A stretch of 64,000 nt of DNA, taken from Allobosea thiooxidans. GTDB lineage: Bacteria > Pseudomonadota > Alphaproteobacteria > Rhizobiales > Beijerinckiaceae. The translations under genes and the position numbers were made by a program. This document shows, piece after piece, positions 1 through 64,000 of the stretch. Position 1 is the first letter of the stretch, and each line of letters starts with the position of its first letter. The DNA is taken from positions 124,001 to 188,000 of the forward strand of contig NZ_FUYX01000003.1 in assembly GCF_900168195.1 (NCBI RefSeq). Reading direction: 5' to 3'. The notes beneath the pieces are model-generated. The model worked only from the letters and a program-made list of their open reading frames with translations, was not told the origin of the DNA and did no database searches.

Positions 1-486
1 GGAGAAGTTGACCCAGGAGCCGTCCGCCAGCCGCGCCGAGACCAGCATCATGTGCCGATAGGCATCGGCATCGGCATTGCCGGCGCCGAGCGCGCCGTCA
101 TCGGCGAATCCGACCCGGAAGGAGTCCGCGGCGAGATCCGGCACCAGCTCCCGGAGATGGGCCTCCATCGCTTGTGTCCGTGCCGTCTTCGGCGCCGTGC
201 CCAGCACCAGACTGACCTTGCTCCAATGCACCTCGAGGCTGGCGCTGGAGAGATCGTGCGCAACGCGATCGCGGTCGGGAGCCTGGGGAAGGCTTGCGAT
301 GGCGCGCTTGATCGAGACGATGCGCTCGGCGAGGCCGCGGTCACGCGCCGTCGTGGCCAGGCTTTCGACGCCGACGCGATAGGCCCAATAGCCGAGGAAA
401 TGGAAGGCGAGCAAAGCCGCGACCAGGATCAGGATCGCCTGGCCGGCGACGGTATCGGGAAAGAGGCGGCTCAGAGCTTTCTTCAA
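1..486 (-). CDS. Two-component sensor histidine kinase, N-terminal part (runs off window)
   Basis: The reverse strand reads in frame from a TTG codon at 486 to the window edge, giving 162 residues. The TTG overlaps the TGA stop of the upstream response regulator by three bases, which implies translational coupling. Residues about 13-33 form one hydrophobic membrane segment (VAGQAILILVAALLAFHFLG), followed by a soluble, presumably periplasmic, sensor stretch. The HAMP, HisKA and ATPase domains would lie outside the window, so the kinase call rests on the coupling to an OmpR-type regulator and on the topology. Because the pair is divergent from a copper-resistance operon, it may be a CopS/CusS-like copper sensor; that is inference. 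Confidence 0.8.
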   Translation of the reverse strand, partial: MKKALSRLFPDTVAGQAILILVAALLAFHFLGYWAYRVGVESLATTARDRGLAERIVSIKRAIASLPQAPDRDRVAHDLSSASLEVHWSKVSLVLGTAPKTARTQAMEAHLRELVPDLAADSFRVGFADDGALGAGNADADAYRHMMLVSARLADGSWVNFS

Positions 487-1262
487 GCGGGCTGTCCCTG
501 CCGCGACTGCACATCGCAGGCCAGCATATATCCCGCGCCGCGGATCGTCTTGATCAGCTGCCCGCCATTCTGCCCGGCCTCGAGCTTGCGCCGCAGCCTG
601 CTGATCTGGACGTCGATGGTCCGGTCGAAGGGGTCGTTGCTCGCACGCGCCTTGGCGAACTGCATCAGGGCCTCGCGCGACAGCACCCGGTTGGCGTGTT
701 CGACGAAGGCGACGAGGAGGTCGAACTCGCCGGTCGAGAGATCGATCAACGTCCCTGAGGGCGACTGGAGCTCGCGGCGGCGCAGATCCATCGCCCAGCC
801 GTCGAAGCTGATGATCTCGCTTCCCCGCGCCTCGGCGGAACCGCGCGCGGCGCGCGAGCGGCGCAGCACGGCCCGGACCCGGGCCAGCAATTCGCGCGGG
901 CTGAACGGCTTGGTGACGTAGTCGTCGGCGCCGCCCTCGAGCCCCATGATGCGCACGCTTTCCTCGCTGCGGGCGGTCAGCATCACGATCGGGACATGCG
1001 AGGTTGCCCTGACGTCCTGGCAGAGCTCCACCCCGGACCGGCCCGGCAGCATCAGATCGAGGATGATCAGGTCGATCGGCGTATGCGCCAGCACGTCCAT
1101 CATCGCCTGACCGTCGTGAGCACCGACGACCTGATAGCCGTGGCGCTGGAGGAAGCGCGCCACGAGCAGCCGGATCTGCGGATCGTCGTCCACGATCAGG
1201 ATGTGCCCGTGGTCGTCGTTGGGTAGCGCGGCGGGCGCCAGGTTCGCGTGCGTCTCGTCCAT
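483..1262 (-). CDS. OmpR/PhoB-family response regulator
   Basis: The product has 259 residues. The receiver domain spans about residues 19-135, with an acidic pocket in ILIVDDDPQIR and phospho-acceptor Asp69 in LIILDLMLPGRSG. The C-terminal winged helix covers about residues 155-250 and ends in the family signature RTIDVQISRLRRK and IKTIRGAGYML. I chose the ATG at 1262: the frame stays open further upstream, but that extension has no receiver homology and covers the divergent promoter region. The gene is coupled to the downstream kinase. Its position, divergent from the copper operon beginning at 1429, suggests CopR/CusR-like control of that operon. The fold is certain; the signal is inferred. 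Confidence 0.93.
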   Translation of the reverse strand: MDETHANLAPAALPNDDHGHILIVDDDPQIRLLVARFLQRHGYQVVGAHDGQAMMDVLAHTPIDLIILDLMLPGRSGVELCQDVRATSHVPIVMLTARSEESVRIMGLEGGADDYVTKPFSPRELLARVRAVLRRSRAARGSAEARGSEIISFDGWAMDLRRRELQSPSGTLIDLSTGEFDLLVAFVEHANRVLSREALMQFAKARASNDPFDRTIDVQISRLRRKLEAGQNGGQLIKTIRGAGYMLACDVQSRQGQPA

Positions 1263-1353
1263 TTTCCTCGGATGCGCCCCGTCGGGTCGAGCCCCGCCTG
1301 TCGCCGGAGCGTACCGCACCATAGCGCCCGGATCGCCGGGCCGCCCGGACTGC

Positions 1354-1371
1354 TTTGAAACAATTTGTAAC
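1354..1371. promoter_or_regulatory. Candidate response-regulator box (tandem TTTGAAAC / TTTGTAAC)
   Basis: Between the divergent regulator and copper operon lie TTTGAAAC (1354-1361) and TTTGTAAC (1364-1371), a direct repeat with a 10-bp period. ACAATTTGT at 1360-1368 is also palindromic. Half-sites spaced by one helical turn are usual for OmpR/PhoB-type regulators. Assignment to this particular regulator is inference. Confidence 0.4.
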
Positions 1372-1428
1372 GGACGCCCCGCCGAACCGGTTGCTACCCC
1401 TGGATCACCGAAACCGGGGAGTCGAATC

Positions 1429-1647
1429 GTGACGTTCGTGAAGGTGCCGACCATTGCTGCGATCGGGCTTGCGCTTGGCGCCTGCACGCTCGCTCCCATC
1501 CCCGAGCACCTCGCCCGGCCGGCCGACCCCAGCGTCAAGGTTCCCGCCACCGCCTATCGCAGCGTGACCGCCGGCGCAGCGACGCTGCGACCGGCCGAGC
1601 CGAAGGACTGGCACGAGCTCAACCGCCGGGTCGGGCCGCTGCCATGA
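1429..1647 (+). CDS. Small lipoprotein of the copper operon
   Basis: This is a 72-residue protein starting at a GTG preceded by a purine-rich ribosome site (CGGGGA). The N-terminus is a short lipoprotein signal with lipobox LGAC around residues 16-19, so the mature protein is a membrane-anchored peptide of only about 54 residues ending in RRVGPLP. I recognise no domain. Its stop overlaps the next ATG (ATGA), so it is translationally coupled to the TolC-like gene. It is probably an accessory of the copper export or oxidation module. The small size makes the call less certain than its neighbours, but the RBS, lipobox and coupling all agree. Confidence 0.7.
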   Translation: MTFVKVPTIAAIGLALGACTLAPIPEHLARPADPSVKVPATAYRSVTAGAATLRPAEPKDWHELNRRVGPLP

Positions 1648-3170
1648 CGCCGGCCTGCCCGATCGCTTCCCACCACGGATCCGCCGCCTTGCGAGAGAAG
1701 CCTGTCTTGACCGCTACCACGATCTCCACCCGCCGCGCCTTCCGGTTCGGCCTTCTCGCCGGCGCGGCCATCCTGCTCGGTGGCTGCGCGAGCTTCTCGC
1801 CGGATGGCGGCCTGAGCTCGGTGCAGGCGATCAGCTACAGCGAGCTGGGCAAGGACGTCGTGAAGATCGGCGACGACCAGGCCGCGCTCACGGCCAAGGC
1901 CCGCGTCGACCAGCTGCTGCGCAAGCCGCTGACGGCGGATGCCGCCGTCCAGGTCGCGCTGCTCAACAATCGCGGCCTCCAGGCGGCGTTCAACGAGCTC
2001 GGCATCGCCGAAGCGCAGATGGTCGCCGCGAGCCTGCCGCCCAATCCAACCTTCGGCATCTCCAAGCTCTCCGGCCGATTCGAGCTCGAGATCGAGCGCC
2101 AGATCGCGGGCAGCCTCTTCGCGCTCGTCACATTGCCGGCGCGCGCCGAGATCGCGGGCGACCGCTTTCGCGCCGCGCAGCTGCGGACGGCCGAGGCGGT
2201 TCTCAAGCTCGCGGCCGATACCCGCCGACAGTATTATCGAGCCGTCGCCGCCAATGTGCAGGCCGGCTTCTTCCAGCAGGCGAAGGCCTCCTCGGATGCG
2301 GCCTCGGAGCTGCTCAAACGGCTGGGCGAGAGCGGCGGCGTCAACAAGATCGACCAGGCACGCGAATTCGCCTTCGAGGCAGAGCTGACCGTGCAGCTCG
2401 CCCAGGCGCGCCAGCAGCAGCGCCAGGAGCGGGAGCGGCTCGTCCGCCAGCTTGGCCTCTGGGGCGATGAGCTGAAATTCAGATTGCCGGAGACCTTGCC
2501 CGCCCTGCCGCGGCTCCAGTCGGCAAAGGCGATCGAGGCCGAGGCGCTGCGCAAGCGCATCGACATCCAGATCGCCCGCGCCGACCTCGATGCGCTCGCC
2601 AAGTCGCTCGGACTGACGCAGGCGACCCGCTTCGTCAACGACGTCGATCTGCTCGGCCGGCGCACCTATGACCGTGGACGCGTCATCAACGACCATGGCC
2701 ATGTCGAGCGCGAGGCGAGCCGCAGCCGCACATTGGAACTCGAGATCGAGATTCCGATCTACGATTTCGGCCAGTCGAAGGTCGTCCTCGCCGAGCAGAC
2801 CTATATGCAGGCCGCCAACCGGCTGGCCGAGAAGGCGGTGAATGCCCGCTCCGAGGCGCGCGAGGCCTACACCTCCTACCGGGCCAATCACGACATCACC
2901 CGGCAGTATCAGAACAACGTCCTGCCTTTGCGCAAGATCATCCAGGACCAGTCGCTGCTGCAGTACAGCGGCATGCTGAACGATGTCACGGACCTCATCG
3001 CCGATGCCCGCAGCCGCATCCTTTCGAACGTCGCGGCGATCAACGCCCGGCGCGATTTCTGGATCGCTCACACCGATTTCAAGCACGCCCTGATCGGCGG
3101 CGGCAGCGCCGGCGGCGGAGCGACCGTGACCGCAGCCGCGGGCGACGGCGATGCCGGCGGCGGCCACTGA
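1644..3170 (+). CDS. TolC-family outer membrane efflux lipoprotein
   Basis: The protein has 508 residues from the ATG at 1644. A TTG at 1707 is an alternative start that would give a more ordinary signal peptide. The lipobox LLGGC places the lipidated cysteine near residue 48. The rest is rich in long amphipathic helices with Ala/Gln/Arg heptads, including an ANxAE-like region near residues 380-395, as expected for the helical barrel of the OEP family. It ends in a Gly/Ala-rich tail. TolC-like proteins form trimeric exit ducts; none of the matching RND or HlyD components is adjacent, so the inner-membrane partner must be elsewhere or the protein acts alone in copper release. Confidence 0.88.
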   Translation: MTPACPIASHHGSAALREKPVLTATTISTRRAFRFGLLAGAAILLGGCASFSPDGGLSSVQAISYSELGKDVVKIGDDQAALTAKARVDQLLRKPLTADAAVQVALLNNRGLQAAFNELGIAEAQMVAASLPPNPTFGISKLSGRFELEIERQIAGSLFALVTLPARAEIAGDRFRAAQLRTAEAVLKLAADTRRQYYRAVAANVQAGFFQQAKASSDAASELLKRLGESGGVNKIDQAREFAFEAELTVQLAQARQQQRQERERLVRQLGLWGDELKFRLPETLPALPRLQSAKAIEAEALRKRIDIQIARADLDALAKSLGLTQATRFVNDVDLLGRRTYDRGRVINDHGHVEREASRSRTLELEIEIPIYDFGQSKVVLAEQTYMQAANRLAEKAVNARSEAREAYTSYRANHDITRQYQNNVLPLRKIIQDQSLLQYSGMLNDVTDLIADARSRILSNVAAINARRDFWIAHTDFKHALIGGGSAGGGATVTAAAGDGDAGGGH

Positions 3171-3184
3171 GGGAAGTTGAAGAT

Positions 3185-4621
3185 ATGACCACATTCTCCC
3201 GCAGAGGTTTCATCGGCTCGTCAGGGCTCGTGCTCGCCGGCGCTACCGCCGTCTCGGGCCGCAGCGCCTTCGCCGCCGTGCCCGAGGCGCCGACCATGAA
3301 GGAGGCGACGACGCAGGCGCCGCTCGTTCCGACCACGGGACCGGACTACCAGCCGGTCGCGACGCTGAACGGCTGGTCGCTGCCCTGGCGCATGAACGGC
3401 GACTGGAAGGAGTTCCATCTCGTCGCAGAGCCGGTGGTGCGAGAGCTCGCCCCGGGCATGAAGGCCTATCTCTGGGGCTATAACGGCCAGTCGCCGGGGC
3501 CGACCATCGAGGCGGTCGAGGGTGACAAGGTCCGCATCTACGTCACCAACAAGCTGCCGGAGAACACGGCCGTCCACTGGCACGGCCAGCGCCTGCCCAA
3601 CGGCATGGATGGCGTCGGCGGGCTGACGCAGCCGCATATCCCGCCCGGCAAGACCTTCGTCTACGAGTTCGTGCTGAGGCGCTCGGGCACCTACATGTAC
3701 CATCCGCATTCGGACGAGATGGTCCAGATGGCGATGGGCATGATGGGCTTCTTCGTCGTCCATCCGAAGGACCCGGCCTTCCGCCGCGTCGACCGCGACT
3801 TCGTCTTCCTGCTCAACGCCTTCGACATCGAGCCCGGCTCCTATGTGCCGCGGGTCGCCGAGATGACCGAATTCAACATGTGGTGCTGGAACAGCCGCGT
3901 CTTTCCGGGCATCGACCCCTTCGTCGTCGGCAAGAACGACAAGGTCCGGATCCGCTTCGGCAACCTGACCATGACGAACCATCCGATCCACATGCACGGC
4001 TACGAGTTCAAGGTCTCGTGCACCGATGGCGGCTGGGTCGATCCGGCCGCGGCCTGGGACGAGGTCTCGATCGACGTCGCCGTCGGCCAGATGCGCGCCT
4101 TCGACTTCGTCGCCGACGAAGTCGGCGACTGGGCGATCCACTGCCACAAGTCGCATCATACCATGAATGCCATGGGGCATTCGGTGAAGAACTACATCGG
4201 CGTCAGCAAGAAGGACCTGGCGAAGCGCATCGCCAAGATCGCGCCGGGCTACATGCCGATGGGCTCGAACGGCATGGGCGAGATGGGCTCGATGGAAATG
4301 CCGCTGCCCGAGAACACGCTGCCGATGATGACCGGCTTCGCCCAGTTCGGCCCGGTCGAAATGGGCGGCATGTTCTCGGTCGTGAAGGTCCGCGAGGGGC
4401 TGGCGAAGGGCGACTACAAGGACCCGGGCTGGTTCAAGCATCCGGAGGGAACCGTCGCGTACGAGCTCAAGGGCGCGAAGCTCGGCGAGGCGCCGCGGGC
4501 GAGCCCGCCCGACAGCGGGGTCCAGGCGACGGAATGGCGCGCCAAGGATCCGCGCAAGCCGAATCTCGGTCCGGACGGCAAGCCGCGTCCCCGCGCCAAG
4601 AACGCCCATTCCAACCACTGA
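3185..4621 (+). CDS. Periplasmic multicopper oxidase with Met-rich C-terminal tail
   Basis: The product has 478 residues with a Tat signal (SRRGFIGSSGLVLAGA). Copper ligand motifs are visible in order: HWHG at about residue 131, HPHS at about 172, HPIHMHG at about 266 and HCHKSHH at about 319. The spacing between first and last motif, about 188 residues, fits only two cupredoxin domains rather than the usual three. After the last motif follow about 150 residues with Met-rich patches (MGSNGMGEMGSMEM), typical of cuprous-oxidase copper loading. Such enzymes oxidise Cu(I) to the less harmful Cu(II) in the periplasm. It sits 14 bases after the TolC-like gene and before a cupredoxin and a CusF-like gene, which supports a role in copper tolerance. 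Confidence 0.92.
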   Translation: MTTFSRRGFIGSSGLVLAGATAVSGRSAFAAVPEAPTMKEATTQAPLVPTTGPDYQPVATLNGWSLPWRMNGDWKEFHLVAEPVVRELAPGMKAYLWGYNGQSPGPTIEAVEGDKVRIYVTNKLPENTAVHWHGQRLPNGMDGVGGLTQPHIPPGKTFVYEFVLRRSGTYMYHPHSDEMVQMAMGMMGFFVVHPKDPAFRRVDRDFVFLLNAFDIEPGSYVPRVAEMTEFNMWCWNSRVFPGIDPFVVGKNDKVRIRFGNLTMTNHPIHMHGYEFKVSCTDGGWVDPAAAWDEVSIDVAVGQMRAFDFVADEVGDWAIHCHKSHHTMNAMGHSVKNYIGVSKKDLAKRIAKIAPGYMPMGSNGMGEMGSMEMPLPENTLPMMTGFAQFGPVEMGGMFSVVKVREGLAKGDYKDPGWFKHPEGTVAYELKGAKLGEAPRASPPDSGVQATEWRAKDPRKPNLGPDGKPRPRAKNAHSNH

Positions 4622-4649
4622 CGCGCATGTCCCCGACCAGGAGAATTTC

Positions 4650-5132
4650 ATGAAGACAGCAGCATTCGGGCTGGCCGTGATCGCAGGCCTCTTCTCCGCC
4701 GGCACCGCTCTGGCTGGCCCCGGCGGGGCAGGCCATGGCCATGGCGACGAGACCGCCTATGGCAAGCCCGGCGATCCCAAGAAGCCGGCGCGGATCGTGC
4801 AGGTCGTGATGAGCGAGCGCGACGGCAAGATGGTGTTCATTCCCGACAGGATCGAGGTCCGGCGCGGGGAACAGGTTCGCTTGCAGCTGCGCAACAATGG
4901 CGAGCTCGATCACGAGCTCGTCGTGGCGACGCTGGAGGAGAACCTCAAGCACGCCGTCGAGATGCAGAAGAACCCCGACATGGAGCATGACGACCCGAAC
5001 GCCAAGCGCCTCGCGCCGAAGAAGACGGGCGAGATCGTCTGGGCCTTCACCAAGGCCGGCGAGTTCGACTTCTCCTGCCTGATCCCCGGTCACCGCGAGG
5101 CGGGCATGACCGGCAAGATCATCGTCAAGTGA
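4650..5132 (+). CDS. Cupredoxin-family copper-binding protein
   Basis: This 160-residue protein has a Sec signal peptide ending near AGTALA and a His-rich start of the mature chain (GHGHGDE). The single plastocyanin-like domain shows the type 1 copper ligands: His in DHELV, then Cys, His and Met in FSCLIPGHREAGM near the C-terminus. It probably carries electrons or copper ions for the adjacent multicopper oxidase. The start is the ATG at 4650, with an AGGAG ribosome site nine bases upstream. It is close to the azurin/plastocyanin-like proteins found in alphaproteobacterial copper loci. Confidence 0.92.
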   Translation: MKTAAFGLAVIAGLFSAGTALAGPGGAGHGHGDETAYGKPGDPKKPARIVQVVMSERDGKMVFIPDRIEVRRGEQVRLQLRNNGELDHELVVATLEENLKHAVEMQKNPDMEHDDPNAKRLAPKKTGEIVWAFTKAGEFDFSCLIPGHREAGMTGKIIVK

Positions 5133-5155
5133 CCCCGAACCGAATGGAGCCCCCC

Positions 5156-5434
5156 ATGCTGAAGACAGCCGCCACCTTCGCCTTCCTGATCGCCGCGCTG
5201 CCGGCCGCCGCCCAATCGGTCAGCGGCACCGTCACCAAGATCGACGAGGCCCAGGGCAAGCTCACCATCAACCACGGCGCGATCAAGAATCTCGACATGG
5301 ACGCCATGACCATGGTGTTCCGGGCCAGCGACGCCGCCATGCTGAAAGGGCTGAAGGCCGGCGACAAGATCAAGTTCGACGCCGACCGCGTCAACGGCCA
5401 GATCACCGTCACCAAGCTGCAGAAGGCGAAGTGA
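5156..5434 (+). CDS. CusF-like periplasmic copper chaperone
   Basis: The protein has 92 residues with a Sec signal (MLKTAATFAFLIAALPAAAQ). The small OB-fold domain carries the metal motif NLDMDAMTMVF preceded by a His in INHGAI. In E. coli CusF the ligands are His36, Met47 and Met49, with Trp44 capping the Cu(I). Here both methionines and the histidine are kept, but the tryptophan position is Met. I chose the ATG at 5156 because TGGAG lies seven bases upstream; an earlier GTG at 5129 would add a non-signal leader. It is the fifth gene of the copper operon and likely delivers Cu(I) to export or oxidation partners. Confidence 0.9.
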   Translation: MLKTAATFAFLIAALPAAAQSVSGTVTKIDEAQGKLTINHGAIKNLDMDAMTMVFRASDAAMLKGLKAGDKIKFDADRVNGQITVTKLQKAK

Positions 5435-5496
5435 GGGCTGGCTTTCCGGGCGGCGGCGGTGCACCACGCGGGGACGACCAGGACAAGGACATTCCG

Positions 5497-5988
5497 ATGG
5501 CAAATCCGCTCCACCCATCCCGCCGCGGGCTGATGATCGGCGCTGCGGCCTTCGCCGCGTCGATCCTCTCGTGGCGCCCGTCATCGGCGGCCGAGGCGCT
5601 GCCGAGGATGATCGTGACCCGCGACCCCAATTGCGGCTGCTGCGGCGCCTGGGTGACGCATGTGAAGGCCGCCGGCTTTTCGGTCGAGGTCGTCGAGATT
5701 CCCGACGTCACCCCGCTCAAGGTCAAGCTCGGTGTGCCCGATGCCCTGGCGTCCTGCCATACCGCCGAGATCGGCGGCTATGTCGTCGAAGGCCATGTTC
5801 CCGCCGAGGCGATCAAGCGCCTGCTGGCCGAACGCCCGCAGGCAAAGGGCCTGGCCGTCCCCGGCATGCCGGTCGGCTCGCCGGGGATGGAGGTTTCCGG
5901 CCAGGCGCCCGATACCTATGACGTCGTGCTCTTCGCTTCCGGGGAGCAGCGCAGCTTCGCGCGCTATCGCGGGCTGCAACGGGTCTGA
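5497..5988 (+). CDS. DUF411 metal-binding protein
   Basis: This 163-residue protein starts at the ATG at 5497, with an AAGGAC ribosome site; an in-frame GTG overlapping the cusF-like stop at 5431 is less likely. The N-terminus has a twin-arginine-like leader (SRRGLMIGAAAFAASIL). The DUF411 hallmark is the cysteine cluster DPNCGCCGAWVTH near residue 45, followed by a CHTAEIGGY motif. Family members occur in copper, silver and mercury resistance loci, and their exact chemistry is not established. As the last gene of the copper operon it probably binds Cu in the periplasm. Confidence 0.88.
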   Translation: MANPLHPSRRGLMIGAAAFAASILSWRPSSAAEALPRMIVTRDPNCGCCGAWVTHVKAAGFSVEVVEIPDVTPLKVKLGVPDALASCHTAEIGGYVVEGHVPAEAIKRLLAERPQAKGLAVPGMPVGSPGMEVSGQAPDTYDVVLFASGEQRSFARYRGLQRV

Positions 5989-6131
5989 CCCGCCGGCCGA
6001 GCACGGAGCCTGCGCGGCCCTGACGGCAAACGGTGCGGGGAAGGCTCAATAACGCCGGAGAATCGCCTCCATCTGGGCGATCTCCTCGGCAGCGCAAAGG
6101 ACGCCGGGGCCGCGACGCGCGCGCTTCCTGC

Positions 6132-7154
6132 TCAGTGCTTCACCACCTTCGCGCCCGGAACGGGTTCCGGAGGCGGTGCGGCGGGAGGCGCATGACCGAT
6201 CGGGAAGGCGACCGAGACCAGGGCGATCGTGCCTTGCGGCCGATTTTCGGTGCTGACTTCGCGCAGAACCTTCAAGCGCGCCGAAACCGGCGTCCCGGCG
6301 ACATTGAAGCTGTATCCGATCGTGCCGCCGACTGCGGTGACCCGGCCCTTGTAGGGGCCCAGCGAAGCGCCTGCGCCGCTGTCCGCGCTGATCTGCTGGT
6401 AGTGCGAGAACAGGGCGCCGACCGAGAATTCCTTGCTCAGATACTGGCTGATGGCGAGGTCGGCATGGACCGCGTTGCCGCTCTTGTAGTCGGTATCGTC
6501 GTTCTTGCCGTTGAGTTCGAGCCCGACGGTGCCGGAGATGTCGAGGCCGATCTTTGGATCGAGCCAGGTCGCGGCGGCGTAGATATCGCCGATCCAACGG
6601 TTGAAGGACAGGTTCGAGAGGGCGCCGTCACGGTAGGTCCCGGAGGGAACGTTCACCGCGGCGCCGACCTGCCAATGGAAGTTGCCCGCATGCCAGCCGA
6701 CGAAGCTGGTCACCACCGGATCGCCGAACAGGAATGCGGAATCCCGCTGCTTGATGCCGAATGCCCTGCCGAGCCGCGGCGCGGCGATCACCGCGCCTGC
6801 GCTGACGCGCGGATCGCCGAAGGGCAGCGCCACCGCGAAGCCGAGATTGCCGCCGAAGATCTGCAGCGGGGTGACCCAGGTCGGCGTGGCGAAATTGGCG
6901 CGCGCCTCGACCTTGACGTTGGCGAGAACCGCTCCGCCGATCTGCGTGCGCGTCGATGCGGAGAGGCGGCCTGAATAGGAGTAGAAATCGTTCTCGAAAT
7001 AGAAGCCCGGTGGTGGAACGATGCCCGCTCCGGGGCCGTGCAGGCCGGGCACGTACAGACTTGCGCCGCCTTCGGTGGCCATGGCCGAGCCGCAGCCGAT
7101 CGTCGCGCCGATGCAGATCGCTGCACTCCAGAAGGCGCACTGGGATCGAATCAT
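6132..7154 (-). CDS. SphA/MetA-like outer membrane beta-barrel protein
   Basis: The product has 340 residues from the ATG at 7154, with a signal peptide ending near GSAMATEGG. The sequence alternates in beta-strand fashion (FYFENDFYSYSG, GGNLGFAVALPFG, HWQVGAAVNVPSGTY, GTIGYSFNVAGT) and ends in a Pro-rich tail. This pattern matches the Phenol_MetA_deg family, often annotated as meta-pathway or SphA-like outer membrane proteins thought to admit hydrophobic substrates. It lies downstream of two DUF1254 genes on the same strand. Its substrate cannot be read from the sequence. Confidence 0.78.
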   Translation of the reverse strand: MIRSQCAFWSAAICIGATIGCGSAMATEGGASLYVPGLHGPGAGIVPPPGFYFENDFYSYSGRLSASTRTQIGGAVLANVKVEARANFATPTWVTPLQIFGGNLGFAVALPFGDPRVSAGAVIAAPRLGRAFGIKQRDSAFLFGDPVVTSFVGWHAGNFHWQVGAAVNVPSGTYRDGALSNLSFNRWIGDIYAAATWLDPKIGLDISGTVGLELNGKNDDTDYKSGNAVHADLAISQYLSKEFSVGALFSHYQQISADSGAGASLGPYKGRVTAVGGTIGYSFNVAGTPVSARLKVLREVSTENRPQGTIALVSVAFPIGHAPPAAPPPEPVPGAKVVKH

Positions 7155-7292
7155 GGCGTCATTCCCGAACGTGGATCGTCGTGAGGCTGAACGGCGCAAA
7201 TATCCCGGTCAAGCGCTCTCCTGCGTGGTGTTGCAGGTGGGGGCGGCCGACAGAGCGAAGTCTCTCCGGCGGCGCGCCTTTCAAGACATGCT

Positions 7293-8318
7293 TCAGGGAG
7301 CCGGCTGAGGCTGCGGGAAATTCCATTTGCCGTTCAGGATCTCGGCGCGCGGGCGATAGAGGCGCACCGTGTAGTTCCAGCCCGGCATGGTGGGCAGGCA
7401 ATTGGCGATCTTGCCGTCGCAGCCGCCGAACTGGATGGCGATGGAGCCGTCTCCGTTCTTCTTGGCCGTCAGGTTGTTCAGCGTGTAGGCATTGTAGGGG
7501 TTCTTCTCGTAATAGCCCCGGGCGTCGTAGAGGCTGACGGACCAGAAGCCGTTGACCGGAACGTCCTTGACGTTGAGCCGGTAGACGGTGGTCCCGTCGT
7601 TCTTCGGCGGCGTCACGTTGAGGTAGATCGCATCCTTGTCGGGATTGCCGCCCCAGCCGAGGGCGGTTCCGATCAGGTGGCGGATCGGGTCGACCTCCGC
7701 CTTGGTGCCGAAGGCCCTCTTGAAGTCCGGGATCGTCGAGCCCAGGACCAGCAGCGCATCGCGCACCTTCTTCTGGCTGGCGGGATCCCAGTTCGGAACC
7801 TGGAAGCTGCCTGGCGCCTTCTGGCGGACCTTGATGCCATCCTGCAGGGCGTGAACCTGCTGGACATCCTTGGGATCGGCAGGGTCGACCAGCGTCCTGA
7901 TCCCGACGGCGACATAGCGAGTGCCGGCCTTCTTGCGATCGATCGTATGGGCACCCGCGCCGTAGGCGACCATCGGAACATAATGGTCCTGGTTGATGAC
8001 TTGCAGCGACATGAAGCGCTTGCCGGCATCGGGCAGGGTGATCGTCACCGGACCGGCATCGAGATCGAAGACCGCGCTGGAATAGAGCGTGTCGCGATTG
8101 AGCCGGATGACGGTCTGATCGTCGAGCGAGGCCGGCTCGCGCCGGTGCGAGAGCTTGCCCAGCCCGGCCTCCTTGGCGAGGTTGCCAATATAGACATCGG
8201 ACTCGGCCCGGATGAAATTATCGACCGTGACGGGCGTCGGGGCCGGAGCCTGCGCGCTGGCGCCGGCAAGGGGCGCCAGCACAGCGGCTGCCGCGAGAAG
8301 CATGAGCTTGCGGTTCAT
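7293..8318 (-). CDS. Secreted DUF1254/DUF1214 protein, shorter copy
   Basis: The protein has 341 residues from the ATG at 8318, with a Sec signal ending near AGASAQAPA. The DUF1254-like N-terminal part includes RLNRDTLYSSAVFDLDAG and MSLQVINQDHYVP. The DUF1214 C-terminal part includes VNGFWSVSLYDARGYY and PGWNYTVRLYRPRAEILNGKW. Only 14 bases separate it from the larger upstream paralog, so they form one transcription unit. No catalytic function is established for the family that I can name. Tandem long and short copies beside a sulfatase suggest they act on the same periplasmic compound. Confidence 0.85.
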   Translation of the reverse strand: MNRKLMLLAAAAVLAPLAGASAQAPAPTPVTVDNFIRAESDVYIGNLAKEAGLGKLSHRREPASLDDQTVIRLNRDTLYSSAVFDLDAGPVTITLPDAGKRFMSLQVINQDHYVPMVAYGAGAHTIDRKKAGTRYVAVGIRTLVDPADPKDVQQVHALQDGIKVRQKAPGSFQVPNWDPASQKKVRDALLVLGSTIPDFKRAFGTKAEVDPIRHLIGTALGWGGNPDKDAIYLNVTPPKNDGTTVYRLNVKDVPVNGFWSVSLYDARGYYEKNPYNAYTLNNLTAKKNGDGSIAIQFGGCDGKIANCLPTMPGWNYTVRLYRPRAEILNGKWNFPQPQPAP

Positions 8319-8332
8319 CGTTCTGTTCCCTG

Positions 8333-9775
8333 TCAGCTGACGCGCGCGATAGACGGCGCCTTCCATTTGCCAGTGAGCGCGGCCGGTTTCGGCCAATAGA
8401 GGCGCATCGCCGCAAAGAACGGTCCCTTCGGAGCCGGAAGCCAATTGGCCTCCCGCTCCGCTCCCGGAGACTCGTTCTGGATGTAGAGCGTGATCCCGCC
8501 ATCGGCGTCGCGCTTCAGCTTGGGCAGCATCGGCGAATTGATCAGATAGCGGTTCAGCGCATTGGCGTAGAGCAGGCTCGCCGGCATCTCATACATGGTC
8601 AGAGACCAGAAGGCGTTCACCGGCGGCAATTGCCCAGGGGGGAAACGCAGCGTGTAGCGGTTCGCCCCTTCGAGCTTCTGTTTCCCGGAATCGAGGAAGT
8701 AGGCCGGATAGATCGCCTCGTCCTTCGAGTTGCCGTAGATGCCGAGAATGGCTGCGGACATGCGCTGCATGTAGTCGTTCTTGAGGAAGGCGCGCGTGCC
8801 GAACCCATCGGCGCTGGTCTTCTTGCCGGTGTCGAGCTGGGTTTCCTTGAACTCGGCGAAGGCCTTCCAGCCGTCGGCCATGCCCTGCTGGAGGGCCGCT
8901 CTCATCTCCGGCACGAGGGCATTCGCGTCGAAAGGCTTGCCCGGACCGATCCCGATCTTGGCGAAGCGTGCCATCAACGCCCGCTCGGATGGATGCGTCG
9001 GGCAGAACTGCAGGAGGAAGTTGAGGAGACCGAAGGCCTCGAGGGAATTCCGCTCCTGCTCCGGCGCGAGCGGCTTCGCGAAGGCGATCGCGGGCGCCGC
9101 GGCCGGGGCAGGGCGGCCGAGGAACTGCGACAGCGGCTCGACCTTGTAGCCCGCCTGGATCGCCTTGACCTTCTCGATATCGGCAGGGTCGAACAGCTGG
9201 GTGCGGTAGAGCACGAAGGCAAGATCGGTCTCGCAGCGGATCACCGACTTGATGCCCTTCGGCTTCCTGCCCTGCCATCTCGGACCAGCGAGCAGATAGC
9301 TGCCCGCCCCATTGCCCGTCGCCCGGCTGCCGACATAGGCGAAGTCGAAGGTGTACATGTCGATGAACTGGAGCGCGTAGTAGCGCCCCTTCTCGACGGC
9401 CGGCACCGTAAAGACGAGCGGTTCGGCCCGCAGATCGGCCCCGACATAGGAATAGGGTGTGTCGGAGTTCGGCGTCTGGATCGCCTTATCGTCCGGCGTA
9501 TAGACCCGGGCGTTGTTGACCAGGGTGTTCCAGGGCGCCTTGAACTCCGGGCTGCCGCGATCGACGAAGTAGGAATGCTGGATGCGGTAGTTGTCGATCA
9601 TCGGGAAGCCGTAGATCGTCGCTTCCCGCGCGATCGCGCGGGCATCGTCGGGCGCCGGCGATTGTGCGAGGGCAGTGCCGGTGCCACTGGCGAGCAAGGC
9701 GGCTGTCCCCGCCAGAAACTCGCGTCGACTCAAGGCCGGCCCTGGGGGCTCCGCTTGGCCGTTCCGCTTGCTCAT
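8333..9775 (-). CDS. Tat-exported DUF1254/DUF1214 protein, longer copy
   Basis: The product has 480 residues from the ATG at 9775, with a twin-arginine signal (SRREFLAGTAALLASG). DUF1254 occupies about residues 45-190 with TPNSDTPYSYVGADLRAEP and GRYYALQFIDMYTFDFAYVG. DUF1214 lies about residues 370-475 with VNAFWSLTMYEMPASLLYAN and LYWPKPAALTGKWKAPSI. It shares the overall plan of the following 341-residue copy but has an extra helical middle section of about 130 residues. Tat export suggests folding or cofactor acquisition in the cytoplasm. The family function is unknown. Confidence 0.87.
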   Translation of the reverse strand: MSKRNGQAEPPGPALSRREFLAGTAALLASGTGTALAQSPAPDDARAIAREATIYGFPMIDNYRIQHSYFVDRGSPEFKAPWNTLVNNARVYTPDDKAIQTPNSDTPYSYVGADLRAEPLVFTVPAVEKGRYYALQFIDMYTFDFAYVGSRATGNGAGSYLLAGPRWQGRKPKGIKSVIRCETDLAFVLYRTQLFDPADIEKVKAIQAGYKVEPLSQFLGRPAPAAAPAIAFAKPLAPEQERNSLEAFGLLNFLLQFCPTHPSERALMARFAKIGIGPGKPFDANALVPEMRAALQQGMADGWKAFAEFKETQLDTGKKTSADGFGTRAFLKNDYMQRMSAAILGIYGNSKDEAIYPAYFLDSGKQKLEGANRYTLRFPPGQLPPVNAFWSLTMYEMPASLLYANALNRYLINSPMLPKLKRDADGGITLYIQNESPGAEREANWLPAPKGPFFAAMRLYWPKPAALTGKWKAPSIARVS

Positions 9776-9957
9776 GACCGACACTCTCCATGGAAATAAC
9801 GGTTGCTTGCGCTGTCTGATTCCCGGCCTCCGCCGGTGAGCCAGCCACAAAAGGGGCTAGCCGGTGCGGCCTGGGCCACCTGCCGCTTCTGCCCGACCCA
9901 GCGCGCCCTGTCGTCGGCATCCCGACGGCTGTCATTGAAAACGCCGTGGACCGAAAG

Positions 9958-9983
9958 AGCGGGCCGCCTGTCGGTGGCCCGCT
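9958..9983 (-). terminator. Hairpin after the sulfatase gene
   Basis: An 11-bp arm AGCGGGCCGCC pairs with GGTGGCCCGCT (one G-T pair) around a TGTC loop. It begins 11 bases past the sulfatase stop in its reading direction and is followed by a short CTTTC stretch rather than a long T run. Confidence 0.45.
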
Positions 9984-9993
9984 CCCGACCTGC

Positions 9994-11667
9994 CTATTTC
10001 GGAGTTCGCGACGCCGCCGTATCCAGATTGCGCATCAGCGCAGACACCATCTGGTCGACGCTGAAGCTCGCGGGCCGCTGGCTCGGAGGATATTCCTCGA
10101 AGGTCTTGAGGAAGGGCGCGACCTTCCAGACGCCGTACTGGATCAGATAGGCGTTCTTGGCGAGCCAGTCATAATACTGGTCCGAGACGACATCCGCCCG
10201 CTCCATCGGATCCATGCGGAGGTTGAAGACCTTCGGTGCGCGCAGGCAGGTGAACGGATTGGCCCAGACCACGAAACCGCCGGGCTGGCGCTGCTCACAG
10301 AACACGATCTTCCAGTCGTTGTAGCGATAGGCGACGAGTTCGCCATCGTCGTTGAAGTAGAAGAACTCGTTGCGGGCCGATTTCGGCTGCTGGCCGGTCA
10401 GGTAGGGCAGCTGATTGTAGCCGTCGAGATGGACCTTGGTCTGCTGATTGCCCAGCGTCGTGCCCTTGGCGAGCTTGTCCTTGATGTCGCCGTCGCCAGC
10501 CGCGGCGACCAGCGTCGGGAACCAGTCGAGACCGGAGACCATCTCGTTGGAGACTTCGCCGGCCTTGATCTTGCCCGGCCAGCGGATCATCGCCGGCACG
10601 CGGAAGGCGCCTTCCCAGTTCGTGTCCTTCTCCGAGCGGAACTGCGTCGTCGCCGCGTCGGGCCAAGACCACTGGTTCGGACCGTTATCGGTGGTGTAGA
10701 CGACGATGGTATTGTTGGCGACGCCGAGATCGTCGAGCGCCTTCAGGAGCTTGCCGACATCCTCGTCATGCTCGAGCATGCCGTCGGCATAGTCGTTGCC
10801 CGGCATGCCGCTGCGACCCTTCATCGATTCGCGCACATGGGTGTAGACGTGCATGCGCGTGGTGTTCATCCAGGTGAAGAAGGGCTTCTGCGCCTTCACC
10901 TGACGCTGCATGAAATCGATCGCGGCCGCGGTGGTCTCGTCGTCGATCGTCTCCATCCGCTTGGCCGTCAGGGGGCCGGTATCCTCGATCTTGCCGTCGG
11001 CCGAAGTCTTGAGCACGCCGCGCGGCGAGTTCGACTTCACGAAGGCCGTATCGTTCTTCGGATAATAGGGGCGTTCCGGCTCCTCCTCGGCATTGAGATG
11101 GTAGAGATTGCCGAAGAACTCGTCGAAGCCGTGCCGGGTCGGCAGGTATTCGTCGCGATCGCCGAGATGGTTCTTGCCGAACTGCCCGGTCGCATAACCC
11201 AAGGGCTTCAACGCCTGAGCGATGGTGACGTCGCGATCCTGCAGCCCGACGGTGGCGCCGGGGATGCCGACCTTGCAGAGGCCGGTCCGCAGGCAGACCT
11301 GCCCGGTGATGAAGGTGGAACGGCCGGCCGTGCAACTGTTCTCCGCATAGTAGTCGGTGAACATCGTGCCTTCCTTGGCGATCCGATCGATGTTCGGCGT
11401 CCGGTAACCGACGAGCCCATGCGAGTAGGCGCTGATATTGCTCTGTCCGACATCGTCGCCGAAAATGACGAGGATGTTGGGCCGGGCCTGGTTCTGAGCC
11501 TGCGCGGGGGCAGGGCTGGTCTGCGCCTCGGCGGGCATGACGAGCGCTGCCGAGCCGACCGTGACGGCAGCCGCGACCGCGGCGCAGGCGAGGAGCAGGC
11601 GCCGCCTGAGCGGAGCCTTTTCGGACGGTGGCGCCGCTGCGGAAACAGGAACTGGCAATCCGATCAT
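9994..11667 (-). CDS. Formylglycine-dependent arylsulfatase-family hydrolase
   Basis: The protein has 557 residues. The ATG at 11667 is preferred over an upstream in-frame start because GAGGAG lies eight bases before it. An N-terminal signal/anchor (LLLACAAVAAAVTVGSAALV) is followed by the alkaline-phosphatase-like fold: metal site NILVIFGDDVGQSN, active-site motif SCTAGRSTFITGQ, and the second metal region YTTDNGPNQWSW. CTAGR is a C-x-A-x-R form of the more common CxPxR motif, whose Cys becomes formylglycine through FGE. Exported sulfatases release sulfate from organic esters. Its grouping with the DUF1254 pair and the MetA-like porin hints at a shared substrate. Confidence 0.88.
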   Translation of the reverse strand: MIGLPVPVSAAAPPSEKAPLRRRLLLACAAVAAAVTVGSAALVMPAEAQTSPAPAQAQNQARPNILVIFGDDVGQSNISAYSHGLVGYRTPNIDRIAKEGTMFTDYYAENSCTAGRSTFITGQVCLRTGLCKVGIPGATVGLQDRDVTIAQALKPLGYATGQFGKNHLGDRDEYLPTRHGFDEFFGNLYHLNAEEEPERPYYPKNDTAFVKSNSPRGVLKTSADGKIEDTGPLTAKRMETIDDETTAAAIDFMQRQVKAQKPFFTWMNTTRMHVYTHVRESMKGRSGMPGNDYADGMLEHDEDVGKLLKALDDLGVANNTIVVYTTDNGPNQWSWPDAATTQFRSEKDTNWEGAFRVPAMIRWPGKIKAGEVSNEMVSGLDWFPTLVAAAGDGDIKDKLAKGTTLGNQQTKVHLDGYNQLPYLTGQQPKSARNEFFYFNDDGELVAYRYNDWKIVFCEQRQPGGFVVWANPFTCLRAPKVFNLRMDPMERADVVSDQYYDWLAKNAYLIQYGVWKVAPFLKTFEEYPPSQRPASFSVDQMVSALMRNLDTAASRTPK

Positions 11668-11985
11668 GGCTGTTCTCCTCTGCAAGGGGGCCGCCCCCGG
11701 TCAGGCACTTCGATCCGCCCGGCCCGATCCGGCCGGTGCGGCAGGGCGAGCTTGGTGCGATCGCACAGGCAAGTGTTTGGACGCTCGGCGAAAAGCTCCC
11801 CGGGAACCCATGCCAGTCATCGGCCGGAAGGATGCCTCCCGGCCCCGAGGGGCGTGGTTTGCGAGCGCAGGATCCGACGTCATGATCTGACCTTAAGGCA
11901 AGGCTCGATGCGCCCTCCATCGGGAAAAACCCCCGCTCGCTCCGCGGTTGCTCCCGAAGGCGATCGGCAGGGCAGGGACGCGCCG
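11668..11985. other. 318-bp intergenic stretch, no gene seen
   Basis: This lies upstream of the sulfatase and downstream of the alcohol dehydrogenase, both on the minus strand. I see no convincing coding frame. It should hold the sulfatase promoter. It carries a GGGCAGGG octamer at 11970-11977 with the orientation expected left of dif. Confidence 0.5.
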
Positions 11986-13017
11986 CTAGGCTGCCATATC
12001 CAGCACGACGCGGCCGTCGATCCGGCCCTGGCGCATCCGCTCGAAGACGTCGTTGATGTCCTCCAGCTTCGCCGTCGAGACCGTTGCCCTGACCTTGCCC
12101 TGGGCAGCGAAATCGAGCGATTCCTGCAGATCGAGCCGGGTTCCGACGATCGATCCCCGCACCGTGATGCCGTTGAGGACCATGCCGAAGATGTCGAGCG
12201 GAAAGCCGCCCGGCGGCAGGCCGTTGAGCGAGACCGTGCCGCCGCGCGCCACCATGCCGATCGCCTGCTCGAAGGCCTTCGGGCTGACCGCCGTCACCAG
12301 CACACCCTGAGCACCGCCCCCGGTTTCGCGACGGATCACCGTGGCGGGATCGTCCTTGCGCGCGTTCACCGTGAGCGTCGCGCCGAGGCGGCGCGCCAGT
12401 TCGAGCTTGTCGTCGTCGATGTCGACCGCCGCGACGTTGAGGCCCATCGCCTTGGCGTATTGCACCGCCATGTGGCCGAGGCCCCCGATGCCGGATATGG
12501 CCAGCCAGTCGCCGGGCTTGGTGTCGGTGACCTTGATGCCCTTGTAGACGGTCACTCCGGCGCAGAGCACCGGTGCGATCTCCGTGAACGAGATGTTCTG
12601 CGGCAGGTGGCCGACGAAGTTCGGATCCGCGACGACATAGTCGGCGAAGCCGCCATTCACGGAGTAACCAGTGTTCTGCTGGCTTTCGCACAGCGTCTCC
12701 CAGCCGCCGAGGCAATGCCGGCAATGGCCGCAGGCGGTGTAGAGCCAGGGTACGCCGACCCGGTCACCTTCCTTCACATGCTTGACGCCGGAGCCGACGG
12801 CGGAGACGTAGCCGACGCCCTCATGCCCCGGAATGAAGGGTGGGCTGGGCTTCACCGGCCAGTCGCCTTCGGCGGCGTGCAGGTCGGTGTGGCAGACGCC
12901 CGAGGCCTGGATCGCGACCTGGATCATTCCCGGGCCGGGCTGCGGGATCGGAACCTCTTCGATGGCCAGCGGCTCGCCGAACATGCGAACCACCGCCGCC
13001 TTCATCGTCTTCGCCAT
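11986..13017 (-). CDS. adhP: Zinc-dependent alcohol dehydrogenase (AdhP-like)
   Basis: The product has 343 residues with an ATG at 13017 and a GGAGG ribosome site nine bases upstream. It is a medium-chain dehydrogenase. The catalytic zinc ligands lie in [14 protein letters not shown] and [12 protein letters not shown]. The structural zinc loop is [15 protein letters not shown]. The NAD-binding Rossmann motif is [17 protein letters not shown]. Length and motifs match propanol-preferring AdhP enzymes that interconvert primary alcohols and aldehydes with NAD. It follows a hairpin terminator of the preceding small gene, so it probably has its own promoter. Confidence 0.92.
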
Positions 13018-13036
13018 GAGCTCAACCTCCGTTCAA

Positions 13037-13080
13037 AGGTCGGGAGCCGCGGATCGTTGGAGGCGCGCGGTTCCCGACCT
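13037..13080 (-). terminator. Hairpin between small secreted protein and adhP
   Basis: The 15-base arms AGGTCGGGAGCCGCG and CGCGGTTCCCGACCT are inverted with one mismatch around a 14-base loop. On the minus strand the hairpin starts six bases after the stop at 13086 and is followed by TTTG, consistent with a weak intrinsic terminator. Confidence 0.55.
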
Positions 13081-13085
13081 CGCCA

Positions 13086-13496
13086 TCAACTGCAGCGATT
13101 GTAGAGCAGTTCGACCTCGGGAAAATCCGGGTCGAAGCGCACGATCGTGTTGTCGTCTCTGAAGCGGACCGAAAGGGTCATGGTGTCGAAGGCGATCGCA
13201 TCCTTGCAGCTGAGCAGGAAGGTCGAGACGTCCCCCTTCTGCTTCGACGAGACCAGATCGCAGGTCGAGCGCACGCCGCTGATATGCTTGCCGTTGACGA
13301 TGAAGCCCGACCAGACGTCGCCCTTCTGCTTCTTGAACGTCAGGCGGCCCTTCTGTTTGGCGAAGACCTGGTCGCAGGTCGCGGCGTCGCCGACCCAGGC
13401 TCCCTGAAGGCGATCGGGAGAAGCGGATGCGAGGTCTGCGGCGAGCAGGAGCGGCGTGGCCGCAAGGGCCGACAGGGCAATGCTGCGGATACTCAT
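13086..13496 (-). CDS. Small secreted protein of unknown function
   Basis: This 136-residue protein has a Sec signal (MSIRSIALSALAATPLLLAADLASA). The mature part is a small beta-rich domain with two similar halves: GDAATCDQVFAKQKGRLTF and RSTCDLVSSKQKGDVSTF each contain Cys-Asp and an (A/S)KQKG motif. This suggests an internal duplication. Four or more cysteines (TCDQ, TCDL, SCKD, RCS) may form disulfides in the periplasm. I do not recognise a named family. It is co-oriented with the large repeat protein upstream. Confidence 0.72.
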   Translation of the reverse strand: MSIRSIALSALAATPLLLAADLASASPDRLQGAWVGDAATCDQVFAKQKGRLTFKKQKGDVWSGFIVNGKHISGVRSTCDLVSSKQKGDVSTFLLSCKDAIAFDTMTLSVRFRDDNTIVRFDPDFPEVELLYNRCS

Positions 13497-13599
13497 GCTT
13501 GATCTGCCTTTCGAACGTTCGGGCAACCCGACGGGGTAGGTTCCCCTGCATCGGCCGCGGCCGGATAGGAGGGAAGAGGAAATGAGCGTCGGCGGAGCT

Positions 13600-15852
13600 C
13601 TACCGGCGGAAACCGCCGTGGAACCCGCCACCATGGAAGCCGCCGCCGCCCCGGAAACCGCCACCACCGAAACCGCCACCGTGGAAGCCGCCGCCCTGGA
13701 AACCGCCTCCGCCGAAGCGCCCGCCGCCCATGCCGCCGCCGCGGAAGCCCTCCATGCGCTCACCGTGGAAACGGCCGATCTGCTCGCGATTCAGGTGAGG
13801 AATCTCGCCTGCACCAGCATTGCTCCAGCGGCCGTTCTGGTGCTGCTGCCAGCCTTGCGGCCCACGCCGGAAGACCTCGCCGTTGCGCCCGGCATAGTGG
13901 TCGTTCGCGCCGGCGCGATGCTGGGCGATGTTGGCACGCGCATTGTCGCGCAGCTCGGCCCGCCCGCCGGGCGTGAGGCCGCCGCGCCCGCCCGGGCGGT
14001 TGTCGATCCGGTTCGCCACCCGGTTGTCGATGCGGCTATGGACGGCGTTGTTGGTCCAGCGGTTGTAGATATTGGCGTGGTTGAAGTTGAACTGGTTGAA
14101 GCTGTTGAAGTTGTTGATCACGACGTTGTTGTGGCCCCAACCCCAGCCGCCGCCCCAGCCCCAGGCGCCGCCAGCCCAGGCGGCACCGGCGATCGCGCCG
14201 ATCGTGAAGCCGGTGACGGCCCCCCAGGCGAAGGCGGCGCCGTAGCCATAGGTCAGGGGCGCGGGATACCAGGCCGAGCCGATCCAGGCCGGATAGGCAT
14301 AGCCGGTACCGTAGACCACCACGCCGCCGGGCGCGGCGACGGTGCCGTAGTAGCCGGGCGTATAGCCGACATAGACCACTTCCGGCGTCGCGCTGTAGAC
14401 CTTGACGTAAGTGACGAAGTGCAGCGGCGAGCTCGGCGGGATCGCATAGATCGCGGCAGGCACTTCGGTCGCGACCGCCCAGGGACCGTTCGGGCCGGCC
14501 GCCACGAACCAGACTCCGTTCTGGACGGCATAATAGGCGGTTCCCGCCCTGATGACCGGGACGGCGGCATTCACGACATATTCGAGGCTGGTGCCTTCGA
14601 TCGGCTTGAGCTGCGGCTTTCCGTCGTAATGGACGCTCGCCTTCGCCTTCTTGCGATCGACGGCGGCGGTTTGCGGGATCTGGTTGTCGATCAGGGAATC
14701 CTGTGCCTGCACCGTGCCACTGACCGAAGCCAGGACCTCGCCCTTCGGGTGGCTGTCCGGGATCTTGGCGAAATCGGCCGGCAGTTTATCGCTCGCGGTA
14801 AAGCTCCACGGGCCATCCGCCAGCGACTTCGAATGGAACCAGCGCCCGGCGATCAGGACGTAGTTCTCCTGATTGGCGACATCGACGATGACATGGCTGC
14901 TGGTGTTCTTGACGTAGAGCAGTTCGGTGTCGGGGACCGGCAGGTATTCGGGCGCGCCTGCGGTCTGGATCAGCTCGGCCGGGGACAGGCTGACATGCAG
15001 GTTCGGGACGGCGCCGGCCTCGACAGCCTCGGCGATGTCCGCCGGTGGCGTGTCGATGAGATTGACATGGGAGCCCGCGGCCTTCTGCGCTGCGGCGAGC
15101 GTCGAAGGCGGGTTGGCGGCGACCGCCCAGGGACCTTCCGGCGCCTTGGCGCTCCACCACTGCTTGAGCGCCCGCAGGTAATAGGTGGCGCCGGCCTCGT
15201 CGAAGAGGATCAGCGCCGGCGTATTGATGACGCGCAGCAGCTTGCTGCCGGCGACCTGCCGCAGCTCCGGCTTGCCGTCGACCAGGACGAGCAGGGCAGG
15301 GGTCTGGCTGAAGATGATCCTGGGCGGGTCGTTGCGGACCGCGACGCTCTGGCTGGTCTCGGCTTCCGATACGGCGAGGCTCGACTGGAGGCGTGACAGG
15401 GAAATGCTCCGCAGGCCGTCGGCCGTGTGCTGGCGCAAGCTGGCCAGAACAGCGTCCGCGCTGCCGGCATCGGAGGGGAAGTTGGCCCTGGTCACCTCGA
15501 TGTTATCCAGCGCGACCAGGTCGCTCTGCTTGTCGACCGAGGTCCGCGCCTTGAACCAGACCACGCCGAGCGTCGGCGCCTCGCTGGCCGGGCGCTTCAG
15601 GGCCACGGCCGCGCGCGCCTCGAGGATGCCGTCGCGCCAGCTTTCGATCTGCGGCTGGTAGATCGTGATGTCCTGGGCGGCGTCGGCGATCACGCGCGGC
15701 CATGCCTGATCGGAAGCGGCAGGGGCCGGCATTGCCGCCGCCGCAGCGCGCGGCGCCTGAGCCCAGACGCCGGACGGCGTTGGCAGGAGCATGCCGATGG
15801 CGGCGACAACGGCGACGCTGTTGCGGAGCCTGCCCTTCAGACTGACTTGCAT
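13600..15852 (-). CDS. Large secreted repeat protein with Gly-rich C-terminus
   Basis: The protein has 750 residues from the ATG at 15852, with a GAGAGG ribosome site and a signal peptide ending in GVWAQAP. The first 500 residues contain at least three repeats of a module ending in GPW: WWSAKAPEGPWAVA, RWFHSKSLADGPWSFT and VWFVAAGPNGPWAVA. Each is preceded by a Tyr-rich strand and a YVxN-type strand. Next comes a Gly/Trp/Tyr-rich hydrophobic stretch (about 540-610), an Asn-rich stretch, and a tail of GGGF repeats ending in Arg residues. Proteins of this look are sometimes labelled carbohydrate-binding family V/XII; that label is unverified. A surface or periplasmic matrix role is plausible. 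Confidence 0.75.
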   Translation of the reverse strand: MQVSLKGRLRNSVAVVAAIGMLLPTPSGVWAQAPRAAAAAMPAPAASDQAWPRVIADAAQDITIYQPQIESWRDGILEARAAVALKRPASEAPTLGVVWFKARTSVDKQSDLVALDNIEVTRANFPSDAGSADAVLASLRQHTADGLRSISLSRLQSSLAVSEAETSQSVAVRNDPPRIIFSQTPALLVLVDGKPELRQVAGSKLLRVINTPALILFDEAGATYYLRALKQWWSAKAPEGPWAVAANPPSTLAAAQKAAGSHVNLIDTPPADIAEAVEAGAVPNLHVSLSPAELIQTAGAPEYLPVPDTELLYVKNTSSHVIVDVANQENYVLIAGRWFHSKSLADGPWSFTASDKLPADFAKIPDSHPKGEVLASVSGTVQAQDSLIDNQIPQTAAVDRKKAKASVHYDGKPQLKPIEGTSLEYVVNAAVPVIRAGTAYYAVQNGVWFVAAGPNGPWAVATEVPAAIYAIPPSSPLHFVTYVKVYSATPEVVYVGYTPGYYGTVAAPGGVVVYGTGYAYPAWIGSAWYPAPLTYGYGAAFAWGAVTGFTIGAIAGAAWAGGAWGWGGGWGWGHNNVVINNFNSFNQFNFNHANIYNRWTNNAVHSRIDNRVANRIDNRPGGRGGLTPGGRAELRDNARANIAQHRAGANDHYAGRNGEVFRRGPQGWQQHQNGRWSNAGAGEIPHLNREQIGRFHGERMEGFRGGGMGGGRFGGGGFQGGGFHGGGFGGGGFRGGGGFHGGGFHGGFRR

Positions 15853-15889
15853 GGCAACCTCTCTCCGGTTCGCGGGTCCTGGCCGTTCG

Positions 15890-16831
15890 TCAGAACGGGT
15901 TGACGTAGTTGAGGATGGCGATCTGGCGCAGCAGCACCTTGCGGATGATGTGCGCGGCCTTGACCCGGTCGGTGAAGATCGCAGCATCTCCCGTCGCGCC
16001 GGCGGGCAGGGAGGCAGCAAAGGCCTGATCGTCGAGCTTGACGCGAACGACGAAGGGGGCCGACTGGATCGCTATCGGGGTGACCGCTGCGCCCGAGACC
16101 TGGGCCTGACCGGTCGAGATCGCCTGCAGCACGCTCTCGACCTGGCCGGGGAAGACCTGGCCGGGCGCGAACTTGAAGGTCAGCTCCACCGGCTGGCCGG
16201 GCGCGATATAGCGTGCATCGATCTGGTTGATCTCGACGCCGATGATCGTGTCCGCCGTGTCGACGAAGGACATGACCGGCGAGAGCGGCAGGTTCGAGAC
16301 GCGCGCGCCCTTGCGCAGCGCGAGATTGGTGACGTAGCCGTCGGCGGGGGCACGGATGACGGTCTTGTCCAGATTCCACTGCGCGCCCTCCAGCTGCGCC
16401 TTGAGCTGGTCGGCCTCGGCCTGACGCTGCTCCACGTCGAAGGCGCGGCCCGATCCCGTGCTCTGCAACTGGGTCATCTGCGACAGCCGCTGTTCCTGGA
16501 GCTTGTATTGCGCTTCCAGCGCCTTCAGCTGCGACCGGTAGGGGGTGGGGTCGATCTTGAAGAGGATCTCGCCGGCTTTCAGGGGAGTGTTGGCTGCCAC
16601 CGGCACGTCGATGACCTCGCCGGCGACGTCCGGCACGATGGCGATCGATTGCCGCACGACGAGCGCCGGCCCCTGTGGCGCGCCCCAGTTCATCGGAATG
16701 AACAGGCCGACCAACAGGAGCAGCAGCACGATGACCGGCGACACCTTCCAGAACAGGTTGAACGGAACGACCCGCAGCTTCACCAAGATGAACAGCAGCG
16801 CGAGGTAGACGTTCAGCAGGACGACGATCAT
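15890..16831 (-). CDS. HlyD-family membrane fusion protein (YiaV-like)
   Basis: The product has 313 residues. One N-terminal membrane span (VSPVIVLLLLLVGLFI) is followed by the biotinyl-lipoyl half-motif PDVAGEVIDVPVAANTPLKA, a coiled-coil hairpin (about residues 105-165) and the second half (VIRAPADGYVTNLALRKGA). The ATG at 16831 overlaps the end of the DUF3302 gene (ATGA), so the two are coupled, as in the E. coli yiaW-yiaV pair. Such adaptors normally bridge an inner-membrane pump and an outer-membrane duct. No pump is adjacent; the DUF3302 partner may be all that is needed. Confidence 0.88.
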   Translation of the reverse strand: MIVVLLNVYLALLFILVKLRVVPFNLFWKVSPVIVLLLLLVGLFIPMNWGAPQGPALVVRQSIAIVPDVAGEVIDVPVAANTPLKAGEILFKIDPTPYRSQLKALEAQYKLQEQRLSQMTQLQSTGSGRAFDVEQRQAEADQLKAQLEGAQWNLDKTVIRAPADGYVTNLALRKGARVSNLPLSPVMSFVDTADTIIGVEINQIDARYIAPGQPVELTFKFAPGQVFPGQVESVLQAISTGQAQVSGAAVTPIAIQSAPFVVRVKLDDQAFAASLPAGATGDAAIFTDRVKAAHIIRKVLLRQIAILNYVNPF

Positions 16832-17088
16832 CGCACTGCCTCCGGCGCGACAGGGCGCCGGGCCGGGTTCGACGGTACGTCGACATAGGCCCAGATCAGA
16901 ACCAGCGGCCACAGCACGAAGCCGAAGAACAGGGTGACCCAGCCGCCGACGGCGACAGCCTCGGCCCAGGGATGGCCGCGTCGCCTTGCGACCATGCCGG
17001 GCAGCATCGCCATGAAGGCCACGACGAAGGCGGTGCTGGCGGCCAGAACGATCAGCACGATCCAGGCGAAGATATCCAACCCGCTCAC
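16828..17088 (-). CDS. DUF3302 inner membrane protein (YiaW-like)
   Basis: This 86-residue protein starts at a GTG at 17088 with AAGGA placed seven bases upstream; a TTG at 17157 would give 109 residues. Two membrane helices are clear: LDIFAWIVLIVLAASTAFVV and VGGWVTLFFGFVLWPLVLIW, separated by a short charged loop RRRGHPWAE. The second helix ends in AYVDVP, a feature I associate with DUF3302. It is translationally coupled to the HlyD-like gene. Its biochemical function is unknown. Confidence 0.8.
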   Translation of the reverse strand: MSGLDIFAWIVLIVLAASTAFVVAFMAMLPGMVARRRGHPWAEAVAVGGWVTLFFGFVLWPLVLIWAYVDVPSNPARRPVAPEAVR

Positions 17089-17204
17089 GTCGCCGTCCTT
17101 CCGCGCAATGACGGCGGTGATTGTCGGGAAGGCGAGGGCGAAGGTGTATCGGGGCAAACCCTGAGACGCAGCGCGAGGTGTCGGGGCCGCGTCGTCCGCA
17201 CCGG

Positions 17205-17888
17205 TCAGGGCTCGACGATCTTGTTCCGGACGGCGTAGCGCACCAGTGCCGCCGTCGTGCTCAGATTCAGCTTGTGCATGACCGAGGAACGGTGCGTCTC
17301 GACGGTCTTCAGGCTGATGTTGAGGATGCGGCTGGCTTCCTTGCTGGAATTACCCTCGGCGATCAGCTGGACGATCTCGCGCTCGCGCGGTGTCAGCGTG
17401 CTCGTTTCGCTGCCGCCCGGCTGGGACAGGTAGAGCTTGAGCATCGCTTCATTGATCTGCCCCGTGAAGTAGGGCTGGCGACGGGCGAGCGCATCGAGCG
17501 CCGCGATCAACGTCCGGTCGGCATCGGATTTCACCAGGAAGCCGCGGGCGCCGGCCGTGAGCACTTCGCGGATGAGCACGTCGCTGTCGTGCATCGTGAA
17601 GATCAGCACCTGCGTGCCGGGCGCTTCCGCGCAGATATGGCGCGTGAGCTGCGCGCCGTTCATGATCGGGATGGAATAGTCGACGATGGCGATGTCCGGC
17701 TTGCTCGCGATCACCAGGTCGAGGGCCTCGCGGCCGTCCTGAGCCTCGGCGACGACCTCCCAGCCGGGCCGGCTTTCGACGACCGAGCGAACGCCGCGGC
17801 GGACGATGTCGTGATCGTCCGCGATCAGGACGCGCACCGGCTTTCGGGCAGGCCGAGCGCTCTCGCGCCAGTCGGGTGACGCATTCAT
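17205..17888 (-). CDS. NarL/LuxR-family response regulator
   Basis: The protein has 227 residues from the ATG at 17888. The receiver domain spans about residues 17-135 with acidic residues in LIADDHDIVRRG and phospho-acceptor Asp70 in IAIVDYSIPIMNG. The LuxR-type helix-turn-helix covers about residues 162-222, with LTPREREIVQLIAEG and SLKTVETHRSSVMHKL. A HisKA_3 sensor kinase starts divergently 532 bp away and is the evident partner. Likely targets are the flanking minus-strand secreted-protein genes. A longer upstream open frame exists but lacks receiver homology. Confidence 0.94.
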   Translation of the reverse strand: MNASPDWRESARPARKPVRVLIADDHDIVRRGVRSVVESRPGWEVVAEAQDGREALDLVIASKPDIAIVDYSIPIMNGAQLTRHICAEAPGTQVLIFTMHDSDVLIREVLTAGARGFLVKSDADRTLIAALDALARRQPYFTGQINEAMLKLYLSQPGGSETSTLTPREREIVQLIAEGNSSKEASRILNISLKTVETHRSSVMHKLNLSTTAALVRYAVRNKIVEP

Positions 17889-18420
17889 GTCCCTATCCGC
17901 CAATGCCTCAGGCAGTTTCCCGGATCGCAAGATGCACCACCATAGACAGCGGAAACGGGTTGCGACAGGTCCCTGAACCCTGGGATTGCCGCAAGAAATC
18001 CCGTATCCGCCGGGTGGCGAATCGCGCTCCCTTCCGTTCCCGCTTGCGGAAACGGGGCCGTTCGGGCCCATGATCCTCGTATTACGGCCGGTGATCCGGC
18101 TGCCGATGCGGGATTTGGGGTTTTCCCTGAGGACGATGCCGTCGCTGCGCAGGAACGCGCCGCCATCGCGTCCGTGCGGTGCCGCAGAGCATCCGCGCAA
18201 CCGCAGCCCGCGCGCATACCAGCCGGCAATCGACACGACTTTCCGCATGGCCAGCGCATGGCCGCGTCTTGCAACTTGCCCACGAAATTGCACTATCGCT
18301 GCGGAACACCCCTAGTGGCACCTCCGGGATTTGAGAGGGGCGCATATGTAGCGGGGGCGTGTCTCGCGAAATTGACCGACAACAAGCGGACAGCCGGCGG
18401 CGGCGGTGGGAGCTGAGGTC
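17889..18420. other. 532-bp divergent intergenic region between regulator and kinase
   Basis: No credible gene is seen; open frames here are overlapping shadows with unlike composition. The region must carry divergent promoters for the response regulator and the kinase, and probably the binding sites of the regulator, but I could not pick out a clear box. Confidence 0.5.
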
Positions 18421-20445
18421 ATGCAACGAGAGGCAGCATCGTCGGGATTGGTCAAGGCCGAACGCCGGCGGCTGTTCCGGGCCATTCGCATTGCGCTGCT
18501 TCTGAGCGCGCTGCTTCCGATCGCCGCCGGCCTGATCTACGCGGAGTCGACCTACCGCCAAAGGGTCGGGGAGGCGACCGAACAGCTGGGGCGGGCGGTC
18601 GCCCTGGCGTCCGAGCACAGCCTGCGGGTCTTCGAGGGAGCGGATTCGACCCTCTCCGAGATATCCCAGATGCCGACCGAACCGCCGGGCGAGGCCGAAC
18701 GCTCGATCCAGCGGATGGCAGCGATCCTGGCATCGCGCCCGCATATGCGCATTCTGGGCGTCACCGATGCCGGCGGCGAGATCAAGGTCTCGGCACCCTG
18801 GCGCAGTTCGATGAACGTGTCCTGGCGCGACTATTTCAGGGTGCAACGCGACCGCGGCAGCCACGGCAGCCTTTACGTCGGCACCCCGATCATCGGTGCG
18901 AAGGACACCTTCTTCAGCGTACCGATCAGCCGCGCGATCAGGAACGCGGACGGCGCCTTCGCCGGAATCGCCTTTCTGGCGCTCGATCGCGGTTATATCG
19001 GACGGTTCTTCGAGAGCATATCCGGCCCCTCCGCGGAAACCGTGGGCCTTCTGTCCTCGTCTGGAGTCCTGCTCACGGAGCATGCCGGCGCAGCACTCGG
19101 CGCCGACTATCCCCATCAGCTCGCGGCACGGATCCGGTCGGCCCAACACGAGACAGCCCGGCAAGGCCATGTCGAGATCGAGGATGCCGATGGGCGACCG
19201 AACATCGTGGCGTTCAAGGCCATCGGCGATTATGGGCTCTATGCCTTCGCAAGCTTGAGGCAAAACACGATCCGTGCCGCCTGGTGGCTCGAGGTCAGGG
19301 AGGTCCTGATGCTGCTGGCCCTGCCGATCGCGGGGCTGGCGCTGGCCGCCTTCATCGCGGAGCGGCAACTGCGCAGCCTCAAGAAACTGGTGGCGGCGCT
19401 GGCATCCAACCGCGCCCGGTATCGGACGATCTTCAACAGCTCGCCGGACTGCAATTTCCTGATCGGTCGGGGAGAGAGTGGCGATGTCCCGATCTTCCTC
19501 GAGGTCAATCAGAACAGCCAAGCCTTCTTCGGCTTGCCCTCCGATCAGCTCGCAGGCCGGGCGGTGAATGAAATCCTGGAACCCGCCGAAGCCAGCTTCA
19601 TAGCGTCGAGCTTCCAGCGCTGCATCGAAATGCGCGACACCCTGCAACGCGAGCACGAGGTGGGGGCGGGCCCGAAACCGGGCCACTGGGAAATGCGCAT
19701 GGCGCCGCTGCCCGGGCAGGCGGGGATCGCGATCGGAAGCATCCGGAACATCGCCAGGCAGAAATACCTGACCTCGTCCCTGCGCGAGCTGACCGGCCGC
19801 CTGCTGCAGCGCCAGGACCACGAGCGCCGCCAGATCGCGCGCGACCTCCATGACTCGGCCGCCCAGAACCTGCTGGCCGCCAGCCTGGAGCTCAAGCTGG
19901 CCGCGGACGCTCTTTCTCGTCGCAACGGTCCCTGGCACGAGCATCTGAGCCGTATCCGGGACTTCATCGACAGGACGCAGAAGGAGATTCGCGGAGTCTC
20001 CTATCTGCTGCATCCGCCGATGCTGGACGAAGCCGGGCTGCCCAACGCGCTGCATTGGTTCGTCGACGGCTTCCAGAGGCGCACGAACATCCGTCTCGAG
20101 CTGAGGATCGGCCATGCGCTGAGGGATCTGCGGCTGCCGGCCGAAGTCGAGATGGCCCTGTTCCGTGTCGCGCAGGAAGCATTGGCGAACGTCCATCGCC
20201 ATGCCAACGCCAGTACGGTTCGGCTTTCCCTCGACATGGACGAGCAGGGCATGCTGGAGTTTCGCGTCGAGGACGACGGCACGGCCGCCGCGGGCGTCGG
20301 CGGTCCCGACCCGATCCGGGAAGGGGTGGGGATTTCCGGCATGCGCGAGAGGCTGATGGCCTTCGAGGGAACCCTGACGTTCCGCGTCTCGGGGCAGGGC
20401 GCAACCCTGTCCGCCAGGGTCCCGCTTGCGCAGCAGGCGGCCTGA
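18421..20445 (+). CDS. NarL-type sensor histidine kinase with dCache-like and PAS domains
   Basis: The product has 674 residues; a GTG at 18406 is an alternative start. Membrane helices at about residues 22-42 and 293-315 bracket a periplasmic sensor of the double-Cache type (MNVSWRDYFRVQRDRG, SVPISRAI). A PAS domain follows at about 340-450 (RYRTIFNSSPDCNFLI). The HisKA_3 dimerisation domain carries His477 in RQIARDLHDSAAQN. The ATPase domain has EALANVHRHANAS and the G-box GVGISGMRERL. Dimeric kinases of this type phosphorylate NarL-type regulators, and one lies divergently upstream. The Cache fold suggests a small extracellular ligand. Confidence 0.93.
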   Translation: MQREAASSGLVKAERRRLFRAIRIALLLSALLPIAAGLIYAESTYRQRVGEATEQLGRAVALASEHSLRVFEGADSTLSEISQMPTEPPGEAERSIQRMAAILASRPHMRILGVTDAGGEIKVSAPWRSSMNVSWRDYFRVQRDRGSHGSLYVGTPIIGAKDTFFSVPISRAIRNADGAFAGIAFLALDRGYIGRFFESISGPSAETVGLLSSSGVLLTEHAGAALGADYPHQLAARIRSAQHETARQGHVEIEDADGRPNIVAFKAIGDYGLYAFASLRQNTIRAAWWLEVREVLMLLALPIAGLALAAFIAERQLRSLKKLVAALASNRARYRTIFNSSPDCNFLIGRGESGDVPIFLEVNQNSQAFFGLPSDQLAGRAVNEILEPAEASFIASSFQRCIEMRDTLQREHEVGAGPKPGHWEMRMAPLPGQAGIAIGSIRNIARQKYLTSSLRELTGRLLQRQDHERRQIARDLHDSAAQNLLAASLELKLAADALSRRNGPWHEHLSRIRDFIDRTQKEIRGVSYLLHPPMLDEAGLPNALHWFVDGFQRRTNIRLELRIGHALRDLRLPAEVEMALFRVAQEALANVHRHANASTVRLSLDMDEQGMLEFRVEDDGTAAAGVGGPDPIREGVGISGMRERLMAFEGTLTFRVSGQGATLSARVPLAQQAA

Positions 20446-20476
20446 CGCCGGCTGACCGTGCGATAGACGAACGAGA

Positions 20477-20507
20477 TGGCCGCCGAGGCTTGAGCGCCCG
20501 GCGGCCA
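20477..20507. terminator. Hairpin between convergent genes
   Basis: The arms TGGCCGCCG and CGGCGGCCA are a perfect 9-bp inverted repeat around a 13-base loop. It lies between the kinase and the convergent hydrolase gene, so it could end both transcripts. There is no T run. Confidence 0.45.
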
Positions 20508-20544
20508 GGTCGACGATGCCGTCGTAGCGATGGCTGCGGTCGAT

Positions 20545-21231
20545 TCAGCCGCGCTGGGAGTCGAGCTGCTCCTGGTCCTTCTGGACCTGCTGGGCCTTCA
20601 TGTAGCTCTCGATCAGGAGCTGGTAGGGCGGGAAGATCTTCGTATAGACCTCGGCCCATTCCCGAGCATCGTCGCGATGCCAGGTCTTCTGCAGCTCGGA
20701 GGCGACTGCGGCCGTATCCATCGGCACGACGCCGGCCTGGACGATACGGGCGAGCGTGATCTCCTGCGCCATCTTCGAATAGGTGCCGGAGGCATCGACC
20801 ACGGCGAAGACCTTGTAGCCGTCATGGACGGCGGCGATCGCCGGGAAAGCCATGCAGACCGAGGTGATGGTGCCGGCGATGATCAGGGTCTTGCGCCCGG
20901 TCGCCTTCACCGCCGCGACGAAGTCGGGATTGTCCCAGGCGTTGATCTCGCCGCGGCGGGCGACGTACTGCGCATGGGGCGCGTTCTCGTGGATCTCCGG
21001 GATCAGCGGGCCGTTCGGCCCCTGCGGCACCGAAGCGGTGGTGATCACCGGCATCTTGCTCAGCGTCGCCATCCTGGCGAGCGCGGTCGCATGGTTGCGC
21101 AGCACCGGCATGGGCATGTCGGCGACGGTCTGGAACAGGCCGCTCTGATGGTCGATCAGCAGCATGACGGCGTCGTTCGGGTCGATGACCGGGCGCCGGC
21201 CGTCGAAATTAGCGGGATTGGCAGTGGTCAT
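20545..21231 (-). CDS. Isochorismatase-fold hydrolase (YcaC-like), copy 1
   Basis: This 228-residue cysteine hydrolase-like protein shows the family triad elements: Asp in VMLLIDHQSGLF, the basic residue around RRGEINAWDNPDF, and Cys in TITSVCMAFPAIAA. It keeps the YcaC-type sequence AWDNPDFVAAVKATGRK. A second copy lies immediately upstream on the same strand with a similar order of motifs. Substrates of YcaC-like proteins are not established; isochorismatase itself is unlikely. The pair sits next to pirin, which often accompanies YcaC-like genes under LysR control. Confidence 0.87.
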   Translation of the reverse strand: MTTANPANFDGRRPVIDPNDAVMLLIDHQSGLFQTVADMPMPVLRNHATALARMATLSKMPVITTASVPQGPNGPLIPEIHENAPHAQYVARRGEINAWDNPDFVAAVKATGRKTLIIAGTITSVCMAFPAIAAVHDGYKVFAVVDASGTYSKMAQEITLARIVQAGVVPMDTAAVASELQKTWHRDDAREWAEVYTKIFPPYQLLIESYMKAQQVQKDQEQLDSQRG

Positions 21232-21263
21232 GGCTTCCTCTTTGCAGGGCGTGAGCGGGGAGG

Positions 21264-21297
21264 GCGGAGCGCCGGTGTCATCTGCACCGCGCTCCGC
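21264..21297 (-). terminator. Hairpin between the two YcaC-like genes
   Basis: GCGGAGCGCCGGTG pairs with CACCGCGCTCCGC, with one bulged base, around a short loop. It starts seven bases beyond the stop of copy 2 at 21304, so copy 1 may be partly uncoupled from it. Confidence 0.45.
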
Positions 21298-21303
21298 CGG
21301 GGA

Positions 21304-21936
21304 TCAGGCCGTCTTCTTCGCCGAGACGGTGGAGTAGCTCGTGATCAGGTTGCGGTAGTCGGGGATGTGGTTCGAGAAGAGCGCGCCCAAGCCCTCGACA
21401 TCGTTGCGCCAGTCGCGATGCAGCTCACAGGCGACGCCGAACCAGGTCATCAGCTGCGCCCCGGCATCCGACATGCGCTGCCAGGCAGAATGGCGCGTGA
21501 TCTCGTTGAAGGTGCCGGAGGCATCGGTGACGACGAAGACATCGAAGCCGGCTTCGATCGCAGCCAGCGCCGGGAAGGCGACACAGACCTCGGTGACGAC
21601 GCCGGCGATGATGAGCTGCTTGCGCCCGGTCGCCTTGACCGCCCTGACGAAGTCCTCGTTGTCCCAGGCGTTGATCTGGCCGGGGCGCGGGATGAAGGGC
21701 GCGTCCGGGAAGGTCTGCTTCAGCTCGGGGACGAGCGGGCCGTTCGGGCCGTCCTCGAAGCTGGTCGTCAGGATCGTCGGCAGCTTGAAATATTTGGCGA
21801 GGTCCGCCAGCGCCAGCACGTTGTTCTTGAACTTGTCCGGGTCGATGTCGCGGACGAGCGAGAGCAGGCCGGTCTGGTGGTCGACGAGCAGGACGGCGGC
21901 CTTGTCCTTGTCGAGGCGGGTATAGGGCTTGGTCAT
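21304..21936 (-). CDS. Isochorismatase-fold hydrolase (YcaC-like), copy 2
   Basis: The protein has 210 residues. The ATG at 21936 is preferred because GGAGGA stands six bases upstream; an ATG four codons earlier overlaps that ribosome site. Motifs are AAVLLVDHQTGLLSLV with the catalytic Asp, PGQINAWDNEDFVRAVKATG, and the nucleophile Cys in VTEVCVAFPALAA. It is clearly paralogous to copy 1. It lies 62 bases downstream of the pirin gene on the same strand, and probably shares its transcript. Confidence 0.9.
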   Translation of the reverse strand: MTKPYTRLDKDKAAVLLVDHQTGLLSLVRDIDPDKFKNNVLALADLAKYFKLPTILTTSFEDGPNGPLVPELKQTFPDAPFIPRPGQINAWDNEDFVRAVKATGRKQLIIAGVVTEVCVAFPALAAIEAGFDVFVVTDASGTFNEITRHSAWQRMSDAGAQLMTWFGVACELHRDWRNDVEGLGALFSNHIPDYRNLITSYSTVSAKKTA

Positions 21937-21998
21937 ATCTTCCTCCATGGGGGTGAAATGTCCGGCATCGCGGCGGCGGACGGCGCCGGTGCCGGCTG

Positions 21999-22868
21999 TC
22001 AGGCCGGAATCTTGCCGAAGCGGCCGCTCTGGAAATCGGCCATGGCCTGGCGGATCTCCTCGCGGGTGTTCATCACGAAGGGGCCGTGCATCGCGACCGG
22101 CTCGTCGATCGGCTCGCCGCCGAGAACCAGCAGCGTCGCGTCGGTCTCGCCTTCGATCGTGACGGCGCCGCCCTCCCGGTCGAGCAGGACGAACTGGGCC
22201 TCGCGCACCTTGTCGACGCCGTTGACGAGGACATTGCCGCGCAGGACGACGATCCCGAGCGTATGCCCCTCGGGCAGCGTCAGCGACGTGGTGCCGCCGC
22301 GGTTGAGGCTGATGTCCCAGATCTCGATCGGGGTGAAGGTCCGCGCCGGGCCGGCATGGCCGTCATAGCTCCCGGCGATGACGCGCACGGTTCCGGCACC
22401 GCCAGGCAGGGCGACGACGGGAATATCGGCGTCGAGCAGCGTCTGGTAGCCCGGATCCGCGCTCTTGTCCTTCGCCGGCAGATTGACCCAGAGCTGCACC
22501 ATTTCGAGGGTGCCGCCGCTGCGGGTGAAGGCCTGCGAGTGGAACTCCTCGTGCAGGATGCCGGAGGCGGCCGTCATCCACTGCACGTCACCGGGGCCGA
22601 TCAGGCCGCCTTTGCCGGTCGAGTCGCGATGCTCGACCTCGCCCTGATAGACGATGGTGACGGTCTCGAAGCCGCGATGCGGATGCACGCCGACGCCGCG
22701 CGGCCGCTGGGCGGGGGCGAACTCGGCCGGGCCGGCATAGTCGAGCAGCAGGAAGGGACTGGTCGACGAGGCGCCTTGCACGGCAGGCGAAACCATCGAG
22801 CGCACAGGAAAGCCGTCGCCGACCCAATGGGCGTCGGGGCTTCCGAAGATTCCACGAACCTTTCTCAT
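21999..22868 (-). CDS. Pirin family protein
   Basis: This 289-residue bicupin protein starts at the ATG at 22868. The N-terminal cupin shows the metal-binding His pair and motif GVGVHPHRGFETVTIVYQG, then EHRDSTG and the pirin signature AASGILHEEF. The C-terminal half has the cupin-like GIVVLRGNVLVNG and ends with GEPIDEPVAMHGPFVMNT. Some pirins have quercetin 2,3-dioxygenase activity and others act as regulators; the sequence does not decide. A LysR-family gene is divergent at 22983, the usual arrangement for pirin loci. Confidence 0.93.
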   Translation of the reverse strand: MRKVRGIFGSPDAHWVGDGFPVRSMVSPAVQGASSTSPFLLLDYAGPAEFAPAQRPRGVGVHPHRGFETVTIVYQGEVEHRDSTGKGGLIGPGDVQWMTAASGILHEEFHSQAFTRSGGTLEMVQLWVNLPAKDKSADPGYQTLLDADIPVVALPGGAGTVRVIAGSYDGHAGPARTFTPIEIWDISLNRGGTTSLTLPEGHTLGIVVLRGNVLVNGVDKVREAQFVLLDREGGAVTIEGETDATLLVLGGEPIDEPVAMHGPFVMNTREEIRQAMADFQSGRFGKIPA

Positions 22869-22982
22869 GGGCTTGTCTCCTCGTGAGCGCCGTGGTGGCG
22901 CCGTGTTACCGAAGAGACTATGGTCAGGACGAGAAGGGCAGTAGCCGCCTGAAATGCTACAAACTGTCCTGCACGCGAGACA

Positions 22983-23903
22983 ATGACTGTGACGCAGGAC
23001 CTCAACGATCTCTATTTCTTCGCGCAGGTGGTGGAGCATCAGGGCTTTGCCGCGGCCGCCCGGGTTCTCGGCATGCCGCGCTCGCGCCTGAGCCGGCGCC
23101 TGGCATTGCTGGAAGAGCGGCTGGGGGTTCGGCTGGTGCAGCGCTCGACACGGCGCTTCGCTGTCACCGAAATCGGCCGGGAGTATTACCGTCATTGCGT
23201 GGCGATGCTGGTCGAGGCGGAGGCGGCGCAGGAGGCGATCGACCGCATCCGGGCCGCGCCGCAGGGCGTGGTGCGCGTCGCCTGCCCATCCGCGGTCCTG
23301 TATTTTCAGGTCGGTGCGATGATCGCCCGCTTCCTCGCCGCCCATCCCAAGGTCGAGGTCCAGCTGGAGAGCACGAACCGGCGCGTCGACGTGATCCGCG
23401 AAGGCTTCGACATCGCGATCAGGGTGCGCTTTCCGCCGCTCGACGAAAGCGAGCTGGTGATGAAGGGCCTTGCCGAGAGCCGGCAGCGGCTGGTCGCGGC
23501 GCCTGGCCTGCTGCAGAACTTCGACCGACCGCTCGTGCCGGCCGACGTCGGCGATCTGCCAAGCCTGTCATGGGGCGGGCCGCACCAATACCATGAGTGG
23601 CGGCTCTCCGGGCCGGACGGCGCCGAGGCCAGCATCCGTCACAGGCCTCGCTTCGTCACCGAGGACATGGTGGCGCTGCGCCATGCCGCGATTGCGGGTG
23701 TGGGCATGGCGCAGATGCCGACCATGGTGATCGTCGAGGATCTCAGGGCGGGAAGACTGGTCGATGTCCTGCCGGATTGGGCGCCGCGCGCCGGCGTCAT
23801 CCATGCCGTGTTTCCCTCGCGGCGCGGGCTCCTGCCGTCAGTGCGCGCCTTGCTCGACTTCCTCGCGGCGGAATATGCGCAGCTCGACCAGGACAGTCGC
23901 TAG
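22983..23903 (+). CDS. LysR-family transcriptional regulator
   Basis: The product has 306 residues. The N-terminal winged helix (about residues 6-64) contains FAAAARVLGMPRSRLSRRLALLE, and the LysR substrate domain follows (about 90-300). It is divergent from pirin with a 114-bp spacer that should hold a T-N11-A box and the -35 regions of both genes, although I could not single one out. It probably activates pirin and the two YcaC-like genes. LysR proteins next to pirin often respond to electrophilic or oxidative stress; that is inference here. Confidence 0.93.
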   Translation: MTVTQDLNDLYFFAQVVEHQGFAAAARVLGMPRSRLSRRLALLEERLGVRLVQRSTRRFAVTEIGREYYRHCVAMLVEAEAAQEAIDRIRAAPQGVVRVACPSAVLYFQVGAMIARFLAAHPKVEVQLESTNRRVDVIREGFDIAIRVRFPPLDESELVMKGLAESRQRLVAAPGLLQNFDRPLVPADVGDLPSLSWGGPHQYHEWRLSGPDGAEASIRHRPRFVTEDMVALRHAAIAGVGMAQMPTMVIVEDLRAGRLVDVLPDWAPRAGVIHAVFPSRRGLLPSVRALLDFLAAEYAQLDQDSR

Positions 23904-24018
23904 CGCGAAGGAGGTCGATCGAGCTTCACGGACGGTGCAGCGTCGGCTCAGCGCGGCCGGCCTTGCGTGCTGCGTGATTTCGTGCCTCCATGACATGACG
24001 TAAGGGCAGGGGAGGCCT

Positions 24019-24912
24019 GTGAGGAATTTGCCCGTTTCCTCGGTGCTTGGCGTCGCGCTTGCAGGGTGCGCGAGCCTCCCCGACTATTCGGGTCAGGAAC
24101 TCGCGGCCATCGCCCCGATCTCAGCAGCGCTCAAATGCGCGTTCGCCAAGGCGCTCCAGGAAGAGGCCAATCCGTCCGGGAAACGAATCTCGCGCCTGAA
24201 GGGCCGGAGGGTGACGGGGACTTTCACCTTCAAGCTCGTGGTGAGCCACGAGGGGTCCGCGAGCGCCAGGGGGAATTCCAAGATTCTGACCTATGGCTCG
24301 GCCTCCTTCGGTCCGTATCTCGGCTTCTCCCAGAGCGCGAACCAGACCGTGACGACGAAGATCAACTTCATCATCGACCTCGAGCGGGCGGATTCGAGCG
24401 CCTGCGACGCCTATCCGGAATCCTCGCGCGCGAAATACGGCTTCCAGAACTGGTTCAAGCAGGTCGTGACGGGCCTCGACCTCGGCGCAAACCTTCAGCC
24501 AGTGGGGCGGCTTTCGTCGCTGGAGTACCAGGCCGACTTCGGCGTCAAGAACGTGACCAATGCCGGCCTGGACTTCGACGTCGTGTTCGTGTCGGGCAAT
24601 CTCGGCTACGCCGCCACCAGGGACGATGTCCAAAGCATCGCCTTCAAGATCGCCGCCCGTGGAAGCGGCGCGGGTGGGGGAGCGGGACCGGGGCCGGGGC
24701 CGCTGAATTCCGCGCCCCGGCAAGGCTGGAACGGCGCGCCTCGCAGTTCGGAATGGTCACAGCTCGTGCCGGACGACAAGAACGTCGATTCCGACCGGCG
24801 CAGGCCGCCTGCACCTCCACCTCCGCCTCCCAAGCCGCCACCGGACCTTGGGCCGTTCAACGAAACGAAGAAGACGATGGCAGTTCCCGACGAGGAGAAT
24901 CCGCCACGCTAG
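24019..24912 (+). CDS. Predicted lipoprotein with Pro-rich C-terminus
   Basis: The product has 297 residues from a GTG at 24019 that follows a strong GGGGAGG ribosome site. The lipobox LAGC sets the lipidated Cys at residue 17. The mature domain (about 20-215) is mixed alpha/beta with GTFTFKLVVSHEG and NQTVTTKINFIIDLE; I recognise no family with confidence. The C-terminal 80 residues are low complexity: a Gly-rich linker, then APPPPPPKPPPDL. It stands alone, and its end is 112 bases from the candidate dif site. Confidence 0.75.
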   Translation: MRNLPVSSVLGVALAGCASLPDYSGQELAAIAPISAALKCAFAKALQEEANPSGKRISRLKGRRVTGTFTFKLVVSHEGSASARGNSKILTYGSASFGPYLGFSQSANQTVTTKINFIIDLERADSSACDAYPESSRAKYGFQNWFKQVVTGLDLGANLQPVGRLSSLEYQADFGVKNVTNAGLDFDVVFVSGNLGYAATRDDVQSIAFKIAARGSGAGGGAGPGPGPLNSAPRQGWNGAPRSSEWSQLVPDDKNVDSDRRRPPAPPPPPPKPPPDLGPFNETKKTMAVPDEENPPR

Positions 24913-25024
24913 ACTGGTGACGCCGATTGCGGACGGCGCTTGCGGGGGGCGATCAGCCGCCACCGCCTGTCGGTCTCGATCAAGCCGTACGGCATTGACG
25001 AGGGGCCCTGACACGCTGGGACTT

Positions 25025-25052
25025 GATTCGCATAAGACATATTATGGAACCA
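25025..25052 (+). other. dif: Candidate chromosomal dif site (XerC/XerD recombination)
   Basis: The 28 bases divide into a XerC-type arm GATTCGCATAA (9 of 11 identical to E. coli dif), a 6-bp centre GACATA, and a XerD-type arm TTATGGAACCA (7 of 11 identical). The inverted core CATAA / TTATG is intact. It lies in the 164-bp gap between convergent genes. FtsK-orienting octamers change strand here: GGGNAGGG is seen only to the left and CCCTNCCC only to the right, by eye. XerCD at dif resolves chromosome dimers in the terminus. Confidence 0.82.
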
Positions 25053-25076
25053 AACTCGATGAGGCTTTTGGGCCCG

Positions 25077-25880
25077 CTACGTCGGCGCCACCACTTCCAG
25101 CCCATCGAACGCCACCTCCACGCCCTCGTTCAAGCGACTGGACAGGCTGGCATAATCCAGATCGACGTGGAGGTTGGTCAGGATGGCGCGGCGCGGCTTC
25201 AGCGCAGCGATGGCTTCCAGCGACTGCGCCAGATGGAAATGACTCGGATGCGGCGTCTCGCGCAGGCAATCGAGGATCAGGACATCGAGATCGGCCATGG
25301 CCTCGCGCGCCGCCGGCGGGATCAGGCTGACATCCGGCAGATAAGCCAGATCCCCGAAGCGGAAGCCGAGCGCCTGGTAGTTCGGCCCATGCTCGACCCG
25401 GAACGGCAGAGCCGTGATCGGGCCGCCAGCGCCTTCGATGGTCTGTGGCCGTCCGGCGGTGATCTGGTCGAGATCGAGGATCGGCGGATAGTAGCTGCCC
25501 GGCGGCGTCTCGAAGAGATAGCCGAAGCGCGAGCGCAAGGAGGCTTCCGTCGCCGTATCGGCATAGATGCGAATGCGCTGGCGCATATGCAGGACGAGCG
25601 CGCGCAGATCGTCGATACCGTGGGTGTGATCGGCATGGTCGTGCGTCATCAGCACGCCATCGAGCGCCGGCACCTCGGCCGACAGCAACTGCTCGCGCAG
25701 ATCCGGCGAGGTATCGACCAGCACGCGGGTGACGCCACCGGGACCAGAGCGCGTCACCAGGATCGAGCAGCGCCGGCGCCGGTTCTTCGGATTGGACGGA
25801 TCGCAGGCGCCCCAGCCGGAGCCCGGGCGCGGCACGCCGCCGGATGAGCCGCTGCCGAGAATCGTGACCGTCAGCGTCAT
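25077..25880 (-). CDS. MBL-fold metallohydrolase (PhnP-like)
   Basis: The protein has 267 residues. It begins with the typical TVTILGSGSSGGVPRPG strand-loop, where the Cys in GACDPSNPKNRRRR is also conserved in the PhnP/RNase Z-like subgroup. The metal motif is LMTHDHADHTHGIDDLR, and later metal ligands are in VEHG, DVLILDCLRETPHPSHFH and TNLHVDLDY. Members cleave cyclic phosphodiesters. It is the last gene of the tmk-holB-metG-tatD run, six bases after tatD, an order common in Hyphomicrobiales. The exact substrate is not known. Confidence 0.92.
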   Translation of the reverse strand: MTLTVTILGSGSSGGVPRPGSGWGACDPSNPKNRRRRCSILVTRSGPGGVTRVLVDTSPDLREQLLSAEVPALDGVLMTHDHADHTHGIDDLRALVLHMRQRIRIYADTATEASLRSRFGYLFETPPGSYYPPILDLDQITAGRPQTIEGAGGPITALPFRVEHGPNYQALGFRFGDLAYLPDVSLIPPAAREAMADLDVLILDCLRETPHPSHFHLAQSLEAIAALKPRRAILTNLHVDLDYASLSSRLNEGVEVAFDGLEVVAPT

Positions 25881-25886
25881 GGCGTA

Positions 25887-26684
25887 TCAGGCGGCCGATG
25901 CCGGTGCGGCGTGATCCATCTTCCAGTAGCAGCGGCGCGCATTCTCCGTCGTGATCCGGGCGACCTCGTCGAATTCGACGCCGATCGTTTCGGCGAGAAC
26001 CTTCGCTGTTTCAGCGACATAGGCCGGTTCGTTGCGCTTGCCCCTGAACGGAACCGGCGCGAGATAGGGCGCGTCCGTCTCGACCAGAATCCGCTCGCGC
26101 GGCACCATCCGCGCGATGCGGCGCAGGTTCTCCGAGGTCTTGAAGGTCAGGATGCCCGAGAAGGACACATAGAGGCCGAGCTCGACGCCCGTCATCGCCA
26201 GCGCCTCGCCGGCGGTGAAGCAATGCAGAATGGCAGGGAAGGCGCCCTTCCCCGTTTCCTCCCGCAGGATGGCGATCATGTCGTCATCGGCCTCGCGGGC
26301 ATGGATGACGAGCGGTAGCTGCGTCGCGCGCGCCGCGGCGATGTGCGTGCGCAGGCCCTGGGCCTGGGCCGCGCGCGGGCTGGAATCGTAGTGATAGTCC
26401 AGCCCAGCCTCGCCGATGGCCACGCAGCGCGGATGGCGGGACAGCTCCGCCAGCCGCTCGGCCGTGACGTCGAGCTCCTCATGCGCCTGATGCGGATGCG
26501 TCCCCACCGAGAACCAGACCGACGGGAAGCGCTCGGCGATGGCGGCGTAGTCGGCGAAGCGTGCGACCCGCGTCGAGATCGTCACTATCCGGCCGACGCC
26601 GGCGGCCTCGGCCCGCGCGACATAGGCCGGCAGCTCCTCGGCGAAATCCGGAAAGTCCAGATGGCAATGCGTGTCGATCAGCAT
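25887..26684 (-). CDS. tatD: TatD-family deoxyribonuclease/hydrolase
   Basis: This 265-residue TIM-barrel metal hydrolase starts at the ATG at 26684, which shares one base with the metG stop. It opens with the metal motif LIDTHCHLDF. Further signatures are VAIGEAGLDYHYD, LPLVIHAREAD, ILHCFTAG and the final LVETDAPYLAPVPFRGKRNEP. TatD-type enzymes are Mg-dependent 3'-5' DNases linked to DNA repair and DNA fragmentation. Cotranscription with metG is widespread in bacteria. Confidence 0.96.
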   Translation of the reverse strand: MLIDTHCHLDFPDFAEELPAYVARAEAAGVGRIVTISTRVARFADYAAIAERFPSVWFSVGTHPHQAHEELDVTAERLAELSRHPRCVAIGEAGLDYHYDSSPRAAQAQGLRTHIAAARATQLPLVIHAREADDDMIAILREETGKGAFPAILHCFTAGEALAMTGVELGLYVSFSGILTFKTSENLRRIARMVPRERILVETDAPYLAPVPFRGKRNEPAYVAETAKVLAETIGVEFDEVARITTENARRCYWKMDHAAPASAA

Positions 26685-28243
26685 CACGCCGCCTGACCGT
26701 CCTCGGGCTCGACATAGCGCGGGAAGACCGCGCTCGGCGCCGGCAGCGGCGCACCGCTCACGAGGCGGTGTTGCGCGCCCAGCGCGGCGAAGCTGCGCGC
26801 CTCGGCCGGGATGGCGAGGAGGTCGAGCAGCTTGCCTGCCGCAACCGGCATCACCGGCTGGACGAGGATCGCCACCTGCCGGATCACCTCGATCGTGACA
26901 TAGAGCACCGTGTCGCGCCGCGCCGGATCGGTCTTGGTCAGGCGCCAAGGCTCGTTGCCGGCAAAATAACGATTGGCCTCGGCGACTACCGCCCAGATCT
27001 CGGCGAGCAGCGTGTGCAGGGCGAAGTCCTGCATCGCCTCGCGCGCCCTGGCCAGGGCGCCGTCAGCCATGGCGAGCATGGCTTCGTCGGCCTCGGTCAG
27101 CGCGCCGCGCGGCGGCACCCTGCCCTCGCAGTTCTTGGCGATCATCGACAGCGAGCGCTGCGCCAGATTGCCGAGGTCGTTGGCGAGATCGGCATTGATG
27201 CGCCCGACGATCGCCTCATGGCTGTAGTTGCCGTCCTGGCCGAAGGAGACCTCGCGCAGGAAGAAGTAGCGCAGCTGGTCGACGCCATAGGCCTCGGCGA
27301 GCGCGAAGGGATCGACGACGTTGCCGAGCGATTTCGACATCTTCGTGCCCTTGTTGAGCAGGAAGCCATGGCCGAAGACACGCTTCGGCAGCGGCAGCCC
27401 GGCCGACATCAGGAAGGCCGGCCAGTAGACCGTGTGGAAGCGCACGATGTCCTTGCCGATGATGTGGACGTCTGCCGGCCAGTAATGCGCCCGCGGACTC
27501 GCGGCGTCGGGAAAGCCCGTTCCGGTCAGGTAGTTGTTGAGCGCGTCGACCCAGACATACATCACGTGCTTGGGATCGCCCGGCACGGACAGGCCCCAGT
27601 CGAAGGTCGTGCGGCTGATCGAGAGATCCTCGAGCCCGCCCTTCACGAAGGAAACGATCTCGTTCCGGCGCGTCTCCGGCGAGATGAAGTCGGGAACCTC
27701 GTCATAGAGCTTCAGCAGCGCGTCCTGGTACTTGGCGAGGCGGAAGAAGTAGCTCTCCTCCTCGACCCATTCGACCGGCGTCCCCTGCCCGCCCAGGCGC
27801 GTGCCGTCTGGCTGGAGCGTCGTTTCCTCCTCGCCGTAGAAGGCCTCGTCGCGGACCGAATACCAGCCGGAATACTTGGCGAGATAGATGTCGCCATTGG
27901 CCTCCATCCGCCGCCAGAGCTCGTCGGTCGAGACCTTGTGGTCAGGATCGGTGGTGCGGATGAAGCGGTCGAACGAGCAGCCGAGCGTCTGCTCCATCTC
28001 CTGGAAGCGGCCGGCGATCCGGTCGACGAAATCCTTCGGCGAAAGCCCGTTCTGCGCGGCCGTGCGCGCCACCTTCTGGCCGTGCTCGTCGGTGCCGGTC
28101 ATGGCGAAGACGTCGTAGCCGTCGAGCCGCTTGAAGCGGGCGATCGCGTCCGCAGCCACCATCTCATAGGCGTGGCCGATATGCGGCGGCCCGTTGGTGT
28201 AGTGGATCGCGGTCGTCAGGTAGAATTTCGGGGCCGTGGCCAT
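26684..28243 (-). CDS. metG: Methionyl-tRNA synthetase
   Basis: This 519-residue class I synthetase has the ATP motif HIGH at residues 21-24 in [11 protein letters not shown] and KMSKSLGN near residue 302. The region between lacks the paired CxxC zinc knuckles of the long MetG form, so it belongs to the shorter type (MetG2-like). There is no C-terminal tRNA-binding OB domain. It charges tRNA-Met in the cytoplasm. It lies 21 bases after holB and overlaps tatD by one base. Confidence 0.97.
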
Positions 28244-28264
28244 CGTCTGTCCGAGAGCTTCGCT

Positions 28265-29335
28265 TCACGCTGCGCGCGAACGGGAAACCGCAGCCGACAG
28301 ATCATGAAACATGGTCATCACGAGCGGGCGGCGGTCGAGATTATAGGTCTCGACCTCACGCGCCGCATGTCCCAGCTTTTCCCATACCTCCGCCAACGGT
28401 GCAAGGCGCGCCGGTTGCGCTGCAGCATGCGCGTGGAGATGGTCGGAGATCCAGCCCTGCACCGTCTCGATCATCACGGCGAAGTCGCGCTCTCCCGCCT
28501 TGCCGGCAACATCCTCCGCCAGAGCGAGCAGGCCAGGCAGGTCGATCTGCGGCAGGGCATCGAGCCGCGCCCTCACCGCTTCGACCAGAGCCAGCGTCTC
28601 CGGATCGACATAGGTCAGCGCGCGCCGCACCGAGCCTTCGGCGAGTCGCGCGGCGCGCAGCAGCGCGGATTCGTCGAGGGGAGCCTCCATCCGCTCCAGC
28701 GCGAGGCGGCCCGCCTCGACGACGCCGGGCTCGTCCAGCGGCTCGAAGCTCAGCAGCCGGCAGCGTGAGCGGATCGTCGGCAGCATCCGCCCTGGGGCAT
28801 GCGCGACGATCAGGAACAGGGCTTGCGGCGGCGGCTCCTCCAGCAGCTTCAGCAGCGCGTTGGCGGCCGAGCGATCCATGTCCTCGGCCGAATCGACGAT
28901 GCAGACGCGCCAGCCGCCCTCCGCCGCGCTCGCACCGAAGCGGTCGATCACCCGCCGCACGGCGTCGACCGGAATGTTGCTGGTGTAGCTCTTGCCGTCC
29001 GGCTTCGGAATGCGGCGCAGCACATGCAGGTCGGGATGCGACCGGGCCATCACCCGCCGCGTCGCCGGGTCGTTCTCCGGCATGGCGAGATCGGCGCGGC
29101 CCGACGCGCGTGTCCGCGGATCTCCCGAGGCGAGCATGAAGCGCGCGGCGCGGTAGGCGAAGCTCGCCTTGCCGACGCCTTCGGGACCGCCGAGCAGCCA
29201 GGCATGATGCATCCGGCCCGAGGAGACGGCGTCGAGAAAGGCCTTCTCCCTGGTCTCATGGCCGATCAGTGACAGCGTCTCGCGGGGATGGGGCGCGATC
29301 GGCAGCCGGTCGGGTTCGTCGCTCGTCTCTCGCAT
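28265..29335 (-). CDS. holB: DNA polymerase III subunit delta prime
   Basis: The protein has 356 residues from an ATG at 29335 that shares one base with the tmk stop. The AAA+ fold shows a P-loop remnant GGPEGVGKASFAYR, ending in KA rather than KT/KS, as expected for the non-catalytic delta prime clamp-loader subunit. IVDSAEDMDRSAANALLKLL (Walker B/sensor region), EEPPPQALFLIVAHAPGRML and the SRC motif IRSRCRLL follow. The tmk-holB pairing supports the assignment strongly. Confidence 0.95.
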   Translation of the reverse strand: MRETSDEPDRLPIAPHPRETLSLIGHETREKAFLDAVSSGRMHHAWLLGGPEGVGKASFAYRAARFMLASGDPRTRASGRADLAMPENDPATRRVMARSHPDLHVLRRIPKPDGKSYTSNIPVDAVRRVIDRFGASAAEGGWRVCIVDSAEDMDRSAANALLKLLEEPPPQALFLIVAHAPGRMLPTIRSRCRLLSFEPLDEPGVVEAGRLALERMEAPLDESALLRAARLAEGSVRRALTYVDPETLALVEAVRARLDALPQIDLPGLLALAEDVAGKAGERDFAVMIETVQGWISDHLHAHAAAQPARLAPLAEVWEKLGHAAREVETYNLDRRPLVMTMFHDLSAAVSRSRAA

Positions 29336-29985
29336 CAGCTTTCCGCATCGATCGGCAAACGCGCACGCAGGATGCGCCACGCGGCCTCGGCGAGCCCCTC
29401 GGCGGGCAGCGTCGCATCGAGCACGGCGCAGCGTCGGGGCTCGGCGCGGGCAATGTCGAGATAGGCTTGCCGCAGTTTGCGATGGAAGGCCAGCGTCTCG
29501 CCCTCGAAGCGGTCGACCGCCTCGTCCGGCTTGCGCCGCCTGGCGGCGCGCGCCAGGCCGATCTCGGGGTCGAGATCGAGGATCAGCGTCAGCTCCGGCA
29601 TCAGCCCGGCGATGGTCACGGCCTCGAGCTCGCCGAGCAGCTTCGCGTCGACCTGGCCGAGCACGCCTTGGTAGACGCGCGTGGAATCGATGAAGCGGTC
29701 GCAGATCACCCACTCGCCCCGTTCGAGCGCCGGGCGGATCAGGCTGTCGATATGGTCGATCCGCGCGGCCGAGAACATCAGCGCCTCGGCGAAGGCGCCA
29801 TAGGACCGGACCCGGCCAGACAGGATCAGTTCGCGGATCGCCTCCGCCTTGACCGAGCCGCCGGGCTCGCGCGTGATCCGGGGCGGGAAGCCGGCGCGCT
29901 CGAGCCTTTCGGCCAGTGCCCGTGCCAGCGTCGACTTGCCGGCGCCCTCCCCGCCTTCCAGCGTGATGAAACGACCCTTGCTCAT
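29335..29985 (-). CDS. tmk: Thymidylate kinase
   Basis: The product has 216 residues from the ATG at 29985. The P-loop is GGEGAGKST at residues 11-19, the DR(Y/F) motif is VICDRFIDSTRVYQG, and the lid region is LARAARRRKPDEAVDRFE. It phosphorylates dTMP to dTDP using ATP. It overlaps holB by one base. A 46-bp palindromic repeat lies just upstream, between it and the carboxypeptidase gene. Confidence 0.96.
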   Translation of the reverse strand: MSKGRFITLEGGEGAGKSTLARALAERLERAGFPPRITREPGGSVKAEAIRELILSGRVRSYGAFAEALMFSAARIDHIDSLIRPALERGEWVICDRFIDSTRVYQGVLGQVDAKLLGELEAVTIAGLMPELTLILDLDPEIGLARAARRRKPDEAVDRFEGETLAFHRKLRQAYLDIARAEPRRCAVLDATLPAEGLAEAAWRILRARLPIDAES

Positions 29986-30000
29986 GTCCGTCCGCTTACA

Positions 30001-30046
30001 GCATCGGACCGAAAAGTGGAATCCAATCTTCGGACGAATCCGATGC
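30001..30046. repeat. Imperfect palindromic intergenic repeat
   Basis: The ends GCATCGGACCGAAAAGTGG and TTCGGACGAATCCGATGC form an imperfect inverted repeat. The words CGAAAAGTGG and GCATCGG resemble a palindromic element scattered through Hyphomicrobiales intergenic DNA. It sits 16 bases upstream of tmk, so it may form an mRNA hairpin between the carboxypeptidase and tmk. Confidence 0.6.
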
Positions 30047-30060
30047 GATAACAAATACAT

Positions 30061-30100
30061 AGATCGCCGTTATCGCGTCCGGCAGGACGCACGGCGATCT
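30061..30100 (-). terminator. Hairpin overlapping the carboxypeptidase stop codon
   Basis: AGATCGCCGT and ACGGCGATCT are perfect 10-bp arms, and GCGTCC/GGACGC form an inner stem around GGCA, with a four-base bulge. The hairpin includes the TAG stop of the upstream minus-strand gene. No T run follows, so it may stabilise the mRNA end rather than terminate. Confidence 0.5.
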
Positions 30101-31322
30101 AACTCCGGCTCAGCGCCTTGCGAACCCAGCCGGTCGCGGCCTCGAGAAGCGCGTCGAGTGCCCGGCTCTGCAGGGGGCCCGTGCGCACGGCTTCCGCGGC
30201 ATAGAGCGGCACGTCGAGCGTCTTGATGTCGCCACGCGTGACCACGAGCCGGGCGACCTGCGCACCCTCCTCGACGGGAACCAGCAGCGGGCCGCGATAG
30301 ACGATGCGCGCGGTGAGGCGCTCGGAGCTGCCGCGCGGCATCAGCAGGCTGATCGCCCCCTTGCTGCGGAGCGCGACGCGCCCCTTCTCGCCGCCATAGA
30401 CGCTGGCCTCGCCAACGTTCTCGCCCGCGGCGAAGAGCTGGCGTCGCTCGAAGGCGCGGAAGCCCCATTCGAGCAGCTTGCGCGCTTCGCTCGCCCGGTC
30501 GCGCGCGGTCTTCAGCCCGTTCACGACGACGATCAGGCGCTGGCCGTTCTGCACGGCCGAGCCGACCAGCCCATAGCCCGATTCGTCGATATTACCGGTC
30601 TTCAGGCCATCGGCACCGATATCCATCGTCAGCAGCGGGTTGCGGTTCTGCTGCCGGATCTTGTTCCAGGTGAAGTCGCGCTGACCGAAGATCTTGTAGA
30701 GCTCCGGATAGGTCTTGATGATGTGGTCCGCCAGCAGCGCCAGCTCGCGGGCGGTCACGCGCTGCTGCGGGTCGGGCATTCCCGTCGCGTTGCGGAAGAC
30801 CGATTTCGTCAGGCCGAGCGCCCTCACCCGCTCGGTCATCACCCGTCCGAAAGTCGCTTCGTCGCCGGCAATCGCCTCCGCCAGCGCGATCGAGGCATCG
30901 TTGCCGGACTGGACGATGATGCCCTGCAGAATGTCGGAGAGCTTGAGCCGGCTGTTGACGATGGCGAACATGGTCGAGCCGCCCGAGGGCGCCCCGCCCT
31001 TGCGCCAGGCATTCTCCGAGATGCCGATCTCGCTGTCGGGCGTCAGGCGCCCGGCGGCCATGTCCTGGAAAGCGACGAGAACGGTGGCGAGCTTGGCCAT
31101 GCTGGCCGGCACCATCAGCTCGTCGGCTGCCTTCTCATAGAGAACGGCTCCGCTTTCCGAATCGAGCAGGATCGCGAAGGGAGCCGGCGACTGGAAGCTC
31201 TGGGCATGGCCGGCGGCCGCAAGGCTCGCCATGGCGAGGACGAGAAGCAGCCGACCGAGGGACCGACGCAGCGTTGCGCCCGGCATGCGGATCGACATCG
31301 TCCAACGGCTAAAGGCGCTCAT
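30099..31322 (-). CDS. D-alanyl-D-alanine carboxypeptidase (PBP5/6-like)
   Basis: The protein has 407 residues with a signal peptide ending near AAGHAQS; ATG codons at 31298 and 31286 are alternative starts. Serine peptidase family S11 motifs are complete: SMAK at residues 74-77, SGN at 139-141 and KTG at 241-243. The C-terminal beta domain (about 290-390) contains SLLMPRGSSERLTARIVYRG. The end has an amphipathic helix (LLEAATGWVRKALSRS) of the membrane-anchoring type. It trims the terminal D-Ala of peptidoglycan stem peptides in the periplasm. Confidence 0.95.
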   Translation of the reverse strand: MSAFSRWTMSIRMPGATLRRSLGRLLLVLAMASLAAAGHAQSFQSPAPFAILLDSESGAVLYEKAADELMVPASMAKLATVLVAFQDMAAGRLTPDSEIGISENAWRKGGAPSGGSTMFAIVNSRLKLSDILQGIIVQSGNDASIALAEAIAGDEATFGRVMTERVRALGLTKSVFRNATGMPDPQQRVTARELALLADHIIKTYPELYKIFGQRDFTWNKIRQQNRNPLLTMDIGADGLKTGNIDESGYGLVGSAVQNGQRLIVVVNGLKTARDRASEARKLLEWGFRAFERRQLFAAGENVGEASVYGGEKGRVALRSKGAISLLMPRGSSERLTARIVYRGPLLVPVEEGAQVARLVVTRGDIKTLDVPLYAAEAVRTGPLQSRALDALLEAATGWVRKALSRS

Positions 31323-31370
31323 ACTGCGATGTGAAGCAGAGCGCCTTACGGCAGGTCAAGCTCCTTGCCG

Positions 31371-32519
31371 TCAGTTCCGCGCCAGGGGCTGCAGCGCCTG
31401 CGGCGTCAGCTTGTTGAGCGGATGCGCCTTGGCGAAGCGCTCGGCCGGCCCCTTCTCCGGTGCGGTGAAGAGGCTCGCCATGGTGGCGCGGGCCGGCGGC
31501 ATCGTCGTGCGCAGCAGGGCGGGAACCCGGACCGGCTTCGCCGCGTTGGCGATGGTGTCGAGATCGAACGGGCGGCTCGGCGGCAGCGGCGCGGCGTGCA
31601 CCGGCGTGCCGCCTAGCGGTGCCGAGCTGGCCGAGGCGAGGCTCGCGACGACCGGAGCGGTCGGGCTGATGGTCCGGACCGGCTGCTGCGGGGCGTAGGC
31701 CTGCGCGAGCGGCTGGCTCACGGGAGCCGGCTCGGCCTCTGCGGGCTGTTGTGTTTCGACATCGGCCGAACGCGAGCGCGACGGCGCCACCGGCTCCGCG
31801 CTCGCGACCATGGTGCGTGCGCTGGTGCCCGGGATCGGCGCCGGCGAGCCATCGGTCCGCAGGCTGGCGAGGAGGAGATTGTCGTCGGAACCGGCGAGCG
31901 AGGCCTGGCCGAGATATTCCATCTTGATGCGCGCCGTGCCGAGATGGCGGAAGGCGAGCGCATCGGCGGTCTTCTGCGACAGGTCCATCATCCGCCCGCC
32001 ATGGAACGGGCCGCGATCGTTGACGCGCACGATGATGGAGCGGTGGTTCATCAGGTTGGTGACGCGGGCATAGGCCGGCAGCGGCATGGTCGGATGCGCG
32101 GCGCTGATGCTGTTGCGGTCATAGACCTCGCCATTGGCGGTACGGCGGCCGTGGAAAGCCTCGCCATACCAGGAGGCTGTGCCGACCGAGGTGTAGCCGA
32201 CCGGCTTCTCGAACGGGGTGTAACGCTTGCCTGCCACGGAATAGGCCTTGCCGACGAGCTGGCGACCACCGCCCTTCGGAACCTCTTCGCCGTCGGCGAT
32301 GACGCGCGGGCTGGCGGCCCCGTATTTCGATTGCGGGAAGGCGCCGATCTCCTTGGAGCGGCGGCCGGCGGTCTGGTTGCCGGCGCAGTTGGCGACGAAA
32401 AGCCCGGCGAGGACGACGCAGCCCAGGCGCGTCACGGAGCGTAGCGATGAGGGCGCTGAAGCGGGATCGGACGGTTCGGTGGAAAGCCCCGTGGCCGAAA
32501 AGCTAGCGCCTCGTGTCAT
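31371..32519 (-). CDS. rlpA: RlpA-like septal ring lytic transglycosylase
   Basis: The product has 382 residues. A lipoprotein-like leader ends in VANC near residue 48. The double-psi beta-barrel domain carries GTASWYGEAFHGRRTANGE and IIVRVNDRGPFHGGRMMDLS, with the catalytic-type Asp in NDRGPF. The last ~170 residues are Pro/Ala/Ser-rich, and no SPOR domain is evident, so septal targeting by SPOR seems absent. RlpA enzymes cleave denuded glycan strands at the septum. The next gene on the strand is the D-Ala-D-Ala carboxypeptidase, so this is a cell-wall pair. Confidence 0.92.
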   Translation of the reverse strand: MTRGASFSATGLSTEPSDPASAPSSLRSVTRLGCVVLAGLFVANCAGNQTAGRRSKEIGAFPQSKYGAASPRVIADGEEVPKGGGRQLVGKAYSVAGKRYTPFEKPVGYTSVGTASWYGEAFHGRRTANGEVYDRNSISAAHPTMPLPAYARVTNLMNHRSIIVRVNDRGPFHGGRMMDLSQKTADALAFRHLGTARIKMEYLGQASLAGSDDNLLLASLRTDGSPAPIPGTSARTMVASAEPVAPSRSRSADVETQQPAEAEPAPVSQPLAQAYAPQQPVRTISPTAPVVASLASASSAPLGGTPVHAAPLPPSRPFDLDTIANAAKPVRVPALLRTTMPPARATMASLFTAPEKGPAERFAKAHPLNKLTPQALQPLARN

Positions 32520-32846
32520 TCCGCTATTCCGCTCTCTGGGCCAAAAAACATCGCACCGGCTCGACCGCACGCGCGTTCAAGCCGAGTTTTCGGCCATTTC
32601 CATTAAGGGATCGTTTAACCGCGATACGCCGCGAATCCCGACGCCACCGAACAGGCGAGTCCCTGTCCTTGAGCGGGCACAAACGTGTCGGAAAAGCGGC
32701 GCCTGTCAACCCGAGGGCGGGAAGGCGCTGCCATTTTATCCACGGCCGTGACTTCCGGGCCACGCTGCGCAACGCATGCTTTTCCTTCGCGACGTCCCGC
32801 AATTCCCTTGCAAATCCGGCGCCCCGACGGCATTGAACGCCGCACC
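32520..32846. other. 327-bp intergenic stretch between rlpA and tRNA-Ser
   Basis: No gene is seen. It contains a patch of lower GC around 32530-32620, including a run of six A at 32543-32548, and must hold the rlpA promoter (minus) and the tRNA promoter (plus). I could not assign -35/-10 boxes with confidence. Confidence 0.45.
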
Positions 32847-32936
32847 GGAAGGGTGGCCGAGTGGTTTAAGGCAGCGGTCTTGAAAACCGCCGTGGGTGCA
32901 AGCCCACCGTGGGTTCGAATCCCACCTCTTCCGCCA
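32847..32936 (+). tRNA. tRNA-Ser (anticodon UGA)
   Basis: This 90-nt tRNA has a 7-bp acceptor stem (GGAAGGG with CTCTTCC, one G-T pair), discriminator G and an encoded CCA. The D arm is GGCCGAGTGGTTTAAGGC. The anticodon stem-loop GCGGTCTTGAAAACCGC gives TGA, which reads UCN serine codons. The long variable arm is GTGGGTGCAAGCCCAC and the T arm is GTGGGTTCGAATCCCAC. The glycan locus starts about 0.8 kb downstream, so this could be a landing site for acquired DNA. Confidence 0.97.
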
Positions 32937-33720
32937 TCTCAACTGCGTTAAGCAGATGATTTATTTGATAAATCGAAAAAGCATCGGGGTTCGCCCCCCA
33001 ACTATCGCCCAACGCACGCCCGCAAGGCTCCCGGATGATGCGATCTCTCATCATCCATTGAGCATTCCGAATCCGATTCGCGCTACGACCGGACGTAGAG
33101 CTGCGGCCCGGAAGCGGGTCTTCCGTATGGCCGCGCCAAGCACTCAAGCCGGTTTGGGCTCACTAGCCCAGCGACTGGCCGCCGTCGCGCGCCCGATCGG
33201 TGGCCTCGTCGGCGCCCTGGCCCGTGCGAAGCCTCCCTTGCGCAGCATTTCGGTGGCCGCTCCGGCGAAAGGCCCAAGGCCGTGAAGCACCAGGAGCGAG
33301 CGTCATCGCGCCGCCCTTAACCGGACTTCCGGAGCCCGGTGCATCCAGCCCCTTTTTCGTCACGTGGGACGAACCGCCAAAATCGCAACGATTATCGGCG
33401 CCAGCCTGCGGCAGAACAGAGCTCGGGCCTTGCACCGAGAAGACGCCGCGCATTGGAACCAAGTGCACGCCGATCGCCAGGCACCGAACGATGCCCTGCC
33501 CCAGCTCTTGGCCGCGACAGCGCCGCATCGATCGACGCACGGCGTCGTATTCGCGACGCAATCATGGACCACCAGAATATCAACGTCACGATTCCCGATG
33601 ATCTGACAATACCAAATCGGAGGTAAATTAGAATGAATTTCGAAACAAAACGCATCCTTCCTCGCTGATCGACTGATCTGTTGTTGGCGTAACCCTTCAC
33701 AAACCGAATCTCAGGCAGGC
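32937..33720. other. 784-bp gene-poor region between tRNA-Ser and the glycan locus
   Basis: No convincing gene is visible. Just after the tRNA an AT-rich hairpin GATTTAT-TTG-ATAAATC lies at 32958-32974. From about 33560 to 33715 GC falls well below the local level. That part has a GGAGG site followed by an 11-codon frame at 33633-33668 (MNFETKRILPR), which may be chance or a leader. I found no second copy of the tRNA 3' end, no integrase fragment and no clear promoter. Confidence 0.5.
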
Positions 33721-34695
33721 ATGTCTATCGTCAGAGCCGACATCCCGACGCTTGACGGCGCCAGATGCCTTGTCTTGGGAGGCGGTGGCTTTCTCGGTGT
33801 TCACCTGGCCAATGCCTTGGTGCGCCAGGGCGCCGCGGCCCGAGCCTTCGGGCGCACCCTGACCAATCCGGATGAGCTGGATGACCGGGTTTGCTGGAGC
33901 TGCGGGCATTTTGAGGATTCCGCGGCAGTCGCGGAGGCGGTGCAGGGGCAGGAGATCGTCTTCCACCTGCTGAGCGGTTCGGTGCCCGGACAGCCCGGGC
34001 AGAAGCCGATTTCCGATCTCGAGATGAACGTCAGCGGCACGTTGCGCTTGCTGGACATCTGCAACGCCGCCGCCGTCCGGCGCGTCGTCTTCGCCTCCTC
34101 CGGCGGCACCGTCTATGGCACGGCCGACCGGTGCCCGATCCCCGAAGCGGCGGCCACCGATCCGATATCGGCCTACGGCGTCGGCAAGCTCGCGATCGAG
34201 AAATATCTCGCCCTGTATCATCACCTCTACGGGCTCGAATATTCCGCCTTGCGCATCGCCAATGTCTACGGCCCGCTGCAGTCGCCGCTGAAGCGCCAGG
34301 GCGTCGTCGCGGCGATGCTCGACCGTGCCCTTGCCGGGGAGCCGCTCGAAATCTGGGGCACGGGCGAGGTCGTGCGCGATTTTGTGCATGTCGACGACGT
34401 CGTCTCCGCCCTTCTGCTGGCTGCGACCTATGACGGTCCCCACCGCGTCATGAATGTCGGATCGGGGGCCGGGCTCAGCATCAACCAGGTCGCGAGCGAC
34501 ATCGAGGCCATCGCCGGCACGTCGAACGTCCCGCGGATCTACCGCGCCGGGCGCGCCGCCGATGTGCCCGTCAACATCCTCGATATCTCGCTGATCACCC
34601 GGGAGACCCCCTGGCAGCCGCGATGTTCCTGGGAGGACGGCTTGCGCGACACGGCGCGCTGGATGGCCGCCAGGGCGCGCACACGGCTCGTTTGA
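33721..34695 (+). CDS. NAD-dependent sugar-nucleotide epimerase/dehydratase
   Basis: The protein has 324 residues of the extended SDR type. The nucleotide motif is CLVLGGGGFLGVHLANALV, the structural Asn/Ser signals are VFASSGGTVYG, and the catalytic Tyr/Lys pair is in YGVGKLAIEKYL. RIANVYGPLQ and FVHVDDVVSALLLAA are typical of UDP-glucose 4-epimerase-like enzymes. It probably prepares a nucleotide sugar for the glycosyltransferases that follow. It is the first gene of the plus-strand glycan cluster, with a 34-bp gap to the next. Confidence 0.93.
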   Translation: MSIVRADIPTLDGARCLVLGGGGFLGVHLANALVRQGAAARAFGRTLTNPDELDDRVCWSCGHFEDSAAVAEAVQGQEIVFHLLSGSVPGQPGQKPISDLEMNVSGTLRLLDICNAAAVRRVVFASSGGTVYGTADRCPIPEAAATDPISAYGVGKLAIEKYLALYHHLYGLEYSALRIANVYGPLQSPLKRQGVVAAMLDRALAGEPLEIWGTGEVVRDFVHVDDVVSALLLAATYDGPHRVMNVGSGAGLSINQVASDIEAIAGTSNVPRIYRAGRAADVPVNILDISLITRETPWQPRCSWEDGLRDTARWMAARARTRLV

Positions 34696-34729
34696 CGCGG
34701 CACGTGGTCCGAGATCGCAGGAGCAGGAT

Positions 34730-36796
34730 GTGAACGGCATGATGAAAGCGGATGTGCGGGCGGTCATCCTCGTCCCGGCCTATGGCCAGCCGTCGCTGGC
34801 GGCCGAGGCGCTTCGTGCCGCCATCGGCCAGGAGACGGATTTCGCCTTCGCGATCGTGGTCGTCAACGATGGCTGTCCGTCGCCCGAAATGCATGAGGTC
34901 TGCCTCAACTTCGCGGCGTCCTATCCGGGCAAGCTGTTCTATCTGAAGAAGGCCAATGGCGGCCTCAGCGCCGCCCGCAACACCGGCCTCGAATTCGCTC
35001 TCGCAGCTTTCCCGGCGCTCGAGGCGGTCTATTTCCTGGACTGCGACAACCATATCGGGCCTCTCCTGCTGCAACGCATGGTCGATGCCCTGCGCAGCTC
35101 CGACGAGAGCGTCGGCTGGGCCTATGCCGATGTCGACAAGTTCGGCTTCGCGAGCTTCAGCGACATGTCGGGTTCCTATTCGCCGCTCGAACATCTGTTC
35201 CGCAGTTTCTGCGAGGCCGGCAGCACCGTCTCGCGGCGCATGCTCAATGCCGGCGCCCGCTTCGACACGGCCATGCGCAAGGGCGTCGAGGACTGGGATT
35301 TCTGGCTGCAGGGGCTCGGCAAGGGCTTTCGCGGCGTGCATGTCGCCGATGCCGGGTTTCGCTATCGCCGGCGCGGCGAGAGCATGCTGGTCGAGGCCGA
35401 GCGGGATTTCGCCCCGATCCTCGCCTATATCCGCGGCAAGCACGCGCAGCTCTATAACGTGAAGTCCGTGCTGAGGCTGGAGATCGAGGCGCGGGCGCGC
35501 TACGCCATTCACCACGCCGATACCGGCCTCGTCCGATGCATGACCGCCGCCGGGACCTGCGAGCTCATCGCACTCGACGACTACCTCATCCGCCTGATGC
35601 GCGCCGCCGAGCAGCCCGATTACGGGCGCTGCCCCGGCCATCTGATCGTGATGGACCAGGCGCTCTACGACGCGCTGGCCGATCGACGGCTGCTCGCCGG
35701 TACGTTGTGGGCGCTCGAAACTGCGGTGGTGCAGGCCGCGATCGCCGCCTGCTCGATCACGCTCAGCCCCTCCCCGCACCGGACGATGAGCTGGCGCGCC
35801 ACCACGGTGAACCGGCTCCCGGCGCAGCAGATCCCGGCACCGCCGGCGACCGCCCAGATCCTGGCGATCGAGGCAGCAACATTGCTGGCCCAGCAATTTC
35901 CCGACGGCGCCTTCGCCACCGGCAATCATTGGCACACCGTCAAACCGTTCGGCGGTCGCTTCTTCGAGCTCGCGATCGGCTGCGCCGATGCAGGCGAAGC
36001 GCTGCGGCCGGCCGCCGAGGGCCTGGCCTCCTTGCAGCGCAGGCTGGACGAGGTGTCGGCCCGCGAAGGCCGTGCACTTTGGCGCGCGGCCGATCATGAC
36101 CGATATCGCGCGCGCGCCGCCGTCCCGCGCGATTACTATCCCGAGCTCTTCGGCACGCCGTCCGCCTTTCCTGCGGCGGCATCGGACCGAAGCGTGGCGC
36201 TGGTGGTGGACGAAGCCGGCCCCAAGGCGATCGCGGCAGCCGCAAGGCTCGCAGAGACGCTGCAGGAGGATGGCTACATTCCCCACCTCGTCACCTTCGG
36301 CGAGCAGCTCTCCGGCGAGGCCGGGGATCTCGAGATCTTCCGCGAGATCGTGTCGCTGCCGCTCGCCTCGCTGTGCGGCGCCGGAGCCACGACGCGTCAA
36401 AGCTATCTCGGCACGAGCCTGCCGCGGCTGGACTGGCGCGACGGGCAAGCGGCGTTGGCGACGCTTGCCCCCTATTCCCGCGTCGTTTCGGTCGGGAGCT
36501 GTGTGCTGCATCAGATCGCCGGCGCGCTCCGCCGGCTGAAGGTCGAGACCTGGGCGCTTCTCGCGCCGCAAGAGAGCCGGTCGCCGCTGGATGCGGTCAC
36601 CGCCTGCTCCGCCTTCGAGCAGGCCTATGATGCGATCATTCTGGATAGCGAGGAGATGCTGCATCTCTGCCGGGCCCTCGGCATCCCATCGAGGCGGCTG
36701 CGCCTGTGGCCGGAGATGACCAAGCCTCGCACCGCCGCGCCACCGATCCCCGACCCGACGCTGTCGGAAATCCAACCGGAGAAGGTCTCCGTCTGA
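34730..36796 (+). CDS. GT2 glycosyltransferase fused to a half GT4-like domain
   Basis: The product has 688 residues starting at a GTG with AGGAG six bases upstream. The GT2 domain covers about residues 8-235: FAIVVVNDGCPSPEM, KKANGGLSAARNTGLEF, FLDCDNHIGP as the DxD-like site, and GVEDWDFWLQG. After a helical middle region, residues about 488-670 (ALVVDEAGPKAIAAAARL to AFEQAYDAIILDSEEML) match the N-terminal Rossmann half of the GT4 domain in the protein at 40246. The chain then stops where the donor-binding second half should begin. The C-terminal part is therefore unlikely to be an independent transferase. Confidence 0.85.
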   Translation: MNGMMKADVRAVILVPAYGQPSLAAEALRAAIGQETDFAFAIVVVNDGCPSPEMHEVCLNFAASYPGKLFYLKKANGGLSAARNTGLEFALAAFPALEAVYFLDCDNHIGPLLLQRMVDALRSSDESVGWAYADVDKFGFASFSDMSGSYSPLEHLFRSFCEAGSTVSRRMLNAGARFDTAMRKGVEDWDFWLQGLGKGFRGVHVADAGFRYRRRGESMLVEAERDFAPILAYIRGKHAQLYNVKSVLRLEIEARARYAIHHADTGLVRCMTAAGTCELIALDDYLIRLMRAAEQPDYGRCPGHLIVMDQALYDALADRRLLAGTLWALETAVVQAAIAACSITLSPSPHRTMSWRATTVNRLPAQQIPAPPATAQILAIEAATLLAQQFPDGAFATGNHWHTVKPFGGRFFELAIGCADAGEALRPAAEGLASLQRRLDEVSAREGRALWRAADHDRYRARAAVPRDYYPELFGTPSAFPAAASDRSVALVVDEAGPKAIAAAARLAETLQEDGYIPHLVTFGEQLSGEAGDLEIFREIVSLPLASLCGAGATTRQSYLGTSLPRLDWRDGQAALATLAPYSRVVSVGSCVLHQIAGALRRLKVETWALLAPQESRSPLDAVTACSAFEQAYDAIILDSEEMLHLCRALGIPSRRLRLWPEMTKPRTAAPPIPDPTLSEIQPEKVSV

Positions 36797-38322
36797 TGCT
36801 TCATGCTTCTCCTGACCTGCTGCCTTCGCTCTATGATGGCAGCCCGAAAGTCCTGGTGGCGACGCCGCGCGACCGGCCGTCGCGCTTCGTTCCGCCGGCC
36901 GACGCGATGCGCTGGTTCGTGGCGGAAACCGCGGATGGCGCCGAGTTCACCCTCTCCGTCCTCGACGGCGGTGCGGCCGGGGACAACCGGCGCAGGATCG
37001 AGTTGCCCCCGACCAATGTCTGGGCCGTCTGGAGCCCCGAAAGCACGCTGGCCACGGCCGGCCTGGCCGAATGGTGGTCGCGCACCGGAGGGAGCGGCGC
37101 CGAGCCGATCTTCGTCAATGGCGACGCTGCGATGCTGCGCACCGCACTGATCGAGCGCTCGCTGGCCGAAGTCTCCCGCCTGACGCGGCTGAACCAGATG
37201 CTGATCGAGGATCTCGCCGCTTTGCGCGAAAGCTGGACGCAAGCCATTCGCCTTCCGCCCGAGCTCGAGGAGTTGCTGGCGAACCTCCGGGCGGCGCCGC
37301 CGCGCCTCGTCTTCGAGACGCCGGCCGCCGATGGCGACGTGCTCGTCCCGGCGGCCGTGCCAGCGGGTGGTGCCGCGAGCCCGCTCCTGCGCCAGCGCCT
37401 GCCGATGGGCGCTCGCGGCTTCCTCGGCATCGACCTCCGGGCCGCCGCGCCCGGCAACGGCGACGGTTTCCTCGAAGTCGCACTCGTCATTCTGGAGACG
37501 GAAGCGGAGATGGCGCGCTGGCGCGCGCCTTATCGCGACCTGGGGAGCGGCTGGCTGCCGCTGCGGCTGCCCGCCGCCTCGGCCCTGACCTGGCGGGGGC
37601 TCGAACTGCGTATCCATGCTTCCGGCGGAACGGCGGCGCCGCGCCTGGCATGCGCCCCGGTCGGCCTGCTCGGCGAATACGCATGCAGCACACCGGCCGG
37701 GGATGCCCCGAGCGGCGCGATGCTGGAGTTCAAGCTCTGGGGCGGGGTTCCCGACCTCAAGCCGCCGGCCGGGCCTGGGCTGGCGGCCTTGCCGGCCAAC
37801 CCCGTGATCGCAATCCCCGAACAGGTGGTCGCGACGGCGCGATCGACCCGGGAACTGAGCTGGGCCTATCCCTATTTCGGTTACCTCGACCGCGGCCGGG
37901 TGCTGCTGCGCCCCCTGAAGACGTCGCCGGCTTCGGCCGCCTGCATCACCCTGCCGGCGAAACCGGGCCTCACGGCCCTGTCCTGCGAGGCAACGATCGA
38001 TGACGGACTGTGCAAGACGCGGTTGCTCACCCGCCTTGTCGCCACGCGCCCCGGCCACAGTGCGGACGACGCGGAGCAAGGCGTGGGCGTTCTCGCCTCG
38101 AGCGAATGGGTCGAACTCACCGAGCCCCTGAAGCCGTTTTCGCTGACCGCCCGCCTGCCGCAGCCGGAATCGGGACCGGTCGACCTGCATTTCCTGTCGC
38201 GGCTGCCGGAGGGCGGAAAACTGGACCATGGCCGCGTCGTCTTCGGTCGCTTCGAGGCCGAGCTCGACGAGCAGGCAGCCTGGAAGCGGGCTTCGATCAT
38301 GCCGGAGGCGACACTGACTTAG
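36796..38322 (+). CDS. Unknown glycan-locus protein A (coiled coil plus beta domains)
   Basis: The protein has 508 residues; its ATG shares one base with the stop of the glycosyltransferase before it. There is no signal peptide or membrane helix. About residues 1-105 form an alpha/beta domain and 118-150 a short coiled coil (SRLTRLNQMLIEDLAALRES). Two beta-sandwich-like regions follow (about 200-310 and 340-500), with YRDLGSGWLPLRLPAA and LTEPLKPFSLTARLP. The layout matches the 502-residue protein at 38745, so the two look like distant paralogs. They may belong to a DUF6212-type family, but I could not verify that. A cytoplasmic partner of the transferases is possible. Confidence 0.8.
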   Translation: MLHASPDLLPSLYDGSPKVLVATPRDRPSRFVPPADAMRWFVAETADGAEFTLSVLDGGAAGDNRRRIELPPTNVWAVWSPESTLATAGLAEWWSRTGGSGAEPIFVNGDAAMLRTALIERSLAEVSRLTRLNQMLIEDLAALRESWTQAIRLPPELEELLANLRAAPPRLVFETPAADGDVLVPAAVPAGGAASPLLRQRLPMGARGFLGIDLRAAAPGNGDGFLEVALVILETEAEMARWRAPYRDLGSGWLPLRLPAASALTWRGLELRIHASGGTAAPRLACAPVGLLGEYACSTPAGDAPSGAMLEFKLWGGVPDLKPPAGPGLAALPANPVIAIPEQVVATARSTRELSWAYPYFGYLDRGRVLLRPLKTSPASAACITLPAKPGLTALSCEATIDDGLCKTRLLTRLVATRPGHSADDAEQGVGVLASSEWVELTEPLKPFSLTARLPQPESGPVDLHFLSRLPEGGKLDHGRVVFGRFEAELDEQAAWKRASIMPEATLT

Positions 38323-38744
38323 CTCCCCGCCCCCGCTGGGCGCAGCCCTCGGACTGCACAGCCCCGGCGAGGCGCAGAGCAGAGCGACGCCCCGTTCAAG
38401 AGTGGTCGACCGGGTCTGTCGGACGGTGCCCGAAAGGCGGAAGCGCCGCCATCGCAGCGTGCGGTCGCGTTCGGTTTCCACGGCCGCATTGCCGCATTTG
38501 GCAACGGCATCGCCCATGATTTCGACGACGATCTCGTCGTGGGCGCATGTCGCATGACAACCGAATGAAAGTTCAATTATGGCACAATTGGGTTATACTT
38601 CTAAATTCAAACCAATTTGGCGCGCAGTTAAACGTAATAGGCGGCAAAGTACTCGAAAATGTCATAATTGAAATATTGACACGCAGCCAGTTCTACTCAA
38701 AACCTCAAAGGGAAATCAGAGAAAAATTCGTGACTTCCCGACGT
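38323..38744. other. 422-bp gap with an AT-rich island inside the glycan cluster
   Basis: Genes on either side are otherwise tightly packed. From about 38550 to 38740 base composition drops to roughly 40 percent GC against well over 60 percent around it. It holds several AATT-type motifs (CAATTATGGCACAATTG) and a TTGACA at 38676-38681 without a good -10. An open frame crosses it, but codon use argues that coding starts at 38745. It may be a separate promoter or a target for a nucleoid or MucR-like regulator. Confidence 0.5.
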
Positions 38745-40253
38745 ATGGTGGACGCCAACTTGAACGTGTCATTATCCGCGACCATTCATCGACTTCCGCG
38801 CCGCAATCGCTATGTGGTTGCATCGAGCTGCGATCAGGAGGCCCTCGAAACCTCTCCGCTCGGTGATCTTCTCCTGTTTCTGGATCCCGAAACGGACGCC
38901 GAAGGGTTGCGGGGCACGTTTCCGCTGATCGGCGTCGCGGCTTCCGATGCCGGCAGCAAGGCGCTGCAGGCCGCGCTCAAGCGGCTCCGCAAGATAGGGT
39001 CCCTGCCCGATGTCCCGGTCATCCGGCTGCAGGAAGCGGCGCTGGCTTCCGATGCTGAGCTCGTGGTGCAGGTGCTCGAAGGCGGCCTGGGACGCCTGTC
39101 GCGCCATATGGCCGGCGCCAACACCGAGCTGGCGACGCTGCGGCGGGAGCGTGAGACGCTCTTCGAGAACTATCGCGCGCTCGAGAATGCGTTCCATGCC
39201 CGCAACTGGGACACGGTCTCCGAGGTGTTCGGCCACGGGCCGTTCATCGACCCCAAGGATCAGGGGCTCGCGGCCCTGCTGCGCGAAACCGAGATCGTCC
39301 AGCTCTTTCCGGTTTCGAGTTACGCGGTTTCCGGCTTCGCCGTGCATGTCCGCGACATACCGGCGGATGAGACCGGCCAGCTCGTCGTCACGCTCGACTA
39401 TGTGGAGAGCGGCGAGGGCATCGCGGAATGGCTCATTCCCTATGACAGCATCACCGAGGGCTGGAACTTCTTCTCCCTGCCCAAGGCATGCGACGGCAGC
39501 CCCCGCACGCTGCGGCTGAAAATCTCGGCCACGGGCGGGCTGCCGCCCGAACTCTCGCTCGGCCACGTCATCACCAACGAGCGCTACGCCGCCCAGGCGC
39601 GGATGCCGCATGCCGACCTCGACATGCGCCCCCTGGCGCTGCGGATCTTCACCGGCCTCCCCGGTGCCCGCCCGACCGCACTGCCGAATGTCTTCACGCC
39701 GTCCACCGTGATCTCGGGGCGGAAGGTCGAGGATTACCGGCTGCCGGTCGAGTTGCTGCGCGCCGTCGCCAATGTCTCGCTCAGCCCGATCGAGCCGAGC
39801 TTTCCGACCGTGCGCTTCCTGGAGCTCGAGGATGCGATCGTCTGCCATCCGCTCAGCGAGGGCATCACCGCCGGCGCCGTACGCCGCGTGGTAGCGCCCG
39901 GCACCGCGCGCATCTCGGCGCGCGCCGTGATCGACCACCCGGAAGGCAAGCCAGGCACGGTCGGGCTGATGCTCGTCCCCTTGTCGGCCGATATCCGCAA
40001 GCAGATCGAGGCCCTAGCCGATGGCCGGTCCCTGCCGCCCACGACCTTCTTCAGCGGCTGGACCGAGATCACGGCCGAACAGCCGATCGACATCAACTTC
40101 ATGCTGGAGATACCGACGTCGCGCACGATGGACCTGGTGGTCCTCAGCAAGGCCGCGACCAATTCGGTCGATTTCGCCTGGCTCAAGGTCTTCAATTTCC
40201 GGCTGGTGAAATATCTCGAGAAGAGCCCGGTCCGGGAGGTCGCCAATGCGTGA
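38745..40253 (+). CDS. Unknown glycan-locus protein B (paralog of A)
   Basis: The product has 502 residues from the ATG at 38745. I chose this start because the upstream open frame runs through AT-rich DNA of foreign codon use, and because the length then nearly equals protein A (508). GTG at 38730 is an alternative. The N-terminal domain ends in PDVPVIRLQEAAL, followed by a coiled coil (ANTELATLRRERETLFENYR) and beta-rich regions containing YDSITEGWNFFSLPKA, LRLKISATGGLPPEL and WLKVFNFRLVKYL. Aligned blocks with A are GF-x-(I/V)-x-(V/L)-R, a PY...GW...LP stretch and GG-x-x-P-x-L. It overlaps the next gene by eight bases. Function unknown. Confidence 0.8.
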   Translation: MVDANLNVSLSATIHRLPRRNRYVVASSCDQEALETSPLGDLLLFLDPETDAEGLRGTFPLIGVAASDAGSKALQAALKRLRKIGSLPDVPVIRLQEAALASDAELVVQVLEGGLGRLSRHMAGANTELATLRRERETLFENYRALENAFHARNWDTVSEVFGHGPFIDPKDQGLAALLRETEIVQLFPVSSYAVSGFAVHVRDIPADETGQLVVTLDYVESGEGIAEWLIPYDSITEGWNFFSLPKACDGSPRTLRLKISATGGLPPELSLGHVITNERYAAQARMPHADLDMRPLALRIFTGLPGARPTALPNVFTPSTVISGRKVEDYRLPVELLRAVANVSLSPIEPSFPTVRFLELEDAIVCHPLSEGITAGAVRRVVAPGTARISARAVIDHPEGKPGTVGLMLVPLSADIRKQIEALADGRSLPPTTFFSGWTEITAEQPIDINFMLEIPTSRTMDLVVLSKAATNSVDFAWLKVFNFRLVKYLEKSPVREVANA

Positions 40254-42924
40254 CGAGGCCCAGGACCTGATCGCCATCGCCATGCCGCTCTACGGCCATG
40301 CCGCGCTCGTCATCGAAGCGTTGGAATCGGCCCTGGCCTCGGTCTCGGCATGCCGCCTCGCGATCGTGGTGTCGGTCGATGGCGACCCGCATCACGAGGT
40401 GTTCGATCAGCTCACCCTCCATGCCGCGGCCCATCCGGAGGTCCATGTGATCTTCGGCGAGAATGCCGGCCCGGGCGGCGCCCGCAACCGTGCGATCGAC
40501 TACATCCTCGAGGAGCTGCCCGAGGCCAAGGCGGTCTATTTTCTCGACGCCGACAACCGCGTCCTGCCGGATACGGTCGAGACGCTCTATCGCCGGCTGA
40601 AGGCGAGCGAGGCCGGCTGGGTCTACACCAATATCGACACCTTCTCGGTCAATTGGCGGGCCCATTACGGCGACAGCTATTCACGCCTGATCCACTGCAT
40701 CAGCGACAATATCTGCGACACCGGGTCGATGATCTCGATCGACGTTTTCAGGGCCGGCGTACGCTTCGAGGAAGATCGCCAGAACGGCTTCGAGGACTGG
40801 GAGTTCTGGCTCTCGGCCATCGAAAAGGGCTTCGTCGGGGAGCCCTGCCACGACACCGCCTTCGAATATCGGCTGCGGGCGGAGAGCCGCTTCAAGGAGG
40901 CGAACCGCGACCGCCCGGCCGCGATGAGCTTTCTCCGGCGCCGGCACAAGGCGCTGTTCCGCCGGCCGGCCCTCGTCGGCTTCGAGCATGAGGAGGCGCC
41001 GCGCTATGCGCTGATCCGCACCGGCGAAGGCATGCTCGACGTCTTCACCGACCCGACGCTACCGGCCGGGCAGATCGGCTTCGACGAAGCGGTGCGCGCC
41101 TTCTGGGGCCATGTCGGCGAGCCCGACAACGTCCATTTCCCGCCCTTCATCGCCGCCTGCGGCAGCGAGACGCTCAAGCTTCTCGCCCGCTCGCGGCTCC
41201 TGCCGAACCTGCTTTGCCACCTGGAAACCCTGGCCGAGCGCTGCAACGTCGTTTTCGTGGAGCTCTGCAACGCCGTTTCGCAGCGGAGCATCGAATGGGA
41301 GATCCTTCCCTCCGGCGCCCGGCAGGGCGCGGCCGATCTCACCTTCGTCTCGACCGGACTGATCAGGAACGTCATCGACGACGATGCGCTCGACTGGTTC
41401 TCCTCGATCGGCCGCGACCAGACCTGGCCGACATCGGCACGCCTCAAGATCAGCTTCCCGTTCCCCAAGGCGCCCCAGCGCCGCTCGCTGATCCGGCCCG
41501 AGCAGGCGCTGCTCAACCTCGTCAGCGCGCTGACGACCAGCCCGCTGCGGCCGACGGCCTCGACGCGCTGGACCTGGCGGCCACGCCGGCTGCCCGCCCT
41601 GTCCGAGCTCTACAAGCTGCTCAGGACCGAGCTCGGCGGCTCCCCCGTCCTGCCGGTGGCGCATCATGCGGGGCCGCGCCGGACCGCAGCGGTGCTGGTG
41701 CCGAACGCCTCGTTCGGCGGGGCGGAAAAGGTCGCCTATGCGGCCGGGCGGGAGCTCCGGCAAAACGGCTTCGAAACCCATCTCTTCGTGCTCGGCTCCG
41801 AGCGGATGGACGTGCTCGACGAGTTCGACCAGGCGTTCGACCACCTCCATTTCTGGAAGGATGGGATTCCGGCCTGGGGCGGGAGCGGCCAATTCCTCGG
41901 CCAGGATTTCATCACCGACGAGCACCCGCTCGACTGGGCCGGACTGAAGGGGCTGCTCTCCGGCTTCGACCTGATCGTCAACAACCATGTCATGGCGGCC
42001 CATCCGCTGATGGCGCAGCTGCGCTCAGCCGGCACCCGCACGGCCTGCTACCTCCATGTCGTCGACGAGACGGCGCTCAGGCGCCCGGCCGGCCAGCCCT
42101 ATGCGGCCATCGCCTTCGAACATGCCTATGACGCCTTCCTGACCTGCTCGGAGCAACTCAAAAGCTACCTGCACAGTTTCGGCGTCCCCTTCGGCAAGAT
42201 CTTCGCCGTGCCGAATGCGGCGAGTTTCTCCATCGACGCGAAGCTGCGGGCCCAGGTCAGCGAAGCGCGCAAGGCCGGGCGCGGGAACGAACCGCTTCGC
42301 CTGCTCTATATGGGCCGGCTCGACCGGCAGAAGGGCATCGACCGGCTGCACGGCATGCTCGCTCAGCTCAAAGAGCGGGGCGTCCCCATCGAGGCCCGCG
42401 CCATCGGCGGCGAGATCCTTTCCGACGATCCGAGTTCGTCCTGGATGACGCGCCTGCGCAGTCTCGACGTCGATGTCGCGCCGCCGGTCTTCGCCGCGAA
42501 GGACATCGCGGCCCATCTGGCCTGGGCCGACATCCTGGTGATGCCGTCGCGCTGGGAAGGCGCGCCGCTGATGATCGCCGAGGCGCAGCAGCTCGGCTGC
42601 GTACCGATGGCGACCGCCGTCGGCGCCGTCGAGGAGCTGGTCGTCGACGGCGAGGACGGCGTCCTGATCGGGAACGCCGCCGACGCCCGGATCGTGGTCG
42701 AGATGGCCCGGACGATCGCCACCCTGGCGCAGGACCGGGCGACACTCGGCCGCCTGGCCGAAGGCGCGCTCGCGACCGCGGCGGAGCGCTCCTGGAGCGC
42801 CTCCTTTGCCGATTTCATCGCCTGGAGCGACACGATCGCGCCGACAGCCCCCATTCAACGCAACATCGCTTCGGGCGAGCGCGCCGGCGACGAGGCCGCG
42901 CCCTCCGTCCGTGCCGTCGCGTGA
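40246..42924 (+). CDS. Bifunctional GT2-GT4 glycosyltransferase
   Basis: This 892-residue fusion has two transferase units. The GT2 domain (about 5-235) shows LAIVVSVDGDPHHEV, ENAGPGGARNRAIDY, FLDADNRVLP and GFEDWEFWLS. The GT-B fold GT4 domain (about 478-860) shows VPNASFGGAEKVAYAAG, LLYMGRLDRQKGIDRL near 685 and the donor motif RWEGAPLMIAEAQQLG near 771. Both active units look intact. No membrane segments are present, so it acts in the cytoplasm or at the inner face of the membrane. It probably adds two consecutive sugars. It overlaps protein B by eight bases. Confidence 0.92.
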   Translation: MRDEAQDLIAIAMPLYGHAALVIEALESALASVSACRLAIVVSVDGDPHHEVFDQLTLHAAAHPEVHVIFGENAGPGGARNRAIDYILEELPEAKAVYFLDADNRVLPDTVETLYRRLKASEAGWVYTNIDTFSVNWRAHYGDSYSRLIHCISDNICDTGSMISIDVFRAGVRFEEDRQNGFEDWEFWLSAIEKGFVGEPCHDTAFEYRLRAESRFKEANRDRPAAMSFLRRRHKALFRRPALVGFEHEEAPRYALIRTGEGMLDVFTDPTLPAGQIGFDEAVRAFWGHVGEPDNVHFPPFIAACGSETLKLLARSRLLPNLLCHLETLAERCNVVFVELCNAVSQRSIEWEILPSGARQGAADLTFVSTGLIRNVIDDDALDWFSSIGRDQTWPTSARLKISFPFPKAPQRRSLIRPEQALLNLVSALTTSPLRPTASTRWTWRPRRLPALSELYKLLRTELGGSPVLPVAHHAGPRRTAAVLVPNASFGGAEKVAYAAGRELRQNGFETHLFVLGSERMDVLDEFDQAFDHLHFWKDGIPAWGGSGQFLGQDFITDEHPLDWAGLKGLLSGFDLIVNNHVMAAHPLMAQLRSAGTRTACYLHVVDETALRRPAGQPYAAIAFEHAYDAFLTCSEQLKSYLHSFGVPFGKIFAVPNAASFSIDAKLRAQVSEARKAGRGNEPLRLLYMGRLDRQKGIDRLHGMLAQLKERGVPIEARAIGGEILSDDPSSSWMTRLRSLDVDVAPPVFAAKDIAAHLAWADILVMPSRWEGAPLMIAEAQQLGCVPMATAVGAVEELVVDGEDGVLIGNAADARIVVEMARTIATLAQDRATLGRLAEGALATAAERSWSASFADFIAWSDTIAPTAPIQRNIASGERAGDEAAPSVRAVA

Positions 42925-42945
42925 TCAACGGAAGATCCTGAATCC

Positions 42946-44121
42946 ATGGCACCGAGAATTCTCGTCACCGGCATACCGAGCCATCTCACCCGCCTCATCC
43001 AGAAGGCCGAGGGCGCCCAGGTCTTCTATTCGGAGAAGCAGCCACAGCCCGAGGGCAAGGAGGCCTTCCTCCGCGAGCTCAAGAACATCAGCAATACCGG
43101 CAACTACCTGATCGGCGAAGGCGCATTGCGGGCGCTCTCGCCGAACGCGACGCATATCCCGTTCTGGCACCTGTGGAACGCGGTCAACAACGGCACCGGC
43201 CTCGACACGATCAACGACCGCTTCGACATCTGCGTCTTCACCTGCGCCAACCTGCTGCGCAAGGGCCTGTCGGCCGATGCCGAGGCGCTCGTGCTGTCCA
43301 GGCTCGACATGCCGGTGGTGATGCTCGGCATCGGCATCCAGAACCGGCCCGATCTCGAGCAGTCCCTGCCCGAGGGCACGCAGCGCCTGCTGAAGGTGCT
43401 GAAGGAAAGGGAGCACTACTTCCTGACGCGCGGCGAGGAGACCGCTGCCTTCCTCAGGGATCAGGGCTTCTCCTTCGTCAGGCCGGTCGGCTGTCCCTCG
43501 CTCTATTTCATGCCGGCCAATGTGAAGAGCGCGCTGCGCCGGCTGCCGGACGTGAAGGTCGGCGAATGCCGCACCATCTTCACCGGATACATGGGCGCCG
43601 AGCTCGAGACGATCGGCGACATGAACGCCCTCTCCTCGGATGACGGACGCTCATCCTATGTGGTGCAGGACGAGCTGCTGCATTTCGACATGCAGGTCGA
43701 GCCGGATGCGGATGACCGCGTCTACGATTCCGCCTCGGGCCGGGTGATCGGGGACCTGACCTTCAAGGGCTCGGACGAGCTCAAGAAGAAGGTCGATGTC
43801 CACGCCTTCTTCGACACCAATCAGTGGCGGGCCTGGACCGCGTCGATGGACTTCGCCTTCGGCCGGCGCTTCCACGGCAATGTCATCGCGCTGCAGGCCG
43901 GCGTGCCGAGCCTGATCGTCGCGGTCGACGACCGCATGCGCGAGATGCTGAACTTTTCCGGGCTGCCGAAGCTCGAGGCCGCCGATTTCAACGGCGCCAA
44001 CGATCGCGCGGCCTTCGTCGCCGACCACCTCGCCGCGATGAACATCCCGCGGATCATCGAGACCTATTCCGAGCGCGAGCGCAATTTCCGCTCGGTCTTG
44101 AACGAGATCGGCATCGCCTGA
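42946..44121 (+). CDS. Polysaccharide pyruvyl transferase-family protein, copy 1
   Basis: The product has 391 residues. The N-terminal signature is NTGNYLIGEGALRAL, and later blocks are VVMLGIGIQNRPDLEQ, YFLTRGEETAAFLRDQG, RPVGCPSLYF and the nucleotide-type motif GRRFHGNVIALQAGVPSLIV. This order is that of the PS_pyruv_trans family, which transfers pyruvate from PEP to form ketals on sugars of exopolysaccharides or teichoic-type glycans. It lies 21 bases after the GT2-GT4 gene. The following paralog has exactly the same length. Confidence 0.87.
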   Translation: MAPRILVTGIPSHLTRLIQKAEGAQVFYSEKQPQPEGKEAFLRELKNISNTGNYLIGEGALRALSPNATHIPFWHLWNAVNNGTGLDTINDRFDICVFTCANLLRKGLSADAEALVLSRLDMPVVMLGIGIQNRPDLEQSLPEGTQRLLKVLKEREHYFLTRGEETAAFLRDQGFSFVRPVGCPSLYFMPANVKSALRRLPDVKVGECRTIFTGYMGAELETIGDMNALSSDDGRSSYVVQDELLHFDMQVEPDADDRVYDSASGRVIGDLTFKGSDELKKKVDVHAFFDTNQWRAWTASMDFAFGRRFHGNVIALQAGVPSLIVAVDDRMREMLNFSGLPKLEAADFNGANDRAAFVADHLAAMNIPRIIETYSERERNFRSVLNEIGIA

Positions 44122-44190
44122 GGCTGGGCGAAGCCATTTCCCGCGAAGCGGACACCGGCGCGCGCGAAAAAAGCGATGAAACGAAGAGAT

Positions 44191-44229
44191 AGAGCACTTC
44201 CGCGTTTCGGATAAGCGGGGAAGCGCTCT
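44191..44229. repeat. Imperfect palindrome between the pyruvyltransferase paralogs
   Basis: AGAGCACTTCCGCG and CGGGGAAGCGCTCT form inverted arms with two mismatches, in the 140-bp gap between the two genes. The gap also has GAAAAAAGCG upstream. It may attenuate or stabilise the mRNA. A likely copy of a genome-wide element, though this is not checked. Confidence 0.5.
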
Positions 44230-44261
44230 GGGCGAAAAACGGGGCTTAAGGGCAGACTGAC

Positions 44262-45437
44262 ATGCGGATTATGGTCACGGGCATCCCATCCTACCTGATG
44301 CGGACCGTCGAAAGCGTATCGGGGGCGACCGTCAGGCACCGCCCCTATTTCGAGGCGGTGCGAACCAAGAATGACCTGATCGCGCAGGTCAAGAAGATCG
44401 CCAACACCGGCAACTACCTGATCGGCGAAGGCGCCGCTCACAGCGTGCGCGGCCACGACGTCACCTATGTGCCGTTCTGGCACCTGGCGAACAGCGTCAA
44501 TTCGCCGGAAACCTACGAGAAGCTGAACCAGAGCTTCGACCTGTGCCTGTTCGCCTCGGCCAATCTGCTGCGGCCGGGCTATGCAGCGACGACCGAATCC
44601 TTCGTGTTCGAGCGGCTGAACATGCCGATCGTGGTGATGGGCATCGGCATCCAGAAGAAGGAGAACCTCAAGGACGCCCTGCCCGAGGGCACGCGCCGCT
44701 TCCTCAACGTGCTCAAGAAGAAGGAGAGCTTCTTCCTGACGCGCGGCCATTTCACGGCCGATTTCCTCAAGGCCGAGGGCATGAACTATGTCCGCCCGAC
44801 CGGCTGTCCGTCATTGTACTACGAGCCCGCGGCGATGAAGCGCTCGCTCAGCCACCTCGCCGATCCCGATCTCGCCGACGCGCAGAAGATCGCCTTCGGC
44901 GGCTATCTCGGCAGCGTGCCGGACACGATCGTCGACGCGCATGCGCTGCTGCGGCAGGACAGCATCGCGAGCTATGTCATCCAGGACGAGATCACGGTCT
45001 ATAACCTCAACATCCTCGCCGAGGAGACGGACGACGCCTACGACCAGGCCGCCGGCCGCATCGTCGCCAAGACCGAGTACAAGCACGCCGAGAAATGGCA
45101 GCGGAACTGCGAGTTCCGCGTCTTCTTCGACACGCACAAATGGCGCAGCTGGGTGTCGGGGCAGGATTTCTGCTTCGGCCGCCGCTTCCACGGCTCGATC
45201 ATCGGCATGCAGTCCGGCGTGCCCGCACTGATGATCGCCGTCGACGACCGCATGCGCGAGATGCTCGATTTCGTCGGCTTCCCCTATATCGAGGCGTCCG
45301 TCTGGAACCGCGAAGCGAAGAAGAAGGCCTTCCTGCAGGACTTCCTCTCCAAGATCGACGTCCCGGCCGCGATCCATCGCTACTCGGCCTGCGAGGAGAA
45401 CTTCAACGCGGCGCTCAAGGATATCGGGATCCGCTGA
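44262..45437 (+). CDS. Polysaccharide pyruvyl transferase-family protein, copy 2
   Basis: The protein has 391 residues and is clearly homologous to copy 1 along its full length: NTGNYLIGEGAAHSV, VVMGIGIQKKENLKDAL, FFLTRGHFTADFLKAEG, RPTGCPSLYY and GRRFHGSIIGMQSGVPALMI. The N-terminal variable region (about 12-40) and the central region differ most, which fits a different acceptor. The TGA stop shares its A with the ATG of the glycosidase-like gene. Two ketal-forming enzymes would imply two pyruvylated residues per repeat unit, or one enzyme with a changed donor. Confidence 0.87.
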   Translation: MRIMVTGIPSYLMRTVESVSGATVRHRPYFEAVRTKNDLIAQVKKIANTGNYLIGEGAAHSVRGHDVTYVPFWHLANSVNSPETYEKLNQSFDLCLFASANLLRPGYAATTESFVFERLNMPIVVMGIGIQKKENLKDALPEGTRRFLNVLKKKESFFLTRGHFTADFLKAEGMNYVRPTGCPSLYYEPAAMKRSLSHLADPDLADAQKIAFGGYLGSVPDTIVDAHALLRQDSIASYVIQDEITVYNLNILAEETDDAYDQAAGRIVAKTEYKHAEKWQRNCEFRVFFDTHKWRSWVSGQDFCFGRRFHGSIIGMQSGVPALMIAVDDRMREMLDFVGFPYIEASVWNREAKKKAFLQDFLSKIDVPAAIHRYSACEENFNAALKDIGIR

Positions 45438-46582
45438 TGGCGGATTTTGCGCGCAGGGCCATGGGGCGGAGCTTGCATGCCGGTTGGCCGGCGGCGTGGC
45501 TCCGCCGCCTGATCCCGCTTGTCGCCGCGTCCGGCCTGGCGGTTGCGGCTCTCGCCGCACCCGCCGCTGCTCCGGCGCAGTTCGGCGTCAACCGCGTCAA
45601 TCTCGCCTGGCTCGACGCTGCCGGCCGCGAGAAGGTGCTGGATCAGATCGCGCAGAGCGGCATCCGCTCGGTGCGGCTCTCCCTGACCAACCCGATGGAT
45701 GCCAGCATCGACGCCGTACGGGTCGCCCATCAGAAGGGCCTCGCCATCCTGCTCGAGGTCTCGCTGAACAACGCCGCCCTCTATCCCAAGGGGACGAAGC
45801 CCCGCTCCGGCCGCGGCCGCATCTGGGACATGTATCGCCTCTCCGACATCTCGCCGGAGCTCTACCGGGCGACCTTGCGCGATGCCCTGCAGCGGATCGA
45901 CAGCCTCGGCGTCCCCCTCATCGCCGTCGAGCCCGGCAACGAGATCAACTGGGGCGCCTATAACGGCGATCTGGAGATCAGGCCCGAAGCCAACACCCGC
46001 ACGGCCCGCTCGCTCCGGGACGTGGCCGATCCGGATGGGCTCGCGCGCGGCGCGGCGAATTACGTCCAGCTGCTGAAGGTCACCCGCGCCGAACTGGCGA
46101 AGACGAGGCTCAGCGCCGGCGCCAAGGTCGTCTCGGCCGGACTCTCCGACATCCCGCCCGAACACGCCGACCGGCGCGGCATCGACAGCATCGACCCGGT
46201 GAGCTTCACCGCGCTCCTGCGCGAGCATGGGCTGGATCAAGCGGCCGACGGCTATGGCATCCATATCTATCCGGGCGGGGACCGCACCCCGGCCGCCCGC
46301 GAGCAGCATGTCGAGCAGGCCCTTTCGATCTGCCGCTCGCGTCCGGCCGAGGGCAAGCCCTGCTGGATCACCGAATGGGGCTTCGCCAACACCGCGAAGA
46401 CCTGCCCCACCGACGACAGCCGCCGCGAACGCCTGGTCAAGGCGACCCGCGAGCGCTTCGCCGACCTCATGCGCGACGGCCGGATCGCCGCCGCCTTCTA
46501 TTTCGACTGGGACGCGACGACCTATGGCATTTGGCGCTGCGGCGGGCTTTCTCCCGCCGGCCGGGCGGCGGTGACGCCGTGA
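45437..46582 (+). CDS. Secreted clan GH-A glycoside hydrolase-like protein
   Basis: The product has 381 residues. After a basic start a signal peptide (IPLVAASGLAVAALAAPAAA) precedes a TIM-barrel-like domain: FGVNRVNLAWLD, SIRSVRLSL-type strand 2, the acid/base candidate in VEPGNEINWGAYNG, and the nucleophile candidate in CWITEWGFAN. Asn-Glu at strand 4 and Glu at strand 7 are the clan A signature. It is the only clearly exported enzyme in the glycan cluster and may trim or release the product in the periplasm. The exact GH family is not assignable by eye. Confidence 0.82.
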   Translation: MADFARRAMGRSLHAGWPAAWLRRLIPLVAASGLAVAALAAPAAAPAQFGVNRVNLAWLDAAGREKVLDQIAQSGIRSVRLSLTNPMDASIDAVRVAHQKGLAILLEVSLNNAALYPKGTKPRSGRGRIWDMYRLSDISPELYRATLRDALQRIDSLGVPLIAVEPGNEINWGAYNGDLEIRPEANTRTARSLRDVADPDGLARGAANYVQLLKVTRAELAKTRLSAGAKVVSAGLSDIPPEHADRRGIDSIDPVSFTALLREHGLDQAADGYGIHIYPGGDRTPAAREQHVEQALSICRSRPAEGKPCWITEWGFANTAKTCPTDDSRRERLVKATRERFADLMRDGRIAAAFYFDWDATTYGIWRCGGLSPAGRAAVTP

Positions 46583-47748
46583 AGACCCTGATCATCGGCG
46601 GTTCCAACACCGTCATGCAGCCCGGCTACCTTTCCTCGCTGCTCTCGGTGATGGCGCGGCGCGGCGTTGCGCTCGACATCGTCGCGGATCTCGCGGTCGG
46701 CGGCACGACCAGCGCCTTCGGCCTCTACCAGCTCAAGCTGCATGAGCAGGAGCTGGCCGATTGCGACCTGCTGCTGATCGAATATGCGCTCAACGACGCC
46801 TTCGTCTATGGCGACGAGCGGCGCCCGTTCCGGCACTGGGCCCGCTTCTACGAGGGCATCATCCGCTTCGCCCGCGAGCGCAATCCGAAGCTCAGGATCG
46901 CCACCCTCGTCTTCGGTGCCCGCAACGGCTCGTTCCTGACCTCGGTGCCCGCAATCGATGCGGGGATCGGCTATATCTCGCGCTGGTACGGGACGACCTG
47001 CATCGATGTCTCGCAACTGCTCATGCAGCGCCTCGGCCGCGAGGTCGTCGGCCATCCGAGCTTCTACTCCGATCAGGGCCATTATGCCCGGCCGGTCGCG
47101 ACGACCGTCGTCGCCAACCTGATCGCCGATGAGCTGGAGCCGGCGCTTGCCGCGCCTCCGCGCCCCGCCGCGCTGCCGCCCGCGATCGATCCCGAGCATT
47201 TCGCCAATGCCCGCGCGCTCGACGGCACCTGGCTCGCCAAAAGACTCGGGAGACCTGTGGTGGAGTATGCCAACCGCCGCTTCTCCGTGTCGGCGCTGGA
47301 CCTCGGACGGGAACGGCTGCGCTTCGACATCGAGAAGGGCATGCTGCTCGCCTTGAGCTATGTCTGCGAGCCGCGCACGCCGCCGCTCGATCTGCAAGGC
47401 GGCGACGAGGTGCATCGCGCCGCGCTGCTCAAGGGCGGCGTGCGCGACGGCACCTACAAGTTCCTGGTCTCGATGCTCAGCTTCGAGTTCCTCTATGGCC
47501 CGACGCTTCTCGACATGCAGCAGATGCGCACGCTGACCCTCTCCGGAGGGCTCGCCGCTGCCGGGCACAAGCTGCATGTGCCCAAGGACAGCGTCCGGCA
47601 CGAGACCTTCCCAGCGGAGCCGGCCCTCCCCATCACCGGCATCCTCTTCACCGGAAACCTCAAGACCTGTGCCCTCGAAAAAGCCAGCCCGCCGCAGCCC
47701 GCGACATCCGATACGGTTTCCGCGCCATCAGCAGCTGCGCTGACCTAG
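46579..47748 (+). CDS. SGNH/GDSL-like hydrolase of the glycan locus
   Basis: The product has 389 residues from a GTG at 46579 overlapping the upstream TGA (GTGA). The N-terminal domain looks SGNH: block I is LIIGGSNTVMQPGY with Ser, the Gly block is AVGGTTSAF, block III is IEYALNDAFVYG with Asn, and block V is HPSFYSDQGHYARP with Asp and His. These could form a Ser-His-Asp esterase site. About residues 210-389 form a second beta-rich domain with similarity to none I recognise. There is no signal peptide. An acyl-ester transferase or hydrolase acting on the glycan precursor is plausible. Confidence 0.78.
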   Translation: MKTLIIGGSNTVMQPGYLSSLLSVMARRGVALDIVADLAVGGTTSAFGLYQLKLHEQELADCDLLLIEYALNDAFVYGDERRPFRHWARFYEGIIRFARERNPKLRIATLVFGARNGSFLTSVPAIDAGIGYISRWYGTTCIDVSQLLMQRLGREVVGHPSFYSDQGHYARPVATTVVANLIADELEPALAAPPRPAALPPAIDPEHFANARALDGTWLAKRLGRPVVEYANRRFSVSALDLGRERLRFDIEKGMLLALSYVCEPRTPPLDLQGGDEVHRAALLKGGVRDGTYKFLVSMLSFEFLYGPTLLDMQQMRTLTLSGGLAAAGHKLHVPKDSVRHETFPAEPALPITGILFTGNLKTCALEKASPPQPATSDTVSAPSAAALT

Positions 47749-47854
47749 GAGTTGTGTGGCGCGCGCGGATTGCCGAGGACAGCCGCAACCGGCGTCGTTC
47801 GATCCCTTATCGGCGAAACCCGTCGATCGAAAACGGTCTTGCATCGTAGGAATC

Positions 47855-47893
47855 CGCCTGTTAAACGTTTTACTGTAAAACGTTTAACAGGCG
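47855..47893. promoter_or_regulatory. Double LacI-type operator over the lacI-family start region
   Basis: A 39-bp near-perfect palindrome is centred at 47874. Each arm contains a LacI-family half palindrome, TTAAACGTTTTA and TAAAACGTTTAA, built on AAACGTTT. It ends four bases before the ATG of the regulator, covering its ribosome site, so binding should block its own transcription or translation start. Confidence 0.85.
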
Positions 47894-47897
47894 CCTG

Positions 47898-48992
47898 ATG
47901 GACAATGGACGCGTAACGATCCGGGATGTCGCCGCCCGCGCGGGCGTGTCGATCGCCACGGTCTCGAACGTCTTCAGCGGCAACAAGCCGGTGAATGCCG
48001 ATTTGCGCGAGCGCGTGCTGAAGGCGGCCGAGGAGCTCGCCTATCAGGTCGATCGGGCAGCCTCGCAACTGCGCTCGGGCCAGGCTCGCGTCGTCGGCGT
48101 CCTCGTGCCCGATCTCGACGACGTCTTCTTCACCTCGCTGGTCTCGCAGCTCGAGGTCCTCGCCGAGAGGGACGGCTACGATATCCTCGTCGCCAGCTCG
48201 CGCGACGATCTCGGGCTGGAGCAGTCGCGGCTGCGCACCCTGCTGGCCTGGCGCCCGTCGGGGCTGATCGCGGTGCCCTGCTCCGATGCGGTTCCGGAAG
48301 CGCTGCGTGGCGAGGTCGGGCGCCTTCCGATCGTCTTCGCCGACCGCGTGCCGCCCGAGGGCTCGATCGTCGACACGGTGGCGATCGACAACCGCGAGGC
48401 CGGCGAGATCGCCGCCCGACACCTTCTCGCCAAGGGCCATCGCGACATCCTCGTCGCCGCCTCGAGCCTCGCCATCTCGCCGATCCGCGAGCGCGTTCAC
48501 GGCGCCTGCGACCTGATCAGGAGCGCGCTCGACCGCGAGCCGACCGTCGTCGAGCTCGGCTCGAATGCCGATCGCGGCGCGGCGACGTTCCGGCACTGGC
48601 TCGAACGCCACAAGCAGCCGAGCGCCGTCATCGCGCTCACCAACGTCACCACGTTGAGCACGCTCTCGGCCCTGGCGCGCCTACGGATCGATATTCCCGA
48701 CCCGGTCTCGGTCGTCGGCTTCGACGATTATCCCTGGATGAGCGCCCGCAAGACCGGCCTGACCGCGATCCGCCAGCCGATCGCCGAGATGGCGGAGGCC
48801 GCCTGGAACCGCCTGCGTGCCCGCATGGCCGGGGACCGGACGCCGCCCACGCATTCCGTGATGCAGACCAGCCTGCAGGCCCGCGATTCCGTGCGCGATC
48901 TCGCCGCCATGGCCGAGCACGCCGGCAGCCGCGATCCCGACCCGCTTCCGAATCCGGAAAGGCCGGCCGCTTCGCGCAAGGCGGTGCACTGA
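47898..48992 (+). CDS. LacI-family transcriptional regulator
   Basis: The protein has 364 residues. The N-terminal helix-turn-helix and hinge occupy about residues 6-60 (TIRDVAARAGVSIATVSNVF). The periplasmic-binding-protein-like effector domain (about 65-335) includes VVGVLVPDLDDVFFTSLV and VSVVGFDDYPWMSA. The last 30 residues are an extra charged tail. The gene heads the sugar transport and ribitol catabolism block, and the double operator immediately upstream suggests autorepression and control of the downstream genes. The inducer is presumably a polyol or pentulose. Confidence 0.95.
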   Translation: MDNGRVTIRDVAARAGVSIATVSNVFSGNKPVNADLRERVLKAAEELAYQVDRAASQLRSGQARVVGVLVPDLDDVFFTSLVSQLEVLAERDGYDILVASSRDDLGLEQSRLRTLLAWRPSGLIAVPCSDAVPEALRGEVGRLPIVFADRVPPEGSIVDTVAIDNREAGEIAARHLLAKGHRDILVAASSLAISPIRERVHGACDLIRSALDREPTVVELGSNADRGAATFRHWLERHKQPSAVIALTNVTTLSTLSALARLRIDIPDPVSVVGFDDYPWMSARKTGLTAIRQPIAEMAEAAWNRLRARMAGDRTPPTHSVMQTSLQARDSVRDLAAMAEHAGSRDPDPLPNPERPAASRKAVH

Positions 48993-49073
48993 CGAAGACC
49001 GACTGCGGACGCCCAAGCGTCCGTGCCACCGGGCCGACAGAGCCTGGAGCGAAAGAAATACTGGAGGAAACGC

Positions 49074-49949
49074 GTGCAACTTCAACGAACGGCACGACTA
49101 TTGCCGCTTCTTGCGCCGGTGCATCTGCTCATCCTGAGCGTGATCGTGCTGCCGTCGCTCTATGTCGTCTGGCTGAGCCTTAACACGTCGAGCTTCGGCC
49201 AGGCGCCGAGCTTCGTCGGCCTGCAGAACTACTGGCGCGTCCTGACCGACCCCGCCTTCCACAGCGCGCTGTGGAACACCGTCGTCCTCGTCGTCGTCGC
49301 CGTGCATCTGGAACTCGCCGTCGGCCTCGGCATGGCCCTGCTCTTCGCCAGCGGCCTGCCCTTCCGGCGCTTCCTGCTCGTCGCCGTGCTGGCGCCCTAT
49401 GCCGTCAGCGAGGTCACGGCGGTGGTGATGTGGCGCTTCCTGTTCGATCCCGATGCCGGGCCGATCACGCTCGCACTCCGAGCGCTTCACCTGCCGACGC
49501 TCGACTGGTCCTTCGAGCCCTCGCACGCGATGATCCTGATCGGCCTTTTGACGATCTGGCTGCACCTGCCCTTCACCTTCGTTATCGTCTACGCCGCGCG
49601 CCTCGCCATTCCCGCCGAGCTCTACGAAGCCGCCCGGATCGACGGCGCGACCCGCTGGCAGGCCTTCCTGCGCGTGACCTTGCCGCTGCTCGGGCCGGCG
49701 ATGCTGATCGCGCTGCTCTTCCGCTACATCTTCGCCTTCCGCCTGTTCTCGGAAGCCTGGCTCCTGACCAAGGGCGGGCCGGCGCGCTCGACCGAAGTCG
49801 TGGCGATCTACCTCTATCAGGAAGCCTTCAGCTTCAACGCCTTCGGTCCGGCCGCGGCCACCGCCTGGATCATGGTGCTGGCCTCGCTGCTGCTTGCCGG
49901 CGCCTATGTCTTCCTGCTCAAGCGCGGAGGTGTCGCCCATGCGCACTGA
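49074..49949 (+). CDS. Sugar ABC transporter permease (MalF/UgpA-like)
   Basis: The product has 291 residues from a GTG at 49074 with GGAGG six bases upstream. About six membrane helices are visible, beginning with PVHLLILSVIVLPSLYVVWL. The EAA cytoplasmic loop is ELYEAARIDGATRWQAFLRV, the site that docks onto the ATPase. It overlaps the second permease by 11 bases. The pair belongs to the carbohydrate uptake (CUT1) class. No ATP-binding subunit is encoded nearby. Confidence 0.94.
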   Translation: MQLQRTARLLPLLAPVHLLILSVIVLPSLYVVWLSLNTSSFGQAPSFVGLQNYWRVLTDPAFHSALWNTVVLVVVAVHLELAVGLGMALLFASGLPFRRFLLVAVLAPYAVSEVTAVVMWRFLFDPDAGPITLALRALHLPTLDWSFEPSHAMILIGLLTIWLHLPFTFVIVYAARLAIPAELYEAARIDGATRWQAFLRVTLPLLGPAMLIALLFRYIFAFRLFSEAWLLTKGGPARSTEVVAIYLYQEAFSFNAFGPAAATAWIMVLASLLLAGAYVFLLKRGGVAHAH

Positions 49950-50772
49950 ACGCGCCCTGGTCGGGCTGGGCAAGGCGCTCGCAGTCCTCGCGATCCTGTT
50001 CTGGTCGCTGTTCCCGATCCTGTTCATCGCGATGTCCTCGCTGAAGCCGGGGCAGGACATCTTCGCGGTGCCGCCGAAATGGCTGTTCACCCCGACCTTC
50101 AAGCACTACGCCGAGCTCTGGCGCTCCTGGGGCGTCTTCTTCGAGGGGCTGCTCAACAGCCTGCTGATCACGGTAGGCGCGACGCTGCTCGCCATCGTCG
50201 CCAGCGCCTGCGCCGGCTATGTCTACTCGCGCAATTCCGGTCGCTGGCTCGGGGCGAGCCTGCTCGGGCTCATCATCGTCAGGCTGATCCCACCGATCGT
50301 CGTGACGCTGCCGCTCTTCCCGATCGTGAACTGGCTCGGGCTCAGCGACACCCATCTCGTGCTGATCCTGCTCTACGCCACCTTCTTCGTCTCGCTCGGC
50401 ACGGTGCTGATGCGCACCTTCATGGACCAGATCCCGCGCGAGCTCGACGAGGCCGCATCGATGGACGGCGCCAGCCGCCTGACCATCCTGCGCAAGGTCA
50501 TCGCGCCGCTGGCTATGCCGGGCGTGCTCGCCGTCGCGGTCTTCGTCATCGTCTTCTCCTGGAACGAGTTCCTCTTCGCCTTCATCTTCACCGCGACCAA
50601 GGCCAAGACCGCGCCTCTCGTGATCTCCGAGATGATCGGCTCCATCGACGGGGTCGATTGGGGGATCCTCTTCGCCGCCGCGACGGTGCAGCTCGTGCCG
50701 GTCCTCATCTTCGTCGTCTTCATGAACCGCTACCTCGTGGCCGGCCTCACCGCCGGTTCGACGAAGGGGTAG
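49939..50772 (+). CDS. Sugar ABC transporter permease (MalG/UgpE-like)
   Basis: The product has 277 residues from the ATG at 49939, with GGAGG nine bases upstream inside the preceding gene. It has about six membrane helices, starting with LAVLAILFWSLFPILFIAMS. The EAA loop is ELDEAASMDGASRLTILRKV. It is the partner of the upstream permease in a CUT1 importer. The substrate-binding protein gene follows after 28 bases. Confidence 0.94.
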   Translation: MRTERALVGLGKALAVLAILFWSLFPILFIAMSSLKPGQDIFAVPPKWLFTPTFKHYAELWRSWGVFFEGLLNSLLITVGATLLAIVASACAGYVYSRNSGRWLGASLLGLIIVRLIPPIVVTLPLFPIVNWLGLSDTHLVLILLYATFFVSLGTVLMRTFMDQIPRELDEAASMDGASRLTILRKVIAPLAMPGVLAVAVFVIVFSWNEFLFAFIFTATKAKTAPLVISEMIGSIDGVDWGILFAAATVQLVPVLIFVVFMNRYLVAGLTAGSTKG

Positions 50773-50800
50773 CCAACCACACAAAAAGAGGGAGGAAGCC

Positions 50801-52096
50801 ATGTCGAACAAGCCTGAAACCAAGCTCACCCGCCGCACCTTCGTCGCCGGTTCCGCCGGTGTCGCCGCCACGCTTGCGATCGGCCCCGCGCTCGCGGCCG
50901 GCAAGACGCTGAACGTGCTCAGCCACAAGGTCCACCAGACCGTGCTCGGCAGCGGCGATGGCGACCTGATGGCGGGCTGGTGCAAGGCCAATGACGCCGA
51001 GATCGCCTTCACCACCTTCGATTCCAACCCGCTGCAGGACCGGCTCTTCCGCGAGGCCAGCCTGAAGGAGACCGAGTACGGCGTCGGCTATCTCATCGAC
51101 AACCGGCCGACCTCGCAGATCGCCGCCCTGTTCGAGCCGCTCGACGCCTATCAGAAGCAGGATGCGATCGAGGATTTCGGCGATATCGCGCCCGGCCTCG
51201 TGCAGGGCATGACCGTCGACGGGAAGCTGATCGGCATCCCCGTCCGCCACGCGACGCAAGGCCTGTTCTACAATGAGGCGCTGCTGGAGGAGGCCGGCAT
51301 CTCCGCCCCGCCGACGACGCTGGAAGAGCTGATCGAGCAGGCCAAGAAAACGACCTTCACCTCCAAGGCCGGCACGCCGGTGACCGGCATGGTGCTGGCA
51401 AGCGACCTCGCCGTCTTCCCGGTGATGTTCGCCCGCGCCTATGGCGGCGACTTCATCGGCCCCGACCTCAAGCTGGTGCCGAACCGCGAAGCGCTGGAGC
51501 AGGGCCTGGCCGCCCTGCGCGGCATGTTCGAGGCCGGCAGCCTGCCGCGCAGCTATGCCACGACCAAGAACGACGATCAGGTGACCTGGCTGCAGCAGGG
51601 CCGCGCCGCCTTCACCGTCCTGCCCTTCGCGCGGGGCGCGCAGCTCAACAATGCCGAACAGAGCAAGTTCCCCGGCAAGATCAAGGCCGTGCCCTTCCCC
51701 GGCGCCAAGGCGATCCAGGGCAAGATGCCGATGGCTTCCGTCGTCGAGGCCTGGGCGATGTCGATCCCGAAGAACGCCAAGGACAAGGCGCTGGCCTGGA
51801 GCTTCATCAAGGAGGTTTCCAGCAAGCGCGTGACGCTCGGCATGGCGCTCAACGGCAACGGCCCGGTGCGGGTCTCGACCTATGCCGACGAGAAGCTGAA
51901 GGCCGGCAATGCGCTCGCCGCCGTGGAGGCCAAGGTCCTTTCGACAGCGCGCGGCGCCTTCCCTCCCTTCCCGGAGGCCGCCCGCGCCCAGGCGACCTTC
52001 CTCGAGGAGGTCCAGCTCGCCGTGCTCGGCCGCAAGCCGGTCAAGGACGCCGTCTCCGCCATCATCGAACGCGTCAAGCCGATGATGCCGGCCTGA
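50801..52096 (+). CDS. Sugar ABC transporter substrate-binding protein
   Basis: The product has 431 residues with a Tat-like signal (RRTFVAGSAGVAATLAI). It is an extracellular solute-binding protein of family 1 type, with KLIGIPVRHATQGLFYNEAL and GLAALRGMFEAG regions. An AGGGAGGAAG ribosome site lies before the ATG. Given the RbtD and kinase downstream, ribitol or a related polyol is the likely ligand. The absence of a lipobox indicates a soluble periplasmic protein. Confidence 0.92.
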   Translation: MSNKPETKLTRRTFVAGSAGVAATLAIGPALAAGKTLNVLSHKVHQTVLGSGDGDLMAGWCKANDAEIAFTTFDSNPLQDRLFREASLKETEYGVGYLIDNRPTSQIAALFEPLDAYQKQDAIEDFGDIAPGLVQGMTVDGKLIGIPVRHATQGLFYNEALLEEAGISAPPTTLEELIEQAKKTTFTSKAGTPVTGMVLASDLAVFPVMFARAYGGDFIGPDLKLVPNREALEQGLAALRGMFEAGSLPRSYATTKNDDQVTWLQQGRAAFTVLPFARGAQLNNAEQSKFPGKIKAVPFPGAKAIQGKMPMASVVEAWAMSIPKNAKDKALAWSFIKEVSSKRVTLGMALNGNGPVRVSTYADEKLKAGNALAAVEAKVLSTARGAFPPFPEAARAQATFLEEVQLAVLGRKPVKDAVSAIIERVKPMMPA

Positions 52097-52169
52097 TTGA
52101 TCTTCTGACCTGTGGGGCGCCGCCCCGCAGGCGCCCGCTCCATTCGTTGCACCTTGAAGGATCTCCGCC

Positions 52170-53609
52170 ATGTCGACCGCCGCGACCCGCTTCATCGAGG
52201 AGCCGGCCCGCTCCATCCCCGTCTCCGCCGAATATGATGTGCTCGTCGTCGGCGGAGGCCCCTCGGGCATCACCGCCGCCCTGGCAGCCGCCGAGGACGG
52301 CCTGCGCGTCGGGCTGATCGAGAGCCGCAGCTTCGTCGGCGGCAACATGACGATCGGCCTGCCGGTGCTCGGCTTCCTCGGCCAGAAGGGCAACCAGATC
52401 ATCGACGGGCTGCCGCAGAAATTCATCGAGCGGCTGCGCAAGGAGCGTGACGGCGCAAGCGAGCACCGGCCCTGCCCGCTCCACATGGGCATCACGCTGG
52501 TCGAGCCGGAGGCGGTGAAGACGGTCGCGCTGGAGATGCTGACCGAGGCCGGCGTGGATGTGCTTTTCTACACCTTCTTCGCCGGCGCGCTGGTCGAGAA
52601 CGACACGATCCGCGGCGTGATCACCGAGAGCAAGAGCGGCCGCACCGCGCTCCTCGCCAAGGTCGTGATCGATTGCAGCGGCGATGCCGATGTCGCCTAT
52701 AGCGCCGGGGTGCCGACCGAGAAGGGCAATGCCGATGGCGGCATGCAGCCGCCGACGCTGATGTTCTGCCTCGCCGGCGTCGATACCGATGCGCTCCGGC
52801 TCTCGATCGCCAACGCGCCTCCGGCCGCGCGCACCTATCTCACCGACTTCATCCCGGCCGAATATTTCGGCCAGAACCACCAGTTCATCGTCGTCGGCCT
52901 GCGCGAACTGATGGCCAAGGCCAAGGCCGAGCGCGGCCTCAAGATCCCGAACGAGCGCACGATCATCATCACGGGCCTGAAGAAGGGCGAGGTCTGGATC
53001 AACATGACCCGCGTCAAGGGCACGGACGGGACCGATGCCCGCAGCCTGACCAAGGGCGAGATCGAGGGCCGCGCCCAGATCGACGACATCGTCACCTATC
53101 TCGTCAATTACGTGCCGGGCTTCGAGAAGGCCTATTTCACCAAGACCGCACCCTTCCTCGGCATCCGCGAGACGCGCCGCATCCTCGGCCAATATGTGAT
53201 GACGCAGGAGGACGTGCTCGCCTGCACGCATTTCGACGACGCGATCGCGGTCGCGAGCTATCCGATCGACATCCACCGCCCGGCCGACGATGGCTGCACG
53301 CTGATCTGGTGCGGCGACTGCTACGACATTCCCTATCGCTCGCTGGTGCCGCAGAAGATCGGCAACCTGCTGGTCGCAGGTCGCAGCATCTCCGCGACGC
53401 ATGAGGCCATGGGCGCGATCCGCGTCATGGCGACCTGCATGGCGATGGGCGAGGCCGCCGGCCGCGCCGCCAAGATCTCGGTGCGCGGCAACCGGCCCCC
53501 GGCCGATATCGATGTCGGGGAACTGCGCCGCCAGCAGCTCGAGCACGGCGTCTACCTGCGCAACCCCGACGGCACCCGCGCCGGGCCGCCGAACCGCGCC
53601 GCGGCCTGA
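52170..53609 (+). CDS. FAD-dependent oxidoreductase
   Basis: The product has 479 residues. The dinucleotide motif YDVLVVGGGPSGITAALAA lies at residues 22-40, and the second FAD region is NLLVAGRSISATHEAMGAIR with VMATCMAMGEAAG near 405-435. Cysteines in LIWCGDCYDIPYR are notable. This corresponds to the FAD_oxidored family, whose members have few known substrates. It lies between the ABC importer and the kinase, so it probably oxidises the imported sugar alcohol or a derived acid; this is inference. Confidence 0.88.
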   Translation: MSTAATRFIEEPARSIPVSAEYDVLVVGGGPSGITAALAAAEDGLRVGLIESRSFVGGNMTIGLPVLGFLGQKGNQIIDGLPQKFIERLRKERDGASEHRPCPLHMGITLVEPEAVKTVALEMLTEAGVDVLFYTFFAGALVENDTIRGVITESKSGRTALLAKVVIDCSGDADVAYSAGVPTEKGNADGGMQPPTLMFCLAGVDTDALRLSIANAPPAARTYLTDFIPAEYFGQNHQFIVVGLRELMAKAKAERGLKIPNERTIIITGLKKGEVWINMTRVKGTDGTDARSLTKGEIEGRAQIDDIVTYLVNYVPGFEKAYFTKTAPFLGIRETRRILGQYVMTQEDVLACTHFDDAIAVASYPIDIHRPADDGCTLIWCGDCYDIPYRSLVPQKIGNLLVAGRSISATHEAMGAIRVMATCMAMGEAAGRAAKISVRGNRPPADIDVGELRRQQLEHGVYLRNPDGTRAGPPNRAAA

Positions 53610-53610
53610 G

Positions 53611-55266
53611 ATGGCCGGGCACTTCATCGGCATCGATGTCGGCACCGGCAGCGCCCGGGCCGGCATCTTCGACCGGACCGGGCGGATGCTCGCGACGGCG
53701 AAGCGCGACATTGCGCTCTATCGCGACGGCCCCGACATTGCCGAGCAGTCGAGCGCAAACATCTGGCAGGCGGTCTGCGCCGGCGTGCGCGAAGCGATGG
53801 CCCAGGCGGGTCTGGCGCCAGGCGATATCGCCGGCATCGGCTTCGATGCAACCTGTTCGCTGGTCGTGCTCGGGCCGGACGGCGCGTCACTGCCGGTGGG
53901 GCCGCATGGCGATGCGAACCGCGACATCATCGTCTGGATGGATCATCGCGCGCTCGGTCAAGCCGAACGCATCAACGCGAAGCAACATCCGGTCCTTGCC
54001 TATGTCGGCGGCACGATCTCGCCCGAGATGGAAACGCCGAAACTGCTCTGGCTCAAGGAGCACCTGCCCGCGACCTATGACGCCGCCTGGCAGTTCTTCG
54101 ACCTGCCGGATTTCCTGACCTGGCGCGCGACCGGCTCGCTGGCGCGCTCGACCTGCACGGTCACCTGCAAATGGACCTATCTCGCCCATGAGGGGCGCTG
54201 GGACGCGAGCTACTTCCGGCAGATCGGCCTCACCGATCTCGCCGATGATGGTTTCGTCCGGATTGGCACCGAGATCGTGCCGGGCGGTACCGCGCTCGGC
54301 AACGGACTCACGGAGCAGGCCGCTGCCGAGCTCGGCCTGAAGCCCGGCACCGCCGTCGCGGCCGGCCTGATCGACGCCCATGCCGGCGGCGTCGGCTCGG
54401 TCGGCGTGCGCTCCCCGCACGGCACGGCGCTGACCCGCATGGCCTATGTCTTCGGCACCTCGGCCTGCACCATGGCAAGCAGCCGCGAGCCGATCTTCAT
54501 CCCGGGTGTCTGGGGACCTTACTACGCGGCGATGGCACCGGGGCTCTGGCTCAACGAGGGCGGCCAGTCCGGTGCGGGCGCCGCCATCGACCAGCTGATC
54601 GGCTTTCACCCTGCCGCCCCGGAGGCGCAGCGCAGCGCCACGGCGCAGGGCCTCTCGCTGCCTGACTGGCTCGCTGCGCGCGCCGCGCAACATGTCGCCA
54701 AAGCTTCGGAGGCGGTGCATCTCGCCGGCGATCTCATCGTCGTACCGGACTTCCTCGGCAACCGCTCGCCCCATGCCGATCCGCAGGCACGGGCCGTGAT
54801 CGCCGGGCTGGGGATGGAGCAGGATCTCGACCATCTCGTCGCACTCTATGTCGCCGGGCTCACCGGCATCGGCTACGGGCTGCGCCAGATCATCGCGGCC
54901 AGCCGGGCGAAGGGGGCGACGATCGAGGCGATCGTGCTCAGCGGCGGCGCCGGCCGCCAGCCGCTGATCCGGCAATTGCTGGCGGACTGTTCCGGACTGC
55001 CGGTGCTCGTCCCCGACGACGTCGATCCCGTGCTTCTCGGCTCGGCCATGCTGGCCGCGAGCGCAGCCGGCGCCTTCCCCGGCCTTGGCGAAGCGATGAC
55101 CGCGATGGCGCCGGGGGCTGCCGTCTTCACCCCTGCCGGCGGCGAGATCGCCGAATGGCATGCCCGACGCCTCGCCGCCTTCGAGACGCTGCAGGTAGCC
55201 GCGCGCCAGGCAAGGGGGCTGATGCACCCGGCCCGACCTCAAGCCGTATCGGAGACCCCGACGTGA
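53611..55266 (+). CDS. FGGY-family carbohydrate kinase (D-ribulokinase-like)
   Basis: The product has 551 residues, starting one base after the previous stop. Two actin-like domains are seen: [19 protein letters not shown] at the start for phosphate binding, [17 protein letters not shown], and [15 protein letters not shown] with the probable catalytic Asp. [20 protein letters not shown] and [15 protein letters not shown] follow in the C-terminal half. Length and GTSAC-type motif agree with the ribulokinase subgroup. With the downstream ribitol 2-dehydrogenase it would convert D-ribulose to D-ribulose 5-phosphate. Its TGA overlaps the next GTG. Confidence 0.9.
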
Positions 55267-55991
55267 CCCAGGAACTGACCGGAAAAACCGCAGCGATCAC
55301 CGGCGCGGCCTCGGGGATCGGGCTGGCCTGCGCGAAGCGGCTGCTGGCCGCTGGGGCGCGCGTGGCCCTTGTCGATCGTGACGGCGAGGCTCTCGCGGTG
55401 GCGTGCAAATCCCTCGGCAGCGAAGCCATTCCGCTCGTCGTCGACCTGACGGATCCCGCCTCCGTCGCCGGCATGCTGCCGCAGATCCTCGACAAGGCCG
55501 GCCCGCTCGACATCTTCCATGCCAATGCCGGCGCCTATGTCGGTGGCCCGGTGAGCGAGGGCGATCCCGATGCCTGGGACCGCATGCTGAATCTCAACGT
55601 CAACGCCGTCTTCCGCAGCATCCATGCCGTGCTGCCGCACATGATTGAGCGCAAGACCGGCGACATCCTCGTCACCAGCTCGGTTGCCGGCGTGGTTCCG
55701 GTGGTGTGGGAACCGGTCTACACGGCCTCGAAACATGCGGTGCAGGCCTTCGTCCATACGCTGCGCCGGCAGGTGATCCCCCATGGCCTGCGTGTGGGGG
55801 CGGTGCTGCCCGGCCCCGTCGTCACGGCCCTGATCGCCGACTGGCCGCAGGAGAAGCTCGACGCCGAGCGCGCCCGCGGCGGGCTCATCGAGCCGGAGGA
55901 GGTGGCGGAAGCGGTGCACTTCATGCTGACGCGCCCGCGCAATGTCACGATCCGCGACCTCGTCATCCTGCCGCAGAGCACGGATCTTTGA
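55263..55991 (+). CDS. rbtD: Ribitol 2-dehydrogenase
   Basis: This 242-residue short-chain dehydrogenase starts at a GTG overlapping the kinase stop. TGAASGIG at residues 13-20 binds NAD, Ser is in [11 protein letters not shown], and YTASK holds the catalytic Tyr and Lys. Long blocks such as [29 protein letters not shown] and [18 protein letters not shown] closely match, as I recall it, the Klebsiella ribitol dehydrogenase. The reaction is ribitol + NAD to D-ribulose. It ends the putative ribitol operon; an IS remnant follows. Confidence 0.93.
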
Positions 55992-56000
55992 GGTGCACCA

Positions 56001-56145
56001 GGCAAAGACCGGCGTCGAATAGCACTGTATCGCCCCGGCAAGCCGATGCAGAACGCCCTTGTCGAGAGCTTCAGCAGGCGCTTCCGGAGCGAGTGCCTAA
56101 GCGCCACGCTGTTCTCGACGCTCGCCGAGGCCCGTAGCGCTGCCT
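56001..56145 (+). pseudogene. IS3-family transposase remnant (integrase core end)
   Basis: The fragment keeps GVE then, after a stop in place of the usual Trp, H-C-I-A-P, and in the next frame GKPMQNALVESFSRRFRSEC and LFSTLAEARS. This is the C-terminal DDE region (catalytic Glu) of an IS3-type OrfB. It carries a TGG-to-TAG nonsense change and a single-base loss in GCCCCGG that shifts frame. No terminal repeats or start are left, so it is a relic. Confidence 0.82.
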
Positions 56146-56197
56146 CCCCTTCCGCCAGCGTTTCCCGATCTCGGCCCCTCAGGCTTCCGCATCCGCG

Positions 56198-56890
56198 CTA
56201 ATCCAGCAATCTGCGCTCCAGCGCGACGTCGACGCAGCCTTGGATGTGGCCGTGCAGCAGGCGCCGCCCCTCGTCCGCGTCGCGGCGCAGTGCGCAATCG
56301 AGGAGCGCGCGGTGCTCGCCGATCGAGGTCGGCCCCCAGAAGATGAAGAAGACCATCTGGTAGCGCAGATAGCGCTCGTAGATCCCGGCATGGAGATCGA
56401 GCAGCGCCTTCGAGCCGCAGGCCGAGACCAGCGCTTGATGGAATTCGAAATCGTAGCGCTTCCATTGCATCGTGCCGGAATCGTCCCCGGCCAGCAGCCG
56501 CTCCTCCATCCGGGCGAGCTTGTGGTGGGCTGCGACGACGCGCCCCTCCCATTCCATGTCGCCGGCCGCGAAGGACTGCGCGAGAGCATGACTCTCGATC
56601 AGCAACCGCAGCTCGGCGAGCTCCGCCAGTTCGCTCGCCGTGCAGGGCGCCACCTGGAAACCGCGCTGGCCTTCGGCGACGACGAGCCCCTCCGGAACCA
56701 GGCGGCTCAGGATCTCGCGCAATGTGCTGATGCCTACGCCATAAACGGGGCGCAGCTTGTCCAGCGTCAGCCTCTGCCCCGGCTGCAGCCGCCCGAACAC
56801 GATATCCTGCCGGATGCGCTCATAGGCCTGCTCGCCGGTCGAAAGCGCGGCGACTTCTTCGCCGCCCCCATCTGCTGCTGCGTCCGCCAT
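56198..56890 (-). CDS. GntR-family regulator, FCD subfamily
   Basis: The product has 230 residues from the ATG at 56890. The winged helix (about 15-80) shows AYERIRQDIVFGRLQPGQRL and GVGISTLREILSRLVPEGLV. The all-helical FCD effector domain (about 90-220) shows RLLIESHALAQSF and DFEFHQALVSACGS, with metal-type Asp/His residues in the latter and EHRALLDCALRRD. It is divergent from a dehydroquinase gene and likely regulates it. FCD ligands are usually small carboxylates, fitting quinate or shikimate metabolism. Confidence 0.92.
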   Translation of the reverse strand: MADAAADGGGEEVAALSTGEQAYERIRQDIVFGRLQPGQRLTLDKLRPVYGVGISTLREILSRLVPEGLVVAEGQRGFQVAPCTASELAELAELRLLIESHALAQSFAAGDMEWEGRVVAAHHKLARMEERLLAGDDSGTMQWKRYDFEFHQALVSACGSKALLDLHAGIYERYLRYQMVFFIFWGPTSIGEHRALLDCALRRDADEGRRLLHGHIQGCVDVALERRLLD

Positions 56891-56995
56891 CCCGCCTCGC
56901 CTCGCCTGGAGCCCCAAGCCTAAGGCACCTGTCCTTTCGAGCCAACAGGAAAAGCGGCGCATTCCCGTAACAGCAGACGATCCTAAAATTATCAG

Positions 56996-57023
56996 TTGAT
57001 TTGTAGTTACCCCTCGATAAGAT
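56996..57023 (+). promoter_or_regulatory. Candidate promoter of aroQ copy 1
   Basis: TTGATT (56996-57001) and TAAGAT (57018-57023) are separated by 16 bases, 61 bases before the ATG. The -35 overlaps the short palindrome ATCAGTTGAT, which may be part of a GntR operator. Confidence 0.4.
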
Positions 57024-57083
57024 GCCGACACAAGAAGCAGGCGGAGCCGTCAACTCCGTCGCGAACGGTACCGGGAGGACATC

Positions 57084-57551
57084 ATGGTGGCGGGCGAGAA
57101 GCCGGCAGCCCGGCGCGGCTGCATCTACATCCTGAACGGCCCGAACCTGAACCTGCTCGGTCAGCGCGAACCGGCCGTCTATGGCAGCACGACCCTGGCG
57201 CAGATCCGGGAGCGCTGTGAGGCCAAGGCGAAATCGCTCGGCTTCACCGTCGATTTCCGCCAGACCAATTTCGAGGGCGAGCTCGTCGAAAGCGTGCAGC
57301 AGGCCCGGCAGGAAGCTTGTGGGATCATCATCAACCCCGCCGGCTACAGCTTCACCTCGGTCGCCCTGCTCGACGCGCTGAAGATGTTCGAGCGTCCCAA
57401 GATCGAGCTGCACATCTCGAATGTGCATGCGCGCGAGAGCATCTACCACAACTCGCTCGTCTCGCGGACGGCGACGGGGATCATCGTCGGGATGGGCGCC
57501 GCCGGATATGAGCTCGCGATCCAGGCGATGGCCGGCCTGGTGGACGCCTGA
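57084..57551 (+). CDS. aroQ: Type II 3-dehydroquinate dehydratase, copy 1
   Basis: This 155-residue small enzyme shows all family marks: [20 protein letters not shown] with the active-site Tyr, NPAGYSFTSVALLDAL, and ELHISNVHARE with the catalytic His. It interconverts 3-dehydroquinate and 3-dehydroshikimate. The start is the ATG at 57084 with a GGGAGG ribosome site. It faces the TetR gene and is divergent from a GntR regulator. A second copy with only moderate similarity occurs at 61537, so this one could serve catabolic or biosynthetic use. Confidence 0.95.
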   Translation: MVAGEKPAARRGCIYILNGPNLNLLGQREPAVYGSTTLAQIRERCEAKAKSLGFTVDFRQTNFEGELVESVQQARQEACGIIINPAGYSFTSVALLDALKMFERPKIELHISNVHARESIYHNSLVSRTATGIIVGMGAAGYELAIQAMAGLVDA

Positions 57552-57601
57552 CGATGGCCGCCGGGGCCGATGTCAGGCTCGATGGCCAGCGGCAGAGGCG
57601 A

Positions 57602-58267
57602 TCAGCGGCGCAGCATCCGCAGCACGGTGTCGATCGCGCTCTCCCGGCGACGGGCCAGAGCTTCCGGCGCACCCATGTCGTGGCCGAAGACCTGGCGGAT
57701 GCTGGCGCGGTTCGAGACGTTGTAGAAGGCCAGCGCGCTGATCGTCAGATGGATGTCGATCGGCTCGATCCCCGGACGGAAAACCCCGGATGCGACACCG
57801 CGCCCATAGGCCTCGCGGATCACGTCGATCCCCGAGAGGTTGAGGGTGGCGATCCGGTCGGAGGTCGCGAGATGCCGGCCGTGATGGATGTTCTCGATCA
57901 TCACCATCCGGACGAAATCCGGGTTCTCGGCATGGTAGTCGAAGGTGAATCCGGTCAGCCGCGCCATCGCCTCCTCCGGCTCAAGGCTGGCGAGGTCGAG
58001 ACCACGCTCGAAGGCGCGGATGCGCTCGTACATCTCCTCGAGGACGGCGCGGTAAAGCCCCTCCTTGTCTCCGAAATAGTAGTAGATCATCCGCTTGCTG
58101 GTGGCGGTACGGGCCGCGATCTCGTCGACGCGGGCGCCGCTCAGCCCGTTCTCGACGAATTCCAGCCGTGCCGCATCGAGGATGCTGCGCCGCACCCCTT
58201 CCGGATCCTGCGTCCAGGACGCCGATCTGCGCCCTGCCCCGCGCGGCCGGATCGCTGCCTTGCTCAT
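57602..58267 (-). CDS. TetR-family transcriptional regulator
   Basis: The product has 221 residues. The TetR helix-turn-helix (about 25-75) is RRSILDAARLEFVENGLSGA then IAARTATSKRMIYYYFGDKE. The C-terminal domain resembles the TetR_C family with DYHAENPDFVRMVMIEN. It is divergent from the ABC transporter operon at 58488 and presumably represses it through the inverted repeat between them. The gene ends 50 bases from the stop of the convergent aroQ gene. Confidence 0.93.
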   Translation of the reverse strand: MSKAAIRPRGAGRRSASWTQDPEGVRRSILDAARLEFVENGLSGARVDEIAARTATSKRMIYYYFGDKEGLYRAVLEEMYERIRAFERGLDLASLEPEEAMARLTGFTFDYHAENPDFVRMVMIENIHHGRHLATSDRIATLNLSGIDVIREAYGRGVASGVFRPGIEPIDIHLTISALAFYNVSNRASIRQVFGHDMGAPEALARRRESAIDTVLRMLRR

Positions 58268-58314
58268 GCTTCACCTCGGGCGCCGCATTCCGCAGCGTTC
58301 GATTTCGACGTCAA

Positions 58315-58364
58315 TTGGACAAGGCGGTTAATTCCGCTTGACCAAATGGACTAACCGGTACAAT
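58315..58364 (+). promoter_or_regulatory. TetR-type operator overlapping a promoter
   Basis: TTGGACAAG (58315-58323) and CTTGACCAA (58337-58345) form inverted half-sites with one mismatch. The right half includes a -35-like TTGACC (58338-58343); TACAAT (58359-58364) is the -10, with a 15-bp spacer. The operator would block this promoter when TetR is bound. Confidence 0.5.
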
Positions 58365-58487
58365 TAACACGTGGCGATCCCGGCGCAAGCCGGCGAGCCG
58401 CCGCAAAGGCCCTCGGAGAAGGGCCGCATATACAAGACGGGACCCGGATCGACCCCACCAAGAAGGTCGGCCGTTCAGGGAAGCGCC

Positions 58488-59156
58488 ATGAACTACAAGC
58501 TGGATTTCACGCCCGTCATCGACGGGCTGCCCGATCTGCTCTGGGGCTGCCTGGGCACCTTCCTGCTGGCGCTCAGCGGCATGGCGCTGGCCATCGTCAT
58601 CGGCATCGGCGGCGTGATCCTGCGCGACTCGCGCTTCGCCCCGGCGCGCTGGCTGGTGAAGGCCTTCGTCGAGCTGATCCGCAACACGCCCTTCCTGGTC
58701 CAGATCTTCTTCATCTATTTCGCGCTGCCGCTGGCGGGCCTCAGGCTCGATCCGACTCCGACCGCTATCATCGCGCTCGGCATCAATGGCGGCGCCTATG
58801 CCATCGAGATCATCCGCGGCGGCGTGCAGTCGATCGGCAAGGGCCAGATCGAGGCGGGACTGGCGCTCGGCCTGCACAAGGCGCAGGTCTTCCGGCTGAT
58901 CGTGCTGAAGCCGGCGCTGCGGGCGATCTTTCCCTCACTCACAAGCCAGTTCGTGCTGCTGACGCTGACCACCAGCGTTGCCTCGGCGATCTCGGCCTAT
59001 GAGCTGACCTCGGTGGCGCAGCGGATCGAATCCGACAGTTTCCGCTCCTTCGAGGTCTACGGCACGATCACGCTGTTCTACCTCGCGATCTCCTGGGTGA
59101 TGATGCGCTTCTTCGCGCTGATCTCGGCCCGCTACTTCAGCTATCCGGTGAAGTGA
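58488..59156 (+). CDS. Polar-solute ABC transporter permease 1 (HisM-like)
   Basis: The product has 222 residues from the ATG at 58488 with AGGGA upstream. It has about five membrane helices starting with LLWGCLGTFLLALSGMALAI. The family region FVELIRNTPFLVQIFFIYF and EAA-type loop GQIEAGLALGLHKAQVFRLIV place it in the HisMQ group. This group carries amino acids but also opines and other small acids. In this setting the cargo is more likely quinate or shikimate, by context only. Confidence 0.92.
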   Translation: MNYKLDFTPVIDGLPDLLWGCLGTFLLALSGMALAIVIGIGGVILRDSRFAPARWLVKAFVELIRNTPFLVQIFFIYFALPLAGLRLDPTPTAIIALGINGGAYAIEIIRGGVQSIGKGQIEAGLALGLHKAQVFRLIVLKPALRAIFPSLTSQFVLLTLTTSVASAISAYELTSVAQRIESDSFRSFEVYGTITLFYLAISWVMMRFFALISARYFSYPVK

Positions 59157-59163
59157 GGGCGCG

Positions 59164-59805
59164 ATGGGCTGGAACGAATTCCTCTTCCTCCTCACCGGTC
59201 TGAAATGGACCGTGGCGCTCTCGGCCATCGGCTTCGTCGGCGGCGGCCTGTTCGGGCTCGGCGTCGCGCTGCTGCGCACCTCCGGCATCGCGCCGGCGGA
59301 GCGCGTCACCGCCGGCTACATCGCGCTGTTCCAGGGCACGCCGCTGCTGATGCAGCTCTTCGTGGTCTATTACGGCCTCGCCCTGATCGGGCTGAAGCTC
59401 GATGCCTGGGTCGCGGTCGCGATCGGCTTCACGCTCCATGCCAGCGCCTATCTCGGCGAGATCTGGCGCGGCTCGATCGAGGCCGTGCCGAAAGGCCAGA
59501 CCGAGGCGGCGAAGGCGCTGAGCCTGCACTACGTCTCGCGGATGAAGGACGTCATCCTGCCGCAGGCGATCCGCATCTCGCTGCCGGCGACGATCGGCTT
59601 CCTGGTCCAGCTGATCAAGGGCACGTCGCTCGCGGCCATCGTCGGCTTCACCGAGCTGACGCGGGCCGGCAACATCGTCTCCAACCAGATCTTCCAGCCG
59701 CTCCTCGTCTTCGGGATCGTCGGCATCCTCTACTTCCTGCTGTGCTGGCCGCTTTCGCTCTACGGCTCGCATCTGGAGCGCCGCATGGCGATCGCCTCAC
59801 GCTGA
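59164..59805 (+). CDS. Polar-solute ABC transporter permease 2 (HisQ-like)
   Basis: The product has 213 residues with about five membrane helices. The family region is YIALFQGTPLLMQLFVVYYG, and the EAA loop is GQTEAAKALSLHYVSRMKDV. It begins seven bases after permease 1. The two permeases form a heterodimer typical of polar amino acid-type importers. Confidence 0.93.
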   Translation: MGWNEFLFLLTGLKWTVALSAIGFVGGGLFGLGVALLRTSGIAPAERVTAGYIALFQGTPLLMQLFVVYYGLALIGLKLDAWVAVAIGFTLHASAYLGEIWRGSIEAVPKGQTEAAKALSLHYVSRMKDVILPQAIRISLPATIGFLVQLIKGTSLAAIVGFTELTRAGNIVSNQIFQPLLVFGIVGILYFLLCWPLSLYGSHLERRMAIASR

Positions 59806-59857
59806 GCAGACCCGGTTCAACGCCTAGACCAACCACCAAAGAAAGAGGGAGAGAAAC

Positions 59858-60691
59858 ATGACCAGGATGAAGTCCACCCGCCGCAGCCTGCTGATCGCCG
59901 GCGCCGCCGCGCTGGCCCTGCCGGCGGTGATCGGCACCCCTGCCCAGGCCATCACCCCGGCCGAGATCAAGGCCAAGGGCAAGCTCGTCGTCGGCATCCA
60001 GGGCGACAACCCGCCCTGGGGCTTCGTCACCAGCGCCGGCAAGCAGGACGGCCTCGACGCCGACATCGCCACGCTCTTCGCCAAGGAGCTCGGCGTGCAG
60101 GTCGAGTTCGTGCCGCTCGAGGTCAACAACCGCATCCCGGCGCTGACCACCGGCCGCGTCGACGTGCTGTTCGCGACCATGGCGATGCTGCCGGAGCGCG
60201 CCAAGGCGGTGCAGTTCTCCAAGCCCTATGTCGCCAACACCATCGTGTTCATCGGGCCCAAGAAGGACAAGATCACCACCAACGAGGACATGGGCCGCTA
60301 CACCATCGCCGTTGCCAAGGGCGCGGCGCAGGATACGCAGGTGACCAAGAACGCGCCGCCGAACACGGTGATCCGCCGCTATGACGGCGATGCGCCCTCG
60401 ATTCAGGCGCTGGTCTCCGGCCAGGTCCAGGCGATCGGCGGCAACATCTTCTACATGCAGCGCATCGAGCAGGGCCGGCCCGGCGAATTCGAGAACAAGC
60501 TCGAATTCCAGAACCTCTACAACGGCGCCTGCACCCGCCTCGGCGAGAAGGAGATCAACGCAGCGATCAACACGTTCATCGACAAGATCAAGGCCAATGG
60601 CGAGCTGCAGAAGGTCTACGACAAGTGGATGAAGGTGCCGGTCCACAAGTTCCCGGACAGCCTCGAAGGCATCACCTTCACGGCAAGCTGA
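59858..60691 (+). CDS. ABC transporter substrate-binding protein (family 3)
   Basis: The product has 277 residues with a twin-arginine-like signal ([20 protein letters not shown]). The mature chain shows the family 3 pattern [17 protein letters not shown] and [21 protein letters not shown] is where the ligand alpha-carboxylate is usually held, which fits a carboxylate ligand. A GGGAGAG ribosome site precedes the ATG. It is the periplasmic receptor of this importer. Confidence 0.93.
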
Positions 60692-60717
60692 GCCGGCGAA
60701 GAAACGGGATCAGGGCC

Positions 60718-61491
60718 ATGAACCAGCCTGCCTCGCAGAGCATCGCTTCGGCGGACACCATGATCGCCATGGCGCATGTCGAGAAATGGTATGGCGACTT
60801 CCAGGCCCTGAGCGACATCAACCTCACGGTCCGCAAGGGCGAGCGCATCGTCCTGTGCGGACCGTCAGGCTCCGGCAAATCGACGCTGATCCGCTGCATC
60901 AACCATCTGGAGACCTACCAGAAGGGCGAGATTCGGGTCGGCGGCACGCGGCTGGGAGACGATGCCCGGACCATCGACGCGGTGCGTCGCGAGGTCGGCA
61001 TGGTCTTCCAGCACTTCAACCTGTTCCCGCACATGACCGTGCTGCAGAACTGCATGCTGGCGCCGATGCGCTCGCTGCGCCTCGGCAAGGCGGAGGCCGA
61101 AGCCACCGCCCGCCAGCTGCTCGGCCGGGTCAAGATCCTGGAACAGGCGGAGAAGTATCCGGCCCAGCTCTCGGGCGGGCAGCAGCAGCGCGTCGCCATC
61201 GCCCGGGCGCTCTGCATGAAGCCGAAGGTGATGCTGTTCGACGAGCCGACCTCGGCCCTCGACCCCGAGATGGTCAAGGAGGTGCTCGACACCATGATCG
61301 CGCTCGCCGAGGAGGGCATGACGATGATCTGCGTCACCCATGAGATGGGCTTCGCCCGGCAGGTGGCGGACCGCGTCATCTTCATGGCCAACGGCGCCAT
61401 CGTCGAGGAAGCGCCGCCGGAGGCGTTCTTCCACAATCCGCGCCATGAGCGGACGCGGAAGTTCCTCGGCGAAATCCTGCACAAGCACTGA
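60718..61491 (+). CDS. Polar-solute ABC transporter ATP-binding protein
   Basis: The product has 257 residues with Walker [11 protein letters not shown]-loop [16 protein letters not shown] signature [15 protein letters not shown], Walker [15 protein letters not shown] and the H-loop His in [16 protein letters not shown]. The sequence is of the GlnQ/HisP subgroup. It completes a four-subunit importer, in contrast to the ribitol importer upstream that lacks an ATPase. The dehydroquinase gene follows after 45 bases. Confidence 0.96.
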
Positions 61492-61536
61492 AACGCCGCC
61501 CGGCCTGTCCGGCCGCCCGCAACGAAAGCGCAATCG

Positions 61537-61986
61537 ATGTCACGCCTCGTCTATGTCCTGAACGGCCCGAATTTGAACCTGCTCGGCAAGCGCCAGCCGC
61601 ATATCTACGGGCATGAGACGCTGGCCGATGTCGAGCGCGATTGCCGGGCGCTCGCCGGGGAACTCGGTCTGACGCTGCGCTTCCACCAGTCCAACCGCGA
61701 ATATGAGATCATCGACTGGATCCACGAGGCACGCGAGGAAGCGGGCGGCATCGTCATCAACCCCGCCGCCTTCACCCATACCTCGGTGGCGGTGCTCGAT
61801 GCGCTCAACACCTTCGAGGGGCCGGTGATCGAATGCCATATCTCGAACGTGCACAAGCGCGAGGCCTTCAGGCACCATTCCTATGTCTCGCTGCGCGCCG
61901 ACGGCGTCATCGCCGGCTTCGGCACGCAGGGTTACCAGCTCGCGCTCAGGCGCGTCGCCCGGTTGATCGACGACAAGGCCGCGTGA
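61537..61986 (+). CDS. aroQ: Type II 3-dehydroquinate dehydratase, copy 2
   Basis: The product has 149 residues with [38 protein letters not shown] and [20 protein letters not shown]. All active-site residues are kept (Tyr, Asn, His, Arg). It is more like the common AroQ (HTSVA) than copy 1 (FTSVA). Being inside the transporter operon and followed by oxidoreductases, it likely converts 3-dehydroquinate from quinate oxidation into 3-dehydroshikimate. Confidence 0.94.
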
Positions 61987-61997
61987 GGACCGATCCG

Positions 61998-63062
61998 ATG
62001 TCCCCGGTGAAGATCGCGGTGATGGGAGCGGGGCTGATCGGCAGGCGCCACGCAGCCCATGTGATGGCAGAGCCCGGCGCCGCCCTGTCGGCGATCATCG
62101 ACCCGGCTCCAGCCGGCAAGGCCTTCGCCGAGGAGATCGGCGTCGCCTGGTATCCGGCCTTCGACGCCCTCCCCGCTGGCGAAAAGCCGGACGGCGTCAT
62201 CGTCGCGACGCCGAACCAGCTTCATGTCGCCAACGGGCTGGAGATGGTCGCGGCTCGCCTTCCGATGCTCGTCGAAAAGCCTATCGCCGACGGCGTCGAG
62301 GCCGCACGCCAGCTGGTCCATGCCGCCGAGGCAGCCGATGCGCCGCTCCTCGTCGGCCATCACCGGCGCCACAACCCGATGATCCGCAAGGCACGCGAGG
62401 CGATCGATGCCGGCCGGCTCGGCCGCATCCTGACGCTCAACGGCCAGTTCTGGCTGGTGAAGCCGGAAGACTATTTCGACGTGGACTGGCGCCGCCAGGC
62501 AGGTGCCGGGCCCGTGCTGATCAACCTGATCCACGATATCGACCTGTTCCGCTATCTCTGTGGCGAGATCACCGGCGTGCAGGCGCTGAGTTCGAACGCC
62601 GTGCGCGGCAACCCGGCCGAAGAGACCGCCGTCGCCCTGCTGCGCTTCGCCAATGGCGCACTCGGCACGGTCAGCGCCTCCGATACCGTGGTCTCGCCCT
62701 GGAGTTGGGAGCTGACCACCGGCGAGAACCCGGCCTATCCGCGCCAGGACCAATCCTGCTACCAGATCGGCGGCACGCATGGCTCGCTGACGATCCCGGC
62801 GCTCGAACTCTGGAGCCATCCGGACAAGCGCGGCTGGTGGGAGCCGCTCAGGCGCGAGCGCATTCCCTTCACGCCAGAGGACCCGCTCCAGGCTCAGATT
62901 CGGCATTTCTGCGCGGTGATACGCGGCGAGGAGGAGCCGCTGGTTTCCGGCCGCGAGGGGCTGGCGACGCTTTCCGTCATCGCGGCGGTGAAGCAGGCGG
63001 CGCGTTCCGGCAGGCTGGTCGAGATCGCCGCCGAGCCCGCTCCGGCGAGGGCCTCCGCATGA
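61998..63062 (+). CDS. Gfo/Idh/MocA-family oxidoreductase
   Basis: The product has 354 residues. The NAD(P) motif is KIAVMGAGLIGRRHA, the active-site Lys is in LVEKPIADGVEAAR, and the typical His is in LINLIHDIDLFRYLCG. Family members oxidise a hydroxyl on sugars or cyclitols. Location between a dehydroquinase and an AroE-like gene suggests quinate or shikimate, or another cyclitol, as substrate. It ends with an ATGA overlap to the next gene. Confidence 0.91.
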   Translation: MSPVKIAVMGAGLIGRRHAAHVMAEPGAALSAIIDPAPAGKAFAEEIGVAWYPAFDALPAGEKPDGVIVATPNQLHVANGLEMVAARLPMLVEKPIADGVEAARQLVHAAEAADAPLLVGHHRRHNPMIRKAREAIDAGRLGRILTLNGQFWLVKPEDYFDVDWRRQAGAGPVLINLIHDIDLFRYLCGEITGVQALSSNAVRGNPAEETAVALLRFANGALGTVSASDTVVSPWSWELTTGENPAYPRQDQSCYQIGGTHGSLTIPALELWSHPDKRGWWEPLRRERIPFTPEDPLQAQIRHFCAVIRGEEEPLVSGREGLATLSVIAAVKQAARSGRLVEIAAEPAPARASA

Positions 63063-63889
63063 TCAGGGGCACGACGCGGCTGATCGGCCATCTCGGCTTC
63101 CCGACCGAGAGCTTCAAGGCGCCGATGATCTACAACCCCTATTTCGAGCGCGAGGGGATCGACGCCGTCGTCGTGCCGATGGGCTGCCGCGGCGCGGATT
63201 ATCCCGACTTCCTGAAGCTGTTCTTCCGGCTCACCAACGCCCATGGCGCGCTGGTGACGATGCCGCACAAGGTCACCACCACCGGACTGGTCGACGTGCT
63301 CTCGCCGACTGCCGCGATCGCCGGCGCCTGCAACGCCGTGCGGCTCGAAGCGGATGGCCGGCTCGCCGGCGACCTGTTCGACGGCGAAGGCTTCGTGCGC
63401 GGCGTCGCACGCAAAGGGCGTGCGCTTGCCGGCGCCCGCGCCCTCGTCATCGGCGCGGGCGGCGTCGGCTCGGCGATCGCCGCCTCGCTGGCGAAGGCCG
63501 GGGTCGCGGCACTCGGCCTGTTCGACATGCAGGCATCCGCGGCCGAGGAACTCGGACGCCGGCTCGTCGCCTACTACCCTGCCCTGCGTGTCGCCACCGG
63601 CTCGAACGACCCGTCCGGTTTCGACATCGTGGTCAACGCCACGCCGCTCGGCATGAAGCCGGACGACCCGCTGCCGCTCGACGTTTCCCGCCTGCCCTCC
63701 TCCGCCTTCGTCGGCGAGGTTGTGATGGCGCAGGAGATCACGCCCTTCCTGGCCGCGGCGCGTGCGCGCGGCTGCACGGTACAGGTCGGCACCGACATGC
63801 TGTTCGAGCAGATCCCCGCCTATCTGGAATTCTTCGGCCTGCCCACGACCACGGCCGAGGATCTGCGCGCCGTCGCGCGCCTGGCTTGA
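63059..63889 (+). CDS. AroE-like shikimate/quinate dehydrogenase
   Basis: The product has 276 residues from the ATG at 63059, overlapping the upstream stop. The substrate domain has LVTMPHKVTT with the catalytic Lys. The usual GxNTDxxGF becomes GDLFDGEGF: the catalytic Asp is kept but NT is replaced. The NAD(P) motif is VIGAGGVGSAIAASLAKAG. The start GHLGFPTESFKAPMIYN differs from the biosynthetic form (SxSxSP), so this is a divergent, probably catabolic, member. Confidence 0.87.
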   Translation: MIRGTTRLIGHLGFPTESFKAPMIYNPYFEREGIDAVVVPMGCRGADYPDFLKLFFRLTNAHGALVTMPHKVTTTGLVDVLSPTAAIAGACNAVRLEADGRLAGDLFDGEGFVRGVARKGRALAGARALVIGAGGVGSAIAASLAKAGVAALGLFDMQASAAEELGRRLVAYYPALRVATGSNDPSGFDIVVNATPLGMKPDDPLPLDVSRLPSSAFVGEVVMAQEITPFLAAARARGCTVQVGTDMLFEQIPAYLEFFGLPTTTAEDLRAVARLA

Positions 63890-63902
63890 GAGGAGGCACG
63901 CC

Positions 63903-64000
63903 GTGATTCCATCGATCGCCACCGTCTGCGTCTCCGGCACACTCCAGGAAAAGCTCGAGGCGATCGCCGCCGCGGGGTTCAAGGCCGTCGAGATCTTCGA
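63903..64000 (+). CDS. 3-dehydroshikimate dehydratase-like TIM-barrel protein, N-terminus (runs off window)
   Basis: The reading frame starts at a GTG at 63903 with GAGGAGG about seven bases upstream and is open to the edge. The visible start IPSIATVCVSGTLQEKLEAI then AAAGFKAVEIF resembles the first strand and helix of AP-endonuclease-2-like TIM barrels such as 3-dehydroshikimate dehydratase (QsuB/AsbF-like). With the upstream dehydroquinase this would give protocatechuate. Only about 32 residues are seen. Confidence 0.7.
   Translation, partial: MIPSIATVCVSGTLQEKLEAIAAAGFKAVEIF

What the first reader, a model, noticed from the sequence alone, without database searches (positions are those of the whole stretch)
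25025..25052. Candidate dif site with a strand switch of FtsK-orienting octamers
Seen: arms GATTCGCATAA and TTATGGAACCA around GACATA, close to E. coli dif, in the gap between convergent genes. By eye, GGGNAGGG occurs on the + strand at 9106, 11508, 11970, 15294, 16004, 20318, 21257 and 24004. CCCTNCCC occurs at 27118, 27783, 29945, 35768, 39001, 39475, 43364, 44677, 47624, 51965, 52470, 58232, 59938, 62167 and 63577. I noticed no octamer in the opposite sense on either side; the count is not exhaustive. Known: KOPS direct FtsK towards dif. So this window likely spans the terminus.
Basis: partly seen in the sequence, partly recalled or inferred. Interest (0 to 1): 0.85.

Follow-up and report, generated by a model that had tools for sequence, protein, structure and literature searches.

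The report
Chromosome-separating dif site in Bosea
This window likely spans the point where the two arms of a (likely Bosea) bacterial chromosome meet: a 28-letter likely dif site, the only one found in the draft genome, at which all 28 copies of a DNA signpost in the window switch strand, so the cell would use it to cut joined sister chromosomes apart before dividing.

Summary
The 28-mer at 25025-25052 is unique in the 5.37-Mb draft genome. Over the whole 496-kb contig 142 of 151 point at it, and the best switch interval, 148,004-150,245, brackets it at 149,025. Of 50,790 one-degenerate octamers, GGGNAGGG is the most polarised. XerC, XerD and FtsK-gamma are present. 59 of 61 genomes of the genus (own included) carry the site; the genus is likely Bosea. 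Three published Hyphomicrobiales dif sites match at 22-23 of 28 positions. So this is a new member of a known kind, ordinary in itself. Following the machinery led further: Bosea genomes often carry two FtsK genes, one with membrane segments and one without, with unlike heads but a motor and gamma domain almost identical within each of eight genomes compared, apparently through repeated gene conversion. Why is unknown.

The parts
25025..25052 (+). predicted dif site (28 bp)
25025..25035 (+). predicted XerC-binding arm GATTCGCATAA
   Evidence: same 11-mer in Bradyrhizobium dif, PMC2731167 Table 1
25036..25041 (+). central hexamer GACATA
   Evidence: commonest centre among 119 genome loci (25 of 119)
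25042..25052 (+). predicted XerD-binding arm TTATGGAACCA
   Evidence: TTATGGAAC shared with Agrobacterium and Mesorhizobium dif
8031..8038 (+). KOPS-like octamer
9106..9113 (+). KOPS-like octamer
11508..11515 (+). KOPS-like octamer
11970..11977 (+). KOPS-like octamer
15294..15301 (+). KOPS-like octamer
16004..16011 (+). KOPS-like octamer
20318..20325 (+). KOPS-like octamer
20392..20399 (+). KOPS-like octamer
21257..21264 (+). KOPS-like octamer
24004..24011 (+). KOPS-like octamer, nearest on the left (1.0 kb from dif)
26245..26252 (-). KOPS-like octamer, nearest on the right (1.2 kb from dif)
27118..27125 (-). KOPS-like octamer
27783..27790 (-). KOPS-like octamer
29945..29952 (-). KOPS-like octamer
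33494..33501 (-). KOPS-like octamer
35768..35775 (-). KOPS-like octamer
39001..39008 (-). KOPS-like octamer
39475..39482 (-). KOPS-like octamer
43364..43371 (-). KOPS-like octamer
44677..44684 (-). KOPS-like octamer
47624..47631 (-). KOPS-like octamer
51692..51699 (-). KOPS-like octamer
51965..51972 (-). KOPS-like octamer
52470..52477 (-). KOPS-like octamer
58232..58239 (-). KOPS-like octamer
59938..59945 (-). KOPS-like octamer
62167..62174 (-). KOPS-like octamer
63577..63584 (-). KOPS-like octamer
24019..24912 (+). left convergent gene, 297 aa, no Pfam match
25077..25880 (-). right convergent gene, metallo-beta-lactamase superfamily; a homologue follows the site within 2.5 kb in 63 of 119 genome loci

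Best explanation
The 28-mer at 25025-25052 is the predicted dif site of a (likely Bosea) chromosome, and the GGGNAGGG octamers that switch strand at it are likely the signposts (KOPS) that would steer the cell's FtsK pumps to it so that XerC and XerD would cut joined sister chromosomes apart. Inferred steps: homologous recombination between sister chromosomes sometimes makes a dimer; FtsK at the closing septum loads on GGGNAGGG through its gamma domain, translocates in the direction of the octamers, meets XerCD bound at dif, and gamma activates XerD; strand exchange within the GACATA centre turns the dimer into two monomers. Shown here by sequence: the site and its uniqueness in the draft, the polarity and its switch point on the contig, and genes for XerC, XerD and two FtsK proteins that both end in a gamma domain. 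None of the biochemical steps was tested.
For: Unique 28-mer. 28 of 28 octamers in the window and 142 of 151 on the 496-kb contig point at it; the best switch interval 148,004-150,245 contains it. GGGNAGGG ranks first of 50,790 one-degenerate octamers by polarity score, and first by fraction among those with 60 or more copies (0.94; next 0.83). Polarity does not follow genes: 65 of 70 octamers opposite to the gene, 48 of 50 on the gene's strand and 29 of 31 outside called genes point to dif, while 54% of coding bases are transcribed toward dif; 12 fifth-order Markov copies of the two arms give a mean fraction of 0.75. GC-skew maximum 7.5 kb away. XerD on contig 13 and XerC on contig 9 (TIGR02225 and TIGR02224 are the better of the two models for each; both below their curated cut-offs). 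FtsK-gamma matches gamma domains of solved FtsK chains (2j5o, 2ve8; E about 2e-13). Site present in 59 of 61 same-genus genomes (own included) and 10 of 40 others of the order at up to 3 mismatches outside the centre, with 0 backward-pattern matches in all 101.
Against: 9 of 151 octamers on the contig point the wrong way. The XerD arm matches E. coli at only 6 of 11 positions, though it fits its own order. The genome is a 34-contig draft; polarity was computed on one contig. On contig 12, one search lists 55 of 62 octamers on one strand with no switch; the listed parts of several other contigs are mixed. The cumulative GC-skew maximum is 7.5 kb off. XerC and XerD fall short of NCBIfam's equivalog cut-offs.
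Confidence: 0.96

Rival explanations
1. The site is a phage or plasmid attachment site or plasmid-type xrs (an integrated element using XerCD) rather than the chromosome's own dif.
For: dif-like 28-mers do occur on viral contigs (112 stretches) and as extra sites in 16 of 61 same-genus genomes.
Against: Only site found in this genome; its centre GACATA is the commonest one at the conserved position beside the metallo-beta-lactamase gene (17 of 63) and none of 112 viral sites has it; octamers converge on it over 496 kb; the genes on the right are housekeeping genes.
Confidence: 0.02
2. The octamer polarity is a by-product of GC skew, codon usage or gene orientation, not a signal for FtsK.
For: G-rich words as a class are skewed toward the site; Markov copies that keep each arm's 6-mer statistics still show 75% polarity.
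Against: GGGNAGGG is 94% polar and first of 50,790 octamers, independent of gene strand; GC skew is weak (under 10% in every 2-kb step); a matching gamma domain is present.
Confidence: 0.03

Closest known systems
dif sites of Hyphomicrobiales (Bradyrhizobium japonicum, Agrobacterium tumefaciens, Mesorhizobium loti; Table 1 of PMC2731167)
   Same: 11-6-11 layout, TCGCATAA and TTATGGAA inner arms, intergenic, near GC-skew maximum; 23, 23 and 22 of 28 identical
   Different: centre GACATA and the outermost bases of the XerD arm (CCA)
E. coli dif/KOPS/FtsK-XerCD system
   Same: octamer GGGNAGGG, polarity toward dif, XerC, XerD, FtsK gamma
   Different: XerD arm TTATGGAACCA against TTATGTTAAAT; two FtsK genes here; MatP/matS not looked for
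KOPS polarity switch at dif on chromosomes and large secondary replicons (PMC13342612; PMC11724359; passages read)
   Same: the same architectural signature
   Different: 'Bosea' does not occur in PMC13342612
FtsK2 of Agrobacterium tumefaciens (named in PMC11527210, passages read)
   Same: a second FtsK in the same order, so the pair as such is not new
   Different: the passages seen give neither its membrane topology nor any homogenisation of its motor with FtsK

Membership tests
dif site (XerCD chromosome dimer resolution site) | 28 bp, two 11-bp inverted arms around a 6-bp centre | tested here: met
dif site (XerCD chromosome dimer resolution site) | one per chromosome | tested here: met
   one in the 34-contig draft at up to 3 mismatches; the only perfect core CGCATAA-N6-TTATG
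dif site (XerCD chromosome dimer resolution site) | at the GC-skew switch | tested here: met
   7.5 kb from the maximum on a 496-kb contig
dif site (XerCD chromosome dimer resolution site) | XerC and XerD encoded in the genome | tested here: met
   (better model XerD for one, XerC for the other; both below equivalog cut-offs)
dif site (XerCD chromosome dimer resolution site) | bound and recombined by XerCD, FtsK-dependent | not testable with these tools
   needs binding and recombination assays
KOPS | GGGNAGGG over-represented and oriented toward dif, inverting there | tested here: met
   (contig 18 only)
KOPS | bound by the FtsK gamma domain | not testable with these tools
   gamma domain present and alignable to 2ve8 and 2j5o; binding untested
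FtsK/SpoIIIE DNA translocase (second, unanchored copy) | alpha, RecA-like motor and gamma domains | tested here: met
   PF17854, PF01580, PF09397 in the G024 copy; the own copy is split over two contigs
FtsK/SpoIIIE DNA translocase (second, unanchored copy) | N-terminal 4TM membrane domain (PF13491) | tested here: not met
   PF13491 absent in the two unanchored proteins scanned and present in the two anchored ones; hydropathy of the others

The most novel reading that the evidence does not exclude
Bosea reads its KOPS code with twin FtsK pumps: one anchored in the membrane and one free of it, whose heads are unalike but whose motor and KOPS-reading gamma domains are repeatedly overwritten by gene conversion, so that two differently addressed pumps keep one identical reading head. 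Other families of the order have the same anchored/free pair without this tight homogenisation.
Probability: 0.65. Interest if true: 0.62.

Novelty: new member of a known kind. Interest (0 to 1): 0.4.

Why it matters
The dif/KOPS finding places the segregation terminus of a likely Bosea chromosome and indicates that the E. coli octamer serves unchanged in this alphaproteobacterial genus; it shows that the terminus can be recognised from a raw 64-kb window. The twin FtsK finding matters more: two DNA pumps with different heads and one enforced motor give a natural experiment on why a cell would need an anchored and a free translocase (as with SpoIIIE and SftA of Bacillus, recalled), and on whether KOPS reading has to stay identical between them.

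Tried and rejected
Gene-strand and composition artefact for the octamers: rejected. Integrated element at dif in this genome: no sign. The ORF 24066-24920 as left neighbour: replaced by 24019-24912 on codon composition; neither has a Pfam match. Distant blastn of dif plus flanks against plasmids: no match. Replicon-specific dif centres as a novelty: in 15 of 16 same-genus genomes with two or more sites all centres differ (exception G030, a draft with the same centre twice), but Carnoy and Roten 2009 already report distinct centres for each chromosome (PMC2731167 section 7, read), so it is not claimed as new. Two neighbour proteins of viral dif-like sites that I took by eye for phage packaging or regulator genes have no Pfam match, so that label was dropped. 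Literature on FtsK gene conversion: 'FtsK paralog' with 'gene conversion' gave 0 papers; ('two FtsK', 'soluble FtsK', KOPS, taxa; any two terms) gave 1,218 papers, of which the 20 listed are off the subject; (10, 3 and 2 papers listed) I opened one, PMC11527210, which names FtsK2 of Agrobacterium; a Mesorhizobium paper with 'ftsK1' (PMC3973600) was seen in the listing only. Subscription papers are mostly not in the library. 'dif site' with 'Bosea' gave 0 papers.

Full report
Observation. The exhaustive octamer search gives 28 GGGNAGGG sites: 10 on + from 8031 to 24004 and 18 on - from 26245 to 63577, with none in the opposite sense. Dinucleotide shuffles give 12.2 on average and never 28 in 100.

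Genome scale. The window is bases 124,001-188,000 of contig 18 (496,245 bp) of a 5.37-Mb draft in 34 contigs. The 28-mer occurs once in the draft at up to 3 mismatches, and its core CGCATAA-N6-TTATG once without mismatch. On contig 18 there are 151 octamers: left of the 28-mer 46 point to it and 5 away, right of it 96 point to it and 4 away; the interval that best separates the strands is 148,004-150,245, and the 28-mer starts at 149,025. Cumulative GC skew peaks at 156,486, with the 28-mer on the plateau. Ranking all 50,790 one-degenerate octamers with 40 or more copies by polarity puts GGGNAGGG first, 142 towards and 9 away; the C form dominates (102 to 7). The polarity is the same for octamers on and against the coding strand (genes called by a simple GC-frame rule) and exceeds 12 Markov copies that keep each arm's 6-mer statistics (0.94 against a mean of 0.75). 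Contig 12, which the capped listing covers whole, has 55 of 62 octamers on one strand, as expected inside one chromosome arm; the listed parts of several other contigs are mixed and were not analysed.

Machinery. Ten tyrosine-recombinase matches occur in the genome. I extracted frames at six of these loci (for two of them the script picked a wrong frame) and scanned only the two best-scoring ones, whose proteins of about 310 aa NCBIfam ranks nearer XerD (contig 13) and XerC (contig 9), both under the equivalog cut-offs. FtsK-gamma occurs twice and aligns with the gamma domains of solved FtsK chains such as 2j5o and 2ve8, including the stretch IGYNRAA. That this helix contacts KOPS is recalled.

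Relatives and identity. Of 101 genomes (61 of the same genus with the own, 40 others of the order) 69 hold the site at up to 3 mismatches with a free centre: 59 of 61 and 10 of 40; the backward control pattern has no match in any. The DNA right of the site is 76-87% identical to records titled Bosea, and about 72% to the Methylobacterium records that come next, so the genus is likely Bosea. In 63 of the 119 loci a homologue of the metallo-beta-lactamase gene follows the site within 2.5 kb in the same orientation, in 42 of them within 240 bp. The left flank is not conserved: in the 40 best alignments listed none reaches left of the site by more than 3 bases. PMC2731167 (section 7 and passages of section 5 read) prints Hyphomicrobiales dif sites, three of which I compared: 22-23 of 28 positions match. 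So the site is a new member of a known kind.

Twin FtsK. Both gamma-domain genes of the own genome run into contig ends over about 1.2 kb of near-identical sequence. Two further contigs end in the 5' parts: one with a 4TM domain (contig 19), one without it (contig 27); which 5' part belongs to which 3' part I assigned by the C-terminal tails, which resemble the anchored and free copies of G024. Of 37 same-genus genomes searched, 27 have two or more gamma matches at E 0.001 (some truncated at contig ends or below the cut-off), 9 one, 1 none; single-contig G010 has one, of the anchored type. I fetched both copies from seven of these genomes whose copies lay in long contigs. In all seven, one copy has 4-5 hydrophobic segments and the other none or one borderline segment. 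The N-terminal parts of the two copies are unalike (41-47% nucleotide identity), but the last 1.4 kb are 95.8-99.0% identical within a genome against 86-92% between genomes (G020 and G032, close relatives, 95-96%). With the own genome as eighth, third-position differences within a genome are 0-8.2%, while the nearest same-type copy in another genome differs by 7.7-19.2%; in seven of eight genomes the partner copy is nearer than the nearest same-type copy, and G032 is a tie (8.0 against 7.7). In the tree the two copies of G020 are not sisters; those of the other seven genomes are. The identity starts about 240-300 bases before the Walker A motif and runs through gamma (seven pairs). The 52 residues just upstream group by type: anchored-anchored 92%, free-free 78%, anchored-free in the same genome 59% on average. 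A tree in which the anchored motors form one clade is rejected (log-likelihood difference 1151, AU p 4e-84). This is the signature of repeated gene conversion limited to the motor and gamma.

Twin FtsK outside the genus. In a sample of 120 genomes of the order, 21 including the own have two or more gamma matches; in two of them (G073, G140) the second lies below the cut-off. I examined pairs from 11 of the other 20: all 11 have one copy with 3-4 hydrophobic segments and one with none, but their motors are only 74-85% identical in protein, against 97.6-100% in the seven Bosea pairs. So the pair looks old in the order and the tight homogenisation was seen only in Bosea among the pairs compared; one genome not fetched, G141, has two gamma matches truncated at the same model position with equal scores, one of them at the first base of its contig, which hints at the same elsewhere. 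A. tumefaciens has a gene called ftsK2 (PMC11527210, passages). My literature searches found no report of FtsK homogenisation. Why it happens is open: selection for one KOPS specificity, mixed hexamers, or plain recombination between repeats.

How it likely works. FtsK at the septum would load on the octamers, move toward dif and switch on XerD; XerC and XerD would exchange strands in the centre and free the sisters. The sequence shows the parts and their order; all the biochemistry is taken over from E. coli and was not tested here.

Side result on mobile DNA. The order's dif pattern with free centre is found in 112 viral stretches against 7 for the backward pattern. None of the 112 centres is GACATA, GGTATA or GATATA, which make up 43 of 119 genome sites. 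A cluster of related proteins near the site in 14 of the 112 loci has a RepC-like representative (PF03428). Two Methylobacterium plasmids annotated with RepC, terminase, capsid and tail genes (NZ_CP006993.1, NZ_CP090351.1) have one such site each, 0.6-0.7 kb from repC, and 39 of 44 and 31 of 33 KOPS octamers point at it if the divergence point is fitted, 32 of 44 and 27 of 33 if it is fixed opposite. For phage P1, PMC11724359 mentions KOPS bias and loxP opposite the origin (passage), so this would be a XerCD counterpart.

Noticed in passing
own genome contigs 7, 34, 19, 27 (L042, L043, L348, L345); L325-L338: Two FtsK genes per genome, anchored and unanchored, with motor and gamma homogenised within each of eight Bosea genomes compared.
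   Followed up: yes
L405-L407 (NZ_CP006993.1), L408-L410 (NZ_CP090351.1): Two phage-plasmids of Methylobacterium carry a dif-like site beside repC, with KOPS octamers converging on it (39 of 44 and 31 of 33, fitted divergence point); if replication starts at repC this polarity would run toward the origin, the reverse of a chromosome.
   Followed up: partly
L213-L324: 112 viral stretches with dif-like sites, 14 of them near RepC-like genes; 74 different centres, none of the three commonest chromosomal ones.
   Followed up: partly
G012, G020, G028, G032, G057 and others: Extra dif-like sites with other centres elsewhere in same-genus genomes; centres all distinct in 15 of 16 multi-site genomes.
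   Followed up: partly
window 25077-31322: Metallo-beta-lactamase, TatD, MetG, DNA polymerase III delta', thymidylate kinase and D-Ala-D-Ala carboxypeptidase genes follow dif; a homologue of the first one follows dif in 63 of 119 loci, while the other flank changes.
   Followed up: partly
window 32847-32936: tRNA-Ser (TGA), the only RNA-family match in the window.
   Followed up: no
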